The position numbers and the translations under genes are program-made. A stretch of DNA of 64,000 bases from Antedon bifida (Eukaryota; Echinodermata; Crinoidea; Comatulida; Antedonidae). The stretch covers positions 2,420,501-2,484,500 of the forward strand of contig OY727099.1 of the NCBI GenBank assembly GCA_963402885.1, given 5' to 3'. The notes under the pieces are model-generated. The model saw only the letters and a program-made list of their open reading frames with translations. It was not told the DNA's origin and ran no database searches. This document shows, in pieces, positions 1 to 64,000 of this stretch (the first letter of the stretch is position 1; each line of letters begins with the position of its first letter).

Positions 1-204
1 ATAGTGCGGAGACTCGACGTGACAAGTTGCGCCATTTAGGAATTACATTTTGCCGGAACAGTTTAGTTTAGGTTTCATTCCATAACACTGTCTTACTTTA
101 TTTTGCATACATCTAAAAACTTCCGGAATTGTTCCCAAGATAGTACATGTAACGCACCATGTATGTCATAATGTTTCGCAATCCGCAGCGAATCAAATCC
201 ATAT

Positions 205-300
205 TTAGCCATCAGTGCAAGCTCGGTGGTCTAAAGGTGTGAACGCAAGGCTAGTGATCCGGATCCGAGGTCGTGGGTTCGAATCCCCTTGCGAATTTCT
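205..300 (+). repeat. tRNA-like sequence, probable SINE head or pseudo-tRNA
   Basis: The stretch has an A-box-like segment (TGGTCTAAAGGTG) and a B box (GGTTCGAATCC) at tRNA spacing, and the outer GCAAG can pair with CTTGC about 76 nt apart. The inner acceptor pairs and the T stem are imperfect, so a working tRNA is unlikely. A unique-looking tail follows. I read it as a tRNA-derived SINE head or a decayed tRNA. Confidence 0.35.
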
Positions 301-819
301 TCGCAAGTTTTCTCAATGTTTAAAGTACAAAATGACGTCAGAGTAGGGCAAACCTCTGACCTGATCTGAGTTTAGGGATGTTATTTTGTATTGCCCTTTT
401 TTTTATGAGTTGTATATTATTTAATGACTTCAAATGGTGCCGGTACAAAGGAAGAGTTTATACATTCACTCTTCGCTAAGGAGTACTTATATGTCCCTAT
501 ACAAAAAGGATGTTCCAGTTCGAATCAACTCTAACCCATATCGCTAAATGTAACACACGGGACACATCATTCCAACCCTTTAAAGGGAAAAGAAGCATAT
601 AGCGGGCTAAATACGCCTACCACCGTCGATTATGATAGTTTTAGTATATCCTTCTTATTGTAAATACCATGTTGCCTTTAACACATTTTGTACGGTTATT
701 CACCCGATTCGTGATGTACCGAGCCCATTTCCACATATATATTGTCAAGTACCGATAGGCAAATTTCGTACCGAATAAAGTATGCCTGTATAGTGCCTGT
801 ATCATGGAAAGCTTGTGTA

Positions 820-936
820 AAGCTCTGTCTACACTATCAATTTGACAAAAAAAGAGTATGATGTGCCCAAATATGGTAGTGATATGACGTCATCATGTCT
901 ATATATGGGCATATCACATTTTGTCACATAAAGTGT
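820..936 (+). mobile_element. MITE family A, copy 1 (3' truncated)
   Basis: It starts with the family terminus (CTGTCTACACTATCAA) and contains the conserved interior with the CCAAATATGGTAGTGATATGA segment and its inverted partner ATATGGGCATATCACA. The right terminal repeat is lost after CACATAAAGTG. No transposase is encoded. Confidence 0.7.
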
Positions 937-941
937 ACAAG

Positions 942-2888
942 GCGTTACAAGTGAAACACATGAGAATAATAATACATATTATGTATCACGAAATTGCCAT
1001 ATATATTATTTTCCCTCAATCCTTGCATTCAGCAGAATTCTATCTGTCGCACGATATTATTGAACCGCTAATGTTATTATTAACTTACAGTATATTCACT
1101 GATTTTTTTAAAGGTAAGTATTTACCTATTCCTCTGCATATTAAGTCGCATTCAAGTATGAGACTTTAAAAGGTGGCCAATCAAAGCGGCCCTCGCTAAT
1201 TACAAATAAAGAGGAAACTATGTAGAAGGGAAAAATATAAAAATTCAGTACTATATTTTAAATAGAGTCATGACGTAATCTTGACCGGGATTTATACCTA
1301 GACCTTTATACATGATGGTCGTCACATACGCTGATTGATCCGGATTTATAGTGACTGTTTACACTTCCTATGTTTGGACATAAGGATATACAGTATTTCA
1401 TTTTAGCTGTCAAATTTCTAACGAACTATTCCGTTATATCAATTACTATCAAACGGATTTGTTATCTATTTGATGATGACATGCTTTCAATGGATTTACT
1501 GCATGCTAGTTCGATTGACCAGACGAGTTACGCAATGACCTCACACTTCCTGATTTTGTCAGACAACTACTTATGCGATACAAATGGTACGGTTTCACGC
1601 ATGCGCGCATCTCGCTTCTTTTTCCTATTAACTTTTTAGATTTGAATATAGTCCTACTAATGTACTGACCATTTTATAACGAACTGTAATCTATCACCAA
1701 GTTTCGTTTATTCATCCATAAGAAAAAAATAGTAAAAAGCATAACAATATCAAAATAACAGAGTGAAATATGGACAAAAAGATTTGCTAATAGTCGAATT
1801 GTTGGAGTTGAATTCTCAATTTTACCATCCATGCCAACTTCCGACAATGCTCTTGCCTTTTTTAAAAAACTGTATGTGTTTGTTTTTTCGCCTGATTGTT
1901 ATTTCCCTTTTTAATGCTGTTTTTATTCTTACATTTCTTATGTATTTTTTGACATGTTTTTAAACGCAATTTGGCCACGAGATGTAAATTGGTCAGTATT
2001 TTTTTAATAAAGAGAATATAAAAAGAACAGAGAGAAAAGGCAACTACATGCCGTCGAGTTCAACTTCTATTTCTTTTAGAAGATATCAAGCAAATCATGT
2101 AAACAAATTAATATCAAAGTACATAATTATAATAAATATAATACATAGTGAAATAGTTATTAAAGATAACATAATAATTCAAAGTTGATGAGAATTACCG
2201 TCACACACCGAACACAAATTTTGTGACTTCAGTTTTAAAAGATTTCCTATAATTATTACCTTATATAATTGCTTTTCACTTAATTTCTGGTATTTTTTGT
2301 ATGTCCACTTATTCCGTTATATCTAATTAAAATAATTAATATTCTAGGAATATGTATTATTATTAATCTATTTTAAACTGCTTTCAACGACTTTAGTGAT
2401 TCATAATGATTGATTTGGAATTGGAGCATCGCGTTTTGTTACCAATTAAATAATTTGTCGTTGTGCTCCGGTCAAAACTTTTAAAAGGAATGTGGACAAA
2501 CAGATATTTTAGAATGATGTGCAAATATTTATATTGGTATTTCTGCCTGTTTATCATTTTTATTGGGTATTTCTGTTATTTGCTATATTATCTGGTCAGA
2601 ACCCAGCGCAGGCCATGGTCATGTTCACTAACATCTTCATCGAGGGGGTAAAATACAAACATTTTTTCAAAGATTCCATAATAAAGTTATTCCATTTCAG
2701 TATTTAGTATATTATGTGAATAAGATTTAGCATATGACAATCAACAGACCTTTACTCCAACAGGTGTACGGACACCTTACTACATTCCATCGCATCAGCT
2801 CATCTATTTCTTCCTTATTCATTGTTTTTATTGGAAGATATAAAACATGTAGCGGTTTCGAATACTTGGAACCCCGTTACGTTACGTG
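942..2888. other. AT-rich stretch without recognised gene
   Basis: Only short open frames (under 90 codons) are seen, with no family similarity and no convincing splice-site pairing. I see no conserved element in it. Confidence 0.4.
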
Positions 2889-3120
2889 GACTTACGAGCG
2901 AGTGACCAAGCGGTTAAGACAGTGAAAACCCCATACCTTGCCATATTAACATCAAGGGTTCGAGCCTCACTCGCTCCATGCCACTCTGGCTCTGGTGGTA
3001 GAACGAGTCTTCTCGGATAAGGACTATAAACAGTAGGTCCAGTGTACACATCTAGCTCATGTGCACTATACATCTTTCGAGACGTGTAGTCGTTATCCCG
3101 GTGTAAATAAGGTGAAGCAA
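2889..3120 (+). repeat. SINE family 1, copy 1 (tRNA-Leu/Ser-like head)
   Basis: The 5' part reads as a tRNA with a long variable arm: A box GTGACCAAGCGGTTAAGAC, then B box GGTTCGAGCC. A body follows with the shared words TCTTCTCGGATAAG and CATCTTTCGAGACG. The same body recurs at about 24.8, 33.9, 39.0 and 63.0 kb, so this is a dispersed pol-III-type retroelement. It is the most complete copy here because its A box is present. Confidence 0.75.
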
Positions 3121-3590
3121 AGTATGTAATACAGTGTCACCTATTATGTTAAGGTTTGGTTAGGCTTAGTTTATGGCCTAACGTCAAATCATGTATTGTG
3201 TACGAAAATTAAACAATACATCAAATGTTTAAAAAACATCATATAAGTCCAAGCCAAAAATAGTTGCCACAGAATAAATACGCACATTTCCCACAACAAT
3301 GTTTACAATTGAAAGGTTAATTTATTGGTTTAAAAGTATACCACATATATTAATGTATCTGTTTAACTTCAGTTATGTTTTCCCACAGATTTTGTAATTT
3401 TAGCGCAAGGCATGAACTTTCTAAAAGCAGGATTTTTAGGATTTGAACCAATGACTTTATAATGATGTGAACTGTATTCCTTTGTTGGTAAGTCAGCGCT
3501 ATCTTGTCATTTTACAAAATGATTTTACTCTCATTTGCCCATCGTTCGGATGAAACATTCAGCCGATTCCCTTGTATATACGTAAAGAAA
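3121..3590. other. intergenic, nothing recognised
   Basis: AT-rich sequence with no recognisable gene, repeat family or RNA gene. Confidence 0.4.
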
Positions 3591-4065
3591 ATGTTTGTGT
3601 ATGTCGAAACGAGTAGGGGATCGTCTCCCCACCCTTGCACTGAGCATGAATAGGATTGTGGCTGCCCCCCCCCCCCCCCCCCTTAAGAAGGCAGCACTGT
3701 TTGTAACTGCCGTCGGTACGAATGAAGGGATCGTCTTCCCTTTTACTGATCATGCTAGGCAAAGCTTTTTGTGGCTGCCGTCGAAACGAGTTAAGGGGTC
3801 GTTTCCCCACCCTTGTACTGATCATGCTCGGCAGCGCTCTTTATGGCTGCCGTCGGGACGAGTTGCCGAGTTAGTGGATCGTCTCCCCTTGTACCGATCA
3901 AGAGAGTGCTCTATTTGTGGCTGCTGTCAATATGAGTAGGAGATCGTCTCCCCACCCTTACCATGGTAGAGAGCGATATGACTGTCCGTCCTGTGTCTAA
4001 ACGAGTATGGAATTGCCTTCAAACATTTGTAGAATACTGATCATTGTATAGAGTGCTCTTTTATG
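3590..4065 (+). repeat. degenerate tandem array, unit about 65-75 bp, with poly(C)
   Basis: About six diverged units share the words CGAAACGAGTAGG, GATCGTCTCCCCACCCTT, TGATCATG and GTGGCTGCCGTC. An uninterrupted run of 18 C lies at 3665-3682. Open frames on both strands here are by-products of the repeat. Confidence 0.7.
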
Positions 4066-4384
4066 TCACGTGAGTTTGCTGATGAATACTGGCACATAAA
4101 ACAATAATGTATGTAGCTGTATTATGTTTAATGCAATATGATACGAATTCCTTTTGTTTTTTGTCAAAAGAATTATCATTTATATTAAAGATTATCTACA
4201 AGTCTAGCTTTAATTCTGACCTAAAACCTTATAGCAGGCCAAAGTGTCTTCGCTGTGTGCAATTTACAATTTATCACGTCTAGACGATTATGTTGAACAA
4301 TACTGATAATAGAATGCATTTTACACTCATTGAGATAGAAATAACATCATGAACACTGTATAAATCATGAAATAGTTTCTTCTC

Positions 4385-5265
4385 TTTCAACGAACTGCAT
4401 CATAAATGATGTGGAGTGACGTGTTGAGGACGTCGCGTTTTAAATAATCAGGTACCGCATAGACGTACCTGTAAGGTAACGTGTTGAGAGCGTTGTATTT
4501 TAAATAATGATAGATATGGATGGTATGAATTGTACTAGTTATACACCAAGCATTGTATGGTATCTAAATGGCGTTAAGGTGACGTGTTTAGAGCGTTGTA
4601 TTTTAAATAATGACAGATATGGATGGTACAGGTATTGTACTGTTATAGACCAAGCATCGTATGGTATCTAAATGGCGTTAAGGTGACGTGTTCTTCAAGA
4701 GCGTTGCATTTTAAATAATGTAATGATGATAGGTTGATAAACCAGAATCGTTATTTGCAGCATTAAAGGGTGACGTGTTTAGCGTTTCATTCTAAATGTT
4801 TGACAGTGTCAGCATGAGTTGTATAGTATACACCAGGTATCGTATGGTATCTAAATGGCGTTAAAGTGACATGTTCAAGAGCGTTGCATTTTAAATAATG
4901 TAGTGAAGATAGGTTGATAAACCAGAATCGTTATTTGCAGCACTAAATGACACGAGGTGACGTGTTTAGAGCCTTTCATTAAAAATGTTTGACAGTGTCG
5001 GCATGGGTTGATAGTATACACCATGCATCGTATGGCGTTAAGGTGACATGTTCAAGAGCGTTGCATTTTAAATATTAATGATAGGTTGATAAACCAAAAT
5101 CGTTATTTGCAGCACTAAATTACACGGGTCGACATGTTTAGAGCGTTTCATGGGTTGATAATTTAGTATACACCAGGCATCGTATGGTATCTAAATTTGC
5201 AACACTGGTTAACATAAGGCGATGTGTGTACATCGTTCCATTTTAAATGACAGATAGGGATTATG
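4385..5265 (+). repeat. tandem array, unit roughly 100-120 bp
   Basis: Eight or so diverged units share GGTGACGTGTTTAGAGCGTT, ATTTTAAATAATG, GACAGATATGGATGG or GACAGTGTC, and CATCGTATGGTATCTAAATG. Unit length varies by internal deletion. A second sub-type carries TTGATAAACCAGAATCGTTA. No coding potential is seen. Confidence 0.75.
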
Positions 5266-7024
5266 GGTTTTAATTGTTTTTATTTTTAAATCAGTTGTTT
5301 TTATGAGGTTTTTTTTCAACCTAAAATGTTTATTTTGTTCTGATTTATGTGCATTTTGTTTGTAGTATTTCCCTTTTAAATATTCTATTAATAATTCCTA
5401 GCAGTAAGCCTATTAGTTCATTGAACTCTAGTACACGCTCACCTTTTCCAAAAACATTTGTGTTTTTGTACGATACACATGTCGCCAGATCAATATTATT
5501 ACGTAGTTAACGTTTTTTATATAGGCTGAACACTAAATGTATGTTTGTGTTTTGAGCATGGCATGTTCAATCATGTCATCGTTGTGTCTTCACCATCACA
5601 TACATTAAAAACATGCCGCAAATGTACGGTGTAATTAGCTAATAGATACGTCACATTAGGACATCAAGTAAATATCTAGATCTTTCGGTGATGAACAAGA
5701 ACTCAAATAAGCTTATGAAAACGGGTCAATGAATTTGGATTTCTCAGTGGGAGATAAATTTGTCCTTCTGATAATCCAGTAAAATATTTTGGTATGTAAA
5801 ATAACTGCAGTGGTCAAAATAAAGTATAAATACCCCTGGGCTAATATAAGGAAAACAACGTAAACAAAATAGGATAAGCGTTTTTTTTTTCGTTTGCCCG
5901 TATAGCTGTCCAAGAGATGTTTGGGCCCAAATTCAAAATCCGGTTTTGTTTAACCTTATGATGGTGTTGTATAATGTAAATTAATTGGGAATACCATGGA
6001 AGAATTATATATAATATTGTACACCCTAATTTAATCATGATGATTTTATCAAGGAATTAAGGCAAAGTTAAGACAAGTTTGATAAATCCGGCCCATGGAT
6101 ACTAAACAGTATAGATACGTTTTTCATTATTTAGGCTAAAATTATTAAAAACCAAAATACTTATAGGCCTAAATTGTTCGATTTTTTCTTGTATTTTTAG
6201 AATTTATTTCTAAAAAAAATTGATTTTATAGGCCGACTACTTTTGAATTCATATAGCTAGTTTCATGTTTGTTTATATTTGATGCGGCTATCGTATCAGT
6301 CTTATTATCAAGTTCAGATATTATTGTTGATATCTCTCAAATATATACAGATGATGATTGAGATAGGCCACACTCTATTCAGGATTTCAGATAAAGACTT
6401 TGTCAACAGAAGTAGTATTTTTTATTATTAATAAATAAAACTTATATTCTCATAAAACCGATGTGGCGTGCGTCGTTTAATAAAATAGGAGCTGCTACCC
6501 CCCAGATCTGCCACAAATATTGTCACTGGCAAGCGTACTTTGATTGACATAATCTGTTGTTATTTGTCCCTTTTTTGTTGTCATCAATTTATACTTTCAT
6601 GGAATGTGACATTTACAAAACCATGATATGTGAACATTTCAACCTGTGCTTTGTCACCTTCATGGAGACTACTAGTGCATACCTAATACTAGATTCCGAG
6701 TAAAAATATTACTAAACTAAAAATATTCCAAACACCTTGATATTAATCAACAAATTACAGCATTATTCATTTAGTTAATGTCATTCCTTTGGTGCGTTCG
6801 AGCATAAAAACCATTTACCTGAGCAATAAGCAACATGTTTATTTCACGATTTGACCGTGGCGTGCCATATGCGGAATCTTGGCTATTTAAACAACGATTT
6901 TAATCGAAGGGTGACTCTATTAGTATTATTACGTAATTAAATTCAATATGTGAACAACAATAGAAAAAGAGTATTTATCTTTAGATGAGGATTTAGGGAA
7001 AAAATGTTTTGTTCAAACCTTCTA
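5266..7024. other. intergenic, nothing recognised
   Basis: AT-rich sequence. The few short frames on both strands have no similarity I recognise and no splice context. Confidence 0.4.
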
Positions 7025-7170
7025 AAGGTCTGTCTACACTATCAAACTTTATGTGAAAAAAGTGATGTGCCTAAATATGGACATGATGATGTCATATCAA
7101 TACCACATTTGTGCATATCACTACCATATTTTTTTTGTCAAACCAGTTTGATAGAGTAGACAGAGCTTAG
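7025..7170 (-). mobile_element. MITE family A, copy 2
   Basis: Both ends are present: CTGTCTACACTATCAAAC on the left and its inverted form GTTTGATAGAGTAGACAGAG on the right. The inner segment has the inverse orientation to copy 1 (CATATCACTACCATATT). Non-autonomous foldback element of about 146 bp. Confidence 0.75.
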
Positions 7171-8277
7171 CGTAAAAAAAACCTAACGGTCACTATTCTG
7201 TACATCAACCGTATCTTATAGAATAAGGGTGAGGCCTCCTAATCCTACTCCTATTTAAATATATAAATTGAGTATAGCTTATAAGTGGTTACGATGCTTA
7301 GATAATAACTAGAATTCAATTCGTCACGAATTCAATAAGTCACTTACTTACTAACAAATTATAGGTGATCATTTTTATAATTTTACTGACATTCAATTAA
7401 AAAAAACGATGCACGTACTTTAAAATACACGATCGCATAATAATCCTGTCTTTGATGGTCACAACAATGTATACTTGCAAGAACTTGGTAGTGAGGTCTA
7501 CGTTAGTAGGCCCAGGGAGGTATCCTACCTGGTAGGCCTGACGTACAGTAGGTGCGGTGGCCCACGTGTGTCATGTTTAGAGCGTCTTGTGTGACGTGTC
7601 TAATCTATAACTATGATGTTTATTATCTTGTGCTTACTGCTGTCGTGCTTTCCCCCTGTAAATGTAGGCTATCGTCACCTTCTGTATTTACAGTAATTCA
7701 CTATTATTGCTACCTATAGCGTCCCTTGGAGCAACGCGCCTAAAATTAATACTTATAGTAATACACCGTTTACATAATGTAATTTGATTCATATTTTTGA
7801 ACCTATAATCATTCATGAGAAATTAGAGTTTTGATCCCAGAGTTCCCAACACCTTCATGACACCTATAGGTTATACTATATTTATTTTGAATTAATTTTA
7901 ATTATTTATTCACTCACACCTGCTACCAATTGAATTGGTTTAATTTTCATTAAAATGCAAATCGTTTTGAAGAATAGGCCTATACAATGAGTGGGCGAAC
8001 CTGTTAAAATGACCTATAATATCTAAATGACTTTACATGTAAACAGCATCTTAATTTGTCATTGTAGCGTACTTGGCTTTTTATAAGGACATACAGTGTT
8101 TAGGCATCCTAATTCTGCAATGCGTAAAACACTTGACATTAGAATGGAGGAAACAAAATAAACCTCCATTCATTTAGTCAGTGATACCGTCAAAAGACAC
8201 ACTGTAATAGTACGTTGAAATGCTGAAAATAATGGTAGGCCCTATTCCACAATTGGGTACTATCTAATTCAGTATTC
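7171..8277. other. intergenic, nothing recognised
   Basis: No gene or known repeat seen. A short GC-richer patch at about 7500-7570 has no recognisable function. Confidence 0.35.
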
Positions 8278-8387
8278 AATCCTCGATAATTGTGCAACTG
8301 TTAGAAGATCAAGATACACAAAATAAAGTTTACGTGCACGTAAACGTTATTTTGATCTTTCTAACAGTTGCACAACTATCGAGGATT
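8278..8387. repeat. near-perfect 110-bp palindrome
   Basis: The left arm begins AATCCTCGATAATTGTGCAA and the right arm ends TTGCACAACTATCGAGGATT. The arms meet at the symmetrical centre GTTTACGTGCACGTAAAC with no spacer, and only a few mismatches and small indels separate them. It could form a long hairpin or cruciform. The origin is unclear; a foldback transposon is one option. Confidence 0.85.
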
Positions 8388-9360
8388 ACTAAGCCTATTG
8401 TCATTATCAATGATTACATTACAAAAAGTTTGGTAACAAATTTTGTATGTATTTATGATTTCTAGATTAATACTACAGTAATTTGTTTATACTATAAACA
8501 TGAAATTGTGAGAAACTTTACCGTTTATAACCACGGGAAACAAACGTAAGCTTATATCATTTATAAATAGCATATTATTATAGACCTAAAAATACAAAAA
8601 GTACACGTTAGTTTTGGCAAGACATCCTATTGCCTTTGTAGGTTTATCATTTTGATTGATTTATAGTAAGGTATTTTAATTGATGGATAATATGAAGTCG
8701 CCCAAATTCTGTTTTACCTCCGCTAAGATCAAGCCAGTGTTCAGAGGTGTAAATAGTAAATATGCTTCCCTTTGGAATTATAAATACCAAAAGGTGACAA
8801 ATTTCGTTCAGAGTGCATTGAACTAACAGAAAATACAGTATTTTGCACAGTAAAACGTAGCGACGATCGTGCTCTGTCGTTATTTAGGGAGAGTATACCA
8901 GCCCTCTTTTGGAAGCAATGGTTTAGATTATTAGTCAACTAATTTCTCTATGAGTTACCTTATTAATAACAAAATGCCAATGCTATCTATCCAACATGGG
9001 AACAAGCACAACAGTTTGATGAAAATGGTAGTGTTTTCGGGTGTCACAATTAATGGCTTACATAGGCCTATAAGTTCGTTACTGATTGAGTATCATATGT
9101 GGTGCCTGTATCATGGAAAGGTTAGATCAGGGAGTTGTAATTATACTAATTACAACTTCCTGGTTAGGTTTACTGCTAGGTTATGGTCTATAATACTAGA
9201 CATTACATGTGATGCTGTATTACGAAATTTCCCTATGATACTGGAGGATACAGTAATACCGATAATCGGTCGCGTGTCAATAATTATGCTGCTTGAAGTT
9301 TTTTCCGCGAAAAGATCCATGCGAAAGAGGGCGTATTACGCCTGCATCATGTTTGTTTGT
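8388..9360. other. intergenic with a small hairpin
   Basis: A short inverted repeat lies at 9128-9163 (GGAGTTGTAATTA against TAATTACAACTTCC). The 183-codon open frame from 8950 to 9501 runs into a GTCG microsatellite and has no recognisable domain, so I do not call it a gene. Confidence 0.4.
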
Positions 9361-9505
9361 ATAGTTTTAAATAATATAGTTCACTATGTCGGTCGGTCGG
9401 TCGGTCGGTCTGTCTGTCGGTCTGTCGGTCTGTCTGTCGGTCCGGTATCACTATGCGTTTTAGCACGCGACTTATGGCTGTTGGCCTTGTTGTTTGTATA
9501 GTTTT
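9361..9505 (+). repeat. dispersed repeat with (GTCG)n core, copy 1
   Basis: A GGTCGGTCGG-type tetranucleotide run at about 9388-9441 is preceded by TTCACTATG and followed by a CACGCGACT...GGCCTTGTT flank. The same flank-core-flank order recurs at about 17.3 kb and, inverted, at 20.3 kb, so this is a dispersed element rather than a private microsatellite. Confidence 0.6.
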
Positions 9506-10108
9506 AAATCAGTATAATAATACTGAATAAAAGTCTCTCATTGGAGAGAACTATACTAAACAATATCTAATTTACGATCAACTCGCTGTTAACAGAAATA
9601 AATGTATCTTACAACGCAATAAAATTGAACCTATGAAATTACAATACAGTATATCACATAAAACATAAAATGCGCTTAAAATAGATTTTGAGATGTTCGT
9701 TTATAATAGACCATGAGATGTCTTTATATTATACGTCTTAATAAAGTGCAAAGCCTGGATTTAGTTACTTGACTCTCAATTAGGTACAACATTTCAGACT
9801 AATTCTAATGATATAGTTCCACTCATTTTTCGTTAATATTATTACTAATATGGGTGAATAATTCACTATAAAACTATTGAATATTGTAGACAATTGCATG
9901 ATAATTGCATTAACAGTTTAATTCACTTTATTTTAAATGCAATAAAATAACTTTTATTATCTGAAAGTAACGTGTCATTCTCAGGTTACTCGAAAGTATC
10001 TTTTGAAAAAAAAATAGATGACTCCAGCAATAAGCATAATTCCAATTATTTATTTTATTATTCGCAGTAGTTACCCAATTATTATCGTTCAATTATTGTA
10101 TTCTCATA
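9506..10108. other. intergenic, nothing recognised
   Basis: Very AT-rich, with no gene or recognisable repeat. Confidence 0.4.
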
Positions 10109-10268
10109 AATCTTTGTATGCACTATCAAACTAGTTTAACAAAAAAAGTGTAATGTTCCCAAATGTGGTAGTGATATGCACAAATATGGTAGTGATATGA
10201 CATCATCATGTCAATGGGCACCTCACCTTTTTTGTCACATAAAGTTTGATAGTGTAAACAGAGCTTTA
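10109..10268 (+). mobile_element. MITE family A, copy 3
   Basis: Both terminal inverted repeats are recognisable (TGCACTATCAAACTAGTTTA and AAGTTTGATAGTGTAAACAG). The GTGATATG motif is doubled in the left arm, as also in copies 4 and 5. Confidence 0.75.
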
Positions 10269-11000
10269 GGCCCTACCATTTGCTATCTATCCAAACTGGC
10301 AACAAGCTAACAGTTTGATGAAAATGGTAGTGTTTTCGGGGTGTCACTTGCGACATCTACCTGGGGCGTCGAGTATTATGGCAAATTGGCACACAATCAA
10401 ATAGTTATGATTTATTCCTTTCAAAATAAGATTCTACAAATTTCCATTAAAACATTGTAATTGCACATAATTCATATATCTATACTTATTACCACCGGGG
10501 GCATACGTTATACATACATATCTGTTCTAATATAAGAGTTATAATTACTAAACAAATGACGGTATTAAAGTCTACGTTTTGCAATCATTATAGGTTTTAC
10601 TAATATTTATTGACTGTATATTCAGGAGATGTAAATCCCCCTGGTACATATTACGACAACAATTGCCAGAATATTCATAAATACCTTGAAACTAATTGTA
10701 TTTTACAATTAAATGTTTCTGTGGTTATTTTAGCCTAAGCAATATTTAGGATTTGAAATACAAATAAAAGCTTACAGGGACGAGGATTCTGTTTGTGATG
10801 GGTTCTGGGTCAGGACATCGTAAGGAGACAAGGGAGAATAACATAAATGTCTGATATGAGTTCTGTAACAAAAAGTATATCAGGGGACATTGGAATCTGT
10901 AGGATGTATATAATTGCTTTTACGATATTAATTTGTTTTACGAAATCAGATTACTTAGAACATATTTCTCTCTTTTGTTTTCGTCGTAAGTGCTGTAGGA
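10269..11000. other. intergenic, nothing recognised
   Basis: No gene is seen. About 40 bp near 10310 repeat the text at 9017-9056 (ACAGTTTGATGAAAATGGTA), a short dispersed duplication. Confidence 0.4.
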
Positions 11001-11395
11001 TGTGAACCTCGGTCTCCGCATGAGTCTTGTTTGTTTTTCATGCTCTGCATTTATACGCTTTCCAGCTCGTCCCTGTTTTTTTTTGTTGGGGGGTGGGGGG
11101 GGGGGGGGGGGGGGGGTTCCGCAGCTTCTTCGTTCTGCTTTAATTGTTAGATATAAAACCAAGCATTCATACTACTGTATGAACACAAATCTCAGTCCCC
11201 GCAGAAGTCTTGTTTGTTTTCCATGCTCTAAAAGCAATTATGTGATTTTCCAGCTCCTTTCTGTTTTTTTTTAATGTAGTTTTATTGTTGTATATAACTG
11301 TCACAAATCAAGCCTATAGTTTGTTTCAAAGAGAGCATGCGAACCTCGGTCCCCGCATGGGTCTTGTTTGCTGTTCATCATTTTAATAGTGTTAA
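11001..11395 (+). repeat. three tandem units of about 165-185 bp with a 22-G run
   Basis: Three units begin near 11006, 11188 and 11341 with TGAACCTCGGTCTCCGCATG or a variant, followed by GTCTTGTTTG, CATGCTCT and a T-rich tract. The first unit carries an unbroken run of 22 G at 11095-11116, which could form a G-quadruplex. Frames through it are artefacts of the repeat. Confidence 0.65.
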
Positions 11396-11910
11396 TATTT
11401 TAATCAGTATTCAAAATTGTCAGTATGTCATAAAGTTAATGAGAAAAACGTTAGAAAACTCTTCGTTGACATAAAACAAATGTCTTTTACAAAACACGAT
11501 GGCGATGAACTCGAAAGATTCGGATAAAGTTCGTTGTTATGCAGAAACACCAAACTCATCTTCAGACATGTAGCCCCAGCGGGGGAACGACATCGGCAGG
11601 GTTTACATTCGCCGGCAGACAAGGCTAAATTTGTTTGACGCAGCCAGTAAGCTACAGGAAATCATCAGAGTGAACTTACGTCGACTGACAACATATAGAC
11701 TAATTATTGTAGTCGACACCTCGGGTATAGACCCTACCTTTATCATTCCCGCAGGTTTATTAGAATGAACACACTAAGAACCAAATGAATGAGACACGTT
11801 ATTGTATGTGTGAAAGCCATACTTATTGAATGGGAACACATTGTCACAGTGAACCCTGTTTGATGGGAAAGTTTGTCGCGTTCATGGTGGCGTTGTTCAT
11901 TATTTTGAAT
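11396..11910. other. intergenic, nothing recognised
   Basis: No supported gene. A minus-strand frame of 64 codons at 11428-11622 lacks any recognisable family or splice context. Confidence 0.35.
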
Positions 11911-12054
11911 TTATGCCTACACTATCAAACTAGTTTGACAAAAAAGTGTGATGTGTCTAAATATGGTAGTGATATGCCTAAATATGGTAGTGATATGACA
12001 TCATCATGTCATTTTTTTTGTCATATAAAGTTTGATAGTGTAGACAGAGCTTAA
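11911..12054 (+). mobile_element. MITE family A, copy 4
   Basis: Both termini are present (CTACACTATCAAACTAGTTT and AAGTTTGATAGTGTAGACAG). The element ends in GAGCTTAAG. Non-coding and non-autonomous. Confidence 0.75.
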
Positions 12055-13618
12055 GATAATAATAATAATACATATATTTAATTCAATAACATTTGATTGG
12101 GACAACATTATAGCAAGGCTGCAATCCGTATAGGCCTAAATAATTCCAGTTGAAAATTATGTAAAAATTAATGTATTTAATATTGTCTTTTGCACCGATC
12201 ATCACGTAGATTATATGCGGGGTTTCACCGTCAACATTGTCGGATATGGTGAGTATATTCACGACAAAGTGTTTGTGTTTTCAAGTTGACACACTGCGGT
12301 GTAAAAATTCGATATCATTTTTGTTTTATTTAAAGATTGATGATAACTGTCAGTATTAACACCTGAGTCTCGTCTAGTCATTATTTCTTCAGCGGGTGAT
12401 TTGATTTTTCTCCAGTGTATAGTTATGGCACGCCATGTATGCCAAATGTTCCTTTTATAAACATTACTAACTAAACATATTATTTTTGTTTTATTACGTT
12501 GAGTTTATATAAAACAATAAAGACATAATAATTGTTGTTTATACATAACACATTTACATGTTTTACCTGATGCTGCTACATTAGTGACATCTTAGAAGGC
12601 CTAATACATTGATAAACTTAAATTACATAATTATATTCATATAACATTTGTAGTACCATACTTATTATCTGATTTTACTCTCTTGTGAGTTTCAAACTAT
12701 CAAATTAAAGTCAAATAATTAATATAAATCAGTCAACAGATTGAGACGTAACGTAGCGTAATAAATGGCATTTGCAAAAATCTTACGAGCTTATTAAAAT
12801 CTATATTTTGTAAAAGCAATAAAACGAATTTGATTTGTAACATGTGTTATTCTGATTCTACTGGGTGATGTCGAAATCTCTTTGTAATAACGTTTTATTG
12901 TTTTCGTTATTACATGTACCTTGTATGCGTTACCGAACTACAGATAACATCATTAGATTGTCTTACACGACTTCTGATAACCATACGATTGGTGATTGAC
13001 AAGCGAACGTAAGACAATTCCATTATAAATTTATGTTACATCTAATAATAAAATTCGTAGAATTCGGCGTTTTTTATGGCCTAAATAGTAAGTTTTAGTA
13101 TATTATCTTTAGAAATCTGAATTGTAATCATGCAGTTATGATTGACAAGAGAATAAAAACACGATTTCATTATAAAGTTATGGATTTCTAATAATAGAAT
13201 ACATATAATGACGTTGTTTCATTACTTTCATAATATAGGACATATTTCCGTCATACTTTTTTTGCATTTTAAATTCCAAGTAGACCTATATCAAACTGTT
13301 TGTAGATTCCAAAATTTGACAAGCATAATTACATTACAATCCTCTTGAAATTTCTAGAAGTTTTTATCGAACTTTTGAAATCCGAGAAAGTGTTAAAGCA
13401 TTGTATTTGCTTATATCAAAGAAAGAAATTTGTTTGCATCATGGCTTTGAATGGATGGATATCTTTCTTTAAAAATATGTTTTCAAATATATTTTATACT
13501 GACGTCATTTCCATAATTTGTATTGCTAAACATAATGGCGTATCCGATACCGGTACGCCATACTGACGGCAAATAAGCGAACAGATAGGAATAAAAAAAA
13601 ACGTACAAATGTTGTTAT
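12055..13618. other. intergenic, nothing recognised
   Basis: AT-rich. A short hairpin lies at about 13535-13562 (ATGGCGTA against TACGCCAT). No gene is supported. Confidence 0.35.
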
Positions 13619-13864
13619 TTATACATGATTACGATTTTCTTCATCTATATCAAGATAGCATTTCGCAGCCTCCGGCTTTGTTCGAGTTTTTAAAATGCAT
13701 TTCGGATCGAATACCACTCTTTTACGATCAACACATGGATTGCTCATAGAAAGCGAAGTCATATTTGTACTTGATTTCGAGTTGTAATGCAGAAAACGTC
13801 CCAGTTCCGAGTACATGAGGACTAGATATTGGTAAACTGATTTTAAATAAAAGAGTTTATTCAC
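13619..13864 (-). CDS. possible isolated terminal exon, unrecognised
   Basis: An 81-codon minus-strand frame has a less AT-skewed, coding-like composition than its surroundings. It reads as a hydrophilic Ser/Thr-rich C-terminal tail (residues such as SSTNMTSLSMSNPCVDRKRV). A weak acceptor (TTTAAAATCAG, at about 13828-13838) precedes the hydrophilic part. No upstream exon could be found in the window. It could be a real 3' exon, for example a receptor tail, or chance. I do not recognise it. Confidence 0.15.
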   Translation of the reverse strand: MNKLFYLKSVYQYLVLMYSELGRFLHYNSKSSTNMTSLSMSNPCVDRKRVVFDPKCILKTRTKPEAAKCYLDIDEENRNHV

Positions 13865-14100
13865 TTTACTAAAATGTCATAATGTCCGAATTTCAATTAT
13901 CTTCACGAATAGCAATGAGGGTATTGTTCGTTTTTACAAACGTACTAAGTCAGAGAAGTGTGAACTAAATAATATAAAATACAGTAATATTAAATGTCGT
14001 ATATATTATGAAAGTAAATGAAACAACGTCATTATATATATAACATATAAATATGTAAAATATCATTTCCCCCATTATTTTAATAGAAAGGGACGTCTCA

Positions 14101-14264
14101 AATGTCTACACTATCAAACTAGTTTGACAAAAAAAAAGTGTGATGTGCCCAAATATGGTAGTGATTTGCTCATATATGGTAGTGATATGACATCCTCGTG
14201 TCTATATATGGGCACATCAATTTTTGTTGCCACATAAAGTTTGATAGTGTAAACAGAGCTTTAG
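14101..14264 (+). mobile_element. MITE family A, copy 5
   Basis: Intact termini (GTCTACACTATCAAACTAGT and AAGTTTGATAGTGTAAACAG) with the doubled GTGAT(A/T)TG interior. Non-autonomous foldback element. Confidence 0.75.
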
Positions 14265-15196
14265 GTGGATGATAAACACAAAATTAGAGGTTATGATACA
14301 TTATGTGTGAGTCCAAAAAAGGAAATAATAAAGTTGAGAATGTCTCAATATTTCGGTCATTGGGCCTATGCTAACTGTCTTCTGGGGTAAAGTTGAGTAG
14401 ACGAATAATATACCAAAACGTGCATGGAGATATTCTAAACTTACCTTATTTCTTTTTTTTGGAAACACATGGTGTACCGCAAACCTTACTTAATATTAGA
14501 AATGTCTCTTTAAAGAATATGAATTACGATTTGTGGCAATATATTAAAATTAGAGAGAGACAAGAATGTTACACGCACAAACTTTAGCTTACAATTTCAT
14601 TGTTTTAAAGGTGAAGTTGGGAGGGGACGGGGCTAACAATAGGCATTGAATATCATCCAGACATGACAGTGAAATTAGGCATATATATGTATTCCTTTCC
14701 TCGTGCATTTTGAATTGAGTAAGTCATTGACTATGGGCATTTTAGAGTTTAATGTAACATTCGGCAATGTAAACACGTTCATAATTGAAACTAATCTACA
14801 ACTTCGGAAACATAAATCGGAAGAAAATGATATCGATCTGTGCATGTGAAATTATTTAAATATGTAGTATCCCACCAAAAACATGAAACATATGCTTTAA
14901 ATATATGCCATTTGCAGTTTCATCAAGTTTATCACCTCCGTAGAAAAAATAATGTTTTTACTTATACAAAGACTAAATAAGCGGTTAAATTCATCCAAAA
15001 ACCCATTGACTTCCAGTCAATTCAACTATTTTTTGGCTTTAAATTAGTTTTCAGGCAAATAATTTTTTTTCCCGATCCAATTATTGGTCTAAGTGAATAA
15101 TTATTATATAATATTGAAATGGCTTATTCAACAAAAACATTTTTTTTATTTTTTTTTCAGGGGGACAATATATTTAAAAGTTCATAACAACATTTC
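14265..15196. other. intergenic, nothing recognised
   Basis: AT-rich. No gene, RNA gene or known repeat is seen. Confidence 0.4.
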
Positions 15197-15345
15197 TTAA
15201 GCTCTTTCTACACTATCAAACTAGTTTGACAAAAAAGTGGGATGTGCCAAAACAGGGTAGTGATATAACATCATCGTGTCCATATATGGGCACATCACAT
15301 TGGTTTTGTTTTTTTACATAAAGTGTGATAGTGTAGATAGGTTAA
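15197..15345 (+). mobile_element. MITE family A, copy 6, flanked by TTAA
   Basis: The termini GCTCTTTCTACACTATCAAA and GTGTGATAGTGTAGATAGG are bounded on both sides by TTAA (15197-15200 and 15342-15345). This is the cleanest indication of a possible TTAA target duplication, as made by piggyBac-type transposases. Other copies show only partial TTAA or TTTA ends. Confidence 0.75.
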
Positions 15346-15930
15346 GAAGCCCCCAATAGGCTACACAACATGACATTGATGAAAATCCAATCAGGGAACA
15401 TACAGGTGAACATAGTTCAAGAACAATATGTTGAAAACACCAATACTGCATGCCTAAATATTACAGTTTTATTACGAAATACAACTTACTGTTTTTTTCT
15501 TACTTTCTATTTTTGTTTCTAAAATAATTAATAATTAACTCAGCGCAACTCTCAGACAATTATTGACAAAATGTTATTAAAATATATAAATAACCTATAT
15601 AGCTTAAAATCTTAGAAAGATAGCCTTGAGAATTAAAAAAAAAAGTATTGATTTTTTGGTCAAATTTCAAAGAAAAGTGTAGATTATGGTTACTGTATCG
15701 TATTGCTATAACGTAATGTTTGATAGCCGTTGGCGATTAGCAAGGAGAGACATGATAAACGTGATTTGACAAGGAAAGAGGTTGATACAACTGAAACAAG
15801 GTTCAACGATTTACTTTGCATTTGACAGCAGTATATGAATTTTGCGTAAGACAGTTCTCAATAATCCTTCTTCAATCCATTGTAGAAAGACGTAACCATC
15901 ATATACGTCCATAATTATCAGGATTCCTGT
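15346..15930. other. intergenic, nothing recognised
   Basis: No supported gene or repeat before the tandem array that follows. Confidence 0.4.
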
Positions 15931-16905
15931 TGATGACACTTCCCCTTCAACAGCAACCCGTCTTCAAATCCTGCATTATGCTAAAAATGAAACCTCTTTT
16001 CTATGCCAATATTTATGTTTGAAATCCATTTGGAAAATCTTTAAATCTTTTCAACCACCATTCGTCCATATCAGACGTTTTGCTGATGGTACTCATCTCC
16101 TTCCTTTAGAATCTTGTAGCCATCATCATAGTACATGTCCAAGGATTCCTGCGTCCTGCTAAAAATCTCTTTTCTACCAATCTTCAATTTTTCAATTCCT
16201 ATTTAGAAAATCTTCAAAAGAAACAACCACCATCCGTCCATATAAGACGTTTTACTGATGGTATACCTCCGTCCTTTAGAATCGTGTAGCCATAGTACAT
16301 GTCAAAGGATTCATGCATCCACCTTAAGATCTTCTTTCTACCAATCTTGATGTTTCAAATCCATTTGGAAAATCTTTGCAAAGGCAACCACCATTCGTCC
16401 ATATCAGACGTTTTGCTGATGGTATACCTCCGTCCTTTAGAATTTGGTAGCCTCATCATTGTACATGTCCAAGGATTCCTGCGTTTTGCTGAACATCTTC
16501 TTTTACTAATCTTTTAATGTTTTAAATCGTTTGGAAAATCTTAAAAAGAAGCAACCACTGTCTGTCCATATCGGACGTTTTGCTGATGGTTTGCTGATGG
16601 TATACCTCCGTTCTTTAGAATCTTGTAGCCATCATCATTGTACATGTTCAAGGATTCCTGCATCTCGCTAAAATTCCTTTCTACCAATTTTGATGTTTTA
16701 AATCCATTTGGAAAATCTTAAAAAGAAGCAACCACAACCCATTCATATAAGACGTTTTGCTGAGTCCTGCATTTTACTTTCTACCAATCTTGATTGGTTT
16801 CAAATGGAAAATCTTTACTAAAGTCACCACCATCCGTCCATATCAGAAGCTCTGCTGATGGTACTCAGTCATTTAGAATCTTGCCATTTTAACACAGTCC
16901 AAACT
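15931..16905 (+). repeat. degenerate tandem array, unit about 130-160 bp
   Basis: Six to seven units share ACCACCATCCGTCCATATCA, GACGTTTTGCTGATGGTA, CCGTCCTTTAGAATC, GTACATGTCCAAGGATTC and CTACCAATCTT. Later units are shorter and more decayed. The frame at 16299-16517 is a product of the repeat. Confidence 0.75.
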
Positions 16906-17310
16906 AGATTCCTGCCAGTCCAGTAGAAGCTGGATATCTCAATTAAACTTAAACAGGCGGCAGACTAGGCCAATACATTTTGGTACAGACATTTTATAAC
17001 ATACTTAGGCCTATTATTTTAGTACGAATAGGACAATAGAATCACCTGTTAAATTTGAGTGAAAATGTATTTTCCATATCTGCTTTTCTCACAATAACAC
17101 TAAAAGTGTGCGCTTACACAGTTGATATATATTTTTTAGGCAGTGACAATAAACTAAATAAATGTACCGGTATCCCTTAAAAAATCAATAAATAACAATA
17201 CTAAATTGAATATTTCTACGTTCAAAACTTGAATTAAAATTGTTGTAAATTTAGTTTAAATAAAATGAATTATTATATATTGCTAGGCCCTGTTTGTTTG
17301 TTTTTGGTCC
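16906..17310. other. intergenic, nothing recognised
   Basis: AT-rich with no recognised element. Confidence 0.4.
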
Positions 17311-17425
17311 CGTGCAAACGCGACTCTACAGCTCACTATGTCGGTCGGTTAATCGGTCGGTCGGTAAATACTAACTCAAATTTGCGCACGTGACTGCAGC
17401 CATGTATATGGCCTTGTTTACATTT
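17311..17425 (+). repeat. dispersed repeat with (GTCG)n core, copy 2
   Basis: The block has CGCGACTCTACAGCTCACTA, then GTCGGTCGG units, then CACGTGACTGCAGCC and GGCCTTGTTTA. It shows the same flank order as at 9.4 kb and matches the inverted copy at 20.3 kb. Confidence 0.6.
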
Positions 17426-17974
17426 ATGAAACGAATTATGATGATATTCTTGAAAACGCAAATTGAGATAGAACACCCACTATTAATATTCTATTTTTGT
17501 TCTCACTTTTCTAGACCATGGCTTGACTCCAATCATTCAATTAATTGACTATTATCATAGTTTTCAGACAAAGTTAATTCTTTATTTAGCATCTGTTTAG
17601 ATTGTACAAGATCGTTTTCATCGTCCAATTATTGTCAAGTCCGTTTTTAGCATCATTCCCATTCAAGTGTCTGGTATTTTAATAACTATATTATTATTAT
17701 TATTCATAATAATAATACATCGAGTGAACATCTTTTTACAGTCATTGTCAATCATCTCTGTACTCCCGCGGTGTTTGCAGAACATTTCACAATAGGCCTA
17801 GTTGTTGTTATTCATTTAATTTGCATTGTGGGAATTACGTGTCTTTGATTTTAAATGAAAGTTCCGTTGTGTAACCACCCACTGTACATGTACAAGGCAA
17901 TAGATTACCTTGATGTTACGTAGGCCTGCATATTCCGTTGAAACTGACGGACCGGGCGCTATTACACTGTGGTA
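17426..17974. other. intergenic, nothing recognised
   Basis: Only a short self-complementary ATT/AAT tract at about 17690-17718. Confidence 0.4.
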
Positions 17975-18250
17975 CGCAACGTAAAGATGTAAGCGCAACA
18001 CGAGTTGACCAATGATAACTAATCGACAGTACAATCGATTGCTCGTGATTGATCAAATTACTTGGGTTGCACTTCAGTCCTTGCGTGTGCCCTATTAGTG
18101 GGAACCAGGCTTTAAGACGAAACGTAGACGCAACGCAAGCGTGTTGACCAATGACAACCGACAGTTCGAATAATCCATCGCTTGTGATTGGTCGAACCAC
18201 TTATGTTCCACTTCCTTCCTTGCGTTGCTCCTAGTGGGAACCAAGCTTTA
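17975..18250 (-). mobile_element. MITE family D, two tandem copies
   Basis: Two head-to-tail units (about 17975-18114 and 18115-18250) each end in GTGGGAACCA(G/A)GCTTTAA. They share GCGCAAC or GACGCAACGC, GTTGACCAATGA and TTGTGATTGG-type words. Inverted relatives lie at about 39636 and 62745 (GGCTTGGTTC, AGCGTGGTTC). The minus-strand frames across it are not genes. Confidence 0.6.
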
Positions 18251-18810
18251 AGGAGAATGACAATGCATGGGATGATGACATGATGATTATGATGATAGTG
18301 TTAGTGATGGTAATGACAGGAGGCCAGTATAATAATATGATGATGATCTCGCACTTATACGATTAAATTCTGTTTTGCCAGACCATTTTGAGATATGATA
18401 AAAAGATTCGCTGAAATTGTGTCATTGTTTGGACGATTATGACGACTATGATGCCTGTGCAGCGAAACAGTACCATGTTAACTTGATATTGCTGTAAATT
18501 GTTCAGAACTTTAACACAATCAATTAAAAAAAAATACTTTATTCACGATACGATAATTTAGAAAGTGTATCATAAGTGAAATCAAATTTACAAAAGAAAG
18601 CATTTGTATTATTTTTTTTTATTTGAAGATGAATACCATCTCTTTCTTTATTTGTTCATTGATAATGCGCATTTTATACAATGTTATTATTACTTCATCA
18701 AAATGAATCAAGGTTCTATTTATCCAATAATGCAGGGATTATTTCAGATTTAGTTAAATCATGTTTAATTTACATATTATTTTGAAGGAATCATGTCATG
18801 TTTAGTTTAT
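18251..18810. other. intergenic with ATG/ATGATG-rich simple sequence
   Basis: Imperfect GATGAT-type repeats at about 18260-18345, otherwise nothing recognised. Confidence 0.4.
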
Positions 18811-18937
18811 AAAGGTATGTCTACACTATCAACAAGTGTGATATGCCTAAATATGGAGTGATGTTACATTATCATGTCCATATTTGGGCACATCACATTT
18901 TTTGTCACATAAAGTTTGATAGTGTAAACCGAGCTTA
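18811..18937 (+). mobile_element. MITE family A, copy 7 (shortened left arm)
   Basis: The left end GTCTACACTATCAA runs directly into GTGTGATATGCC, so the CTAGTTTGACAAAA part of the arm is missing. The right arm is full (AAGTTTGATAGTGTAAACCG) and ends GAGCTTAA. Confidence 0.7.
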
Positions 18938-20076
18938 AAGTATTTTGGGTAAGCCTATATTTATTATAAATTAAATCCCCGGTAGTGGATAGTGAAAAGT
19001 ATTTAGTTGGGCACGATCATGTTTTCAACTCCTTCCGACAAACGAAAATGACATGTTTAGGCTATTTAATTTATAGTATATTGTGGAATGGTGATCTTGC
19101 CCACTCGTTGGCTTAACGTTAATCTTGTTTATCAATAATATGACTAGTAGTAATGAGGATCATTAACGAATAATCTTGTTTAATCTTCTTAGATATATCT
19201 CCCTTTTATAGTAGATAACTTTTCATTAAATGATTCCGGCCACAATATATTATATTAGTAAATTTTATTGAGTATAGTTACCCCGACAAATCATAGAGGA
19301 ACGGACTTATATTATGCAATGGTCTATCGCAAATTGCGCAGTTTACGGTTGGCCTACTACTCGCGAAGCAAGATTATAATTTTAATCAAAATCTGGCCTG
19401 ATCCAAATCATTGATTGATTAATTTAATCAGACTAAATTAAAAGGGAGGAATTATTTAAAACAAATAGACTCTTCATAAACGGAAACAACAAATTGCATC
19501 ACGGTTGTAGGCCTACACCAAAGGAGATTTTACTTCCCGGGATGAACCGTGCAGTGGTAATTTAAAACGACTATTTCCTTGGCATCGGAAAAGATGGTTC
19601 ACCAGTACCCCAAAAGTCCGGGATAATTGAGCGCTGAACATTCTTTTAATGTTGGTGTCACTCACACTCGATGATCAAACCAGTTTACAAGTGAGAACTG
19701 AACCACTCGGAGCTATGCTGAACGAGTTGTAATAATATACAGTAGGACCTCTAGGGGACACCTTCGGGACCCAATAAAGTACCCTTTAATAGGAGTGTTT
19801 CCTGGGCCGTCATGTTAAAACATTTGCCAGAACGTTTCTTATTGTATAACTTACTAATAGTGTATTTCAGAATAAATACCGGTAATTGAAAAGGAAACAA
19901 TAGTTAAAGACGACGAGATACATGATGACATGCTAAAATGATATAATAATTTATAAAACAAGGATAAATGTTTATTTTAATATGCAAGAGTTTCACAAAC
20001 AACCCTTGGGAAGTATTATTGGATTACGCGGCTGGCATTGGAGCACGTACATGTGACGTTTCATCTGTAGGCCTAC
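18938..20076. other. intergenic, nothing recognised
   Basis: No gene or repeat family is recognised. Confidence 0.4.
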
Positions 20077-20317
20077 TTATGTGACGTCAACTGTGTGTGT
20101 GTCTTCTTGTCTTCGTTGTCTCTTCTTCCGAGGAAGCGTCGTGTCTGCGGTTGTGTCATCCGTGGGCCGTTTACCGTTACCTGGGTGGTGCGTATTTTGT
20201 TTAACCATATTAAGTGTTGATGACGCAGAACTGGTTTTGATTATTCATAACGCCCAAGCACCTACGTAACCTTTTAAAGGGCCCTGGATTGAGGGGATGG
20301 GAGAACTTATAGAAAAC

Positions 20318-20395
20318 AAGGCAGTCGCGTGCTCAAGTTAGTGTTTACCGACCGACCGACCGACATAGTGAGCTGTAGAGTCGCGTTGCAAGCGA
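20318..20395 (-). repeat. dispersed repeat with (GTCG)n core, copy 3 (inverted)
   Basis: Reads CAGTCGCGTGCTCAAG, ACCGACCGACCGACCGACAT, AGTGAGCTGTAGAGTCGCG on the plus strand, which is the reverse complement of the 17.3-kb copy. Confidence 0.6.
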
Positions 20396-21235
20396 CTAAT
20401 AAATGGATAATGTCACCATAAAAGCTCTATAGGTTTATGAGAAATGCTATTTCTAGTAGAGAAATGTAAAATGTAAACTATTTCTAGTAGAGAAATGTAA
20501 AATGTAAACCAATGTGGGTGAACACCTGTCAAGATAGTAGCAATTTACAGGTAGACTTTTGAGAATTAAAGTTGGTGCTTATTCGAAGGGATGCTGTATT
20601 CGAGTTAAGTAGGCTAGGCGTATGCGCGATACAAATGGAAACTTTGACGCAAACCCGTGAGATAATGACGCAATCGAAACGCAACAATGATGCTCTTGCG
20701 TTGATTGAGAGAATGTGGGTTGTTGTAATTACAATTTTAGTTCGATTTTATAAATCCCATGTACTCACAACTATGGATATTTACGGCGGAAACAATCATA
20801 GTTTCCCATAAATTTACATTTACTACACAATAGGGAATTATATATCCAATTTTTGGATTAGACTTTTCTGGGAATTTTTACGGAATTATAATAAAAATGA
20901 TTCATATTGTAATAATAGATCTGGACACCTTACATCGGTCTTCTGTATGACGTCAGAAAAAGTATTTGATTGATCTTTTTAAAGTTTCATTTATTCAAAA
21001 ACACCCCCAAGATGGGAAAGAAAGAAATATATACATAATACATAAAAATGACAAACGTAAACAACAAAAAAGACAATCACAATTTACATAATAAATAAAA
21101 AAAATACATTCAAAACACCTTTGCTAAATTTAAGTTTAAATCTACAAAGAATGAAATTGTAATGTTATTATTGTATAATTGTTCATAATTATGCTAATTT
21201 ATAATATTTAAAATGTAAACAAATTTGGTTAATGG
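20396..21235. other. intergenic with a short direct repeat
   Basis: A ~33-bp tandem duplication (ATTTCTAGTAGAGAAATG plus TAAAATGTAAAC) lies at about 20448-20512. Nothing else is recognised. Confidence 0.45.
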
Positions 21236-21455
21236 CGCGACTGTTGGTATAGACTAATCCAACTCACCGTAAACCTTCACACTGGGATTAGTCTGAATAA
21301 GATCATAATATTTTTGTTAATTTAAAAATATACATTTAAAAGTAAACAAACATAGTATTTTCACCTTGACTGTTGGTTAATACTACACCAGACTAATTCA
21401 AGCCACTTTTCATCGTATAACTTCCGCACTTAGATTAGTCTGAAGAAGAAGATCA
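21236..21455 (+). repeat. direct repeat pair of about 130 bp with AGACTAAT hairpins
   Basis: Two units each begin GACTGTTGGT and contain (C)AGACTAATYC on the left and GGATTAGTCTGAA or TAGATTAGTCTGAAG on the right, so each unit can fold. The units lie about 125 bp apart. Confidence 0.55.
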
Positions 21456-21735
21456 AAATGTTTTTATTAAATTATTAATTATTATAAATCTTCAGTAAAA
21501 CCAACACAAGGTATTTACCCGTAGGAAGTTTTTGAAAACCTTGACTTATGGATGGATGTCCGTTACAAATATTTTATCTAATGCAAATTTTATCAGACGC
21601 GTTAGCAAGTTCACGGATATTTCTGTCAAGAGAGACACAGACACTTACTAATTTAGCCGACAGATACATTTTAACCATAATATTTACCATAACACGTGGA
21701 ATACTCGCGTGTATATGCGCCACACATGTCATAAA

Positions 21736-22115
21736 CCATGAGGGAAAATATTATCTATTTATTTATATATGTATTTATTTTTTATGTTGAAAGTTTGCGA
21801 GGTTTCAATCAATATACTTCGATCGTCCTAAAGAATTTGAGATTGTCCGCAAACCTTATAAATAAACAATATATTTTTGTATTCATGGATAACCTAAATG
21901 TATTGTAATATAGGCGGGGGTTCCGGTAAGGAGGAAAATATTATCTATTTATTCATATATTTATTTTTTATGTTGACAAAAAATTTGCGAAGTTTCGATC
22001 AATATACTTCGATCATCCTCAGGAGTGAGAATTCTAAATTCTTCAAACAATATTTATTTTTTCCGCCATGGATAACCTATACTTCATTATAATAGGCGCA
22101 GGGGTCCCAGTGAGG
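21736..22115 (+). repeat. two tandem units of about 195 bp
   Basis: Shared words in the same order: GGAAAATATTATCTATTTAT, TTTATGTTGA, TTTGCGA(G/A)GTTTC, ATCAATATACTTCGATC, CATGGATAACCTA, and ATAGGCG then GGGGTYCC. The second unit ends near 22115. Confidence 0.65.
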
Positions 22116-22439
22116 AGGGAGGGCAGCCGGCGGAGTCTGTCTCTGACAGAAAAGTTTACTAGTTTAAAAATAATTTCCTTTATAACGTGTAGACTATTGT
22201 TGTCTATTTGGCTTTATAGCGTACAATTTCAATCAGCTCATTTTTCATAATTCGTTTGCATGAATTCACTCACTTATCAAATCATCGCAACTATCATTTC
22301 TATCAAACCACCGTCCCAACTGACGTTTATAATATTCATTTACGGCGTTCTGAATGAAAGAAAAAGAAAAGCATTAGTAGGCAGGGAATTTTAAACGGGG
22401 AACGCTGCAAAAAATATATTTATATTAATCATCATGTAG

Positions 22440-22885
22440 ATACTATTGTTAGTAAGGGTAACTCGGTATTTTTTTCATTTTTCACTGCAAAACCTTGGAT
22501 AGCAAAACTAAATTTCATCTGTACATTTTCTTAGTTAGACCTTCTTTCGATTATTGTAGCACTATTTTTAATTCACTAAATGTTTAACCATCAGTTGTCA
22601 TTTGCTTGTTGCCTTTTCCCTCTAAATACCGATCATTCGTTTACCTTTAATTTTAACCTTTTTTTGTAACCAATTTTTGCCATTTTGCCATGTTTTTTTG
22701 TGCCCGTTGTTTTTCGTCTTCTTGTTGTTCTTGTCGTTTCTGTGTTGTTTAAAAAAATCTATATATATATATATACAAATAATATTGTATCTTTTAAGGC
22801 ATCCTGTTATAGGCCTTTGGCTGTTGGATGTGAATTAAAGTGAATGATCTTTCAAAAATAGATAAAAAAAAAAAAAAAAAAAAAA
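22440..22885 (+). mobile_element. LINE 3' remnant with poly(A) tail
   Basis: A decayed frame near 22530-22575 reads LVRPSFDYCSTIFNSL, which resembles the C-terminal end of LINE reverse transcriptases (the R-P-x-x-x-Y-C-S-x-x-W/F-N pattern). About 300 bp of non-coding sequence follow, ending in a run of 22 A at 22864-22885. The upstream part is truncated or unreadable. The LINE clade cannot be told. Confidence 0.4.
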
Positions 22886-23870
22886 TTCCATTCAAACGGG
22901 AACGCTACCCAGGCCTCTTTAAACATCTTAATTTCATTTTCATTTCAGTGGCATGTTCGTTATGGGGTAAAATTGCGTTGAAAAAAACACAAGACACATG
23001 TTGGAGCACAATATAGGTATGGACATTTATTGAATATTCTGTATATTAAATCATATACCAGTTATTGCACACAAATATGCTACTCTTCTGGACGTTGATG
23101 GCAGTATCTGGAAAATTGTTACACAACAAACAATTCTCTGTACCAAGATAAAAATCAAATTAATAAAATAAATTAATTATCTTAAATTAAAAGGACAGGT
23201 TATTCAAACATATTTTAGATCAATATCAAACTTTTAAACAATGTTAATGCACTTAAATCTGTAAATGTTTTCAATGATATTAAAAATATTATAAAATTAT
23301 AAATAACAAAATTTATATTGAAAAAATATTTTAGATAAATAACAGATTACAGTATAAAAATACTACACATAAGTTTAAAATTGCAAGCAACGTCCAAAAT
23401 ATTAAAGAAAAGAAAATTAATGTTTAAATAATAAATATCTATGATATCAATGTAATCGTTTCTAAATTAATTAAGTCATTATCAAATCAAATGTAACAAG
23501 TAACAAAATTGTAAAAACTTTTAAAAAACTGCAAAACTGTACAATAGCAAACAGTATCTCACTTTGAAACTGAAGACCATTCTTCACAATCCTATTAATG
23601 AATGCAATAATTTCTATTTTTTGGGGGAAAAAAATACCACCCCATTTTACCTTTAATACATGAATTTGTTAAGTACTTTTGTATCCATTTCACTTATTGC
23701 TAGATTTAAACGAAGACCATAGAAGCAGTGGCAGATCCAGGAATTGTACAGGGGTATGTAGCTCTATCAATAAATTATTTTTTTTTTTTGGATGTGTAAA
23801 GATGATAAAATAATAACATATGTACTGTCTCTATTCTGAAACATTAAAAGAAAATGGTGTGAATTATATC
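22886..23870. other. intergenic, nothing recognised
   Basis: AT-rich with no gene seen. Confidence 0.4.
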
Positions 23871-24441
23871 TTATACCTAAAGATGGGATTATACTAGAAG
23901 ATGGGATTGTACCTGAAGATGGGCTTATACCAGAAGATGGGCTTATATCAGAAGATGGGATTGTACCTCAAGATGGGATTGTACCTGAAGATGGGCTTAT
24001 ACCAGAAGATGGGCTTATATCAGAAGATGGGATTTTACCTGAAGATGGGCTTATACCAGAAGATGGTCTTATACCAGAAGATGGGATTATACCAGAAGAT
24101 GGGATTGTACCTGAAGATGGGCTTATACCAGAAGATGGGCTTATACCTAAAGATGGGTTTATACCAGAAGATGGGCTTATACCAGAAGATGGGATTATAC
24201 CAGAAGATGGGATTTGTACCTGAAGATGGGCTTATATCATAAGATGGGATTATACCAGAAGATGGGATTGTACCTGAAGATGGGATTATACCAGAAGATG
24301 GGCTTATACCTAAAGATGGGTTTATACCAGAAGATGGGATTGTACATGAAGATGGGCCTATACCAGAAGATGGGCTTATACCTAAAGATGGGTTTATACC
24401 AGAAGATGGGATTTTACCTGAAGATGGGCTTATACCAGAAG
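23871..24441 (+). repeat. 18-bp minisatellite, about 31 units
   Basis: Consensus unit GAAGATGGGCTTATACCA, with variation at a few sites (CTT/ATT, ATA/GTA, CCA/CCT, GAA/AAA). The period is a multiple of three, so long frames appear in more than one phase (M-G-L-Y-Q-K; E-D-G-L-I-P). A one-base insertion near 24207 and a TAA near 24238 break them. No splice or promoter context is seen. Confidence 0.9.
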
Positions 24442-24755
24442 TCCAATAAAGTTATTATAATAAATAGTTTTATTAACAAAGTCTATAAAACAAATTTATA
24501 AAAATATTATTTCTTAACCTATTCTAAGAAAAATTTATAAATAAAATCATATAAAATTTAATATAAAATATAAAGCAAAATCTAATGACATAAATGTAAA
24601 TATTTAAATGTTTAGAAAGAATACCGCTGCAAAGATTATCTTTTAAAAATACAGATTGTCTTAAAAAGGGAGTAATAATTTGATATATGTTGCACATGGA
24701 TAGAAAAACTACTTTGAAGTAGCTTTGTGGCAAAGAGAAACGTAATTACGTAGCC
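24442..24755. other. intergenic 3' of the SLC45A3-like gene
   Basis: It holds no gene. A minus-strand AATAAA at 24469-24474 is one candidate poly(A) signal for the transporter gene, which would give a 3' UTR of about 0.5 kb. Confidence 0.3.
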
Positions 24756-24960
24756 ATAACATCGGCAAGGGTTCGAGGCTCACTTGCTCCATGGTTCAGG
24801 TGGAAGAACAAGTCTTCTCGGATAAGCACTATAAGGCTAGCTATGTGCACTTTAAAGAACCTAGTACAGTACATCTTTCGAGACGAGTAGGAAGTTACCC
24901 CGGTGTACATAACTGGGCCCTTTGGGAGACCAATCTTTGACTGAAGAGGTCATCCAGTAT
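24756..24960 (+). repeat. SINE family 1, copy 2 (5' truncated)
   Basis: It begins inside the tRNA part at GGCAAGGGTTCGAGGCTCAC and continues with TCTTCTCGGATAAGCACTAT, ACATCTTTCGAGACGAGTAG and a GGTCATCCAGTATAAATAAA tail. It matches the copy at 2.9 kb and ends just outside the transporter stop codon. Confidence 0.7.
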
Positions 24961-24983
24961 AAATAAATATTACAAAACAAATT

Positions 24984-27367
24984 TTAAGAAAATTTAACGT
25001 TGAATACAAAAGTCAAACCAATGACACCAAAGATAAAAGAGCAAGCAATGTATGATGTTGTCGTTCCTGTCAATTCCACAATGACGCCGAAAAGAAATGA
25101 CGCAACCACTTCCGCAAGGAAATATGCCCCATCAAGTAAGGCAATATCTGTACCTTTACGATTCAAAAGTTTTGAAGTATCAACATCAGAAAAGAAAACC
25201 TAGGGAAAAAAAGAGAATATCATACTATAATGATTGGTTCTTAAGAATGTTGTGCCCTAAAGGTTTTAAACTGAAACCTGGATTGAAATGACTATAGGGA
25301 GATTTAGATAAGTTAATTAATGAACTATTTTTTGACACTGTTTTGGTCAGATGAACGGTCTTTTGTCGCTGCAAATCGTATGCTCCTTAATTTGTAAAGG
25401 CAGTGTTCTGTTTTAGAGTATCTACTGTATATATTATAATACCCATTCCAGTTTTATTTATAATTGTGTAATTGTAGTTAGTTATATGAACATGAACATG
25501 CCATTTTAATGTCACATATTACTTTGACCAAAAATTGAAAAATTGAGCGGAAGTGATTAACTTTGTTAAAAATACAAAATGGCCTGTTCAAAGTCTGATT
25601 TTATTAATCTTCATTTTTCATGTTTTTTGGGGAAAATACATCTTTAAATCAAAGAGCTTACCTCTGGCTGTTCGTGATACATGGTTAAGACTGTGTAGGG
25701 TAAAGTAGTAACAACAACATTACCAAATCCAGTTAACGAAGCCAGGAAAATAACCACAGCAATGTTATCCAAGAATAAGATGAAGAAAGTTGCCATTGTA
25801 AACATGGCCATACCGAATACATAAACTGCTTTAGATCCATACATGTTGATTACATATTCCAGGGATGCCGAGAATATCATGGAAGTCACACTGTTGAGAA
25901 GCAAACCCCAACTGCCCATGCGTATGCCTACAAAAAAATAAAAGTTTTTGTTTTATTTTGGTTTTTAATTGTTTAATGTTTAGTTAATTTTTTTTTTAAA
26001 TTCAAAGTTAATAGTGTAAAAGGTCTTTCACGCCTGTTCCGGCGTGGTTCGGGTCCAGCACGGGAAAATCAAATTGGACATCAATGTTTCATTGTCACAC
26101 AGCTATACGTATATCAATTGCCATATAGACGCATGCAGCATCATAAAAAAACATTGATGTTTGATTTGATTTGTCGTCATCAGACCGGAACCGTGCCAGA
26201 ACAGAAAGAAAACAAAAGAAACATGAAAAAAAGTTTTTTTTTACCTTCTTCATATAGATGATTATTAGCCGATTCTTTGGCAGCATCAGGGTTGCCATGA
26301 TAGAGAGATTCTCCCATAAAATCAGTAAAGTACAGACGGAAGCCCATGATGCCAACACAGGTAAATAGATCGGCATACCACAGCTTCTTAAAGTTTACAG
26401 GCATAGAGGTATATGAATTATATGTGTCAAAAATGGTTATCTTTGTAATTGTCTGAGAAATTGTTTTTATAAATCTAAATACTTTAACTAGAGGTACCAG
26501 TAGCAAGGTAAAACATGAATATAATGTTAAATTTTCTTGAAAAGATTTTTGTATAGTGTTTGCAGGTGATACTATGTCCGTTTTGTAAGTATCATTCGGT
26601 AAAATGTCCAAATTGTTGTCGGTAGTTTTTGTAGAATTTTCTGTCAATAGAAGTGCTTGTTGCCCTTCATTTGCTGATGTAACACCGTTCGTATTTAATT
26701 TTTCAAATGGTGGATCAATTGCTATACAAATAGAAATAAGCATAGATATAATAAATATAACCACGAGAATAGCGAAAACAGCGAGTTCTTGATCTCCTAC
26801 GTAAATGCCGAACGAATTATCCATCCAGTTGATTGACGTGATGAGATAACCGAGACATCCACCTAGACTCATCATTAACGAGAACATTGCAAAGCTTCGG
26901 TTGTATTGAGCTGCCGTCTTACAAGGATCTGACAACAGCGACTCAAGTGGCGTGTAGCACGCTTGTGAACTGAAATCAAGCAGGATGACGGATAAAGCCA
27001 TTATGCTCAACTCGGCAGAATGCTTGGATATTGGAATTACGTGGGTCATTCCATGCGCTATTTTATTTCCGTTAGGAATGAATATAAGTGATAATAAGGT
27101 TATTGCACAAAGTAGTAGGATGAATGGTTTTCGTCTTCCGAATCTTGAGGTACATTTGTCGCTCATCACGCCCATTACTGGAACACAGAACAGGGCAATG
27201 AGTGGTCCTATAGCCATAACAACACTCATGCCACTTTCTGAGAAGCCAGCCTCCAGTAGCATTGGTGGAAGGTAACTGAAGGCTGCTGAGGTGCATAGTT
27301 CTAGGCTGCATGTTATTAAGTTTAAAACTATCAAATAGCTCAACCCAAATCTGAGGTCAATCGTCAT
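24984..27367 (-). CDS. SLC45A3-like MFS transporter (prostein-like)
   Basis: A three-exon minus-strand gene. Exons are 26245-27367, 25662-25927 and 24984-25199, joined at phase 1 and phase 0 with GTAAAA..TAG and GTAAGC..TAG borders. The result is 534 aa, close to the ~550 of SLC45A3. Visible marks: an N-terminal span with SLELCTSAAFSYLPPMLLEAG; the MFS loop 2-3 signature (D-K-C-T-S-R-FGRRKPF); an SLC45A3-type DFSSQACYTPLESLLSDP segment; SLGGCLGYL in the next helix; a long polar central loop (about residues 225-310); then LWYADLFTCVGIMGFRLYFTDFMGE; and a final helix ending FNVKFS. The family is a set of proton-coupled sugar or solute carriers with 12 membrane spans. The substrate here is inferred only. 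The start is the first Met before the hydrophobic N-terminus. The gene diverges from GCC1. Assignment to A3 rather than another SLC45 member rests on similarity I recognise by eye. Confidence 0.9.
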
Positions 27368-28819
27368 CGTACTAGAAAACTAGTCAAAGTGACCCATCTT
27401 TAGTTTTGTCCATTCTTTTTTATTACCTGGAGAATAAAAAAATAGATGATGTATTACCTTTTATTTGCAATTTAAAAATTTGGGAAATATACCTGATGTA
27501 CGATGACATTTTGTGGATTTCATGACCATGAAAAAAACATAATGAGGAAGTTGAAACAATTAACAAAGCTATTGAACAGTAAAAGCTGAAGCGAAAAGGA
27601 TGTCTATGGCCTCAGTATTGCAGGGATGTACAGAATTTATACTTTGAACCATTTTCTAAATCCTTATCAAATATCACTATATTTGTATTAATTATCTATG
27701 ATAAACATTATCAAGTCAAACTGTGAATTACAAGCTAACACAATGCTGCCGATAAACTATTTTATAGTTAAATATTTGGTCAAAGGATTTATTACACTTT
27801 CTCTACAAATAAACCTCATCCACTGAGCTTCAGTTTGTATTGATGAGGGGGTTTGGTGAGATATTTGCAACTGGCTTGTTCTGGGGTGTGTATATCGTGC
27901 AGGATCCCTGCATGGTTTTTATGACTTTGTATAAAGCTAGGCCTACAGAGTGCCTGCTATGTGGCGACTAACTAGGCAGGATTTCCAGGCTATCCTCCTG
28001 ACCTTGACCACCACTCCATGGTCCCACTGATGGGCTAACTTAATAACTAAGCACATAAGCCTTTTGTTAGTATGTTAGATCTTACAGTCTAACAAGGTTT
28101 CCAATTAGGATAAGTCTATTATAACTGTATAAACATAATTGCTAATATAGAAGTATTACTATGCGTTTTCAGACAGTTTGGAAGATTTGACACATCATCA
28201 ATGCACACCGAAACGTGTTTTTTTCTTTGGTATAATGTAAACATTCAAGACAAAAAGGATAAATGTCATGCTTGACTGACCTCAGCGTTGGGCGCCGCGC
28301 GCGGCTGAAATTTAATAATAATATACGAAACTGCTTTTCAAAAAGCACTTAATTAAAACCCTTCCCTTTTAGTGTACGATTAAGATTGAACAGAATGAAA
28401 ATCATAAAACAAGATCTTTTAAAACATGGATTGGTTTTTTATTTATTTTTTTACGTCAAAAAGTCGAGTGGCCTTTTTTGATTGGTAAGAAATATTATGA
28501 TTATTGTACAAGAAAGTTTTAAATATGACAAGGCCACCCAAAAGGCCAACAGAAATATTTAAAAGAAATTGTTTACTTTTATGATAACTGTATCCTCCTA
28601 TGGAAACACATTTTTGTGTCAAAAAGTTGAAAGATAAGCGGTTGACAAATAAAAAAAATGGGTTATATTACTTTAAAAATATATAGATAGACTAAATAAA
28701 TTGTCGTCACTAAAGTAAACATGAGTAAAATGAATAATTCCTCATGATATAAGCCTTCCAATCCTGCTACTGCAGTCTTTCAGTTTCAATTTTCAGCTGT
28801 TGTCCTATTGAAAACGTGT
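27368..28819. other. divergent intergenic region, SLC45A3-like side
   Basis: This should contain the transporter 5' UTR and promoter, but I cannot place a TATA box or start site. A short GC-rich patch (GGGCGCCGCGCGCGG) lies at about 28289-28304 in otherwise AT-rich DNA. Confidence 0.35.
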
Positions 28820-29301
28820 TACCGTAAATCTTCTAATTGTAACCCTGGGTTATTAGGTCTTTGATTGTTTGTTAGGGTGGGTTACTATTAAAAGCGGGTT
28901 TACTATTATTAGAGTAGTGGGTTACTATTACTAATCTTAAATTAGGCACCTGAAAATAGTAACCCACCCCCAACTTTTCCGGTCAGACATAAAAAACAGT
29001 ACGAATAAACAAATTTGGTTGAATAACTTTATTTTTTAAACTCAAAAACACTCAGTCTTTCCCCACTCCCGAGATCAACATGCATTATCTCCTTATTTTC
29101 AAAATACGGCTGCATCATAAACAATCAATCATTTTGTCAATAGTTTTGTGACTCTAATAGTAACCCCCATGATTGGTTACTATTAGAGGAGTGGGTTATT
29201 ATTATAGAACTTATAAGGTGGGTTACTATATCAGAAGTGGGGTTACTATTAGAAAGGGGGTTACTATTAGAAGGGGGGTTACTATTAGAATATTTACGGT
29301 A
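28820..29301. mobile_element. 482-bp MITE with TACCGTAAAT termini
   Basis: It starts TACCGTAAATCTTCTAAT and ends ATTAGAATATTTACGGTA, a terminal inverted repeat with TA at both outer ends, as left by Tc1/mariner-type insertion. The arms are built from repeated GGGTTACTATTAGA words, inverted between the halves. No protein is encoded. Confidence 0.7.
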
Positions 29302-30405
29302 TGTAGGCTTTATGCATAATATGCGCTTTAATTTTTTAGTCTAAAATTAAGTAGACCCCGACTCTAAAAGAGTAAAAGGCGGCCGACCAATATAAAATCA
29401 GTTTAACTTTGAGATTAGGCCTCTTTCAGTTTTTGTAAATTCATCAGTGAAACACACGTGGCACACGCAGCTTGTAAAGGTGTGTTTAAAACGAATAAGT
29501 AAAGTATACATTATAATATTAATGTTCAAAAAAAAACTTGTTGGGAGCCCAGAGTTTTGTTCTTTGAGGAGTGCATTGAAAATGAGGGCGGTGTTTATAT
29601 TGACGTGTCGTGTTTTTATTTTGACAGCGTAAAAATAGGAGAATGTTTTGACAAAACTAACGTCTTTTAATAGGTAAAATTGTATTGTTTTAACTGATAT
29701 TAACGTGTTATGATGTACCGTTGTGTTTTTTTGAAAATGTATAATGTTTACCTATTCATAAATAGTGTTTATAAATGCTAGGCCTCGTGTACAAACAACT
29801 TGCAACCTCCTCACTTCTTTCTCTCAGGCCGCCGCGGCGGTGGTCTTCTGCACAATAAGTACTAAGCTTAAGCCTAGCCTATGAGTATGAGCCTCCTGAA
29901 AAATTGGCAACAAACTGAAAAATGTGATGCCAATCAGAGTTTGATTTATTTAGGAAGAAATATATGTGGCAGCACAGAAGACAATTTCCATTATAACCTC
30001 TCCACAAACAAAGCAAAGTATACAGTACATATCATTCAAACAAAAGGAACAGCCAAATTGTTGCATACATTTTACACTACAATCGATTACACCATAGACT
30101 ATATGTAGAAATCTTTACTATTGATAGATGACTAAAAGCTACAATGTCGAAATTGAGCAACTATTGATGCAGTTTCCTCCAACTCATATTCTACATATAC
30201 ATATTTCCCCTCATCTCTCTCTGATTGAAGAATACATACAATAATACTGTACGCTATTGTTAGTTTATTGCATGTCATTCATTAACTAAAGATTTTAGAG
30301 ACATCACATTAATTTTATATAAATAATCATTTTCTTCAGATTCTCATAAAAAATGGATAGATTCAGCACAAAGATGTTATAGTAATAAATAAATAATATT
30401 TGAAG
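29302..30405 (+). other. GCC1 upstream region and probable 5' UTR
   Basis: A perfect GC palindrome CCGCCGCGGCGG (29829-29840) stands out in AT-rich DNA and may mark a promoter. TTTTCTTCAG ending at 30339 looks like an acceptor for a 5'-UTR intron. A nine-codon upstream frame (30353-30382) precedes the GCC1 start. Confidence 0.35.
30353..30382 (+). promoter_or_regulatory. upstream open frame in GCC1 leader
   Basis: A nine-codon ATG-to-TAG frame ends 23 bases before the GCC1 start codon. If it lies in the mature leader, which depends on the acceptor at 30339, it could reduce initiation at the main ATG. Confidence 0.3.
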
Positions 30406-33400
30406 ATGAATCGAACAACGAGAAAAGAACTTTTAGATACGATTGACAAGCAGCAAGATCAACTAACTCGATGTGAAGGTAGACTTAGAGGTATGTATGA
30501 TTTATCTGTTATGAGTAGAAATCAATATCCAAGGGTGATTGGTGTGCATTCTTCCCCCTCCTAAATGGTGTTCATCCTTCCAGTCCTTTTTTATTAAATA
30601 AATGGCCTATATCCTTTAAGAAAAAACAGACCATCATAAAATTACTATGTAATTTGACGTAGATAGCTTTTTGCGAATGATAACATTTTGAAATAATGGA
30701 TATACAGTTAGTTACTTAAAAAATACTAATGCAGAGTTCTCAACTTGCTATAATAAATTATGGACATTCTGTAATATTACTTGCCAACCCTGGCAATGTG
30801 CTATTTAGATGCGAAATTATTGTGGATTTGTTTGTTAACTTACAGTAGTAGTTTAGAAAGGAACAAAACTACATTATGTTTATACAGTAATATGAAGGTC
30901 GGTTTTCTTTGGGTTTGACAGGAAATTAAATGCATCTTTTTTCAAACTGTGTCCCCAAGGAATCCAACCCAGTACAGAATTCACCTGCTTCTAATGACGA
31001 CAGGATGTCCATAAGACACTTTCCTTACTGTTTCTAGAATTAATTACTAACTTACTGTTTGGTTTCTTCTATTTGCGACGAGAATAACATTGTGTGCCCA
31101 CAGTTCTCCTTGAACTTAATATGAACTTATTAAAATTGAAACAAATATCTACTAAGCTGTCAACTAATAGTATTAATAAATGTAAATAGATGTAAATAAA
31201 TGTTTATGTAGATAGAGTTGTTCTGAGTTGCAGCTAAGTAGTTTAGGAGCTTGGCTACCTAATGCAGAGTCTTTGGTGCAAGTCCTGTCTTATTCTCAAG
31301 ACATTTAATAAGCAACTATAAAATCCTCCTTGTTGTTTGATTTGTCTATGTAGAGCATGTCATGTCATTATTTGATGAAATAAAGAAATAAGATATGATG
31401 AATCATGATAATTTATTCATTAGTGATTTGGCTAATTAATGATGGTGCTTTTAAACCAAAAAGTTGATTGATTGATTTATGTTATAATTACCAGCTCTTA
31501 CAATTTCTGGGCCATAATTAGGATGACATTAAAATGAAATTTGATTTGATACTAATGGCCTACAAATTAATAATTGATTTATTTTCAGATGTTGTTAAAG
31601 CATACAAAGGGTTGTTGAAAGAGAAAGAGGCATTAGAGGCTGGTGTGAATGCACTTACATCAAAAGAACCTGAAGGTTTAAAGAATCAAGAGAAAGATGA
31701 AAATGATTTAGATAATGATTCCACCAATAACAAGGTTTGTAAACAAGTGCATGGCATTCATTTCAATTTTAACCCAACAACATGTAGCTGTTCTAATATT
31801 AGTATGTTTCACCATTCATTGGGATGTTGTGGTTTTTAATTATAGTTGAATAATTATAGGTCTAATTAATCCTCTCCTGACTCAATCTCTGAACACCTGA
31901 ACTTTCACCCACATTAATCCTCTCCTGACTCCATTTCTAAGCATCCAAACTTTTACCCACATTAATCCTCTCCTGACTCCATTTCTGAGCACCCAAACTT
32001 TCACCCACATTAATCCTCTCTTGACTCCATTTCTGAGCACCCAAACTTTCACCCACATTAATCCTCTCCTGACTCCATTTCTAAGCATCCAAACTTTCAC
32101 CTACATTAATCCTCTCCTGACTCCATTTCTGAGCACCCAAACTTTCACCCACATCAATCCTCCCCTGACTCCATTTCTGAGCACCTGAACTTTCACCCAC
32201 ATTAATCCTCTCCTGACTCCATTTCTGAGCACCTAAACCTTCACCCACATCAATCCTCCCCTGACTCCATTTCTGAGCACCTGAACTTTCACCCACATTA
32301 ATCCTCTCCTGACTCCATTTCTGAGCACCCAAACTTTCACTCACATTAATCCTCTCCTGAATCTATTTCTGAACACCCAAACTTTCACCCACATTGATCC
32401 TCTCCTGAATCTATTTCTGAACACCCAAACTTTCACCCACATTAATCCTCTCCTGAATCTATTTCTGAGCACCCAAACTTTCACCCAAATTAATCTTCTC
32501 CTGACTCCATTTTTGAGCACCCAAACTTTCACCCACATTAATCCTCTTTTAACTCAATCTCTGAACACCTGAACTTTCACCCACATTAATCCTCTCCTGA
32601 CTCTATTTCTGAGCACCCAAACTTTCACCGAAAATTAATCCTCTCCTGACTCCATCTCTGAGCACCCAAACTTTCACCCACATCAATCCTCTCCTGACTC
32701 CATTTCTGAGCACCCAAACTTACACCCAAATTAAGTTAAGTCCATTCTAATCCTTGCTCTATCTCAAGTTCTGGAAAAACAAACCTAATGATTAATGATG
32801 ATATAAATAAATTGATTGAATATTTTAGGAGTCAAGTGAGGAGCAAAGGTCTACAAAGACCAAGGATGAAGTACAACAACTACAGCAACAGATAATTACT
32901 CTGACCAACTCATTAGCAACTGTAACAGCTCAAAAATCCAAGATGGAGGCTAGTTTTCAAGCAGACAAAAAAAGTTTAAGGGTATGTTTAGTAATTACTG
33001 CCTTGGTCGTAAGTTACAAGTAAAAGTAAGTTTGAACGGGACCTTAGGTTTGGAAGGCAAGCATATTAACCACCAAGCTATTGCTCCACAATGACCTTCC
33101 GAATTTTCAGGTTACATTATTTGTGATAGTGTTATGTTCGTGACTCAATAACCTTTTCAATTACAGTACCAAAGTTGTCCCTTCTTAACCTGTACTATCT
33201 GAAATAACAATAAATATATACAGGTAGGTTTTTCTCCGAAATCAAAAGATTAAGATTTGATACCAAGTGCAACATTTACCACATTGTTTTTGAAAAAAAA
33301 TAAGGGAAAATGTATTTGGCATTAAGAAATAGTATGTCTGAAATTTAACATTCTTTTCTGTGGTGGAAACAAAATATTGAATGAATTAGGTTATGATTAA

Positions 33401-36400
33401 TAAAGTACACCTTAACCATGTCGCAATGTTATGAAGACGAGAAAATGAGTTTAATATTAAGGAACGGTCTGTTAACAGATTTATATTTCCCCTGGTGAAT
33501 ACAAATTTCACATTCTGTTGAATAAAAACATGAAGGTGGGCACAAGATAAGATAAAGTACATCCCATACAACAATGTTTTAAACATAAACAGAGTTTAAT
33601 ATCACACTACGGTCATTCTATGAAATTATCTTTTCCCTGGTGTAAACTAAAATACCGTCTGCATAATAAAAAGGTTGATTGGACAAATTATTAGATAAAG
33701 TACAACCTAATTAATGTTGCAGTGTTATCTGACCCAAAATAAGTAACTTCAAACAAAAAATGTTTTATTAAAAATAGAAAGTAGTCGAACATTTAATTGT
33801 AAAAAAGTATCTGCTCAGTGCTAAGAAATTAAGAAGAAATTATTGTATGTAAATAATTAGATGTTTGTTTTATTATATTCTCCTCAATTGAATTTTCGAG
33901 TAGGTCTTCTACTGACTAGCAACAGGGCAGCACCTACCAGAATGGCCAGTAAACTGGGGTGATTCAGTAAACTGAAAGAAACACTAGGTTCTTTAAAGTG
34001 TACACAGGACCTCCAGTTTTAATTTTGTTATCCGAGAAAACTTATTCTACCAACAAACAATGGTCGAGAAGAGCCTTGAACCAGTGCCATTTTTATGGCT
34101 ACAGTCTACGTGCGCCCCTGCTTTAACTGCTCAGCCACTTTTACCCACACATACCACAATGTTGAAGAAAAAAATACTTAGAAATAGCCAATTATCATTC
34201 TAAGAAATGATGGCTCAAGGTTCTTTACAAAGATGTTTTGAATATAAGACAAATTGTTTTTATTAATTTCAATAACTGTCAGCAACAACTAACTGCATTG
34301 TCATCTATGTAATGTCTTGAGACATGTGTGTGGTCTGTTTTTAGAAAAACCACATTTCCCCAGGTCTAACATGATGTGTTAACTACCGCTTCCAAGTATG
34401 TTTTTTTGATAATTTTAATTAATGTGATAAATTTAGATCATTACATTTAGTATTAGTAACATACATGTGGCAGGATTGAGACTAGACTTATTTTTGGTTA
34501 TCATGTGATGTGTTTTACAACATTAGGATGTAAATGCAGAAAGTAAAAATAAAACATTGTTTCTTTTGAAAGGAAATCGTAACTATTTTTAGAAAACAGA
34601 AACTAGTACATAAAATAACAAATAGTGGAACTTGTTGAGTCATTGCAAAATATTATTACAAATCTATTACAAGTTATAGAATTAATATTAATAATAATAT
34701 TATGGATTTACATCAAATGAATTGAAAAGCCTAATTAAAAACATTGAATAAATGCGAACCAACACAAGTTAAGCAAAGGGTCAATAGTTTGGGAACAATA
34801 TCATTTTCAGAAATTTCTTTAAAAGTTGAACATTTTGCAATACATACTGTACATTTCTATCATGCAAAAGAGTTCTTTCCCACCCCTTAAATATTTTAAT
34901 AATATAGCGCATATAAGCAAGTTCTCAATGTGCTGCACATTATTATCCCAGTCATTTTTTGAACCATATGAAATCATACTCCCATAACAATGCAGCTAGT
35001 AATCAGTGCAAAATTGTGTCTTGTTCTAACCTGTACTCATTTTATACACCTGGGTGGAGAGAGGCAAATAAATAATGAAATGAAAGTATCTTGCCTAAGG
35101 ATTTAAGCAAACGTCCAACACACTGCGCCACATGTGCTCAATTATGATTTTTTGTTTTGTAATTCCTTTTGTACTTTTGATTTATAGGAGGATAATGAAT
35201 CAAAAACAGCAACAATTGTTGAAATAACAGAGGAACTCAATAAAACACGGGTTGAATTAACTAAACAGTTAGATGATGCTAAAGCAAGACTTCGTTGCCA
35301 ACAAAACGAACGAGAACAGGAACACATCGACCATGCCGTGATGCTCCGTGAGCTCCAAACTCTTCTAGCACAAGAACGAACAGAAAAAGAAAGACTCGAA
35401 CATATGGTAAATGCTTGGTTATACAGTCAACTCTCCCAATACGGGACACCTTTGCTCTGGCCTAATTTGTCTGGTTTTCTGGAAAGTCTGGTATTCAAAA
35501 TGTGTATTTAATGGTAAACATGAATTTGGGACTTTTTGGACCTCTGGTCTGGTTTTGGGAGAGTCCAGTATTGGGAGAGTTGACTGTATTAGGATTTTTT
35601 ATTTATCATCATTCGTTTTCATCCTAGTATAAAGAGGCCATTTATTTATAATACAGCTTAGTTATTTTGTGATTTATTTGTTATTTATAATACATTAAAA
35701 AACATATTGTTTGTATTAAATACACTTTCATCTTATTATACAGAAAGCAGTACATTTGAAAACATAGTGTGACGTACATATAGTTCCCAGTAGACAAGGG
35801 AACAACTAAACACTTTATATAATGCTTAATAATACTGTAATTCAATAAAGTATGTCACTCATAAATTCCAACTGTAACATCTGTAACTGTGTTTCATCTT
35901 TTTCAGAGTTCACCCAAAATGTCTTTGACATAATTTTTTTTTATTGCATAAGTTGTGCTGCCGGATTTCCAAGAAATAAATAACACTATTTTTTTAGTAA
36001 TACCCACGATATTCTTAGCGCCCTCTATTTTAACTAGTGAACGTGACATTTTCCGTACAAATGACAAATTCTTAGAAGCCTTTCGTGCCCAGCTATAATG
36101 TGACACAGATTCATCTTGTTTGAATACACCACAAATGTCCCTAGTGTGTCTTGTCAACATCATGCCCTTTCAATTTTCTTCCATTTCCAAGTTTTTCAAA
36201 TTTAAAATCAAGTGATCCTACCCACCAAAGTTGTGGCTTCTCCCTGCTCTATCAATGATAGGCAGGTGAATGTTCTTTAGTTGTGGCTTCTCCTTGCTCT
36301 ATCAATGTTAGGCAGGTGAATGTTCTTTATTGACCTGTGTTGTTATGTTGTCTTAAAGGTGTGTTTTCTTCACCAATACTATACTATAATAGTAATTGTT

Positions 36401-39400
36401 CCCTTGTTGAAGATCTTGAATTTATGTTTGTCACCTTTGAGAAGGATAGTAAACTTATACTTATCCTTGACAAGTTGCCTAAATATATAAAAACAAACAA
36501 GTACTATACCTCCAGGTAAATGGTTGGCCTATTTATTTATTCTATTTAATCTTTCAAACCATTACAGTAGTAATGTAAATTATTATAATTATTAAAACTC
36601 ATTTTTTTCATCTTTGAATATTGTGTTTTCAGTAGGCACTTTTTGAAACAGTGCCTCCTTCATTTGTTTTTGTATATTGAAAGAAAATATATTTGTTTAT
36701 GAATGAAAGAAATAAATGTCATTTTGATTGATTGATATGCAACATAAGCAATCATTTCAAAATTATTCTGTTGTAGTAAAATACTGCAGTAGCTACATTT
36801 CTTTACTGCAGTAATGTAATAATGATTTTATTTCATGAGCCACAGCAATAAACAGTGTATATGGTTATTCAAAAAAAATAATTGCATATGCAGGGTAAAA
36901 CTTCAACATGTAGTAACTGCAGTAGCATAATTTTTGACATGGTCAAAGTGATGTAATAATTGGAACACATAAGAAGTATTTAATAGTTTAGAAATTGTTT
37001 TTCAAATAGTTGTATTCTAATTGATTCTAGGTTGAAGTATTAGAAGATGAAACAGCCAGGCAAAGAAATACACCAAACAGGTAAATAAAACAATAATAAT
37101 TTAACTCTGCTACTGTGCAACCTTAAACCCTTAGAAGACAACTTACACTTGTAAGCGTTAAATATCATATTTTATTGTAGAACTAATGAATACGAGAAAA
37201 CAGTAAAACGATTATCAGATGAACTAGGTGTTGTTCGTGCTAAGTTAAGAGAGACTGAACTCGGTGCTTCCAAACCGTCACCTATGCTTCTACATCTCCA
37301 ACGAGAAATGGCTGAAATGAAGGTAATTGTTTTATGGCAAATGTACAATTGCTTAATCTTTTGCTCCAGATATTCAAATATAAAGCTTTGTCTATGCTAT
37401 CAAACATGTGACAAGAAAATGTGATGTGCCCATATATAGACATGATGATGTCATATGACTACCATATTTAGGCATATCACTACCATATTTGGGCACATCA
37501 CACTTTTTTTGTCAAACTAGTTTGATAGTGTAGACAGAGCTTTAGATAAGATGCAGAGCTCCTCTTGACCACCTAAGCCGACTTCGAATTGTGTGTTTTT
37601 GGAGCAAAATTCCGAGAGACTTCGAGTATGTACAGTTGTGTATCTTAATATTTCTGATAAGTACTTTAAGTGCTGTGTGCATTTGGTTGATGCTATATGC
37701 TATAGACCCTTCTGTATGCATCAAGACATTACCATATAAATCATCATTCGTACGATTCTGTATCTGTAGTCTTATCCAGTGTATTTGTTTGTCCATCATT
37801 TCTTATTACTTATTCTTGAGAAACACCCAAGTGTCTCCGGAACTGTAGTAACTTCATTCACATCAACAATAAACCTTGGTGTGTCCACAATGAGTTTTAC
37901 AAGTGGAGTGCATTTAAGTGTTCAACCCCAGTGTTTAAACTCTGGAGTAGTTTGATTTTTTAAAATTCATGTTAAATAAAACACTAGTGTTGACTCCATG
38001 GTGTGTACAAAATCGTTAAAGCGGTAATATACATTATTTTCTTGATCAGTATCTTGATATACTCCTATCCACTTAAATTCTTCATAACTATTTTAGTTCA
38101 TTCCCAAAGATCTTCTTTTCTCTTATAGGCACAGCACAGAATGCAAGTGGAGTTAGAACAGCAGAAGTCAAAAGAAGCACAGGAACAAGTGAAACGCACT
38201 GCATCAATGGAGGAACAACGAGTGGCTGGGTTAGAGGCTAAACTCTCAGAACTCTCTGATGTCGTCGGAAACTACTCCAGAGTTCGACAACAGGATCAGC
38301 TGGCTATACAGTAAGTTGATTACTAGAAAATAATTATAACTTTATAATACAGTCAACTCTTCCCATACCAGACTCTCTGAAAACCAAAAAATCTCCCAAT
38401 ACCAGACTTTTCTTTGGGACCAAAATGTCCCAAATTCTATTTTACCATTGAACACACATTCTGAATACCAGAATTTCTGGAAAATCAGACATATTGGTAT
38501 TGGGAAAGTTGACTGTAATAATAACTATTTGTTATTTCAGTGTATATTATTATAAGAAATTACGTAATTTCAGGCGATTAAAAGAGAGAATTACCCAGCT
38601 AGATTTGGAGAATACAGCCTTGGCACGAGCAGCCAATAAGAGTGAGAAGATGGGTGATGACCTAGATGAAACAGCCAGTGTCCCAGAGATATTGGAGCGA
38701 ATAACCAAGTATAAAGGACTCATGAAACTGGCTTATCAGAGAGAAGAAAAACCTGTTGATGTTGATGGCAAGTAGTTTTTATTATGTGACTCTTTGAACA
38801 GTTTATAATGGTTTATCAAGCGGACATACTGAAATGATTTTATCATCTTGTTATTTGTTGTAATAAAGGTAAAGGTAAAGGTATTCATAATAGATCTGAG
38901 GTCACCACTCAATCAGCCATCTTTTAAACATGGCTAACATGTATTGGCATACAGGGGTAGCCCCATCTCTTCTAAAAGACTGGGTTCTTGTAAGAGCACA
39001 TGAGGCAAATGTGTACACCTTACATCCAGTTTAATTTCTTTATCCGACAAGACTTGTTCTACAACCAGAACTGTTGTCTAAGAGTCCTTGAACCTGTTAT
39101 CATTGCTGTTGTTTTCGGTGCCTTAAATGTGAATTACTTGATAATTGTCAAAGTGGTGTACTGTAGACTGTAATTCTAGTGTGTTGTTCTTAGGGGTTTT
39201 TCTAGAATGAAATAAAATGATATACTGTATAAAGATTACAACATTACTTGTAGAACTACAACTGAAACATGCTTCTTTTTTAGAAATCTGTAATATAGAT
39301 GACTACTCAAGTTTGGATAGTCAAAATCAGCATCATGCATGTCAACAGGAACTGAAACAGCTTAAGGATGAATTTGAAAGGTATAAGATGAGAGCACAGA

Positions 39401-42400
39401 GTGTACTGAAGAGTAAAAATACCAGGGTTAGTATACAACAACAAAAACCACCACTTTTAATATAATCTCTGTTACGCTCTGTCTACACTATCAATTATGT
39501 GATATAAAAAAATGTGATGTGACCATATATGGACTTGATGATGTCATATCACTACCATATTTGGGTACATCACTACCATAGTTGGGCATATCAAACTTTT
39601 TTTGTCAAACTAATTTGATAGTGTAGACAGAGCTTTAGGCTTGGTTCTCACTTGGAAGCAACACAACGACGTAGGAACAACCAAAGTTGAGGTGACCAAT
39701 CACAATCGGATGATCCATCACATTGTGATTGGTCAGTGGTATTTATATTTTAATTGAAACTTATGCACATTTTTTATTCCTCCTCTCTTGTGATTTTCCT
39801 CTCTTTAAACACTATGCAGAATACATTCAATTATTTATGAACCAATATTATTGTGATATTTTTTATTTAGTAATTCCAGTTTTAGAAGCTTGTGGATGAT
39901 TGTGAAAAACTATATATAGATTATTGTACAATCTATTTAAGGTTAAAAACAATTGTCAATTCTAAATAATAGCTGTATGTGGCCATTTAGTACCTATACA
40001 ACATCAATGTTTCTTCTTTCTCTAAGCTGCGAGTAACTTGTCAATTACATTTTAAAACTATTTAATAATTTATCGTGCTTATCAACTAAGTCTCATTTGA
40101 GGCATAGGTAGTGGAGTTGAAAGAGTTACAACCCTGACACTAGGTCAGGATTAAACCCCGGACCTTGAGATTGGAAGGCAAGCATGTTAACCACCAAGCT
40201 ACAGCTCCACTACAACATTTTTCTTCATCTCTTGTAGGACACCACAAGCAATATGGAGATAGATGGTCTGCAGACACAGCTAAGTGACATGAAAGACAGG
40301 ATTGTGGTGCTAAGACAACAACTAGATGACCAAGAGGATGAACATAAAAACAAGGTAAACCGAGGTGTAAAAACAAATCTTAGTGATTACTGATCATTAC
40401 ATATTCATAATCAAAATCGTAATCTTCAGCAACATCACCAACATAATCATTATCCCATCATCACACTATTCAATCAATCTTTTATTTCGGAATCTCTGGT
40501 CCATAGAAAGTAAAATTACAAATAAATTTTTTTTTGACTAATTACTACAAGATGACGTGATCTCATCTCAGGATGGCATTCCACCTGGAGAGCATCTTTG
40601 ACTTATATACATATACTTATATATATAAATCCAAAGACAAATTACTGAAAAAATGACAATGCTGTGGGTATCAGTGGCTGGATCGCAATGGAGATACAAA
40701 AAAAAAGCGAAAAGCTAAATCAAAATGATAAAGTAAAACAGCCAGAAAAGTTAGCAGACCTTTCGGGCAACAATATATATATGTAATTGTTGAGACTAAA
40801 CATTTTTACTGGAATTAAGTCCAGACATCAGGCTATATATCAATTTTCTTAAAAATTCATAAAAAGAAGGAATTCTACATTTCGTAAACTGACTTATTTA
40901 TGTTGCCATCCTTAGTAGTAAGTAAGTAAATACCAAAAAGTGATTTGTTTGCAGATATTAAAGATGGAGGCTGCAATGAAAAAGATAAAAGATGGCCACA
41001 AATCTGAAATATCCCAAGCTCAGTATGAATTTAAGGTTGGAATCACAACTATTACTATTTCTTTAAAATAAAAAATAACATGTTTATTTTTAAACACAAT
41101 TTTTAGTTTCAAATCCTTCTGTATTATATATGTGGATTAAGAGCCAGAGGATTTCTTTTATTTTTAATTTACTATCCATCTTTGTGCTCTCAAGATTTAG
41201 TGGTCAATTTGCATGCTGCCAGGTGTGGAGAGTGTGGGTTGTTGTTCTACTCAAGAAGAACTTGTTATAAAGTTGTTATTAACTGTTCTATTGTATTAAG
41301 ACTACTTAAACTAATTGTTTAATTGATTTATAATTTAGCAAAGATCGGCCGAGATGGAGCAGCAGATTCACAAACAGCGTGATCGCACACTTGCCTTGCT
41401 CTCAGATAAAGATAAGGAAATTGAAAACTTAAAGCAACAACTTCATCCACATAATATTCCACCTTTCCAAAGGTAATCCTAGAATTATTTTATAGGCATG
41501 TATTTAAAGCCAATATTGATTGCCTGGATTTGGATGATTTATATTGGGATGATTACATTATATACATTTAGTATAGTGCCTTTTTATACTACGATTTACA
41601 ATTCAAGTTACAATTTGAAAATAGGTTTTAAGATTCAATTTCAATAATTTAATTTCATTTCGATCCTCAAAGTAGTTTGTGTGATAATTCCACCAATATG
41701 AGCCAATACAGCTTTTTATGTTCCATCTCTGAAAATGTAATCCAGCTTTTCTGATAGAAGCTGTCATAATTACAACTTCAGGTTCAACTCTCCTCCGAGG
41801 GATACTCTGTATATAGGTAGTAGGTCTTTTAAGTAATTTGGACCTCCACCCAGCACAAGACGATGATTCAATATATAATATGTATAGATTAAAATATTTC
41901 AATATATTTAACAAAGTTACTTATGCTGGGTAATCGGATATTGACGTATAATTGTTTTCTATATACAGTGATGCAAGCCCGTCTTCCAGATCTTCCAGTG
42001 TATTTACAGATAATGATGATGAGCATGATGATCCACATGCTGTTCAAGCTGAAGCCACTGTCACACAGCTGCATAACAGACAGTCAGCTGCACTAGTGAG
42101 TCTTAAGCTTTTCTCAATTGCAAACACAAAATATCGGTATCCTTATTGTCAAAAAAATAATAAAGTATAACAGCGTCAATCGGTTGAACTGGTATTTAGA
42201 TAGGTTAAAAAAAGTCATGCACACGAAATAATACAAAATATAAAAAGTAAAAAATGGACCGCCATATGACTAGCACCCAAGTTTCATTCATGTGTTTGCC
42301 CACCACCACATAGAAGACAGTAGAAGAACCAGGACTATCCCCTTATTGAAAATTCTGTTTACAAACTCTATAATTTCAGTTATATATAAAAGAAATACAT

Positions 42401-44307
42401 TTTTAGGTATATCCTTACTTGCAAGTCAAAGAGATGTCAGGAATTCAAATAAAAAAAACATTAATAGTTTGCTACATAAATCAGTTGAATCCATCATATG
42501 ACTCCAGTTGCACATGTAGTTTTAATAGCAAATTTATAAAAGTGTCTATAGCTTGTTTTAAATAAGATTTCTCACTCTTTACAAGGATCTAAATCTGAAG
42601 CCTATATCTAACATCAGATGTCCAAACTAACCAGCATTACATCTATGACTGGATGACTTGTTGGGTGCAAGAACGCTAGTTGACCATACCCAGTACTGTC
42701 TTGATTAACAAACTAATGTTTATATGGTTATAATTTTGCAGATGAAGGGTGTTGGAACAGCTTCGTTACTGCACTATGCAGAAGAACAGTCAAGAAAAGA
42801 GGTTGAATTGACGATTATTAAGAGAAAGAAGTTAGAACTAGAAACAGCCTTACGACAACTACAGGAGAAACATGCTGCAAGTCAGGAGACCCACCAAAAC
42901 GAGGTGGGGAAATTGAAAGAAGAAGTGCAAAAATGGAAACGAAATCGGTATGATATACTTATAGAGTATTAAATAGATCAAAATAACTTACCTCACCTTA
43001 ATGACTTCGTCATGTGTTACAATGAAACATGATAAAAGTCAGGAGACCCACCAAAATGAGGTGGAGAAATTGAAAGAAGAAGTGCAAAAATGGAAACGAA
43101 ATCGGTATGATATATGTGCAGAGTATTAAATAGATAAATTACATTGCCTTAAGCTCTGTCTACACTATCAACCTTTATGTGACATAAAATATGATGTCAT
43201 ATCACTACCATATTGGGCACATCACACTTTTGATAGTGTAGACAGATCTTTAGTGAAAAGATCATGTGTTACAACAATACAAGATATAAGTTGATAGGTA
43301 AATGATAATAATTCATTAAATTCCATTTCATAGTAGATTGATAGATTTTATTCTCATAATTATTTTTCTTGAGTAATACGTTTTGAAATTTTTATTGACA
43401 CAGGTCTAGAGAAGGCACGAACCTAGAGTATTTAAAGAATGTTGTGTTGGGCTATATACAAACAGATGATTTCTCCAGTAAACAAAGTTTGCTCCATGTC
43501 ATCGCTACAATTCTACATTTTAGTCCCAAAGAGGTAAGTCAGTTTGAGAAAAGATTAGAATTGTCAAGAATAAATTTGCAAGATTAAAGTAGTCAAGAAT
43601 AAAATTTTCAAGAGTAAAATTGTCAAGATTAAAATTGTCAAGTCTAAAATTGTTAAGAATAAAATTGTCAGGATTAAAATTGTCTGGAGTAAAATTGCCA
43701 AGATTAAAATTGTCACAAGTAAAAGTTAAAGAGTAAAATTGTCAAGATTAAAATTTCAAGAGTAAAATTGTCAAGAGTAAAATTGTCAAGATTAAAATTG
43801 TCAAGAGTAAAATTGTCAAGAGTAAAATTGTCAAGATTAAAATTTCAAGAATAAAATTATTGAAGAGCAAAATTATCGAAGAGTAACATTTTCAAGAGTA
43901 AAAGGTAAGATCAAGTTGCTGTAATTGAATGCTATTGTTGCACTATAAATTAAACTACACATTCATATTCAGAAGTCTTGTAAACCTATTAATCGTATAT
44001 GGTAGAGTCCTTGGTTAGAGGACAATTAAACTACATTCACACTTATCCCTTTCACAGAACTGATGATGGAGCTGTTTTGTTAAATAATGGAAAATCCTAT
44101 AGAGAATTATATTATATAGTATTATAGGATTATACTTGGATTACTTTACCAATGTAAACAAACAAATGTGTGTGTATGAATTTAGTCTAAAGTAGGAAGG
44201 TGGGGTTATAGTCAAATATGTTTATTACTATACTTTTAAAATCAAATTTGTTTATTTTTCAGGTTGATAATGTAACTAAGAAATTGGCAGCAGGCTGGTG
44301 GGGCTAA
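30406..44307 (+). CDS. GCC1: GRIP and coiled-coil domain-containing protein 1 (GCC88-type golgin)
   Basis: Sixteen coding exons: 30406-30490, 31589-31734, 32829-32981, 35188-35406, 37031-37080, 37181-37322, 38129-38310, 38574-38767, 39284-39426, 40238-40354, 40955-41035, 41339-41472, 41969-42095, 42742-42947, 43404-43533 and 44263-44307. All phases join, giving 717 aa (human GCC1 is 775). N-terminal DVVKAYKGLLKEKEALEA, central DHAVMLRELQTLLAQERT and QQELKQLKDEFERYKMRAQ are diagnostic of GCC1. Nearly all of residues 80-545 and 595-660 is charged coiled coil. The C-terminal GRIP domain (about 664-711) has the key Tyr at 669 (NLEYLKN) and ATILHFSPKE. GRIP domains bind Arl1-GTP at the trans-Golgi network, so the role is tethering of endosome-to-Golgi vesicles. 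Intron 8 uses a GC donor. The introns hold many transposons and two minisatellites. Confidence 0.96.
31866..32735 (+). repeat. 48-bp minisatellite in GCC1 intron 2, about 18 units
   Basis: The unit reads ACTTTCACCCACATTAATCC, TCTCCTGACTCCATTTCTGA, GCACCCAA. It varies by point changes only and keeps period 48, so long minus-strand frames arise by chance (W-V-K-V-W-V-L-R-N-type repeats). The plus strand is pyrimidine-rich and stops about 95 bp before exon 3. Confidence 0.9.
33025..33110 (-). repeat. SINE family 2, copy 1 (partial)
   Basis: On the minus strand it reads GGAGCAATAGCTTGGTGGTT, then CTTGCCTTCCAA, then a decayed B box. It matches the better copy at 40.1 kb and lies in GCC1 intron 3. 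Confidence 0.55.
33945..34150 (-). repeat. SINE family 1, copy 3
   Basis: An inverted copy in GCC1 intron 3: TTCTTTAAAGTGTACACAGG, TTATCCGAGAAAACTTATTC, then the tRNA-like part with GTTAAAGCAGGGG. Diverged from the 2.9-kb copy. Confidence 0.65.
35422..35588. mobile_element. MITE family B, copy 1
   Basis: A 167-bp element with a perfect terminal repeat: TACAGTCAACTCTCCCAATA at the left and its inverse at the right, and terminal TA dinucleotides as in Tc1/mariner-type insertions. It starts only 15 bp after the GCC1 exon 4 donor. Confidence 0.85.
36231..36329 (+). repeat. 50-bp tandem duplication
   Basis: Two copies of TTGTGGCTTCTCCYTGCTCT, ATCAATGWTAGGCAGGTGAA, TGTTCTTTA follow each other directly in GCC1 intron 4, with only a few differences. 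Confidence 0.8.
36640..36735 (+). repeat. probable LINE 3' tail
   Basis: It ends AAATAAATGTCATTTTGATT plus GATTGAT, the style of short tandem tail left by CR1/L2-type LINEs. Only the tail is visible, in GCC1 intron 4. Confidence 0.3.
37381..37545 (-). mobile_element. MITE family A, copy 8 (GCC1 intron 6)
   Basis: Full-length element with the left end TCTATGCTATCAAAC and the right end AGTTTGATAGTGTAGACAGA, in inverse orientation to copies 1 and 3-7. It lies 58 bp after the exon 6 donor. Confidence 0.8.
38348..38517. mobile_element. MITE family B, copy 2 (GCC1 intron 7)
   Basis: A 170-bp element: TACAGTCAACTCTTCCCATA at the left and TATTGGGAAAGTTGACTGTA at the right. It fills most of the 263-bp intron 7 and ends 56 bp before the acceptor used for exon 8. 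Confidence 0.8.
38865..39125 (-). repeat. SINE family 1, copy 4 (GCC1 intron 8)
   Basis: An inverted SINE body: GGGGTAGCCCCATCTCTTCT, TTTATCCGACAAGACTTGTT, and TCCTTGAACCTG as a decayed B box. It occupies about half of the GC-AG intron. Confidence 0.6.
39472..39637 (-). mobile_element. MITE family A, copy 9 (GCC1 intron 9)
   Basis: Both ends are present (CTGTCTACACTATCAATTAT and AATTTGATAGTGTAGACAGA). A family D fragment follows directly at 39636. Confidence 0.8.
39636..39735 (+). mobile_element. MITE family D fragment
   Basis: Begins GGCTTGGTTCTCACTTGGAA and contains GTGACCAATCACAATC and TTGTGATTGGTCA. Related to the units at 18.0 kb and 62.7 kb in inverse orientation. It abuts a family A MITE. 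Confidence 0.5.
40105..40215 (-). repeat. SINE family 2, copy 2 (GCC1 intron 9)
   Basis: On the minus strand: GGAGCTGTAGCTTGGTGGTT (A-box region), then CCGGGGTTTAATCCTGACC (B-box region), at tRNA spacing. The plus-strand flank GTGGAGTTGAAAGAGTTACA is a partial inverse of the end. It lies just before exon 10. Confidence 0.6.
40661..40772 (+). repeat. Penelope-like terminal repeat fragment, copy 1
   Basis: Shares TAAATCAAAATGATAAAGTA, AAACAGCCAGAAAAGTTAGC and CTTTCGGGCAAC with the copy at 45.5 kb. Its left half (GCTGTGGGTATCAGTGGCTG) is inverted relative to that copy. The class is inferred from the end sequence only. Confidence 0.45.
42879..43135 (+). repeat. 100-bp tandem duplication of the 3' half of GCC1 exon 14
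   Basis: Bases 42879-42978 (the last 69 bp of exon 14, its donor and 31 bp of intron) recur at 43036-43135 with few changes. The copied exon part stays open and keeps the GTATGA donor, but a good acceptor before it is lacking. It is probably a dead duplicate in intron 14. Confidence 0.85.
43149..43253 (-). mobile_element. MITE family A, copy 10 (GCC1 intron 14, internally deleted)
   Basis: A short copy of about 105 bp: the left end CTGTCTACACTATCAACCTT follows TTAA, and the right end reads TTTGATAGTGTAGACAGATC. The right arm lost the TTTTTGTCAAACTAG part. Confidence 0.75.
43558..43910 (+). repeat. 14-15-bp tandem array in GCC1 intron 15
   Basis: About two dozen units of the type TCAAGAGTAAAATTG or TCAAGATTAAAATTG, with units of 13-16 bp. 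It starts 25 bp after the exon 15 donor. Confidence 0.85.
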
Positions 44308-45015
44308 TAATATACAGTACAAGATATATAACTTATGTAAAACTTTATCTAATGTCCTTACTGTTTTGTTTTTGAAAGATTGGCATTAAAATATTATATT
44401 TATATAACTTACTTATTGCTTATTCAGCATTATTTATCATTTGAATATTTGTTTTTAATTACCTAATTTGGATTTTCTTTGAGCATTGATACTGTAATTG
44501 ATTTTAATTAAGATGAAATTTGGGACCATTCTATTTTAAATTGTTAATATCTATAAAAAATATAAATCACATTTTGTATCAGATTTAGACAAAAACTCTT
44601 TCGGTGACATGGAAATGTTATGATAGTTTCAAATGGTACTTATTGGTTTATCTTTACACAGGGTGCTAGGAAGAAGATCTCGCGTTATAATATTATAAGT
44701 TATTGTATAATTCATCATAAATTATCTAAAGTTTTAATATTTGATTAGCTATTTTATGGACTGTAGTAATATATAATTTAATTGTGAAACGAGCAGGAGG
44801 GACTCGGATGGTCTTTTTTGAAGGCTCACCGCCTAAATATTGTACTATACCCTGTGTAAACGCTTGTAAAGAATCTCAACCATTAGTCGACAGATTCGCT
44901 GATATACTCAACATCAATCAACAATATTATTCTGAAATATATGTTTCAATTTTGTTTTTGTTCTTGTTGAACTTAAAGAGTACTCTTGTTAAATCCATTG
45001 AATTATTTATTTTTT

Positions 45016-45041
45016 AATAAAGTGTATCTAAGGATAATAAA
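45016..45041 (+). other. candidate GCC1 polyadenylation signals
   Basis: Two AATAAA hexamers (45016-45021 and 45036-45041) lie about 0.7 kb after the GCC1 stop, on the coding strand. Which one, if either, is used cannot be told. Confidence 0.4.
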
Positions 45042-46069
45042 GTGTATTATGGTTTTAACTGTTTTTTAACGACTTTCCGTAACAATTCTCGCAGAACCTC
45101 TTCCTTCCTTTGAATGCTGTCATTATTATAGTATAGTATTTTTATTATATAAAGCATAGTCGTTCAGGTTAAAGTTAACTGTCAGCGTTAATCTTCAACT
45201 TGCATACCACGTCTCTGTGTCTTTATCATCATCATTTAATAACCTTTCTTCCTCCTCCTTCTGTTATTAATAATTTTTCATTCATGTATTGTAGTGGAAA
45301 CCAAAAACAAATACTGTAGTTTATTTAACATTTTTTATTATTAATGCACTTGTTGAAAAAAAACCAAAAACACAACTATTAGGATAAGCACGTCCAGATA
45401 ATAACTTACAATTTACAAATTTATATATATATATAACTTTATACTTTATCGTTTCGATCTGGCTTTTCACTTTTTTTTTTGTATCTCCATTGAGATCCAG
45501 CCACTGATACCCACAGCATAAGCGAAAGGCTAAATCAAAATGATAAAGTAAAACAGCCAGAAAAGTTAGCAGAGCTTTCGGGCAACACTAGCCCTTCATC
45601 AGTGTATATATATATACTGTATATTTATATATTGCCATATTTTATTATATTTACAAACTATATATTTTTACTAAAAATAGCATTATAATTTCATAAGATT
45701 AAAAACGTATTGAAACTGTGTTAGTTTCGGTTGATAACAGCTACCATGAAAAACATTTCCTCAAACTCTGTATATTTGTAGTTTGAATAGATTTTTGTTT
45801 CTTCAATATGTGCTTTGGCCTGATATGCTAAATTACTGATGGCATCATTGTGTCTATATTATTTTTGTGAGCTTGTGCTTTAAAAAAATAAAAAATAATT
45901 ATTTTATGACATGAACCTACATATAAATGGTATTATGCTATATAAAATGATTGGTTGAATTTGGTTTCTATATTTTTCAAACGATACAATATTGTGTTGT
46001 GTCCTCTCTGTGAAACAATGTTCTTTTTTTTACTGTAAGTTTTCGAAAAAAAAGTGGTTTAGTTCCTGA
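45042..46069. other. spacer between GCC1 and the Ig-receptor cluster
   Basis: The part after about 45280 (GTAGTGGAAACCAAAAACAA onwards) resembles the 3' flanks of the receptor genes at 49.0, 53.5 and 56.2 kb, so it belongs to the cluster's repeating unit. A Penelope-like fragment sits inside at 45.45-45.60 kb. No other gene is seen. Confidence 0.45.
45448..45603 (-). repeat. Penelope-like terminal repeat with hammerhead-like core, copy 2
   Basis: On the minus strand the end reads CTGATGA, then a GGGC/GCCC hairpin, then GAAA and the short AGC-TCT-GCT hairpin before A. This order matches a hammerhead ribozyme core with the minimal stem III known in Penelope-like elements. Stem I is not paired in this copy, and one extra A sits at the base of stem II, so activity is doubtful. 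The rest matches the 40.7-kb copy, with one half inverted. Confidence 0.4.
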
Positions 46070-47377
46070 TTATTTCTCCAATGTAAAATAATGATGTGGT
46101 ACTGTAGCATCTGTTTGGCTAACTTCTTCTTCTCTGCGGTTATTGTCTTCATCTGTGTTCTGATCTCTACTGTAGATGTAGTTAGCCTCAGCACTCATTG
46201 CTGTATCTTTAATTGTGTGGTACACTCCATCATCAGCATGTACTGTAGGTGGAACGTTAGTAGTACTGACAGAATTCATAGTGGTGCTGTTTCTCTGATT
46301 ATTTCCAGCAGGTTGTGGAGTTGAGCCAGATTTTCTCTTGAGTAGGTAGATGAGAATGAACACCACTATCAACAGAATCATTGTAGCTGATGCCAGGATT
46401 ATGGTTAGTTTGTTTGCACTCTCCTGAGCAGCTGCATTAGTTGGCATATTTTGGCATTGATTAGTTGCATTAGTAGGCATACTGTCTTTCACTGTAAATT
46501 CTATCTCATCAGAGCTGCTTTGAGCAATACTTGTCACCAGACACTTTACAATGTAATCACCAGCTGTTAAATTGTTGAAGCATCTTTCATTGTCATCATT
46601 ACCATGATAACTATTCAAACCGTTTAATATCCAAGTATAATGTTTCTCACCAGATCCTTTTGTAGTCCCACACTTAAAGCAATGTCCATGCATTGTCTTT
46701 ATTTTCACTCTTAATTGACTAGGGTAAACTTTTAAAAGTAATGTATAGCACCGATGGTTTTCAATTTTCAATTTGGTAACACAGTAAAAGAATATACCAT
46801 CTCCCTGTTCATACCCTTTAAATGTCTGATTAAAAGGCAATGTCCTTGTGTTCCTATTTAAATTATACGACTTTGTAATGTTATTTTTCCCTTGGATCCA
46901 TCCAATTGTCATTTGATAATTTTTGTTTGGTTTTGTTTTCCGTTTCACCATACATTTGATTGTTACTTCCTCACCTTTGATGATGTACTCTACTAAATCT
47001 TTACAGACAATTCTCCAATTAGGATCTTGTGTATCTTTTCTTGTTACATGTGAAGGAATCAGAAAGTATTGATGATCATCATCTTGGCAGGTGTAAATTC
47101 CAGCATCTTGTTGTACATTGAAAGAGATGAACAGTTCACATGTTACTTTTAACTTTAACAGAGAGTTTTGTTTTAAAACATTGTTGCCAACACTATATGT
47201 ACTAGACACATTATACTCTTTACTTGAAGGTATGATGTTCACAGGTTGTATCCCATTTTCATTGAAATAATACTGTGAATCAAACTCAACGTCCAGTTCT
47301 TCTGCTGTAGCATCTCTGACAAACAGCAAACTGACAAACACCATTAGACACAGCATCATTTTTGTTGAATTTTTCAA
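46070..47377 (-). CDS. three-Ig single-pass receptor, paralog 1 (intact; mosaic type)
   Basis: One uninterrupted frame of 435 aa. A signal peptide ends near residue 25. The first Ig-like module (about 28-108) keeps D-A-G-I-Y-T-C at the F strand (C97) but has its other cysteine at C80, in the E-strand position. The second module (about 125-217) has C142, W160 and C199 plus C125 and C210. The third (about 221-297) has C236, W249 and C279 plus C233 and C266. The stalk is NAT-rich, the membrane span is about 324-346, and a KRK stop follows. Tail tyrosines: YHTI (386), NYIYS (400, 402) and YFTL (430). The ectodomain resembles paralogs 4 and 7 but the tail resembles 3, 5 and 6, so this is a recombinant. 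The likely role, cell-surface recognition with SH2-type signalling, is inferred. I do not recognise a named family. Confidence 0.85.
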   Translation of the reverse strand: MKNSTKMMLCLMVFVSLLFVRDATAEELDVEFDSQYYFNENGIQPVNIIPSSKEYNVSSTYSVGNNVLKQNSLLKLKVTCELFISFNVQQDAGIYTCQDDDHQYFLIPSHVTRKDTQDPNWRIVCKDLVEYIIKGEEVTIKCMVKRKTKPNKNYQMTIGWIQGKNNITKSYNLNRNTRTLPFNQTFKGYEQGDGIFFYCVTKLKIENHRCYTLLLKVYPSQLRVKIKTMHGHCFKCGTTKGSGEKHYTWILNGLNSYHGNDDNERCFNNLTAGDYIVKCLVTSIAQSSSDEIEFTVKDSMPTNATNQCQNMPTNAAAQESANKLTIILASATMILLIVVFILIYLLKRKSGSTPQPAGNNQRNSTTMNSVSTTNVPPTVHADDGVYHTIKDTAMSAEANYIYSRDQNTDEDNNRREEEVSQTDATVPHHYFTLEK

Positions 47378-48479
47378 ATTTAATGAATTTGATTCAACTT
47401 CTTGTTTGATAACTTGGACTGAGTAAACAGATTCCTATTTCAGATGTATGTATTTCTGCTATGGTGAAACCAAACTAAATGTCTAGTTTTTTCAAAGAAA
47501 ATAAAACCTAAAATTTACTTTGTTTTGCTGCCATCATTTGTGTAGTTATATTTATAATAAAAACATAATTTTACTTTCTATTCTTTAAGTAAACTTAACA
47601 TGATTTCAACAATAACATTCAACTTTCAGTATGAAATATCTATAAGCAATGAGACGCCATTTTAATTGCACTATTTTTAATGTGGGAAAATATTTTCATG
47701 AAATTATAATTAGCATAGTTTTAATTAACCAATCACAATTATATGGTTTTGAAAAAGGGATGGATCTTAAAAGCTAATAATTTGACGACTCAATATGATT
47801 AATTAGGCCATTGAATTCATGACGATATAAATCATTATGTTCTTTCTATTTAATATCAAGTTCCAGAAGTTATTTTTAAATACATTTAAACACAAATGTT
47901 GCTAACTGTTTTAACTGTATCAGCAAATTATTTAATATCTCTTTTTGCAAATGATTTATTCTAACACTTGTTAATGTTAATTAATTGTATTTACATTTCA
48001 AATATATATAAACACTACCACTTTATGTATTTTAATAAAGTTAAATGTGTTTCAATTAAAGTTCATGATATTTTTTTAAAGCCAACACATATCTTATATA
48101 AATGATATACTATGTACACTATAGTTGTAATATTTTTCATTTGTGGTTTCTGTGAAACAATGTTCTTTAAATCAACGTAGTACATTGAAAGATCTTAGAA
48201 AGATAGGGAAGGGAAGAAAGGAAGAAGAAAAGAGAGAAAGAAAAGTGAAAGGAGAAGTAAGGGGGAAAAAAAAAAGTAATAATGATAATAATAATAATAA
48301 TTAAAAATAAATAAGGGAGTCAGTTTCTCTCTGTAAAAGAATAACTAAATAGAATAATAATACACAACCAAATACAGTAGAGCTAGCAAAACAGAGTTGG
48401 AGGAGCAGAGTCTTCACATATGAAGTTGGCTCCAAATACGAAGAAGAAGAGATATAAAGTTATTTAGTTTATTACTTGA
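47378..48479. other. intergenic unit of the Ig cluster (5' flank of paralog 1)
   Basis: It matches the flanks at 50990-51830 and 58125-58960 over most of its length (for example CCAATCACAATTATATGGTT, AAGTTCCAGAAGTTATTTTT). A ~250-bp insertion at about 48206-48450 starts with a purine-only tract (GGGAAGGGAAGAAAGGAAGA) and is absent from the other two copies. Confidence 0.6.
47549..47556 (-). promoter_or_regulatory. TATA box of paralog 1
   Basis: TATAAATA on the minus strand, 172 bp before the ATG, inside flanking sequence conserved in the whole cluster. This suggests a start site near 47520 with a leader of about 140 nt. Confidence 0.45.
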
Positions 48480-48839
48480 TTAATTTCTGGTGACTTCTTC
48501 TCTGTTAGTTTCTTCATATGTATGTTTATTGTCATTCTCACTATTTCGTGTCGTATCATCAATTGTGTCATACACCTCACCATCACTCATTGCATGTGGA
48601 ACATTAGCAGTGTATAAGCTATTATAATGAGCAGTTATTGTATTACTAGTTCCATCAGGTTGTGAAGTGTTGTTGCCACACTTTTTCTTTAATAGGAAAA
48701 TGAGAATAAACACCACTATCAACAGAATGACTGTGGTTGATGTATATATTATTGTTATTATTATGCTTACGTTATTGAAATTAGCAGTTGCATCACTTAG
48801 CGTAGGCATACTGCCATCTCTATCCAATGTTTGCCTCAC
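48480..48839 (-). pseudogene. Ig receptor fragment, paralog 2 (membrane span and tail only)
   Basis: A 119-codon frame. From SMPTLSDATAN onward it is nearly identical to the stalk, membrane span and type II tail of paralog 7 (YNSL, YDTI, YEET tyrosines). The nine or so codons before that are not receptor sequence: at about 48812 the homology switches to text that elsewhere lies about 440 bp upstream of a receptor gene (CTCTATCCAATG). Signal peptide, all Ig modules and promoter are missing, so one deletion explains it. Confidence 0.8.
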
Positions 48840-49735
48840 ACATTTTTATAACTTTTGTGTGTTGATTGATTGATTTTTTGATGTCATCAATCTATATCCT
48901 ACGAGGTCTGCCCCTTCTTCTTTTACCTTATATTATTATTATATTCTAATGTAACCAATCAAATATCAATATCATACTTTTTTTCTTGCTGCAGCAATCA
49001 TTGTAGTGGAATCCAAAATAATCAAGCACAAACAAAATGTTTTAGTTAATATTGTATTTAATATTAATGCAAATTCGCTTTTTGTAAGCCTATTTAAACA
49101 GAATATTATCCAAAAACCCAACTATTAGGATAAGCACTTCCAGGTAATAACTTAGTGGATTAAACAAATATAGGGCACACTTACATATAAAAAAAAAGAA
49201 GTTAACATATGCACAAAGAAAGTGTTAGTTAGATATTAACAAACTGATATATATTTGCTATATTTTGTTATATTTACAAACTATATAGTTTTACTAAAAA
49301 CTATAATATGTATTCAAATAGCATTATAATTTCATAAGATGAAAAACGTATTGAAACTGTGTGTTAGTTTTGGTTGCTAACAGCTATCATGAAAAAATCC
49401 CCATTTTATTTATTTTCTTACAAGTTTAAATCTTTACTTTGCTTACTAATACTTTGTACAGTGCTAAACATTTCCTCAAACTCTGTATATTTGTAGTTTG
49501 AATAGATTGTTGTTTCTTCAATCGGTGCTTATGGCCTGATGCTAAAATTCTGATCAGGCATCATCTTAAAAAAGTCTTTTATGATATGAATCTACATGCA
49601 AATGATATTCTATATAAAATTATTGGGTGAGTTTGGTTTAAATATTTTTCAAACAATGCAACACTGTGATATGTGTCCTCTCTATGAAACAAGGTTCCTT
49701 TTTACTGTGAGTTTCTGAAAAAAGTTGTTGTTTGA
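48840..49735. other. intergenic unit of the Ig cluster (3' flank of paralog 3)
   Basis: Shared with the spacers at 53.4-54.2 and 56.0-56.9 kb: GAGGTCTGCC, TTCTTTTACCTT, TATTATTATTATA, AGCACAAACAAAATGTTTTA. No other gene is seen. Confidence 0.6.
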
Positions 49736-50989
49736 TTATGACTCCAATGTAAAATAATGATGTGGTACTTTAGAATCTTTTTGGCTAGCTTCTTCTTCTC
49801 TGCTGTTATTGTCTGCATCTGTGTTCTGATCTCCACTGTAGACATAGTTAGTCTCAGCACTCGTTTCTGTATCTTTAATTGTGTAGTACACTCCATCATC
49901 AGCATGTATTGTAGGTGGAACATTAGTAGTACTGACGGAATTCACAGTGGGGCTGTTTCTCTGATTACTTCCAGCAAGTTGTAGAGTTGTGCTAGATTTT
50001 CTCTTTAGTAGGTAGATGAGAATGACCACCACTATTAAAAGAATCATTGTTGCTGATGCCAGGATTATAGTTAGTTTGTTTGCACTCTCCTGATTAGTTG
50101 CATTAGTTGGCATACTGTCTTTCACTGTAAATTCTATCTCAGCAGAGCTGCTTTGAGCAGTAGTTGTCACCAGACACTTTACAAGGTAATCACCAGCTGT
50201 TAAATTGTTGAAGCATCTTTCATTGTCATGATAATCATTCATGTTTTGTCCATTTAACATCCAAGTATAGTGTTTATCACCAGATCCATCTGTAGCCTGA
50301 CACTTAAAGCAACATTCATGCAGTTTATATATTTTGACTGTTAATTGAGGGTAAACTTTTAAAAGCAATGTATAGCAGATTGAAAATTGTATATCAATTC
50401 TAGAAATACAATAAAAGAATATACCATCTCCCCATTGATAACCTTTAAAGGTCTGATTAAAACTTACTGTCTGCGTGTCCTTACTTAACTGATATGACTC
50501 TGTAATGTTATACATTCCTTGGATCCATCCAATTGTCATTTGATAATTGTACCATTTTATTATTTGTTTCACCTTACATTTGATTGTTAGTTCTTCACCT
50601 TCTATGATGTACTTTATTAAGTCCTCACAGGCAATTCTCCAATCAATATATTCAATCTGAATTATGTTGACGTTACCTAAAGGAATCAGATAGTATTGAT
50701 GATCATCATCTTGGCAGGTGTATATTCCAGAATTTTGTTGTACATTGAAGGAGATGAACAGATCACATTTAACTTTTGTCAACTTTGATGAGTATTGTTG
50801 GAAGTTACTGTTGTCAACACTATATGCACCATATATTGAAACATTATACTCTTTACTTGACGGTATGATCTTCACAGGTTGCATCCCATATTTGTTGGAA
50901 TAATACTGTGAATCAAACTCAACGTTCTGTTCTTCTGCTGTAACAGCTCTGACAGACAGCAAACTGATCATCATCATTAGACAGAACAT
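49736..50989 (-). CDS. three-Ig single-pass receptor, paralog 3 (intact)
   Basis: A single 417-aa frame with a signal peptide (MFCLMMMISLLSVRAVTA), the cluster's three Ig-like modules and ten or more conserved cysteines. Its ectodomain is the second type: PLGNVN linker, Y-N-Y-Q-M in module 2, RIDIQFSIC before the last strand, and QLTVKIYKLHECC opening module 3. The membrane span is near residues 306-330. The tail carries YYTI, NYVYS and C-terminal YFTL. Codons for the first ~33 residues are identical to paralog 6, after which the first module diverges sharply. Predicted type I plasma-membrane glycoprotein; ligand unknown. Confidence 0.85.
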   Translation of the reverse strand: MFCLMMMISLLSVRAVTAEEQNVEFDSQYYSNKYGMQPVKIIPSSKEYNVSIYGAYSVDNSNFQQYSSKLTKVKCDLFISFNVQQNSGIYTCQDDDHQYYLIPLGNVNIIQIEYIDWRIACEDLIKYIIEGEELTIKCKVKQIIKWYNYQMTIGWIQGMYNITESYQLSKDTQTVSFNQTFKGYQWGDGIFFYCISRIDIQFSICYTLLLKVYPQLTVKIYKLHECCFKCQATDGSGDKHYTWMLNGQNMNDYHDNERCFNNLTAGDYLVKCLVTTTAQSSSAEIEFTVKDSMPTNATNQESANKLTIILASATMILLIVVVILIYLLKRKSSTTLQLAGSNQRNSPTVNSVSTTNVPPTIHADDGVYYTIKDTETSAETNYVYSGDQNTDADNNSREEEASQKDSKVPHHYFTLES

Positions 50990-51830
50990 AATTTTTGTTT
51001 AAGTTTAATGAATTGGATTCAACTTCTTGGTTTAATAACTTTGTCTGAGTAAAACAGATTCCTATTTCAAATTTATGTATTTCTGCTATGGTGAAACCAA
51101 ACTAAATGTCTAGTTTTCCAAAGGAAATAAAAACCTAGAATTTACTTCTTTTTTTGCTGCCGTCATTTGTGTAGTTGATATATTTATATTAAAAATATAA
51201 TTTTACTTTCTATTCTTTAAGTAAACTTAACATGATTTTATCAATAACATTCAACTTTCAGTATGACATATCTATAAGCAATTTTAATTGCACTATTTTT
51301 AATGTGGGAAAATATTTTCATGAAATTATAAGAAGCATAGTTTTTATTAACCAATCACAATTATATGGTTTTGAAAAATTGATGGATCTTAAAAACTAAT
51401 AATTTAGACTCAATATGATAGAACAAGTTATTATAGACCATTGAATTCATAACGATATAAGTCATTATGTTCTTTCTATTTAATATAAAGTTCCAGAAGT
51501 TATTTTTAAACACAAATGTTGCTAACTATTTTAACTGTATCAGTAAATTATTTAATATCTCTTTTTGCAAATGATTTTACACAAATTCTAACATTTTTTA
51601 ATGTATTGTATTTACATTTCAAATATATATAAAAAGTACCTCTATATGTATTTTAACACATATATTTATTTTCAACACATATCGTATATATTATAAATGA
51701 TATACTATATGAGGTACACTACAGTTGTAATATTTTTCATTTGCGGTTTCTGTGTAACAATGTTCTTTAACTCAACGTAGTACATTGAAAGATATCAGAA
51801 AGATATAAAGTTATTTAGTTTATTACTTGA
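50990..51830. other. intergenic unit of the Ig cluster, near-identical to 58125-58960
   Basis: By eye I count about three substitutions and one 5-bp indel against the other copy over ~840 bp, so the two were homogenised or duplicated very recently. It contains the promoter of paralog 3 and the 3' flank of paralog 4. Confidence 0.75.
51181..51188 (-). promoter_or_regulatory. TATA box of paralog 3
   Basis: TATAAATA on the minus strand, 192 bp before the ATG, in the conserved block with GTAGTTGATA and CGTCATTTGTG just downstream. Confidence 0.45.
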
Positions 51831-53019
51831 TTAATTTCTGGTGACTTCTTCTCTGTTAGTTTCTTCATATGTATGTTCATTGTCATTCTCACTATTTCGT
51901 GTCGTATCATCAATTGTGTCATACACCTCACCATCACTCATTGCATGTGGAACATTAGCAGTGTATAAGCTATTATAATGAGCAGTTATTGTATTACTAG
52001 TTCCATCAGGTTGTGAAGTGTTGTTGCCACACTTTTTCTTTAATAGATAAATGAGAATAAACAGCACTATCAACAGAATGACTGTGGTTGATGTATATAT
52101 TATTGTTATTAGCAGTTGCATCACTTAGCGTAGGCATACTGTCTTTCACTGTAAATTCTATCTCATCAGAGCTGCTTTGAGCAGTAGTTGTCACCAGACA
52201 CTTTACAACGTAATCACCAGCTGTTAAGTTGGTGAAGCATCTTTCATTGCCTTGATAATTATTTAAGTTTTGTCCATTTAATATCCAAGTATAGTGTTTC
52301 TCACCAGATCCACACATAGCCTCACATTTAAAGCAGTGTCCATGCATTGTCTTTATTTTCACTCTTAATTGACTAGGGTAAACTTTTAAAAGTAATGTAT
52401 AGCACCGATGGTTTTCAATTTTCAATTCGGTAACACAGTAAAAGAATATACCATCTCCCCGTTCATACCCTTTAAATGTCTGATTAAAAGGCAATGCCCT
52501 TGTGTTCCTATATAAATTATACGACTTTTTAATGGTATTTTTCCCTTGGATCCATCCAATTGTCATTTGATAATTTTTGTTTGGTTTTGTTATCCGTTTC
52601 ACTTTACATTTGATTGTTACCTGTTCACCTTCTATGATGTACTCTTCTAAGTCTTCACAGGCAATTCTCCAGTTAGTATCTTGCATATCCTTTCTTGTGA
52701 CAAGGGAAGGAATCAGAAAATACTGCTTATCATCACCTTGGCAGGTGTAAATTCCAGTATCTTGTGCATTGAAGGAGATGAACAGTTCACATTTAACATT
52801 TGTCAACTTTGATGAGTATTGTTGGAAGTTTTTGTAGCCAAGACTATATTCACTATATAATAATGAAACATTATACTCTTTACTTGACGGTATGATCTTC
52901 ACAGGTTGCATCCCATTTTTGTTGGAATAATACAGTGAATCAAACTCAACGTCCTGTTCTTCTGCTGTAACATCTCTGACAAATAGCAAACTTACAAACA
53001 CCATTAAACACAGTATCAT
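51831..53019 (-). pseudogene. Ig receptor, paralog 4 (23-bp deletion before the membrane span)
   Basis: The first 300 or so codons encode signal peptide and three Ig-like modules of the first ectodomain type (KPNKNY, TELKIENHRC, CFKCEAMCGSGEKH). Compared with paralog 7, 23 bases are missing at 52110/52111, in the stalk. The frame then shifts and ends after 34 different residues at 52006, while the original membrane span and type II tail continue in another frame down to 51831. As it stands it would encode a 337-aa protein without a membrane anchor, either a pseudogene or a secreted form. The extra Cys in CEAMC is shared with paralog 7. Confidence 0.85.
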
Positions 53020-54222
53020 TTTTGTTTAGGTTTAATTAATTGGTTTAAACCTCTTGGTTCTTTGATAACTTGGTCTGAGTAAACAGATTCCTATATTCAA
53101 CTTTATGTATTTCTGCTAATAATGGTGAAACCAAACTAAATGTCCAGTAAAGTTTTCCAAAGGAAATAAAAACCTACAATTTACTTTGTTTTACTGCCGT
53201 CATGTGTGTAGTTAAATTCTTATATTAATATTAAAAATATAATAATTACTTTCTATTCCTAATGTAAACTTAATTTGATTATGTTTGTAACTTTTGAGTA
53301 TAAAATTAAAATGCATATTACAAGCAATGAAATACACGCCATCATAATTACACTCCATCATGTTACAACGGGAAAAGAATTTTTACATGAAAGGTCTGCC
53401 CTTTCTTCTTTTACCTTCTATTATTATTATCATTATCATCATCATTATCATCATCATTACTATATTCTGATGTAACCAATCAAATATCAGTATCATACTT
53501 TTTTTCTTGCTGCAGCAAAGGCATGAAGTGACAGATTGTAGTGGAATTCAAAATAATCAAGCACAAACAAAATATTTTAGTTAACATTGTATTTTAATGT
53601 AAATGCAAATTTGCTTTTTGTAAGACTATTTAAACAGAATATTATCTGAAAACCCAACTATTAGGATAAGCACTTCCAGGTAATAACTTAGTAGATTTAT
53701 TTTTAAAAAACAAGTTAATTTATTGCCATATTTTGTTATACTTACAAACTACCGGTATATATTTTGTCTATAAACTATAATATGTATCCAAATAGCATTA
53801 TAATTTCATAAGATGAAAAACGTATTGAAACTGTGTTAGTCTCAGTTGCTAACAGCTACCATGAAAAAACACCTTTTTTGACACGTTTCAATTCATGGTT
53901 ACTTTGCTTACTAATACTTTGTTCAGTGCTAAACATTTCCTCAAACTACTCTGTATTTGTAGTTTGAATATATTTTTGTTTCTTCAATCTGTGCTTCGGC
54001 CTGATATGCTAAATTGCTGATGGCATCATTGTGTCTATATTATTTTTGTGAGCTTGTGCTTTAACGAAATACGAAATTATTCGTTTATGATATGAACCTA
54101 CATAAAAATGATTGGTTGGGTTTGGTTTTAATATTTTTATGCAATGCAATATTGAGATGTGTCCTCTCTGTGAAACAATATCCTTTTTTTTTACTGTGAG
54201 TTTCCAAAAAAGATGTTCCTGA
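53020..54222. other. intergenic unit of the Ig cluster
   Basis: It holds the paralog 4 promoter region, an (ATC/ATT)n microsatellite at about 53418-53463, and the paralog 5 3' flank. The paralog 4 TATA is changed: CTTATA on the plus strand at 53219-53224 gives TATAAG. Confidence 0.55.
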
Positions 54223-55512
54223 TTATTTCTCTAATGTAAAATAATGATGTGGTACTTTAGCAACTTCTTCTATGCTGTTATTGTCTGTATCTGTGTTCTG
54301 ATCTCTATTGTTGTTGGTCTCAGCACTCATTGCTGTATCTTTATTTGTGTAGTACACTCCATCATCAGCATGTATTGTAGGTGGAACGTTAGTAGTACTG
54401 ACGGAATTCACAGTGGTGCTGTTTCTCTGATTACTTCCAGCAGATTGTGGAAGATTGCCAGATTTTCTCTTGAGTAGGTAAATGAGAATAACCACCACTA
54501 TTACAAGAATCATTGTCGCTGATGCCAGGATTATGGTTAGTTTGTTTGCAGTCTCCTGATTAGATGCATTAGTTGGCATACTTTCGCACTGATTACTTGC
54601 ATTAGTTGGCATACTGTCTTTCACTGTAAATTCTATCTCATCAGAGCTGCTTTGAGCAGTAGTTGTCACCAGACACTTTACAACGTAATCACCAGCTGTT
54701 AAGTTGGTGAAGCATCTTAGACTTTCATTGCCACGATAATTATTTAAGGTTTGTCCATTTAACATCCAAGTATAGTGTTTCTCACCAGATCCATCTGTAG
54801 CCTCACATTTAAAGCAACGTTCATGCAGTTTATATATTTTGACTGTTAATTGAGGGTAAACTTTTAAAAGCAATGTATAGCAGATTGAAAATTGTATATC
54901 AATTCCAGAAATACAATAAAAGAATACACCATATCCCCATTGATAACATTTAAAGGTCTGATTAAAATTTACTGTCTCTGTGTCCTTATTTAACTGATAC
55001 AACTCTGTAATGTAATATTTACCTTGGATCCATCCAATTGTCATTTGATAATTGTTGTACTGTTTTCTAATTTGTTTCACCTTGCATCTGATTGTTATCT
55101 CTTCGCCTTCTATGATGTACTTTATTAAGTCCTCACAGGCAATTCTCCAATCAATAGATCTGATCTGAAATTTGTCGTTGACGTTGACGTTACCTAAAGG
55201 AATCAGAAAATACTGATTATCATAATCTTGGCAGGTGTGTATTCCAGCATTTTGTTGTAAATTGAAAGAGATAAACAGTTCGCATTTGACTTTTGTCAAC
55301 TTTGATGAGTATTGTTGGAAGTTATTGTAGCCAACATTATATGAACCATATAATGAAACATTATACTCTTTACTTGACGGTATGATCTTCACAGGTTGCA
55401 TCCCATTTTTGTTGGAATGATACATTGAATCAAACTCAACGTCCTGTTCTTCTGCTGTAACATCTCTGACAAACAGCAAACTGATAAACACTATTAAACA
55501 CAACATCATCAT
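54223..55512 (-). CDS. three-Ig single-pass receptor, paralog 5 (intact; altered tail)
   Basis: A 429-aa single frame: signal peptide (cleavage near residue 20), first Ig-like module with C77 and C94 (the F-strand Y is H92), a longer VNDKFQIRSI linker, second module with C143, W161 and C200, third with C236, W249 and C280. The stalk has a duplicated SMPTNASNQ, the membrane span is about 324-347, and the second ectodomain type is used. Oddities: an extra Cys in module 2 (TFKCY where others have TFKGY); the first tail motif is YYTN instead of YYTI; NYIYS has become NNNRD; only YFTL (424-427) remains of the usual set. This may be a receptor with weakened or changed signalling. Confidence 0.85.
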   Translation of the reverse strand: MMMLCLIVFISLLFVRDVTAEEQDVEFDSMYHSNKNGMQPVKIIPSSKEYNVSLYGSYNVGYNNFQQYSSKLTKVKCELFISFNLQQNAGIHTCQDYDNQYFLIPLGNVNVNDKFQIRSIDWRIACEDLIKYIIEGEEITIRCKVKQIRKQYNNYQMTIGWIQGKYYITELYQLNKDTETVNFNQTFKCYQWGYGVFFYCISGIDIQFSICYTLLLKVYPQLTVKIYKLHERCFKCEATDGSGEKHYTWMLNGQTLNNYRGNESLRCFTNLTAGDYVVKCLVTTTAQSSSDEIEFTVKDSMPTNASNQCESMPTNASNQETANKLTIILASATMILVIVVVILIYLLKRKSGNLPQSAGSNQRNSTTVNSVSTTNVPPTIHADDGVYYTNKDTAMSAETNNNRDQNTDTDNNSIEEVAKVPHHYFTLEK

Positions 55513-55670
55513 TTTTGTTTTAAGAAACTTCTTGGTTCTTTGATAACTTGGTGTGAGTAAACAGATTCCTATTTCAACTGTATTTCTGCTATGGTTAGAC
55601 CAAACTAAACATTGTGCAATAAGGAAATAAAAACCTAAAATGTCCTTTTTTAGTTGCCATCACGTGTACT

Positions 55671-55678
55671 TATTTATA
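55671..55678 (-). promoter_or_regulatory. TATA box of paralog 5
   Basis: TATAAATA on the minus strand, 159 bp before the ATG, in the conserved flank. Confidence 0.45.
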
Positions 55679-56054
55679 TTAAAAATAAAACTTTACTTTC
55701 TATTCCCAAAGTAAACTTAAAATACTTTTGTTTATGACTCTGTAACTTTTAACTTTTGAGATTAAAATACATATCCAAGCTTGAAATATATGCCATCATA
55801 ATTGCACACGATATTGTGACTTAATTATTTTGGGGAAAAAGTATTTCCAAGAAATAAATATAAGCAAACTATTAAATAATCATAATTGATCATAATGTCT
55901 ATCTATATTTGGTTTTGGTTTCATCTTCACATTGAAGGTTGGAGGTCATGCTTTAACAGCCGTCTCTATCCAATTTTCATAACTTTTTGTGTTTATCCAT
56001 TCTTTGTTGTCATCAATCCATTTTCAAAGAGGTCTGCCTCTTCCTCTTTTACCT

Positions 56055-56108
56055 TCTATTATTATTATTATCGTCATCGTCATTATCATCATTATCATCA
56101 TCATTATT

Positions 56109-56149
<41 letters not shown>

Positions 56150-56185
56150 TATCATCATCATCAATATTATCATCATCATTATTAT
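56055..56185 (+). repeat. (ATC/ATT)n microsatellite
   Basis: An almost pure ATC trinucleotide run with ATT interruptions. The same site in the spacers at 48.9 and 53.4 kb has only a short run, so the tract expanded in this copy. Confidence 0.95.
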
Positions 56186-56896
56186 ATTCTAATGTAACCA
56201 ATCAATATCATACTTTTTTTCTTCCTGCAGCAGATTATAGTGGAATCCAAAATAATCAAGCACAAACAAAATGTTTTAGTTAACATTGTATTTTAATGTT
56301 AATGCAAATTCACTTTTTGTAAGACTATTTAAACAGAATATTATCAGAAATAATAAGGTAATAACTTAGTGGATTAAACAAACACTTAAATATTTAAAAA
56401 AAACAAGTTAAAATATGCACAAAGAAAGTGTAAGTTAGATATTTATAAATTGATATATATTGCCATATTTTATTTTATTTGCAAACTATATATTTTGTCT
56501 ATAAACTATAATATGTAATATGTAATAGCATTATAATTTTACAAGAATAAAAACAACTACCATGAAAAAACACCTTTTTTGACACGTTTCAATGCATTGT
56601 ACAGTTTTAAACATTTCCTCAAACTCTGTACATTTGTAGTTGGAGTTTTTGTTTCTTCAATCTGTGCTTATGTTCTGATATGCTAAATTACTGTCTATAT
56701 TTTTTTATGAGCTTGTGCTGTAACAAAATACAAAATTATTCTTTTATATGAATCTACATATAAATGATATGGTATTTAAAATGATTGGTTGAGTTTGGTT
56801 TTGATATTTTCAAAATGATGCAATATTGTGATGTGTCCCCTCTGTGAAACAATGTCCTTTTTTTCACCTGTGAGTTTCCAAAAAAAAAGTTCCTGA

Positions 56897-58124
56897 TTAT
56901 TTCTCCAACGTAAAATAATGATGTTGTACGTTAGAATCTTTTCTGCTAACTTCTTCTCTGCTGTTGTTGTCTGCATCTGTGTTCTGATCTCTACTGTAGA
57001 TATAGTTAGCCTCAGCACTCGTTGCTGTATCTTTAATTGTGTAGTACACTCTATCATCAGCATGTACTGTAGGTGGAACGTTAGTAGTACTGACGGAATT
57101 CATAGTGGTGCTGTTTCTCAGATTACTTCCAGCAGGTTGTGGAGTTGTGCCAGATTTTTGCTTTAGTAAGTAAATGAGAATGAACACCACTATTAACAGA
57201 ATGACTATAGTTGATATCAGTGTTATTGTTAGGATGTTGGCACTCTCCTTGGCATCTTTCACTGTAAATTCTATCTCATCAGAGCTGCTTTGAACAGTAG
57301 TTGTCACCAGACACTTTACAACGTAATCTCCAGCTGTTAAGTTGGTGAAGCATCTTAGACTTTCATTGCCATTTAAGTTTTGTCCATTTAACATCCAAGT
57401 ATAATGTTTCTCACCAGATCCATCTGTAGCCTGACATTTAAAGCAATGTTCATGCAGTTTATATATTTTGACTGTTAATTGAGGATAAACTTTTAAAAGC
57501 AATGTATAGCAGTACGGGTATGAAAATTCCAGAAATACAATAAAAGAATATACCATCTCCCCATTGATAACCTCTAAAGGTCTGATTAAAACTTACTGTC
57601 TGTGTGTCCATATTTAACTGGTATGACTGGGTAATGTTATACATTCCTTGGATCCATCCAATTGTCATTTGATAATTGTTGTACCATGTTCTTATCTGTT
57701 TCACCTTACATTTGATTGTTAGTTCTTCACCTTCTATGATGTAGTTTAGTAAGTCCTCACAGGCAATTCTCCAATCAATATATTCAATCTTAATCTTGTT
57801 GACGTTACCTAAAGGAATCAGATAGTATTGATCATCTTCATCTTGGCAGGTGTATATTCCAGAATTTTGTTGTCCATTGAAAGAGATGAACAGTTCACAT
57901 TTAACTCTTGTCAACTTTGATGAGTATAGTTTGAAGTTATTGTTGCCAACATTATATGAACCATATAATAATGAAACATTATACTCTTTACTTGACGGTA
58001 TGATCTTCACAGGTTGTATCCCATTTTCATTTGAATAATACTGTGAATCAAACTCAACGTTCTGTTCTTCTGCTGTAACAGCTCTGACAGACAGCAAACT
58101 GATCATCATCATTAGACAGAACAT
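56897..58124 (-). pseudogene. Ig receptor, paralog 6 (frameshift in second Ig module)
   Basis: The 5' frame (58124 to 57459) encodes the signal peptide and modules 1-2 of the second ectodomain type, ending out of frame after YCISGIF. The 3' frame (to 56897) encodes the end of module 2, module 3, membrane span and type I tail (YYTI, NYIYS, YFTL). Against paralog 3 the text between GGAATT and TGCTATAC has 13 bases instead of 18, around 57511-57524, a net loss of five. The stalk is short (VKDAKESAN). A single event separates it from an intact gene, so it may be a recent null or a sequencing error. Confidence 0.8.
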
Positions 58125-58960
58125 AATTTTTGTTTAAGTTTAATGAATTGGATTCAACTTCTTGGTTTAATAACTTTGTCTGAGTAAAACAGATTGCTAT
58201 TTCAAATTTATGTATTTCTGCTATGGTGAAACCAAACTAAATGTCTAGTTTTCCAAAGGAAATAAAAACCTAGAATTTACTTTTTTTTTTGCTGCCGTCA
58301 TTTGTGTAGTTGATATATTTATATTAAAAATATAATTTTACTTTCTATTCTTTAAGTAAACTTAACATGATTTTATCAATAACATTCAACTTTCAGTATG
58401 ACATATCTATAAGCAATTTTAATTGCACTATTTTTAATGTGGGAAAATATTTTCATGAAATTATAAGAAGCATAGTTTTTATTAACCAATCACAATTATA
58501 TGGTTTTGAAAAATTGATGGATCTTAACAACTAATAATTTAGACTCAATATGATAGAACAAGTTATTATAGACCATTGAATTCATAACGATATAAGTCAT
58601 TATGTTCTTTCTATTTAATATAAAGTTCCAGAAGTTATTTTTAAACACAAATGTTGCTAACTATTTTAACTGTATCAGTAAATTATTTAATATCTCTTTT
58701 TGCAAATGATTTTACACAAATTCTAACATTTTTTAATGTATTGTATTTACATTTCAAATATATATAAAAAGTACCTCTATATGTATTTTAACACATATAT
58801 TTATTTTCAACACATATCGTATATAAATGATATACTATATGAGGTACACTACAGTTGTAATATTTTTCATTTGCGGTTTCTGTGTAACAATGTTCTTTAA
58901 CTCAACGTAGTACATTGAAAGATATCAGAAAGATATAAAGTTATTTAGTTTATTACTTGA
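58125..58960. other. intergenic unit of the Ig cluster, near-identical to 50990-51830
   Basis: Contains the promoter of paralog 6 and the 3' flank of paralog 7. The near-identical tract extends past both ends into coding DNA (58033 to 59805). Confidence 0.75.
58316..58323 (-). promoter_or_regulatory. TATA box of paralog 6
   Basis: TATAAATA on the minus strand, 192 bp before the ATG, same context as paralog 3. Confidence 0.45.
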
Positions 58961-60172
58961 TTAATTTCTGGTGACTTCTTCTCTGTTAGTTTCTTCATAT
59001 GTATGTTCATTGTCATTCTCACTATTTCGTGTCGTATCATCAATTGTGTCATACACCTCACCATCACTCATTGCATGTGGAACATTAGCAGTGTATAAGC
59101 TATTATAATGAGCAGTTATTGTATTACTAGTTCCATCAGGTTGTGAAGTGTTGTTGCCACACTTTTTCTTTAATAGATAAATGAGAATAAACAGCACTAT
59201 CAACAGAATGACTGTGGTTGATGTATATATTATTGTTATTATTATGCTTACGTTATTGAAATTAGCAGTTGCATCACTTAGCGTAGGCATACTGTCTTTC
59301 ACTGTAAATTCTATCTCATCAGAGCTGCTTTGAGCAGTAGTTGTCACCAGACACTTTACAACGTAATCACCAGCTGTTAAGTTGGTGAAGCATCTTTCAT
59401 TGCCTTGATAATTATTTAAGTTTTGTCCATTTAATATCCAAGTATAGTGTTTCTCACCAGATCCACACATAGCCTCACATTTAAAGCAGTGTCCATGCAT
59501 TGTCTTTATTTTCACTCTTAATTGACTAGGGTAAACTTTTAAAAGTAATGTATAGCACCGATGGTTTTCAATTTTCAATTCGGTAACACAGTAAAAGAAT
59601 ATACCATCTCCCCGTTCATACCCTTTAAATGTCTGATTAAAAGGCAATGCCCTTGTGTTCCTATATAAAGTATACGACTTTTTAATGGTATTTTTCCCTT
59701 GGATCCATCCAATTGTCATTTGATAATTTTTGTTTGGTTTTGTTATCCGTTTCACTTTACATTTGATTGTTACCTGTTCACCTTCTATGATGTACTCTTC
59801 TAAGTTCTCACAGGCAATTCTCCAATTAGGATCTTTCATATCCTTTCTTGTGACAAGGGAAGGAATCAGAAAATACTGATTATCATCATCTTGGCAGGTG
59901 TAAATTCCAGTATCTTGTGCATTGAAGGAGATGAACAGTTCACATTTAACTTTTGCCAACTTTGATGAAAAGAATTGTTGGAAGTCATTGTTGCCAATAC
60001 TATATGAACCATATAATGAAACATTATACTCTTTACTTGATTGTATGATGTTCACAGGTTGCATCCCATTTCCGTTGAAATAATACTGTGAATCAAACTC
60101 AACGTCCTGTTCTTCTCCCATAACATCTCTGACAAACAGCAAACTGATAAACACCAGTAGACACAGCATCAT
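58961..60172 (-). CDS. three-Ig single-pass receptor, paralog 7 (intact; short tail type)
   Basis: A 403-aa single frame. Signal peptide MMLCLLVFISLLFVRDVMG; first Ig-like module with C77 and C93 (D-T-G-I-Y-T-C); second with C138, W156 and C195, plus C121 and C206; third with C232, W245 and C274, plus C229, C236 and C261. Membrane span about 309-334, then KKK. The type II tail has Y356 (YNSL), Y374 (YDTI) and Y392 (YEET). YNSL and YDTI lie 14 residues apart, looser than a standard ITAM. From the start of module 2 to the stop it is almost identical to paralog 4, while module 1 differs at many residues. It is first in the direction of transcription. Predicted type I membrane glycoprotein; ligand unknown. 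Confidence 0.85.
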   Translation of the reverse strand: MMLCLLVFISLLFVRDVMGEEQDVEFDSQYYFNGNGMQPVNIIQSSKEYNVSLYGSYSIGNNDFQQFFSSKLAKVKCELFISFNAQDTGIYTCQDDDNQYFLIPSLVTRKDMKDPNWRIACENLEEYIIEGEQVTIKCKVKRITKPNKNYQMTIGWIQGKNTIKKSYTLYRNTRALPFNQTFKGYERGDGIFFYCVTELKIENHRCYTLLLKVYPSQLRVKIKTMHGHCFKCEAMCGSGEKHYTWILNGQNLNNYQGNERCFTNLTAGDYVVKCLVTTTAQSSSDEIEFTVKDSMPTLSDATANFNNVSIIITIIYTSTTVILLIVLFILIYLLKKKCGNNTSQPDGTSNTITAHYNSLYTANVPHAMSDGEVYDTIDDTTRNSENDNEHTYEETNREEVTRN

Positions 60173-60324
60173 TTTTCTTTAGGTTTAATTAATTGTTTTA
60201 AACCTCTTGGTTGTTTGATAAAACTTGGTCTGAGTAAACAGATTCCTATTTCAACTGTATAATTGTTTTGCAATAAGGAAATAAAAACCTAAAATATCCT
60301 TTTTCCATTGCCATCATGTGTAGT

Positions 60325-60332
60325 TATTTATA
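60325..60332 (-). promoter_or_regulatory. TATA box of paralog 7
   Basis: TATAAATA on the minus strand, 153 bp before the ATG, in the conserved flank. Confidence 0.45.
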
Positions 60333-61180
60333 TTAAAAATAAAACTTTACTTTCTATTCCCAAAGTAAACTTAATATACTTTTATTTATGACTCGTTCTG
60401 TAACTTTCAACTTTTGAAATTAAAATACATATCCAAGCTTGAAAATATATGCCGTCATAATTGCACTCGATATTGTGACATTAATTATGTCGGGGAAAAG
60501 GTATTTCCATGAAATTAAAAGCAAACTATTAAATAATCATAATTGATCATAATGTATATATATTTGGTTCCATCTTCACGTTGAAGGTTGGAGGTCATGC
60601 TTCACCAGCCGTCTCTATCCAATGCTTGCCTGACACATTTTTTTAAAACTTTTGGTGTTAATCCATTCCTTCCTCTTTTACCTTCTACAGTATTATTAAA
60701 TTCCAACCAATGAAATATCAATGTCACATTTTTGTTTTGTTTGAAGTGACAGACTTTTTACATGATGTATCATTATAAGCTGATAGATAGCTTTATGATA
60801 AAGCAGTAGGCAAATGCAATCACAGTGATAAAATTGTTGTGATGTAACAATTTTTAATGATTCCTAATGACACTATTCAAACACAAAAATTACAATTATT
60901 TTGTAATACAAATGTATCGACAAATTTATTTAATATCTTTCTAAAAATGATAATATACAAATTCTATGTACTATATTACATTAGTAAATACTCTATTTAC
61001 ATTTCAAAAATATTTAAACTTTTACAGATTAAAGCATATGACAAATTATTATATATAATTAAAATTCTTGGTGAATTCCATGTTGAAACAAACTTTTCAG
61101 TTTGTGCTCTTCTCAATTTGCAAATACCTCATTCAAATAGTTTTGTAGGGTTTATGAAAGTTAAAACATTGTTATACATG
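60333..61180. other. end of the Ig cluster and spacer
   Basis: Receptor-type upstream flank continues to about 60740 (CGTCTCTATCCAATGC, CTTCCTCTTTTACC). After that, AT-rich DNA without a recognised gene. The 115-codon frame at 60857-61204 is AT-rich and not convincing. Confidence 0.45.
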
Positions 61181-61186
61181 TTTATT
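61181..61186 (-). other. candidate RAD51AP1 poly(A) signal
   Basis: AATAAA on the minus strand about 220 bp after the RAD51AP1 stop codon. Confidence 0.35.
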
Positions 61187-61402
61187 TTACAAATCATTTT
61201 CTGAAAAATTGAATTTGAAATGGCTGTGACTTCAGCTTGTAAAATGTGTAGATCCCAGATGAAAGATATAAAGTCCTTGAAAAAAACAAGCTACCTGTAA
61301 CTTCAGAATTTACTTGTAAATTATTTTGTTCGGAGAGTACTAATGGTACAAGTTGTGTAGTGACAGCTGATAATTAAGTTTGGAACTTGGTAAAGTCTTG
61401 TA

Positions 61403-63565
61403 TCATGAATGCAAAGGTTTCACCCTTGCAAAACGAGAGAGTCCAAGACGTCGAGGTTGACTCGGAGAAATCAGTTTAACACCGCCTAAAGGATTCTCTC
61501 CACCTTTAAAGATAAAAACACATGGCATAAATTAATTTTACAATGCAAAATCAAAAGTGTAAACACCACAGTCCCGATTGAATACATTGTGTTGTGTTTG
61601 TATTGCCCTAACGCATAATTGTGTAATTTTTTTTTCTTATATTTTTATATTATTACTACTATTTGTTTCTTATTTACTTATATTTATGCATTGTATGTAT
61701 TGTTTATTATTATTTGATACAATCATTATTAGTAGTTATTTTAAAGCTCTCTTGAACTTATATGGTCTTTTCCAGGCTTTGTTCTTTTTATTTGAATTCC
61801 CATTTTTATTCTACGGAAGTAATTAACTTTATTAAAACTAGAAAATAATTAAACCTATTCAAAGTAATATTTAATTAATCTTCATTTTTCATGTTTTTTG
61901 GGGGGACAAAAAAAAAAGTGGAAAAAACAGCTGAACCCATACCAGGAGACATGACTATAGGCTTCCTAACGATCTCTTTTGGTGTGCAGTATGTAGAGGT
62001 TTTTGAAACACCACTTCTATTAGCTGGTGGTGTGAATCCTCTGCCTATTGTCTTTGTTGGAATCATGGCAGCACTTTTATTTGGCAATGAAGCTGTCGGA
62101 ACTCTGCTAACTGAAGTAATTTTACAAGGAGGTGATGCTTTAGTTTTTTTGGCAGCTTTCCCTATATATTAAAATCAAAAATATTATTAAATTTGATGAA
62201 TCTGTCAACAAATACATATGTAAACTAAAACACAAATTTGTCTGATCTCTACAGTAATTTTTCTTAACATGAACCGATATCCATTTGTTTTACTATTGAG
62301 GAAACTTGTTTAATCGTTAGTCCTCGCAATTTTTTTACCAACGTCTTCAAAAGCTTAAAAACAGGAAAGAAAGTTGTTCAACCGGTAAAAACAAAACAAA
62401 CCTGTCGTTGGCTTGGATTTCTTGGTAGTATTTTTTTCCTTATTTGCTACAATCTTCTTTTTAGGTTCCTTTGGCATCTTCGTTTTTGGTTTGGATACTT
62501 CATAATCACTTTCATCATCACCATCATCAGAGAAGTCACCATCGCTTCCGTTATCAACATCACCTAATAAAAATGTTTATTTTGTTTAATAATTAGGGAT
62601 AATTTTACACTACAATTGCGGTCATTTTTATACCTCATGTGTATGCATGCATGTAGTGTAATAGCAAAGATGTGTACAGAAAACAAACGTACAAATGCTC
62701 TCTCTTACAATATAGATTCTGCAGTGTTAACACCAATTATTACCCTTAAAGCGTGGTTCCCCCCTAGACCGACGTATCGAAGCAAAGTTCTGTACTTCGT
62801 AATCACATGGAACCAATGACGCGAAAGTGCTGCAAACATCGCTACGGTAAATCAAATCAGTTTGATTTCATGCAACGATGCAAGGCAAGAACACTAGAAA
62901 ACACAATAGTACAGTGCGTAGCCAAGTGCGCTGGATGAACTTGCTGGATTATACAGGGGCTATTTTGTGAACCAGTTCACCGGGGTAACCCCTACTCTTC
63001 TCGAATAATGAACTGGGTTATTTAAAGTGCACACAGGTTATAACTGTGTACACTGGACCTACGGTTTATAGCCCTTAACTGAAAAGACTTGTTCCACCAC
63101 CAGAACTAGGAGCGAGTCGGCTTTGAACCCTTGCCGATGTTGCTGGTCCTTTAGGTACGTTAAACGGGGCCCCTGCCTTAACCCCTCGGCCATTTGACTC
63201 TCCATTTGAACCAGGTCGAGTCTACAGCAACTAACGTTGGCACGCAATAATCAGGTTTTATTTCATGCAGACGGGGACAAACACTTTGGAATCATATGTA
63301 AACAAAGATGATTTAAACTAACCAACATGGAAATCATCATCACTATCATCTTCTTGATTCTCTGCTAATGATTTCCTTGAAGCTGAAGCCCTTCTTGATG
63401 GTTTGCCGCCCTCTCTGACATCTTCTTCCAATATCTCAATACTGGGTTCATGGGTAGCAACACAGTTCTGATTAAGTTGAGGAGGCTGTATGGATGTTAG
63501 TAAAGAATGCGGAGCTGCAACAACTGGTGAGAGATTTGCTTTTGATGGTTGTAAATTACTTTCAT
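61403..63565 (-). CDS. RAD51AP1: RAD51-associated protein 1, last four exons (5' part outside window)
   Basis: Exons 63323-63565, 62402-62563, 61943-62161 and 61403-61503 on the minus strand. All introns are phase 1 and all joins keep frame, giving 241 codons plus stop. The C-terminus RRLGLSRFARVKPLHS matches the RAD51-binding motif of RAD51AP1 almost residue for residue. Before it come acidic stretches (EDDSDDDFHVGDVDNGSDGD), a lysine-rich patch (KEPKKKIVANKEKNTTKKSK) and a GRGFTPPANRSG segment like the W/F-x-P-P-A DNA-binding region. The family binds DNA and RAD51 and stimulates strand pairing in homologous recombination, in the nucleus. No start codon is visible. Introns carry SINE and MITE copies. 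Confidence 0.88.
62745..62900 (+). mobile_element. MITE family D copy in RAD51AP1 intron
   Basis: Starts AAAGCGTGGTTCCCCCCTAG, contains ACCAATGACGCG and ends CAAGGCAAGAACACTAG. Related to the units at 18.0 and 39.6 kb. Confidence 0.5.
62945..63205 (-). repeat. SINE family 1, copy 5 (near full length)
   Basis: On the minus strand: GGCCGAGGGGTTAAGGCAGG (A box), GGGTTCAAAGCCGACTC (B box), then the body to CCGGTGAAC. It retains a recognisable Leu/Ser-type tRNA head and lies in the RAD51AP1 intron between the two acidic exons. Confidence 0.75.
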
Positions 63566-63877
63566 CTTAGAAAAAAAGGAAAATAATTTTTAAAAGAACA
63601 TGTATTTCTGCCATTATTCTAAGAATTGCAACAAGAAACTTAGCCAGTCTACATTTTGCTGTATCACACAACAGATTTTACCTGAAAAATATGTGATAAT
63701 TAAATATTATCTAATATCTATTCAGAAGTTTGTATTGGTGATCATTTATTCAAATGTGTCTTATCCACATTAAGGTAAAATATGTCCAGTATCGTAGGTA
63801 AATTTTGTCTTACTACTCCACATGGACATCACATGATGCGCCTGTATTATGTTAAACCTATAGCTGGGATATTGTAG

Positions 63878-64000
63878 ACATTCAATTCAATTCAATTTCT
63901 TTATTGCTGCAAATGCCATCAAGGGCCAATATCCGCTTAAACATACTACATCATACAAACATATACATATTGTTGTTATCATTACTATATATATTATAAT
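63878..64000 (-). repeat. LINE-type 3' end with (TTGAA)n tail, cut by window edge
   Basis: On the minus strand it ends GCAATAAAGAAATTGAATTG plus AATTGAAT. An AATAAA followed by a TTGAA tandem tail is typical of L2/CR1-type LINE ends. It continues beyond the right edge. Confidence 0.35.

Follow-up and report, generated by a model that had tools for sequence, protein, structure and literature searches.

A tandem family of receptor-like membrane proteins with re-paired modules in the crinoid Antedon bifida

We analyzed a 64,000-nucleotide stretch of the Antedon bifida genome (the window, to which all positions refer) and found an array of seven related genes among which the upstream region, the two classes of the second ectodomain module (D2), and the two classes of tail are re-assorted. 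We consider it fairly probable that these genes form a tandem family of type I membrane receptors, each encoded in a single exon; that the receptors are of a recognition type that resembles paired receptors, but in an invertebrate; and that the array was diversified by gene conversion and unequal exchange. The family is probably lineage-specific. A preliminary description of the locus had reported three-Ig receptors with tyrosine-bearing tails; conversion and the re-pairing of modules are new relative to it.

The seven paralogous loci lie on the minus strand throughout, within about 14 kb (46070-60172), and both the open reading frames and tblastn recover them where they were first placed. When five of the copies were compared to the window by tblastn, E values between copies reached 0.0 and the best value beyond the array was 0.22, so the array is not a product of chance. 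The copies are mostly about 60-90% alike. The array is flanked by a GRIP golgin gene (GRIP-domain end at 43399-43584, plus strand, given as a stop-to-stop frame) and by a RAD51AP1-like gene (last exon at 61403-61504, minus strand, exon start inferred), which serve as anchors. CpG depletion on both sides had raised the idea that the array is nested within an intron of the RAD51AP1-like gene, but that last exon, with the stop codon, is beyond the array.

Four of the seven copies are intact, and each of these is a single uninterrupted open reading frame of 403-429 amino acids, counted from the ATG. The copy p7 (58961-60172) encodes a signal peptide, the modules D1, D2 (type I), and D3, a transmembrane segment, and tail A, and it shares its upstream region with p5. 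Copy p3 (49736-50989) combines a type-II D2 and tail B with an upstream region like those of p1 and p6. The other two intact copies are chimeras: p1 (46070-47359) has an upstream region like those of p3 and p6, a type-I ectodomain, and tail B, and p5 (54223-55512) has an upstream region like that of p7, a type-II ectodomain, and tail B. (The reading frame of p1 was listed as 46070-47377, but the listed start at 47377 is a TTG and the first ATG is at 47359.) Two copies are frameshifted. In p4 (52006-53019), the three-module ectodomain is like that of p7, but the frame is lost to a 23-nt deletion just ahead of the transmembrane segment; the 337-amino-acid product would lack this segment, which remains with tail A, out of frame, at about 51831-52121. 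Copy p6 (56897-58124), which has a type-II D2, tail B, and an upstream region like those of p1 and p3, consists of two overlapping frames (57459-58124 and 56897-57556) with one break near 57515. Finally, p2 (48480-48812) is a fragment with only the stalk, the transmembrane segment, and tail A. The proposed turnover of copies within a small area holds up: copies have been born, have died, and have been homogenized. Also, TTTACTCAG is found 55-59 nt ahead of the ATG in five of six copies, and TTTACTCAC in p5; these sequences may belong to an intron in the 5' UTR.

The re-pairing is seen in p1, whose ectodomain is similar to that of p7 while its tail is different. Within D2, dS between p1 and p7 is just 0.125, as compared to 0.495 for p3 and 0.497 for p5; within the transmembrane segment and tail, it is 0.701 to p7 but 0.130 to p3 and 0.143 to p5. 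Topology tests with five copies (all except p2 and p4) agree. For D2, all 12 topologies that do not join p1 with p7 were rejected (AU ≤ 8.4e-30), and for the tail, the three topologies that do join them were rejected (AU of 0.042, 0.003, and 0.0002, the first of these just barely significant). The upstream region gives yet another grouping. Over the upstream 100-400 nt, p5 and p7 are 0.93 identical, but p5 is only 0.68-0.70 identical to p1, p3, and p6. Only three topologies, all joining p5 with p7, had upstream AU values above 0.0002, and the same three were all rejected by D2.

The copies have also been homogenized by gene conversion or a similar exchange. The p4/p7 duplication is about 92% alike overall, yet it holds a run of 1118 identical aligned sites, indels aside (51394-52516, matching 58529-59669 of the p7 region), which includes non-coding DNA. 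A run of this length was reached in none of 2000 shuffles, where the longest run was 202. At the boundaries of the repeated segments there are related elements, with approximate limits: one containing an ATT-rich remnant (48832-48951), one containing a short ATC/GAT repeat (53393-53483), one containing a long ATC/GAT repeat with 13 consecutive exact units (55955-56205), and a copy at the right edge without the repeat (60598-60705). The Sp185/333 proteins of sea urchins are secreted and are not Ig proteins. In Sp185/333 clusters, GAT repeats bound the tandem segments, GA repeats occur where genes were putatively deleted, and hybrid genes are predicted (PMC5103432). According to a section heading of the same article, pseudogenes are absent there, whereas three of our seven copies are broken, and the protein family differs.

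Might the array be mostly decaying, with few or no copies expressed and a mosaic produced by neutral concerted evolution among tandem repeats? The broken copies and the non-coding DNA within the identical run would fit this explanation. So would CpG depletion, which extends over the entire array (0.22-0.37), including the intergenic DNA. We nevertheless consider decay quite improbable, because four long reading frames are intact and because dN/dS for the ectodomain is 0.61 (bootstrap range 0.45-0.85; the upper bound is 0.81 with the four intact copies), although for D1, D3, or the transmembrane segment and tail, each taken alone across all copies, the upper bound exceeds 1. Selection has been purifying overall. 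In no domain does mean dN/dS exceed 1, so there is no evidence for arms-race selection. Between p4 and p7, D1 has 18 non-synonymous and 2 synonymous changes, which suggested positive selection on this module. We rejected this, as pairwise ratios for D1 average 0.60 (0.34-1.05) and the module is not part of the identical run but of a region in which identity tapers toward the 5' flank.

As for the proteins, the order of parts in the reading frames is a signal peptide, an ectodomain of about 275 amino acids in three modules, a transmembrane segment, and a tyrosine-bearing tail. The N-terminal hydrophobic segment and the single C-terminal transmembrane segment are clear in all four intact copies, as originally described. 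That all three modules are Ig-like is better supported for some modules than for others. D2 is Ig-like: all four intact copies have C138, W156, and C195 (p7 numbering), which correspond to the B-strand and F-strand cysteines and the C-strand tryptophan of Ig domains and sit in predicted strands of a low-confidence model. D3 also has an invariant trio in the four intact copies (C232, W245, and C274), but it could be an Ig-like or a PKD-like sandwich: among Pfam models, searched with two copies, the best match for p7 was Y_Y_Y with PKD-like models beneath, while the matches for p3 include Ig_3 (E = 0.011), and a D3 profile best matched norovirus VP1 among PDB sequences (E = 0.0065). D1 retains only the Ig F-strand motif. 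Its only cysteines, C77 and C93, are 16 residues apart in what appear to be the E and F strands, it has no tryptophan, and Pfam gave no match at E of 1 or better for any of three D1 copies. A comparison of D1, D2, and D3 profiles gave no signal of internal homology, but it had no power because each profile had only 3-5 near-identical rows.

More broadly, Ig_3 had sub-threshold matches in six of seven pieces of the array (E = 3.5e-5 to 0.048), and Ig models matched none of 11 other reading frames in the window (most of them shorter, and 10 scanned only to E of 0.1). The best sub-threshold match was not always Ig_3 (RIFIN for p5, at 0.0018; New_glue for the C-terminal piece of p6, at 0.0013), and Sushi_2 appeared just once (0.049). 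No family reached the curated Pfam cut-off (the best score was 24.7 bits, for p4, versus a cut-off of 30), in keeping with the initial impression that this is not a recognized family. Profile searches gave nothing better than 0.0029 in PDB sequences or, for p7 and p3, than 0.04 in PHROGs. Structure prediction, which had been suggested as a check, was equivocal. The best 50 Foldseek rows include IgSF receptors (B7-H6, CD155, MAG, and CD22), but these are mixed with complement C3 and factor XIII (TMq 0.24-0.38), and the rows for the p7 model are mostly transglutaminase, C3, and RbmA. The two AlphaFold models have mean pLDDT of 48.7 and 58.6 (in the second, D3 blocks are at 66-85 and D1 is below 50), and at such low confidence an Ig fold is only tentative.

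These uninterrupted reading frames also bring to mind endogenized genes for viral membrane glycoproteins, intronless and Ig-like, that were amplified in tandem. Indeed, a Foldseek search of viral models listed many phage Ig-like proteins and, among them, herpesvirus glycoprotein C (TMq 0.46). Given the low confidence of the query model, the lack of a viral family at the cut-off among the 11 other reading frames scanned, and CpG depletion like that of the neighboring golgin region, we regard a viral origin as highly improbable. Relatives were confirmed neither among 175 pattern stretches from viral contigs, nor among 207 from prokaryote genomes, nor, with p7 as the query, in phage records; these collections are not expected to contain animal genes, so the negative results carry little weight. 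A literature search by titles and the openings of abstracts found, among the matches listed, no report of a single-exon three-Ig tandem receptor family; subscription literature is thinly covered by this search, so absence is unproven.

YxxI/L motifs are present in all six tails, as the preliminary description stated (two each in p1, p2, p3, p6, and p7, and one in p5, which has YYTN at the site of YYTI in p3 and p6), but they are barely more frequent than chance (P = 0.031-0.323 per tail, by shuffling). A VYxTI block common to both tail classes was considered as clustered conservation, but 7001 of 10000 shuffles were equally good (4855 on a looser count). All six tails lack a strict ITIM, ITAM, or hemITAM. 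The transmembrane segments, in turn, have no charged residue for pairing with an adaptor. Immunoreceptor-type signaling by these tails is, from the motifs, not established.

YxxPhi motifs are endocytic signals, and YDTI, YYTI, YHTI, YFTL, and YNSL all match that pattern. The array could instead encode adhesion, gamete-recognition, or developmental cell-surface proteins that have no role in immunity and whose tail tyrosines serve in endocytosis. CpG depletion is expected of germline-methylated, broadly expressed DNA rather than of inducible immune genes, which points the same way. Against this, copy turnover and the re-pairing of tails and ectodomains are features more characteristic of recognition receptors, although they also occur in reproductive proteins. 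Overall, this alternative seems rather unlikely to us. The points that weigh against our preferred reading as recognition receptors are the low-confidence models, the non-Ig best matches, the absence of ITIM, ITAM, and hemITAM, the uncharged transmembrane segments, the barely significant tail topology test for one of three trees, the lack of any domain with mean dN/dS above 1, and CpG depletion.

Among known systems, the array resembles the paired Ig-like receptors of vertebrates (Siglec-11/16, KIR, LILR, CD300, and CEACAM) in its similar ectodomains, different tails, and homogenization. Siglec-11 and Siglec-16 have similar ectodomains and different signaling, and gene conversion maintains their likeness (PMC5701461). 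Unlike these receptors, each copy in the array is one uninterrupted reading frame, re-pairing extends to the upstream region, and there is no pairing of an ITIM in one member with a charged transmembrane segment or ITAM in the other. The Alr genes of Hydractinia are clustered invertebrate IgSF membrane proteins with many probable pseudogenes (PMC11067881, PMC11999971) and with reported ITIM- or ITAM-type motifs (PMC12065747), which our tails lack; Alr has 41 or more loci that share little identity with one another, unlike our seven more similar copies (a distinction drawn from descriptions, not from Alr sequences). In Botryllus, fuhc-tm has three tandem Ig domains, a transmembrane segment, and a short tail (about 535 amino acids), and FcoR proteins (520-610 amino acids) have a V-type Ig domain, a sushi domain, two C2-type Ig domains, an ITIM or hemITAM, tails that can bear a core Y-x-x-I/L/V motif, and alternative splicing at some loci (PMC12065747). 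The array shares three extracellular modules and a transmembrane segment with fuhc-tm and the YxxI/L-type tail with FcoR, but neither the size and build of FcoR nor the length of fuhc-tm. The oyster receptor CgIgIT2 also has a transmembrane segment and a tyrosine-bearing tail, but differs in having five Ig domains along with a classic ITAM (PMC11999971; the title of a paper cited there calls it inhibitory).

If these genes do encode recognition receptors, immunity or self/non-self recognition would be the most likely setting. D1 and D2 would bind a cell-surface or microbial ligand, and the two tail classes would send different signals, via phosphotyrosine at YxxI/L-type sites or by AP-2-type sorting. 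By analogy with vertebrate paired receptors, conversion would repeatedly join tails and promoters of different kinds to similar binding faces. More tentatively, and with some doubt, we suggest that the locus might be a germline mix-and-match system. Since every receptor is encoded in a single exon, conversion and unequal exchange could freely re-pair the promoter, binding face, and signaling tail, giving new combinations of receptor, signal, and expression without exon shuffling; the ATC/GAT repeats at segment edges would favor exchange, and loss of frame, as in p4, could possibly yield soluble ectodomains. As there are recognizable genes on either side, the same interval can be sought in relatives and across populations, and the model can be tested by re-sequencing. 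If it is true, the array would show in compact, natural form how binding, signal, and expression can change independently in germline recognition.

The array of seven paralogous receptor-like loci (p1 to p7, 46070-60172) occupies the space between two convergent genes, a golgin gene on the plus strand (ending at about 43.6 kb; GRIP domain, E = 2.6e-16) and a RAD51AP1-like gene on the minus strand (end at 61403-61504; Pfam RAD51_interact, E = 1.6e-13, above its cut-off). The preliminary description claimed seven same-strand paralogs, and all seven were recovered on the minus strand, transcribed in the order p7, p6, p5, p4, p3, p2, p1. Four are intact, uninterrupted ORFs (p1, 429 aa counted from its ATG; p3, 417 aa; p5, 429 aa; p7, 403 aa), in which the predicted signal peptide, three ectodomain modules (D1, D2 and D3), membrane span (TM) and tail lie within one open frame. 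In p4, a 23-nt deletion just 5' of the TM destroys the frame and leaves a 337-aa ORF without the TM segment; p6 has a single frame break; and p2 is a fragment that retains only the stalk, TM and tail. A splice-acceptor-like sequence, TTTACTCAG, lies 43-59 nt 5' of the start codons and is kept in five of six copies (p1 and p3-p7 considered; p5 carries TTTACTCAC in its place). A 5' UTR intron is possible.

All three modules had been described as Ig-like. From the residue, Pfam, AlphaFold, and Foldseek results, we consider an Ig-like nature likely for D2; for D3 it is plausible, and for D1 it is unproven. C138, W156 and C195 of D2 and C232, W245 and C274 of D3 (p7 numbering) are invariant across the four intact copies. 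D1, which lacks Trp as well as a B-strand Cys, retains an Ig-like F-strand motif (D/N-x-G-I-Y/H-T-C), and its profile matches the same motif in CEA (E = 0.0029 for the whole chain, but only 1.1 for the best 24-residue stretch alone). Six of seven array pieces matched Pfam Ig_3 below its cut-off (E = 3.5e-5 to 0.048), and Pfam Ig models matched none of 11 other ORFs in the window (mostly shorter ones, and for 10 of them the scan stopped at E = 0.1). Counting against an Ig assignment, two pieces had sub-threshold Pfam matches better than Ig_3 (RIFIN for p5, 0.0018; New_glue for the C-terminal piece of p6, 0.0013), and the best PDB matches of the D3 profile were to norovirus VP1 (0.0065). With single modules, Pfam gave no match for D1 in three of three copies, and an Ig match for D2 in one of three and for D3 in one of two. 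In AlphaFold models built from alignments of array paralogs only, the strands of D2 and of D3 are arranged in a way compatible with a sandwich, but mean pLDDT was low (48.7 for full-length p7, 58.6 for the p3 ectodomain, and below 50 in D1). Foldseek gave mixed rows: the 50 best (TMq 0.24-0.38) included B7-H6, CD155, MAG, and CD22 alongside complement C3 and factor XIII, and rows for the p7 model were mostly transglutaminase, C3, and RbmA.

The tails fall into two classes, A (p7 and p2, with p4 out of frame) and B (p1, p3, p5, and p6), which are strongly different (TM plus tail, p7 versus the B copies: dN 0.43-0.49, dS 0.55-0.72). The reported YxxI/L motifs are present in all six tails (as YxxI/L/V, two in five tails and one in p5), but 3-32% of tail shuffles reached these counts. 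None of the six tails has a strict ITIM, ITAM, or hemITAM, and the clustering of a VYxTI block common to tails A and B is no greater than chance. The tail tyrosines may be functionally important.

Relationships among copies depend on the module. In D2, p1 groups with p4 and p7 (dS about 0.13), and a second class consists of p3, p5, and p6 (between-class dS 0.35-0.50). The partners of p1 in TM plus tail are p3, p5, and p6 (dS 0.13-0.24; 0.70 to p7). AU tests on five copies and 15 topologies (omitting p2 as a fragment and p4 for its out-of-frame tail) rejected all 12 D2 topologies without p1+p7 (P ≤ 8.4e-30) and, for the tail, the three p1+p7 topologies (P = 0.042, which is only marginal, 0.003, and 0.0002). 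At 100-400 nt upstream, p5 and p7 share 0.93 identity, p1, p3, and p6 form a separate group (0.93-1.00), and p4 stands apart (0.71-0.76 to other copies); within 0-100 nt of the start codon the grouping is less clear (p5-p7, 0.79). In the 3' flank, identity tracks the class of the tail, at 0.91-1.00 among A copies, 0.78-0.90 among B copies, and 0.50-0.67 between A and B. Because distances and trees disagree between modules, we conclude that p1 and p5 are chimeric and that re-pairing among copies has involved the upstream region, the ectodomain, and the tail.

BLAST puts the similarity between the p3-p4 segment and the p6-p7 segment at about 92% (94% over aligned sites), and the two share an identical run of 1118 aligned sites (51394-52516 versus 58529-59669), which none of 2000 shuffles reached (longest shuffled run, 202). 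With one sequence examined, this run is possibly an assembly artefact. We read it as a mark of recent exchange and not of constraint, because it covers not just the later part of p4/p7 but also non-coding DNA that comes after it.

Mean pairwise dN/dS for the ectodomain was 0.61 (codon bootstrap 0.45-0.85; 0.61, 0.44-0.81, for the four intact copies), with D1 at 0.60 (0.34-1.05), D2 at 0.58 (0.35-0.90), D3 at 0.63 (0.31-1.29), and TM plus tail at 0.69 (0.43-1.06). These are rough values from Nei-Gojobori counts on recombining sequences (p2 omitted throughout, p4 from the tail). Mean pairwise dN/dS among array copies gave no sign of positive selection in any domain, and from the values the proteins are probably made and used.

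A short element of common sequence lies at segment edges, at 48.9, 53.4, 56.1, and 60.7 kb, accompanied by ATC/GAT repeats at two of the four sites; exact runs of at least four units occur in the window only at 56.1 kb. The sole stretch of the window with at least 93% purine or pyrimidine and at least 25% G or C in 60-nt windows (48196-48280, strongly purine and G+A-rich) adjoins the truncated p2, in its 3' flank. These edge repeats and the purine stretch call to mind, post hoc and from few sites, what PMC5103432 outlines for the sea urchin Sp185/333 clusters.

The window, which is animal DNA, has a GC content of 33%, and CpG observed/expected in 2-kb windows is 0.65-1.35 at 1-22 kb versus 0.22-0.60 at 30-62 kb. 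(The ratio is 0.30 for 46000-60200, intergenic DNA included, 0.70 for 1-46000, and about 1.0 within 1-22 kb.) We take this mosaic to be a sign of an invertebrate with regional methylation. The window also contains a minus-strand MFS transporter gene (24987-27379; Pfam MFS_1, 3.1e-13, for ORF 26180-27367), presumably resembling SLC45; minisatellites of 18 nt (23870-24441, retaining long open frames of hexapeptides), 48 nt (31865-32734), and 15 nt (43551-43903); and at least seven copies (7022, 10107, 11917, 14103, 18838, 37381, and 39476) of a dispersed element, at most about 160 nt long and containing short internal repeats, which is probably a transposon of the non-autonomous kind.

We are highly confident in reading the array as a receptor-like tandem family whose modules have been re-paired. 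Similar kinds have been described in cnidarians, tunicates, and vertebrates; one-exon coding and threefold re-pairing set this variant apart, and the titles and abstract starts of the papers listed revealed no such variant. On balance we favor a role for the family in recognition, in the manner of paired receptors. That the setting would be immunity or self/non-self discrimination, and not gamete or tissue adhesion, is something we can only infer.
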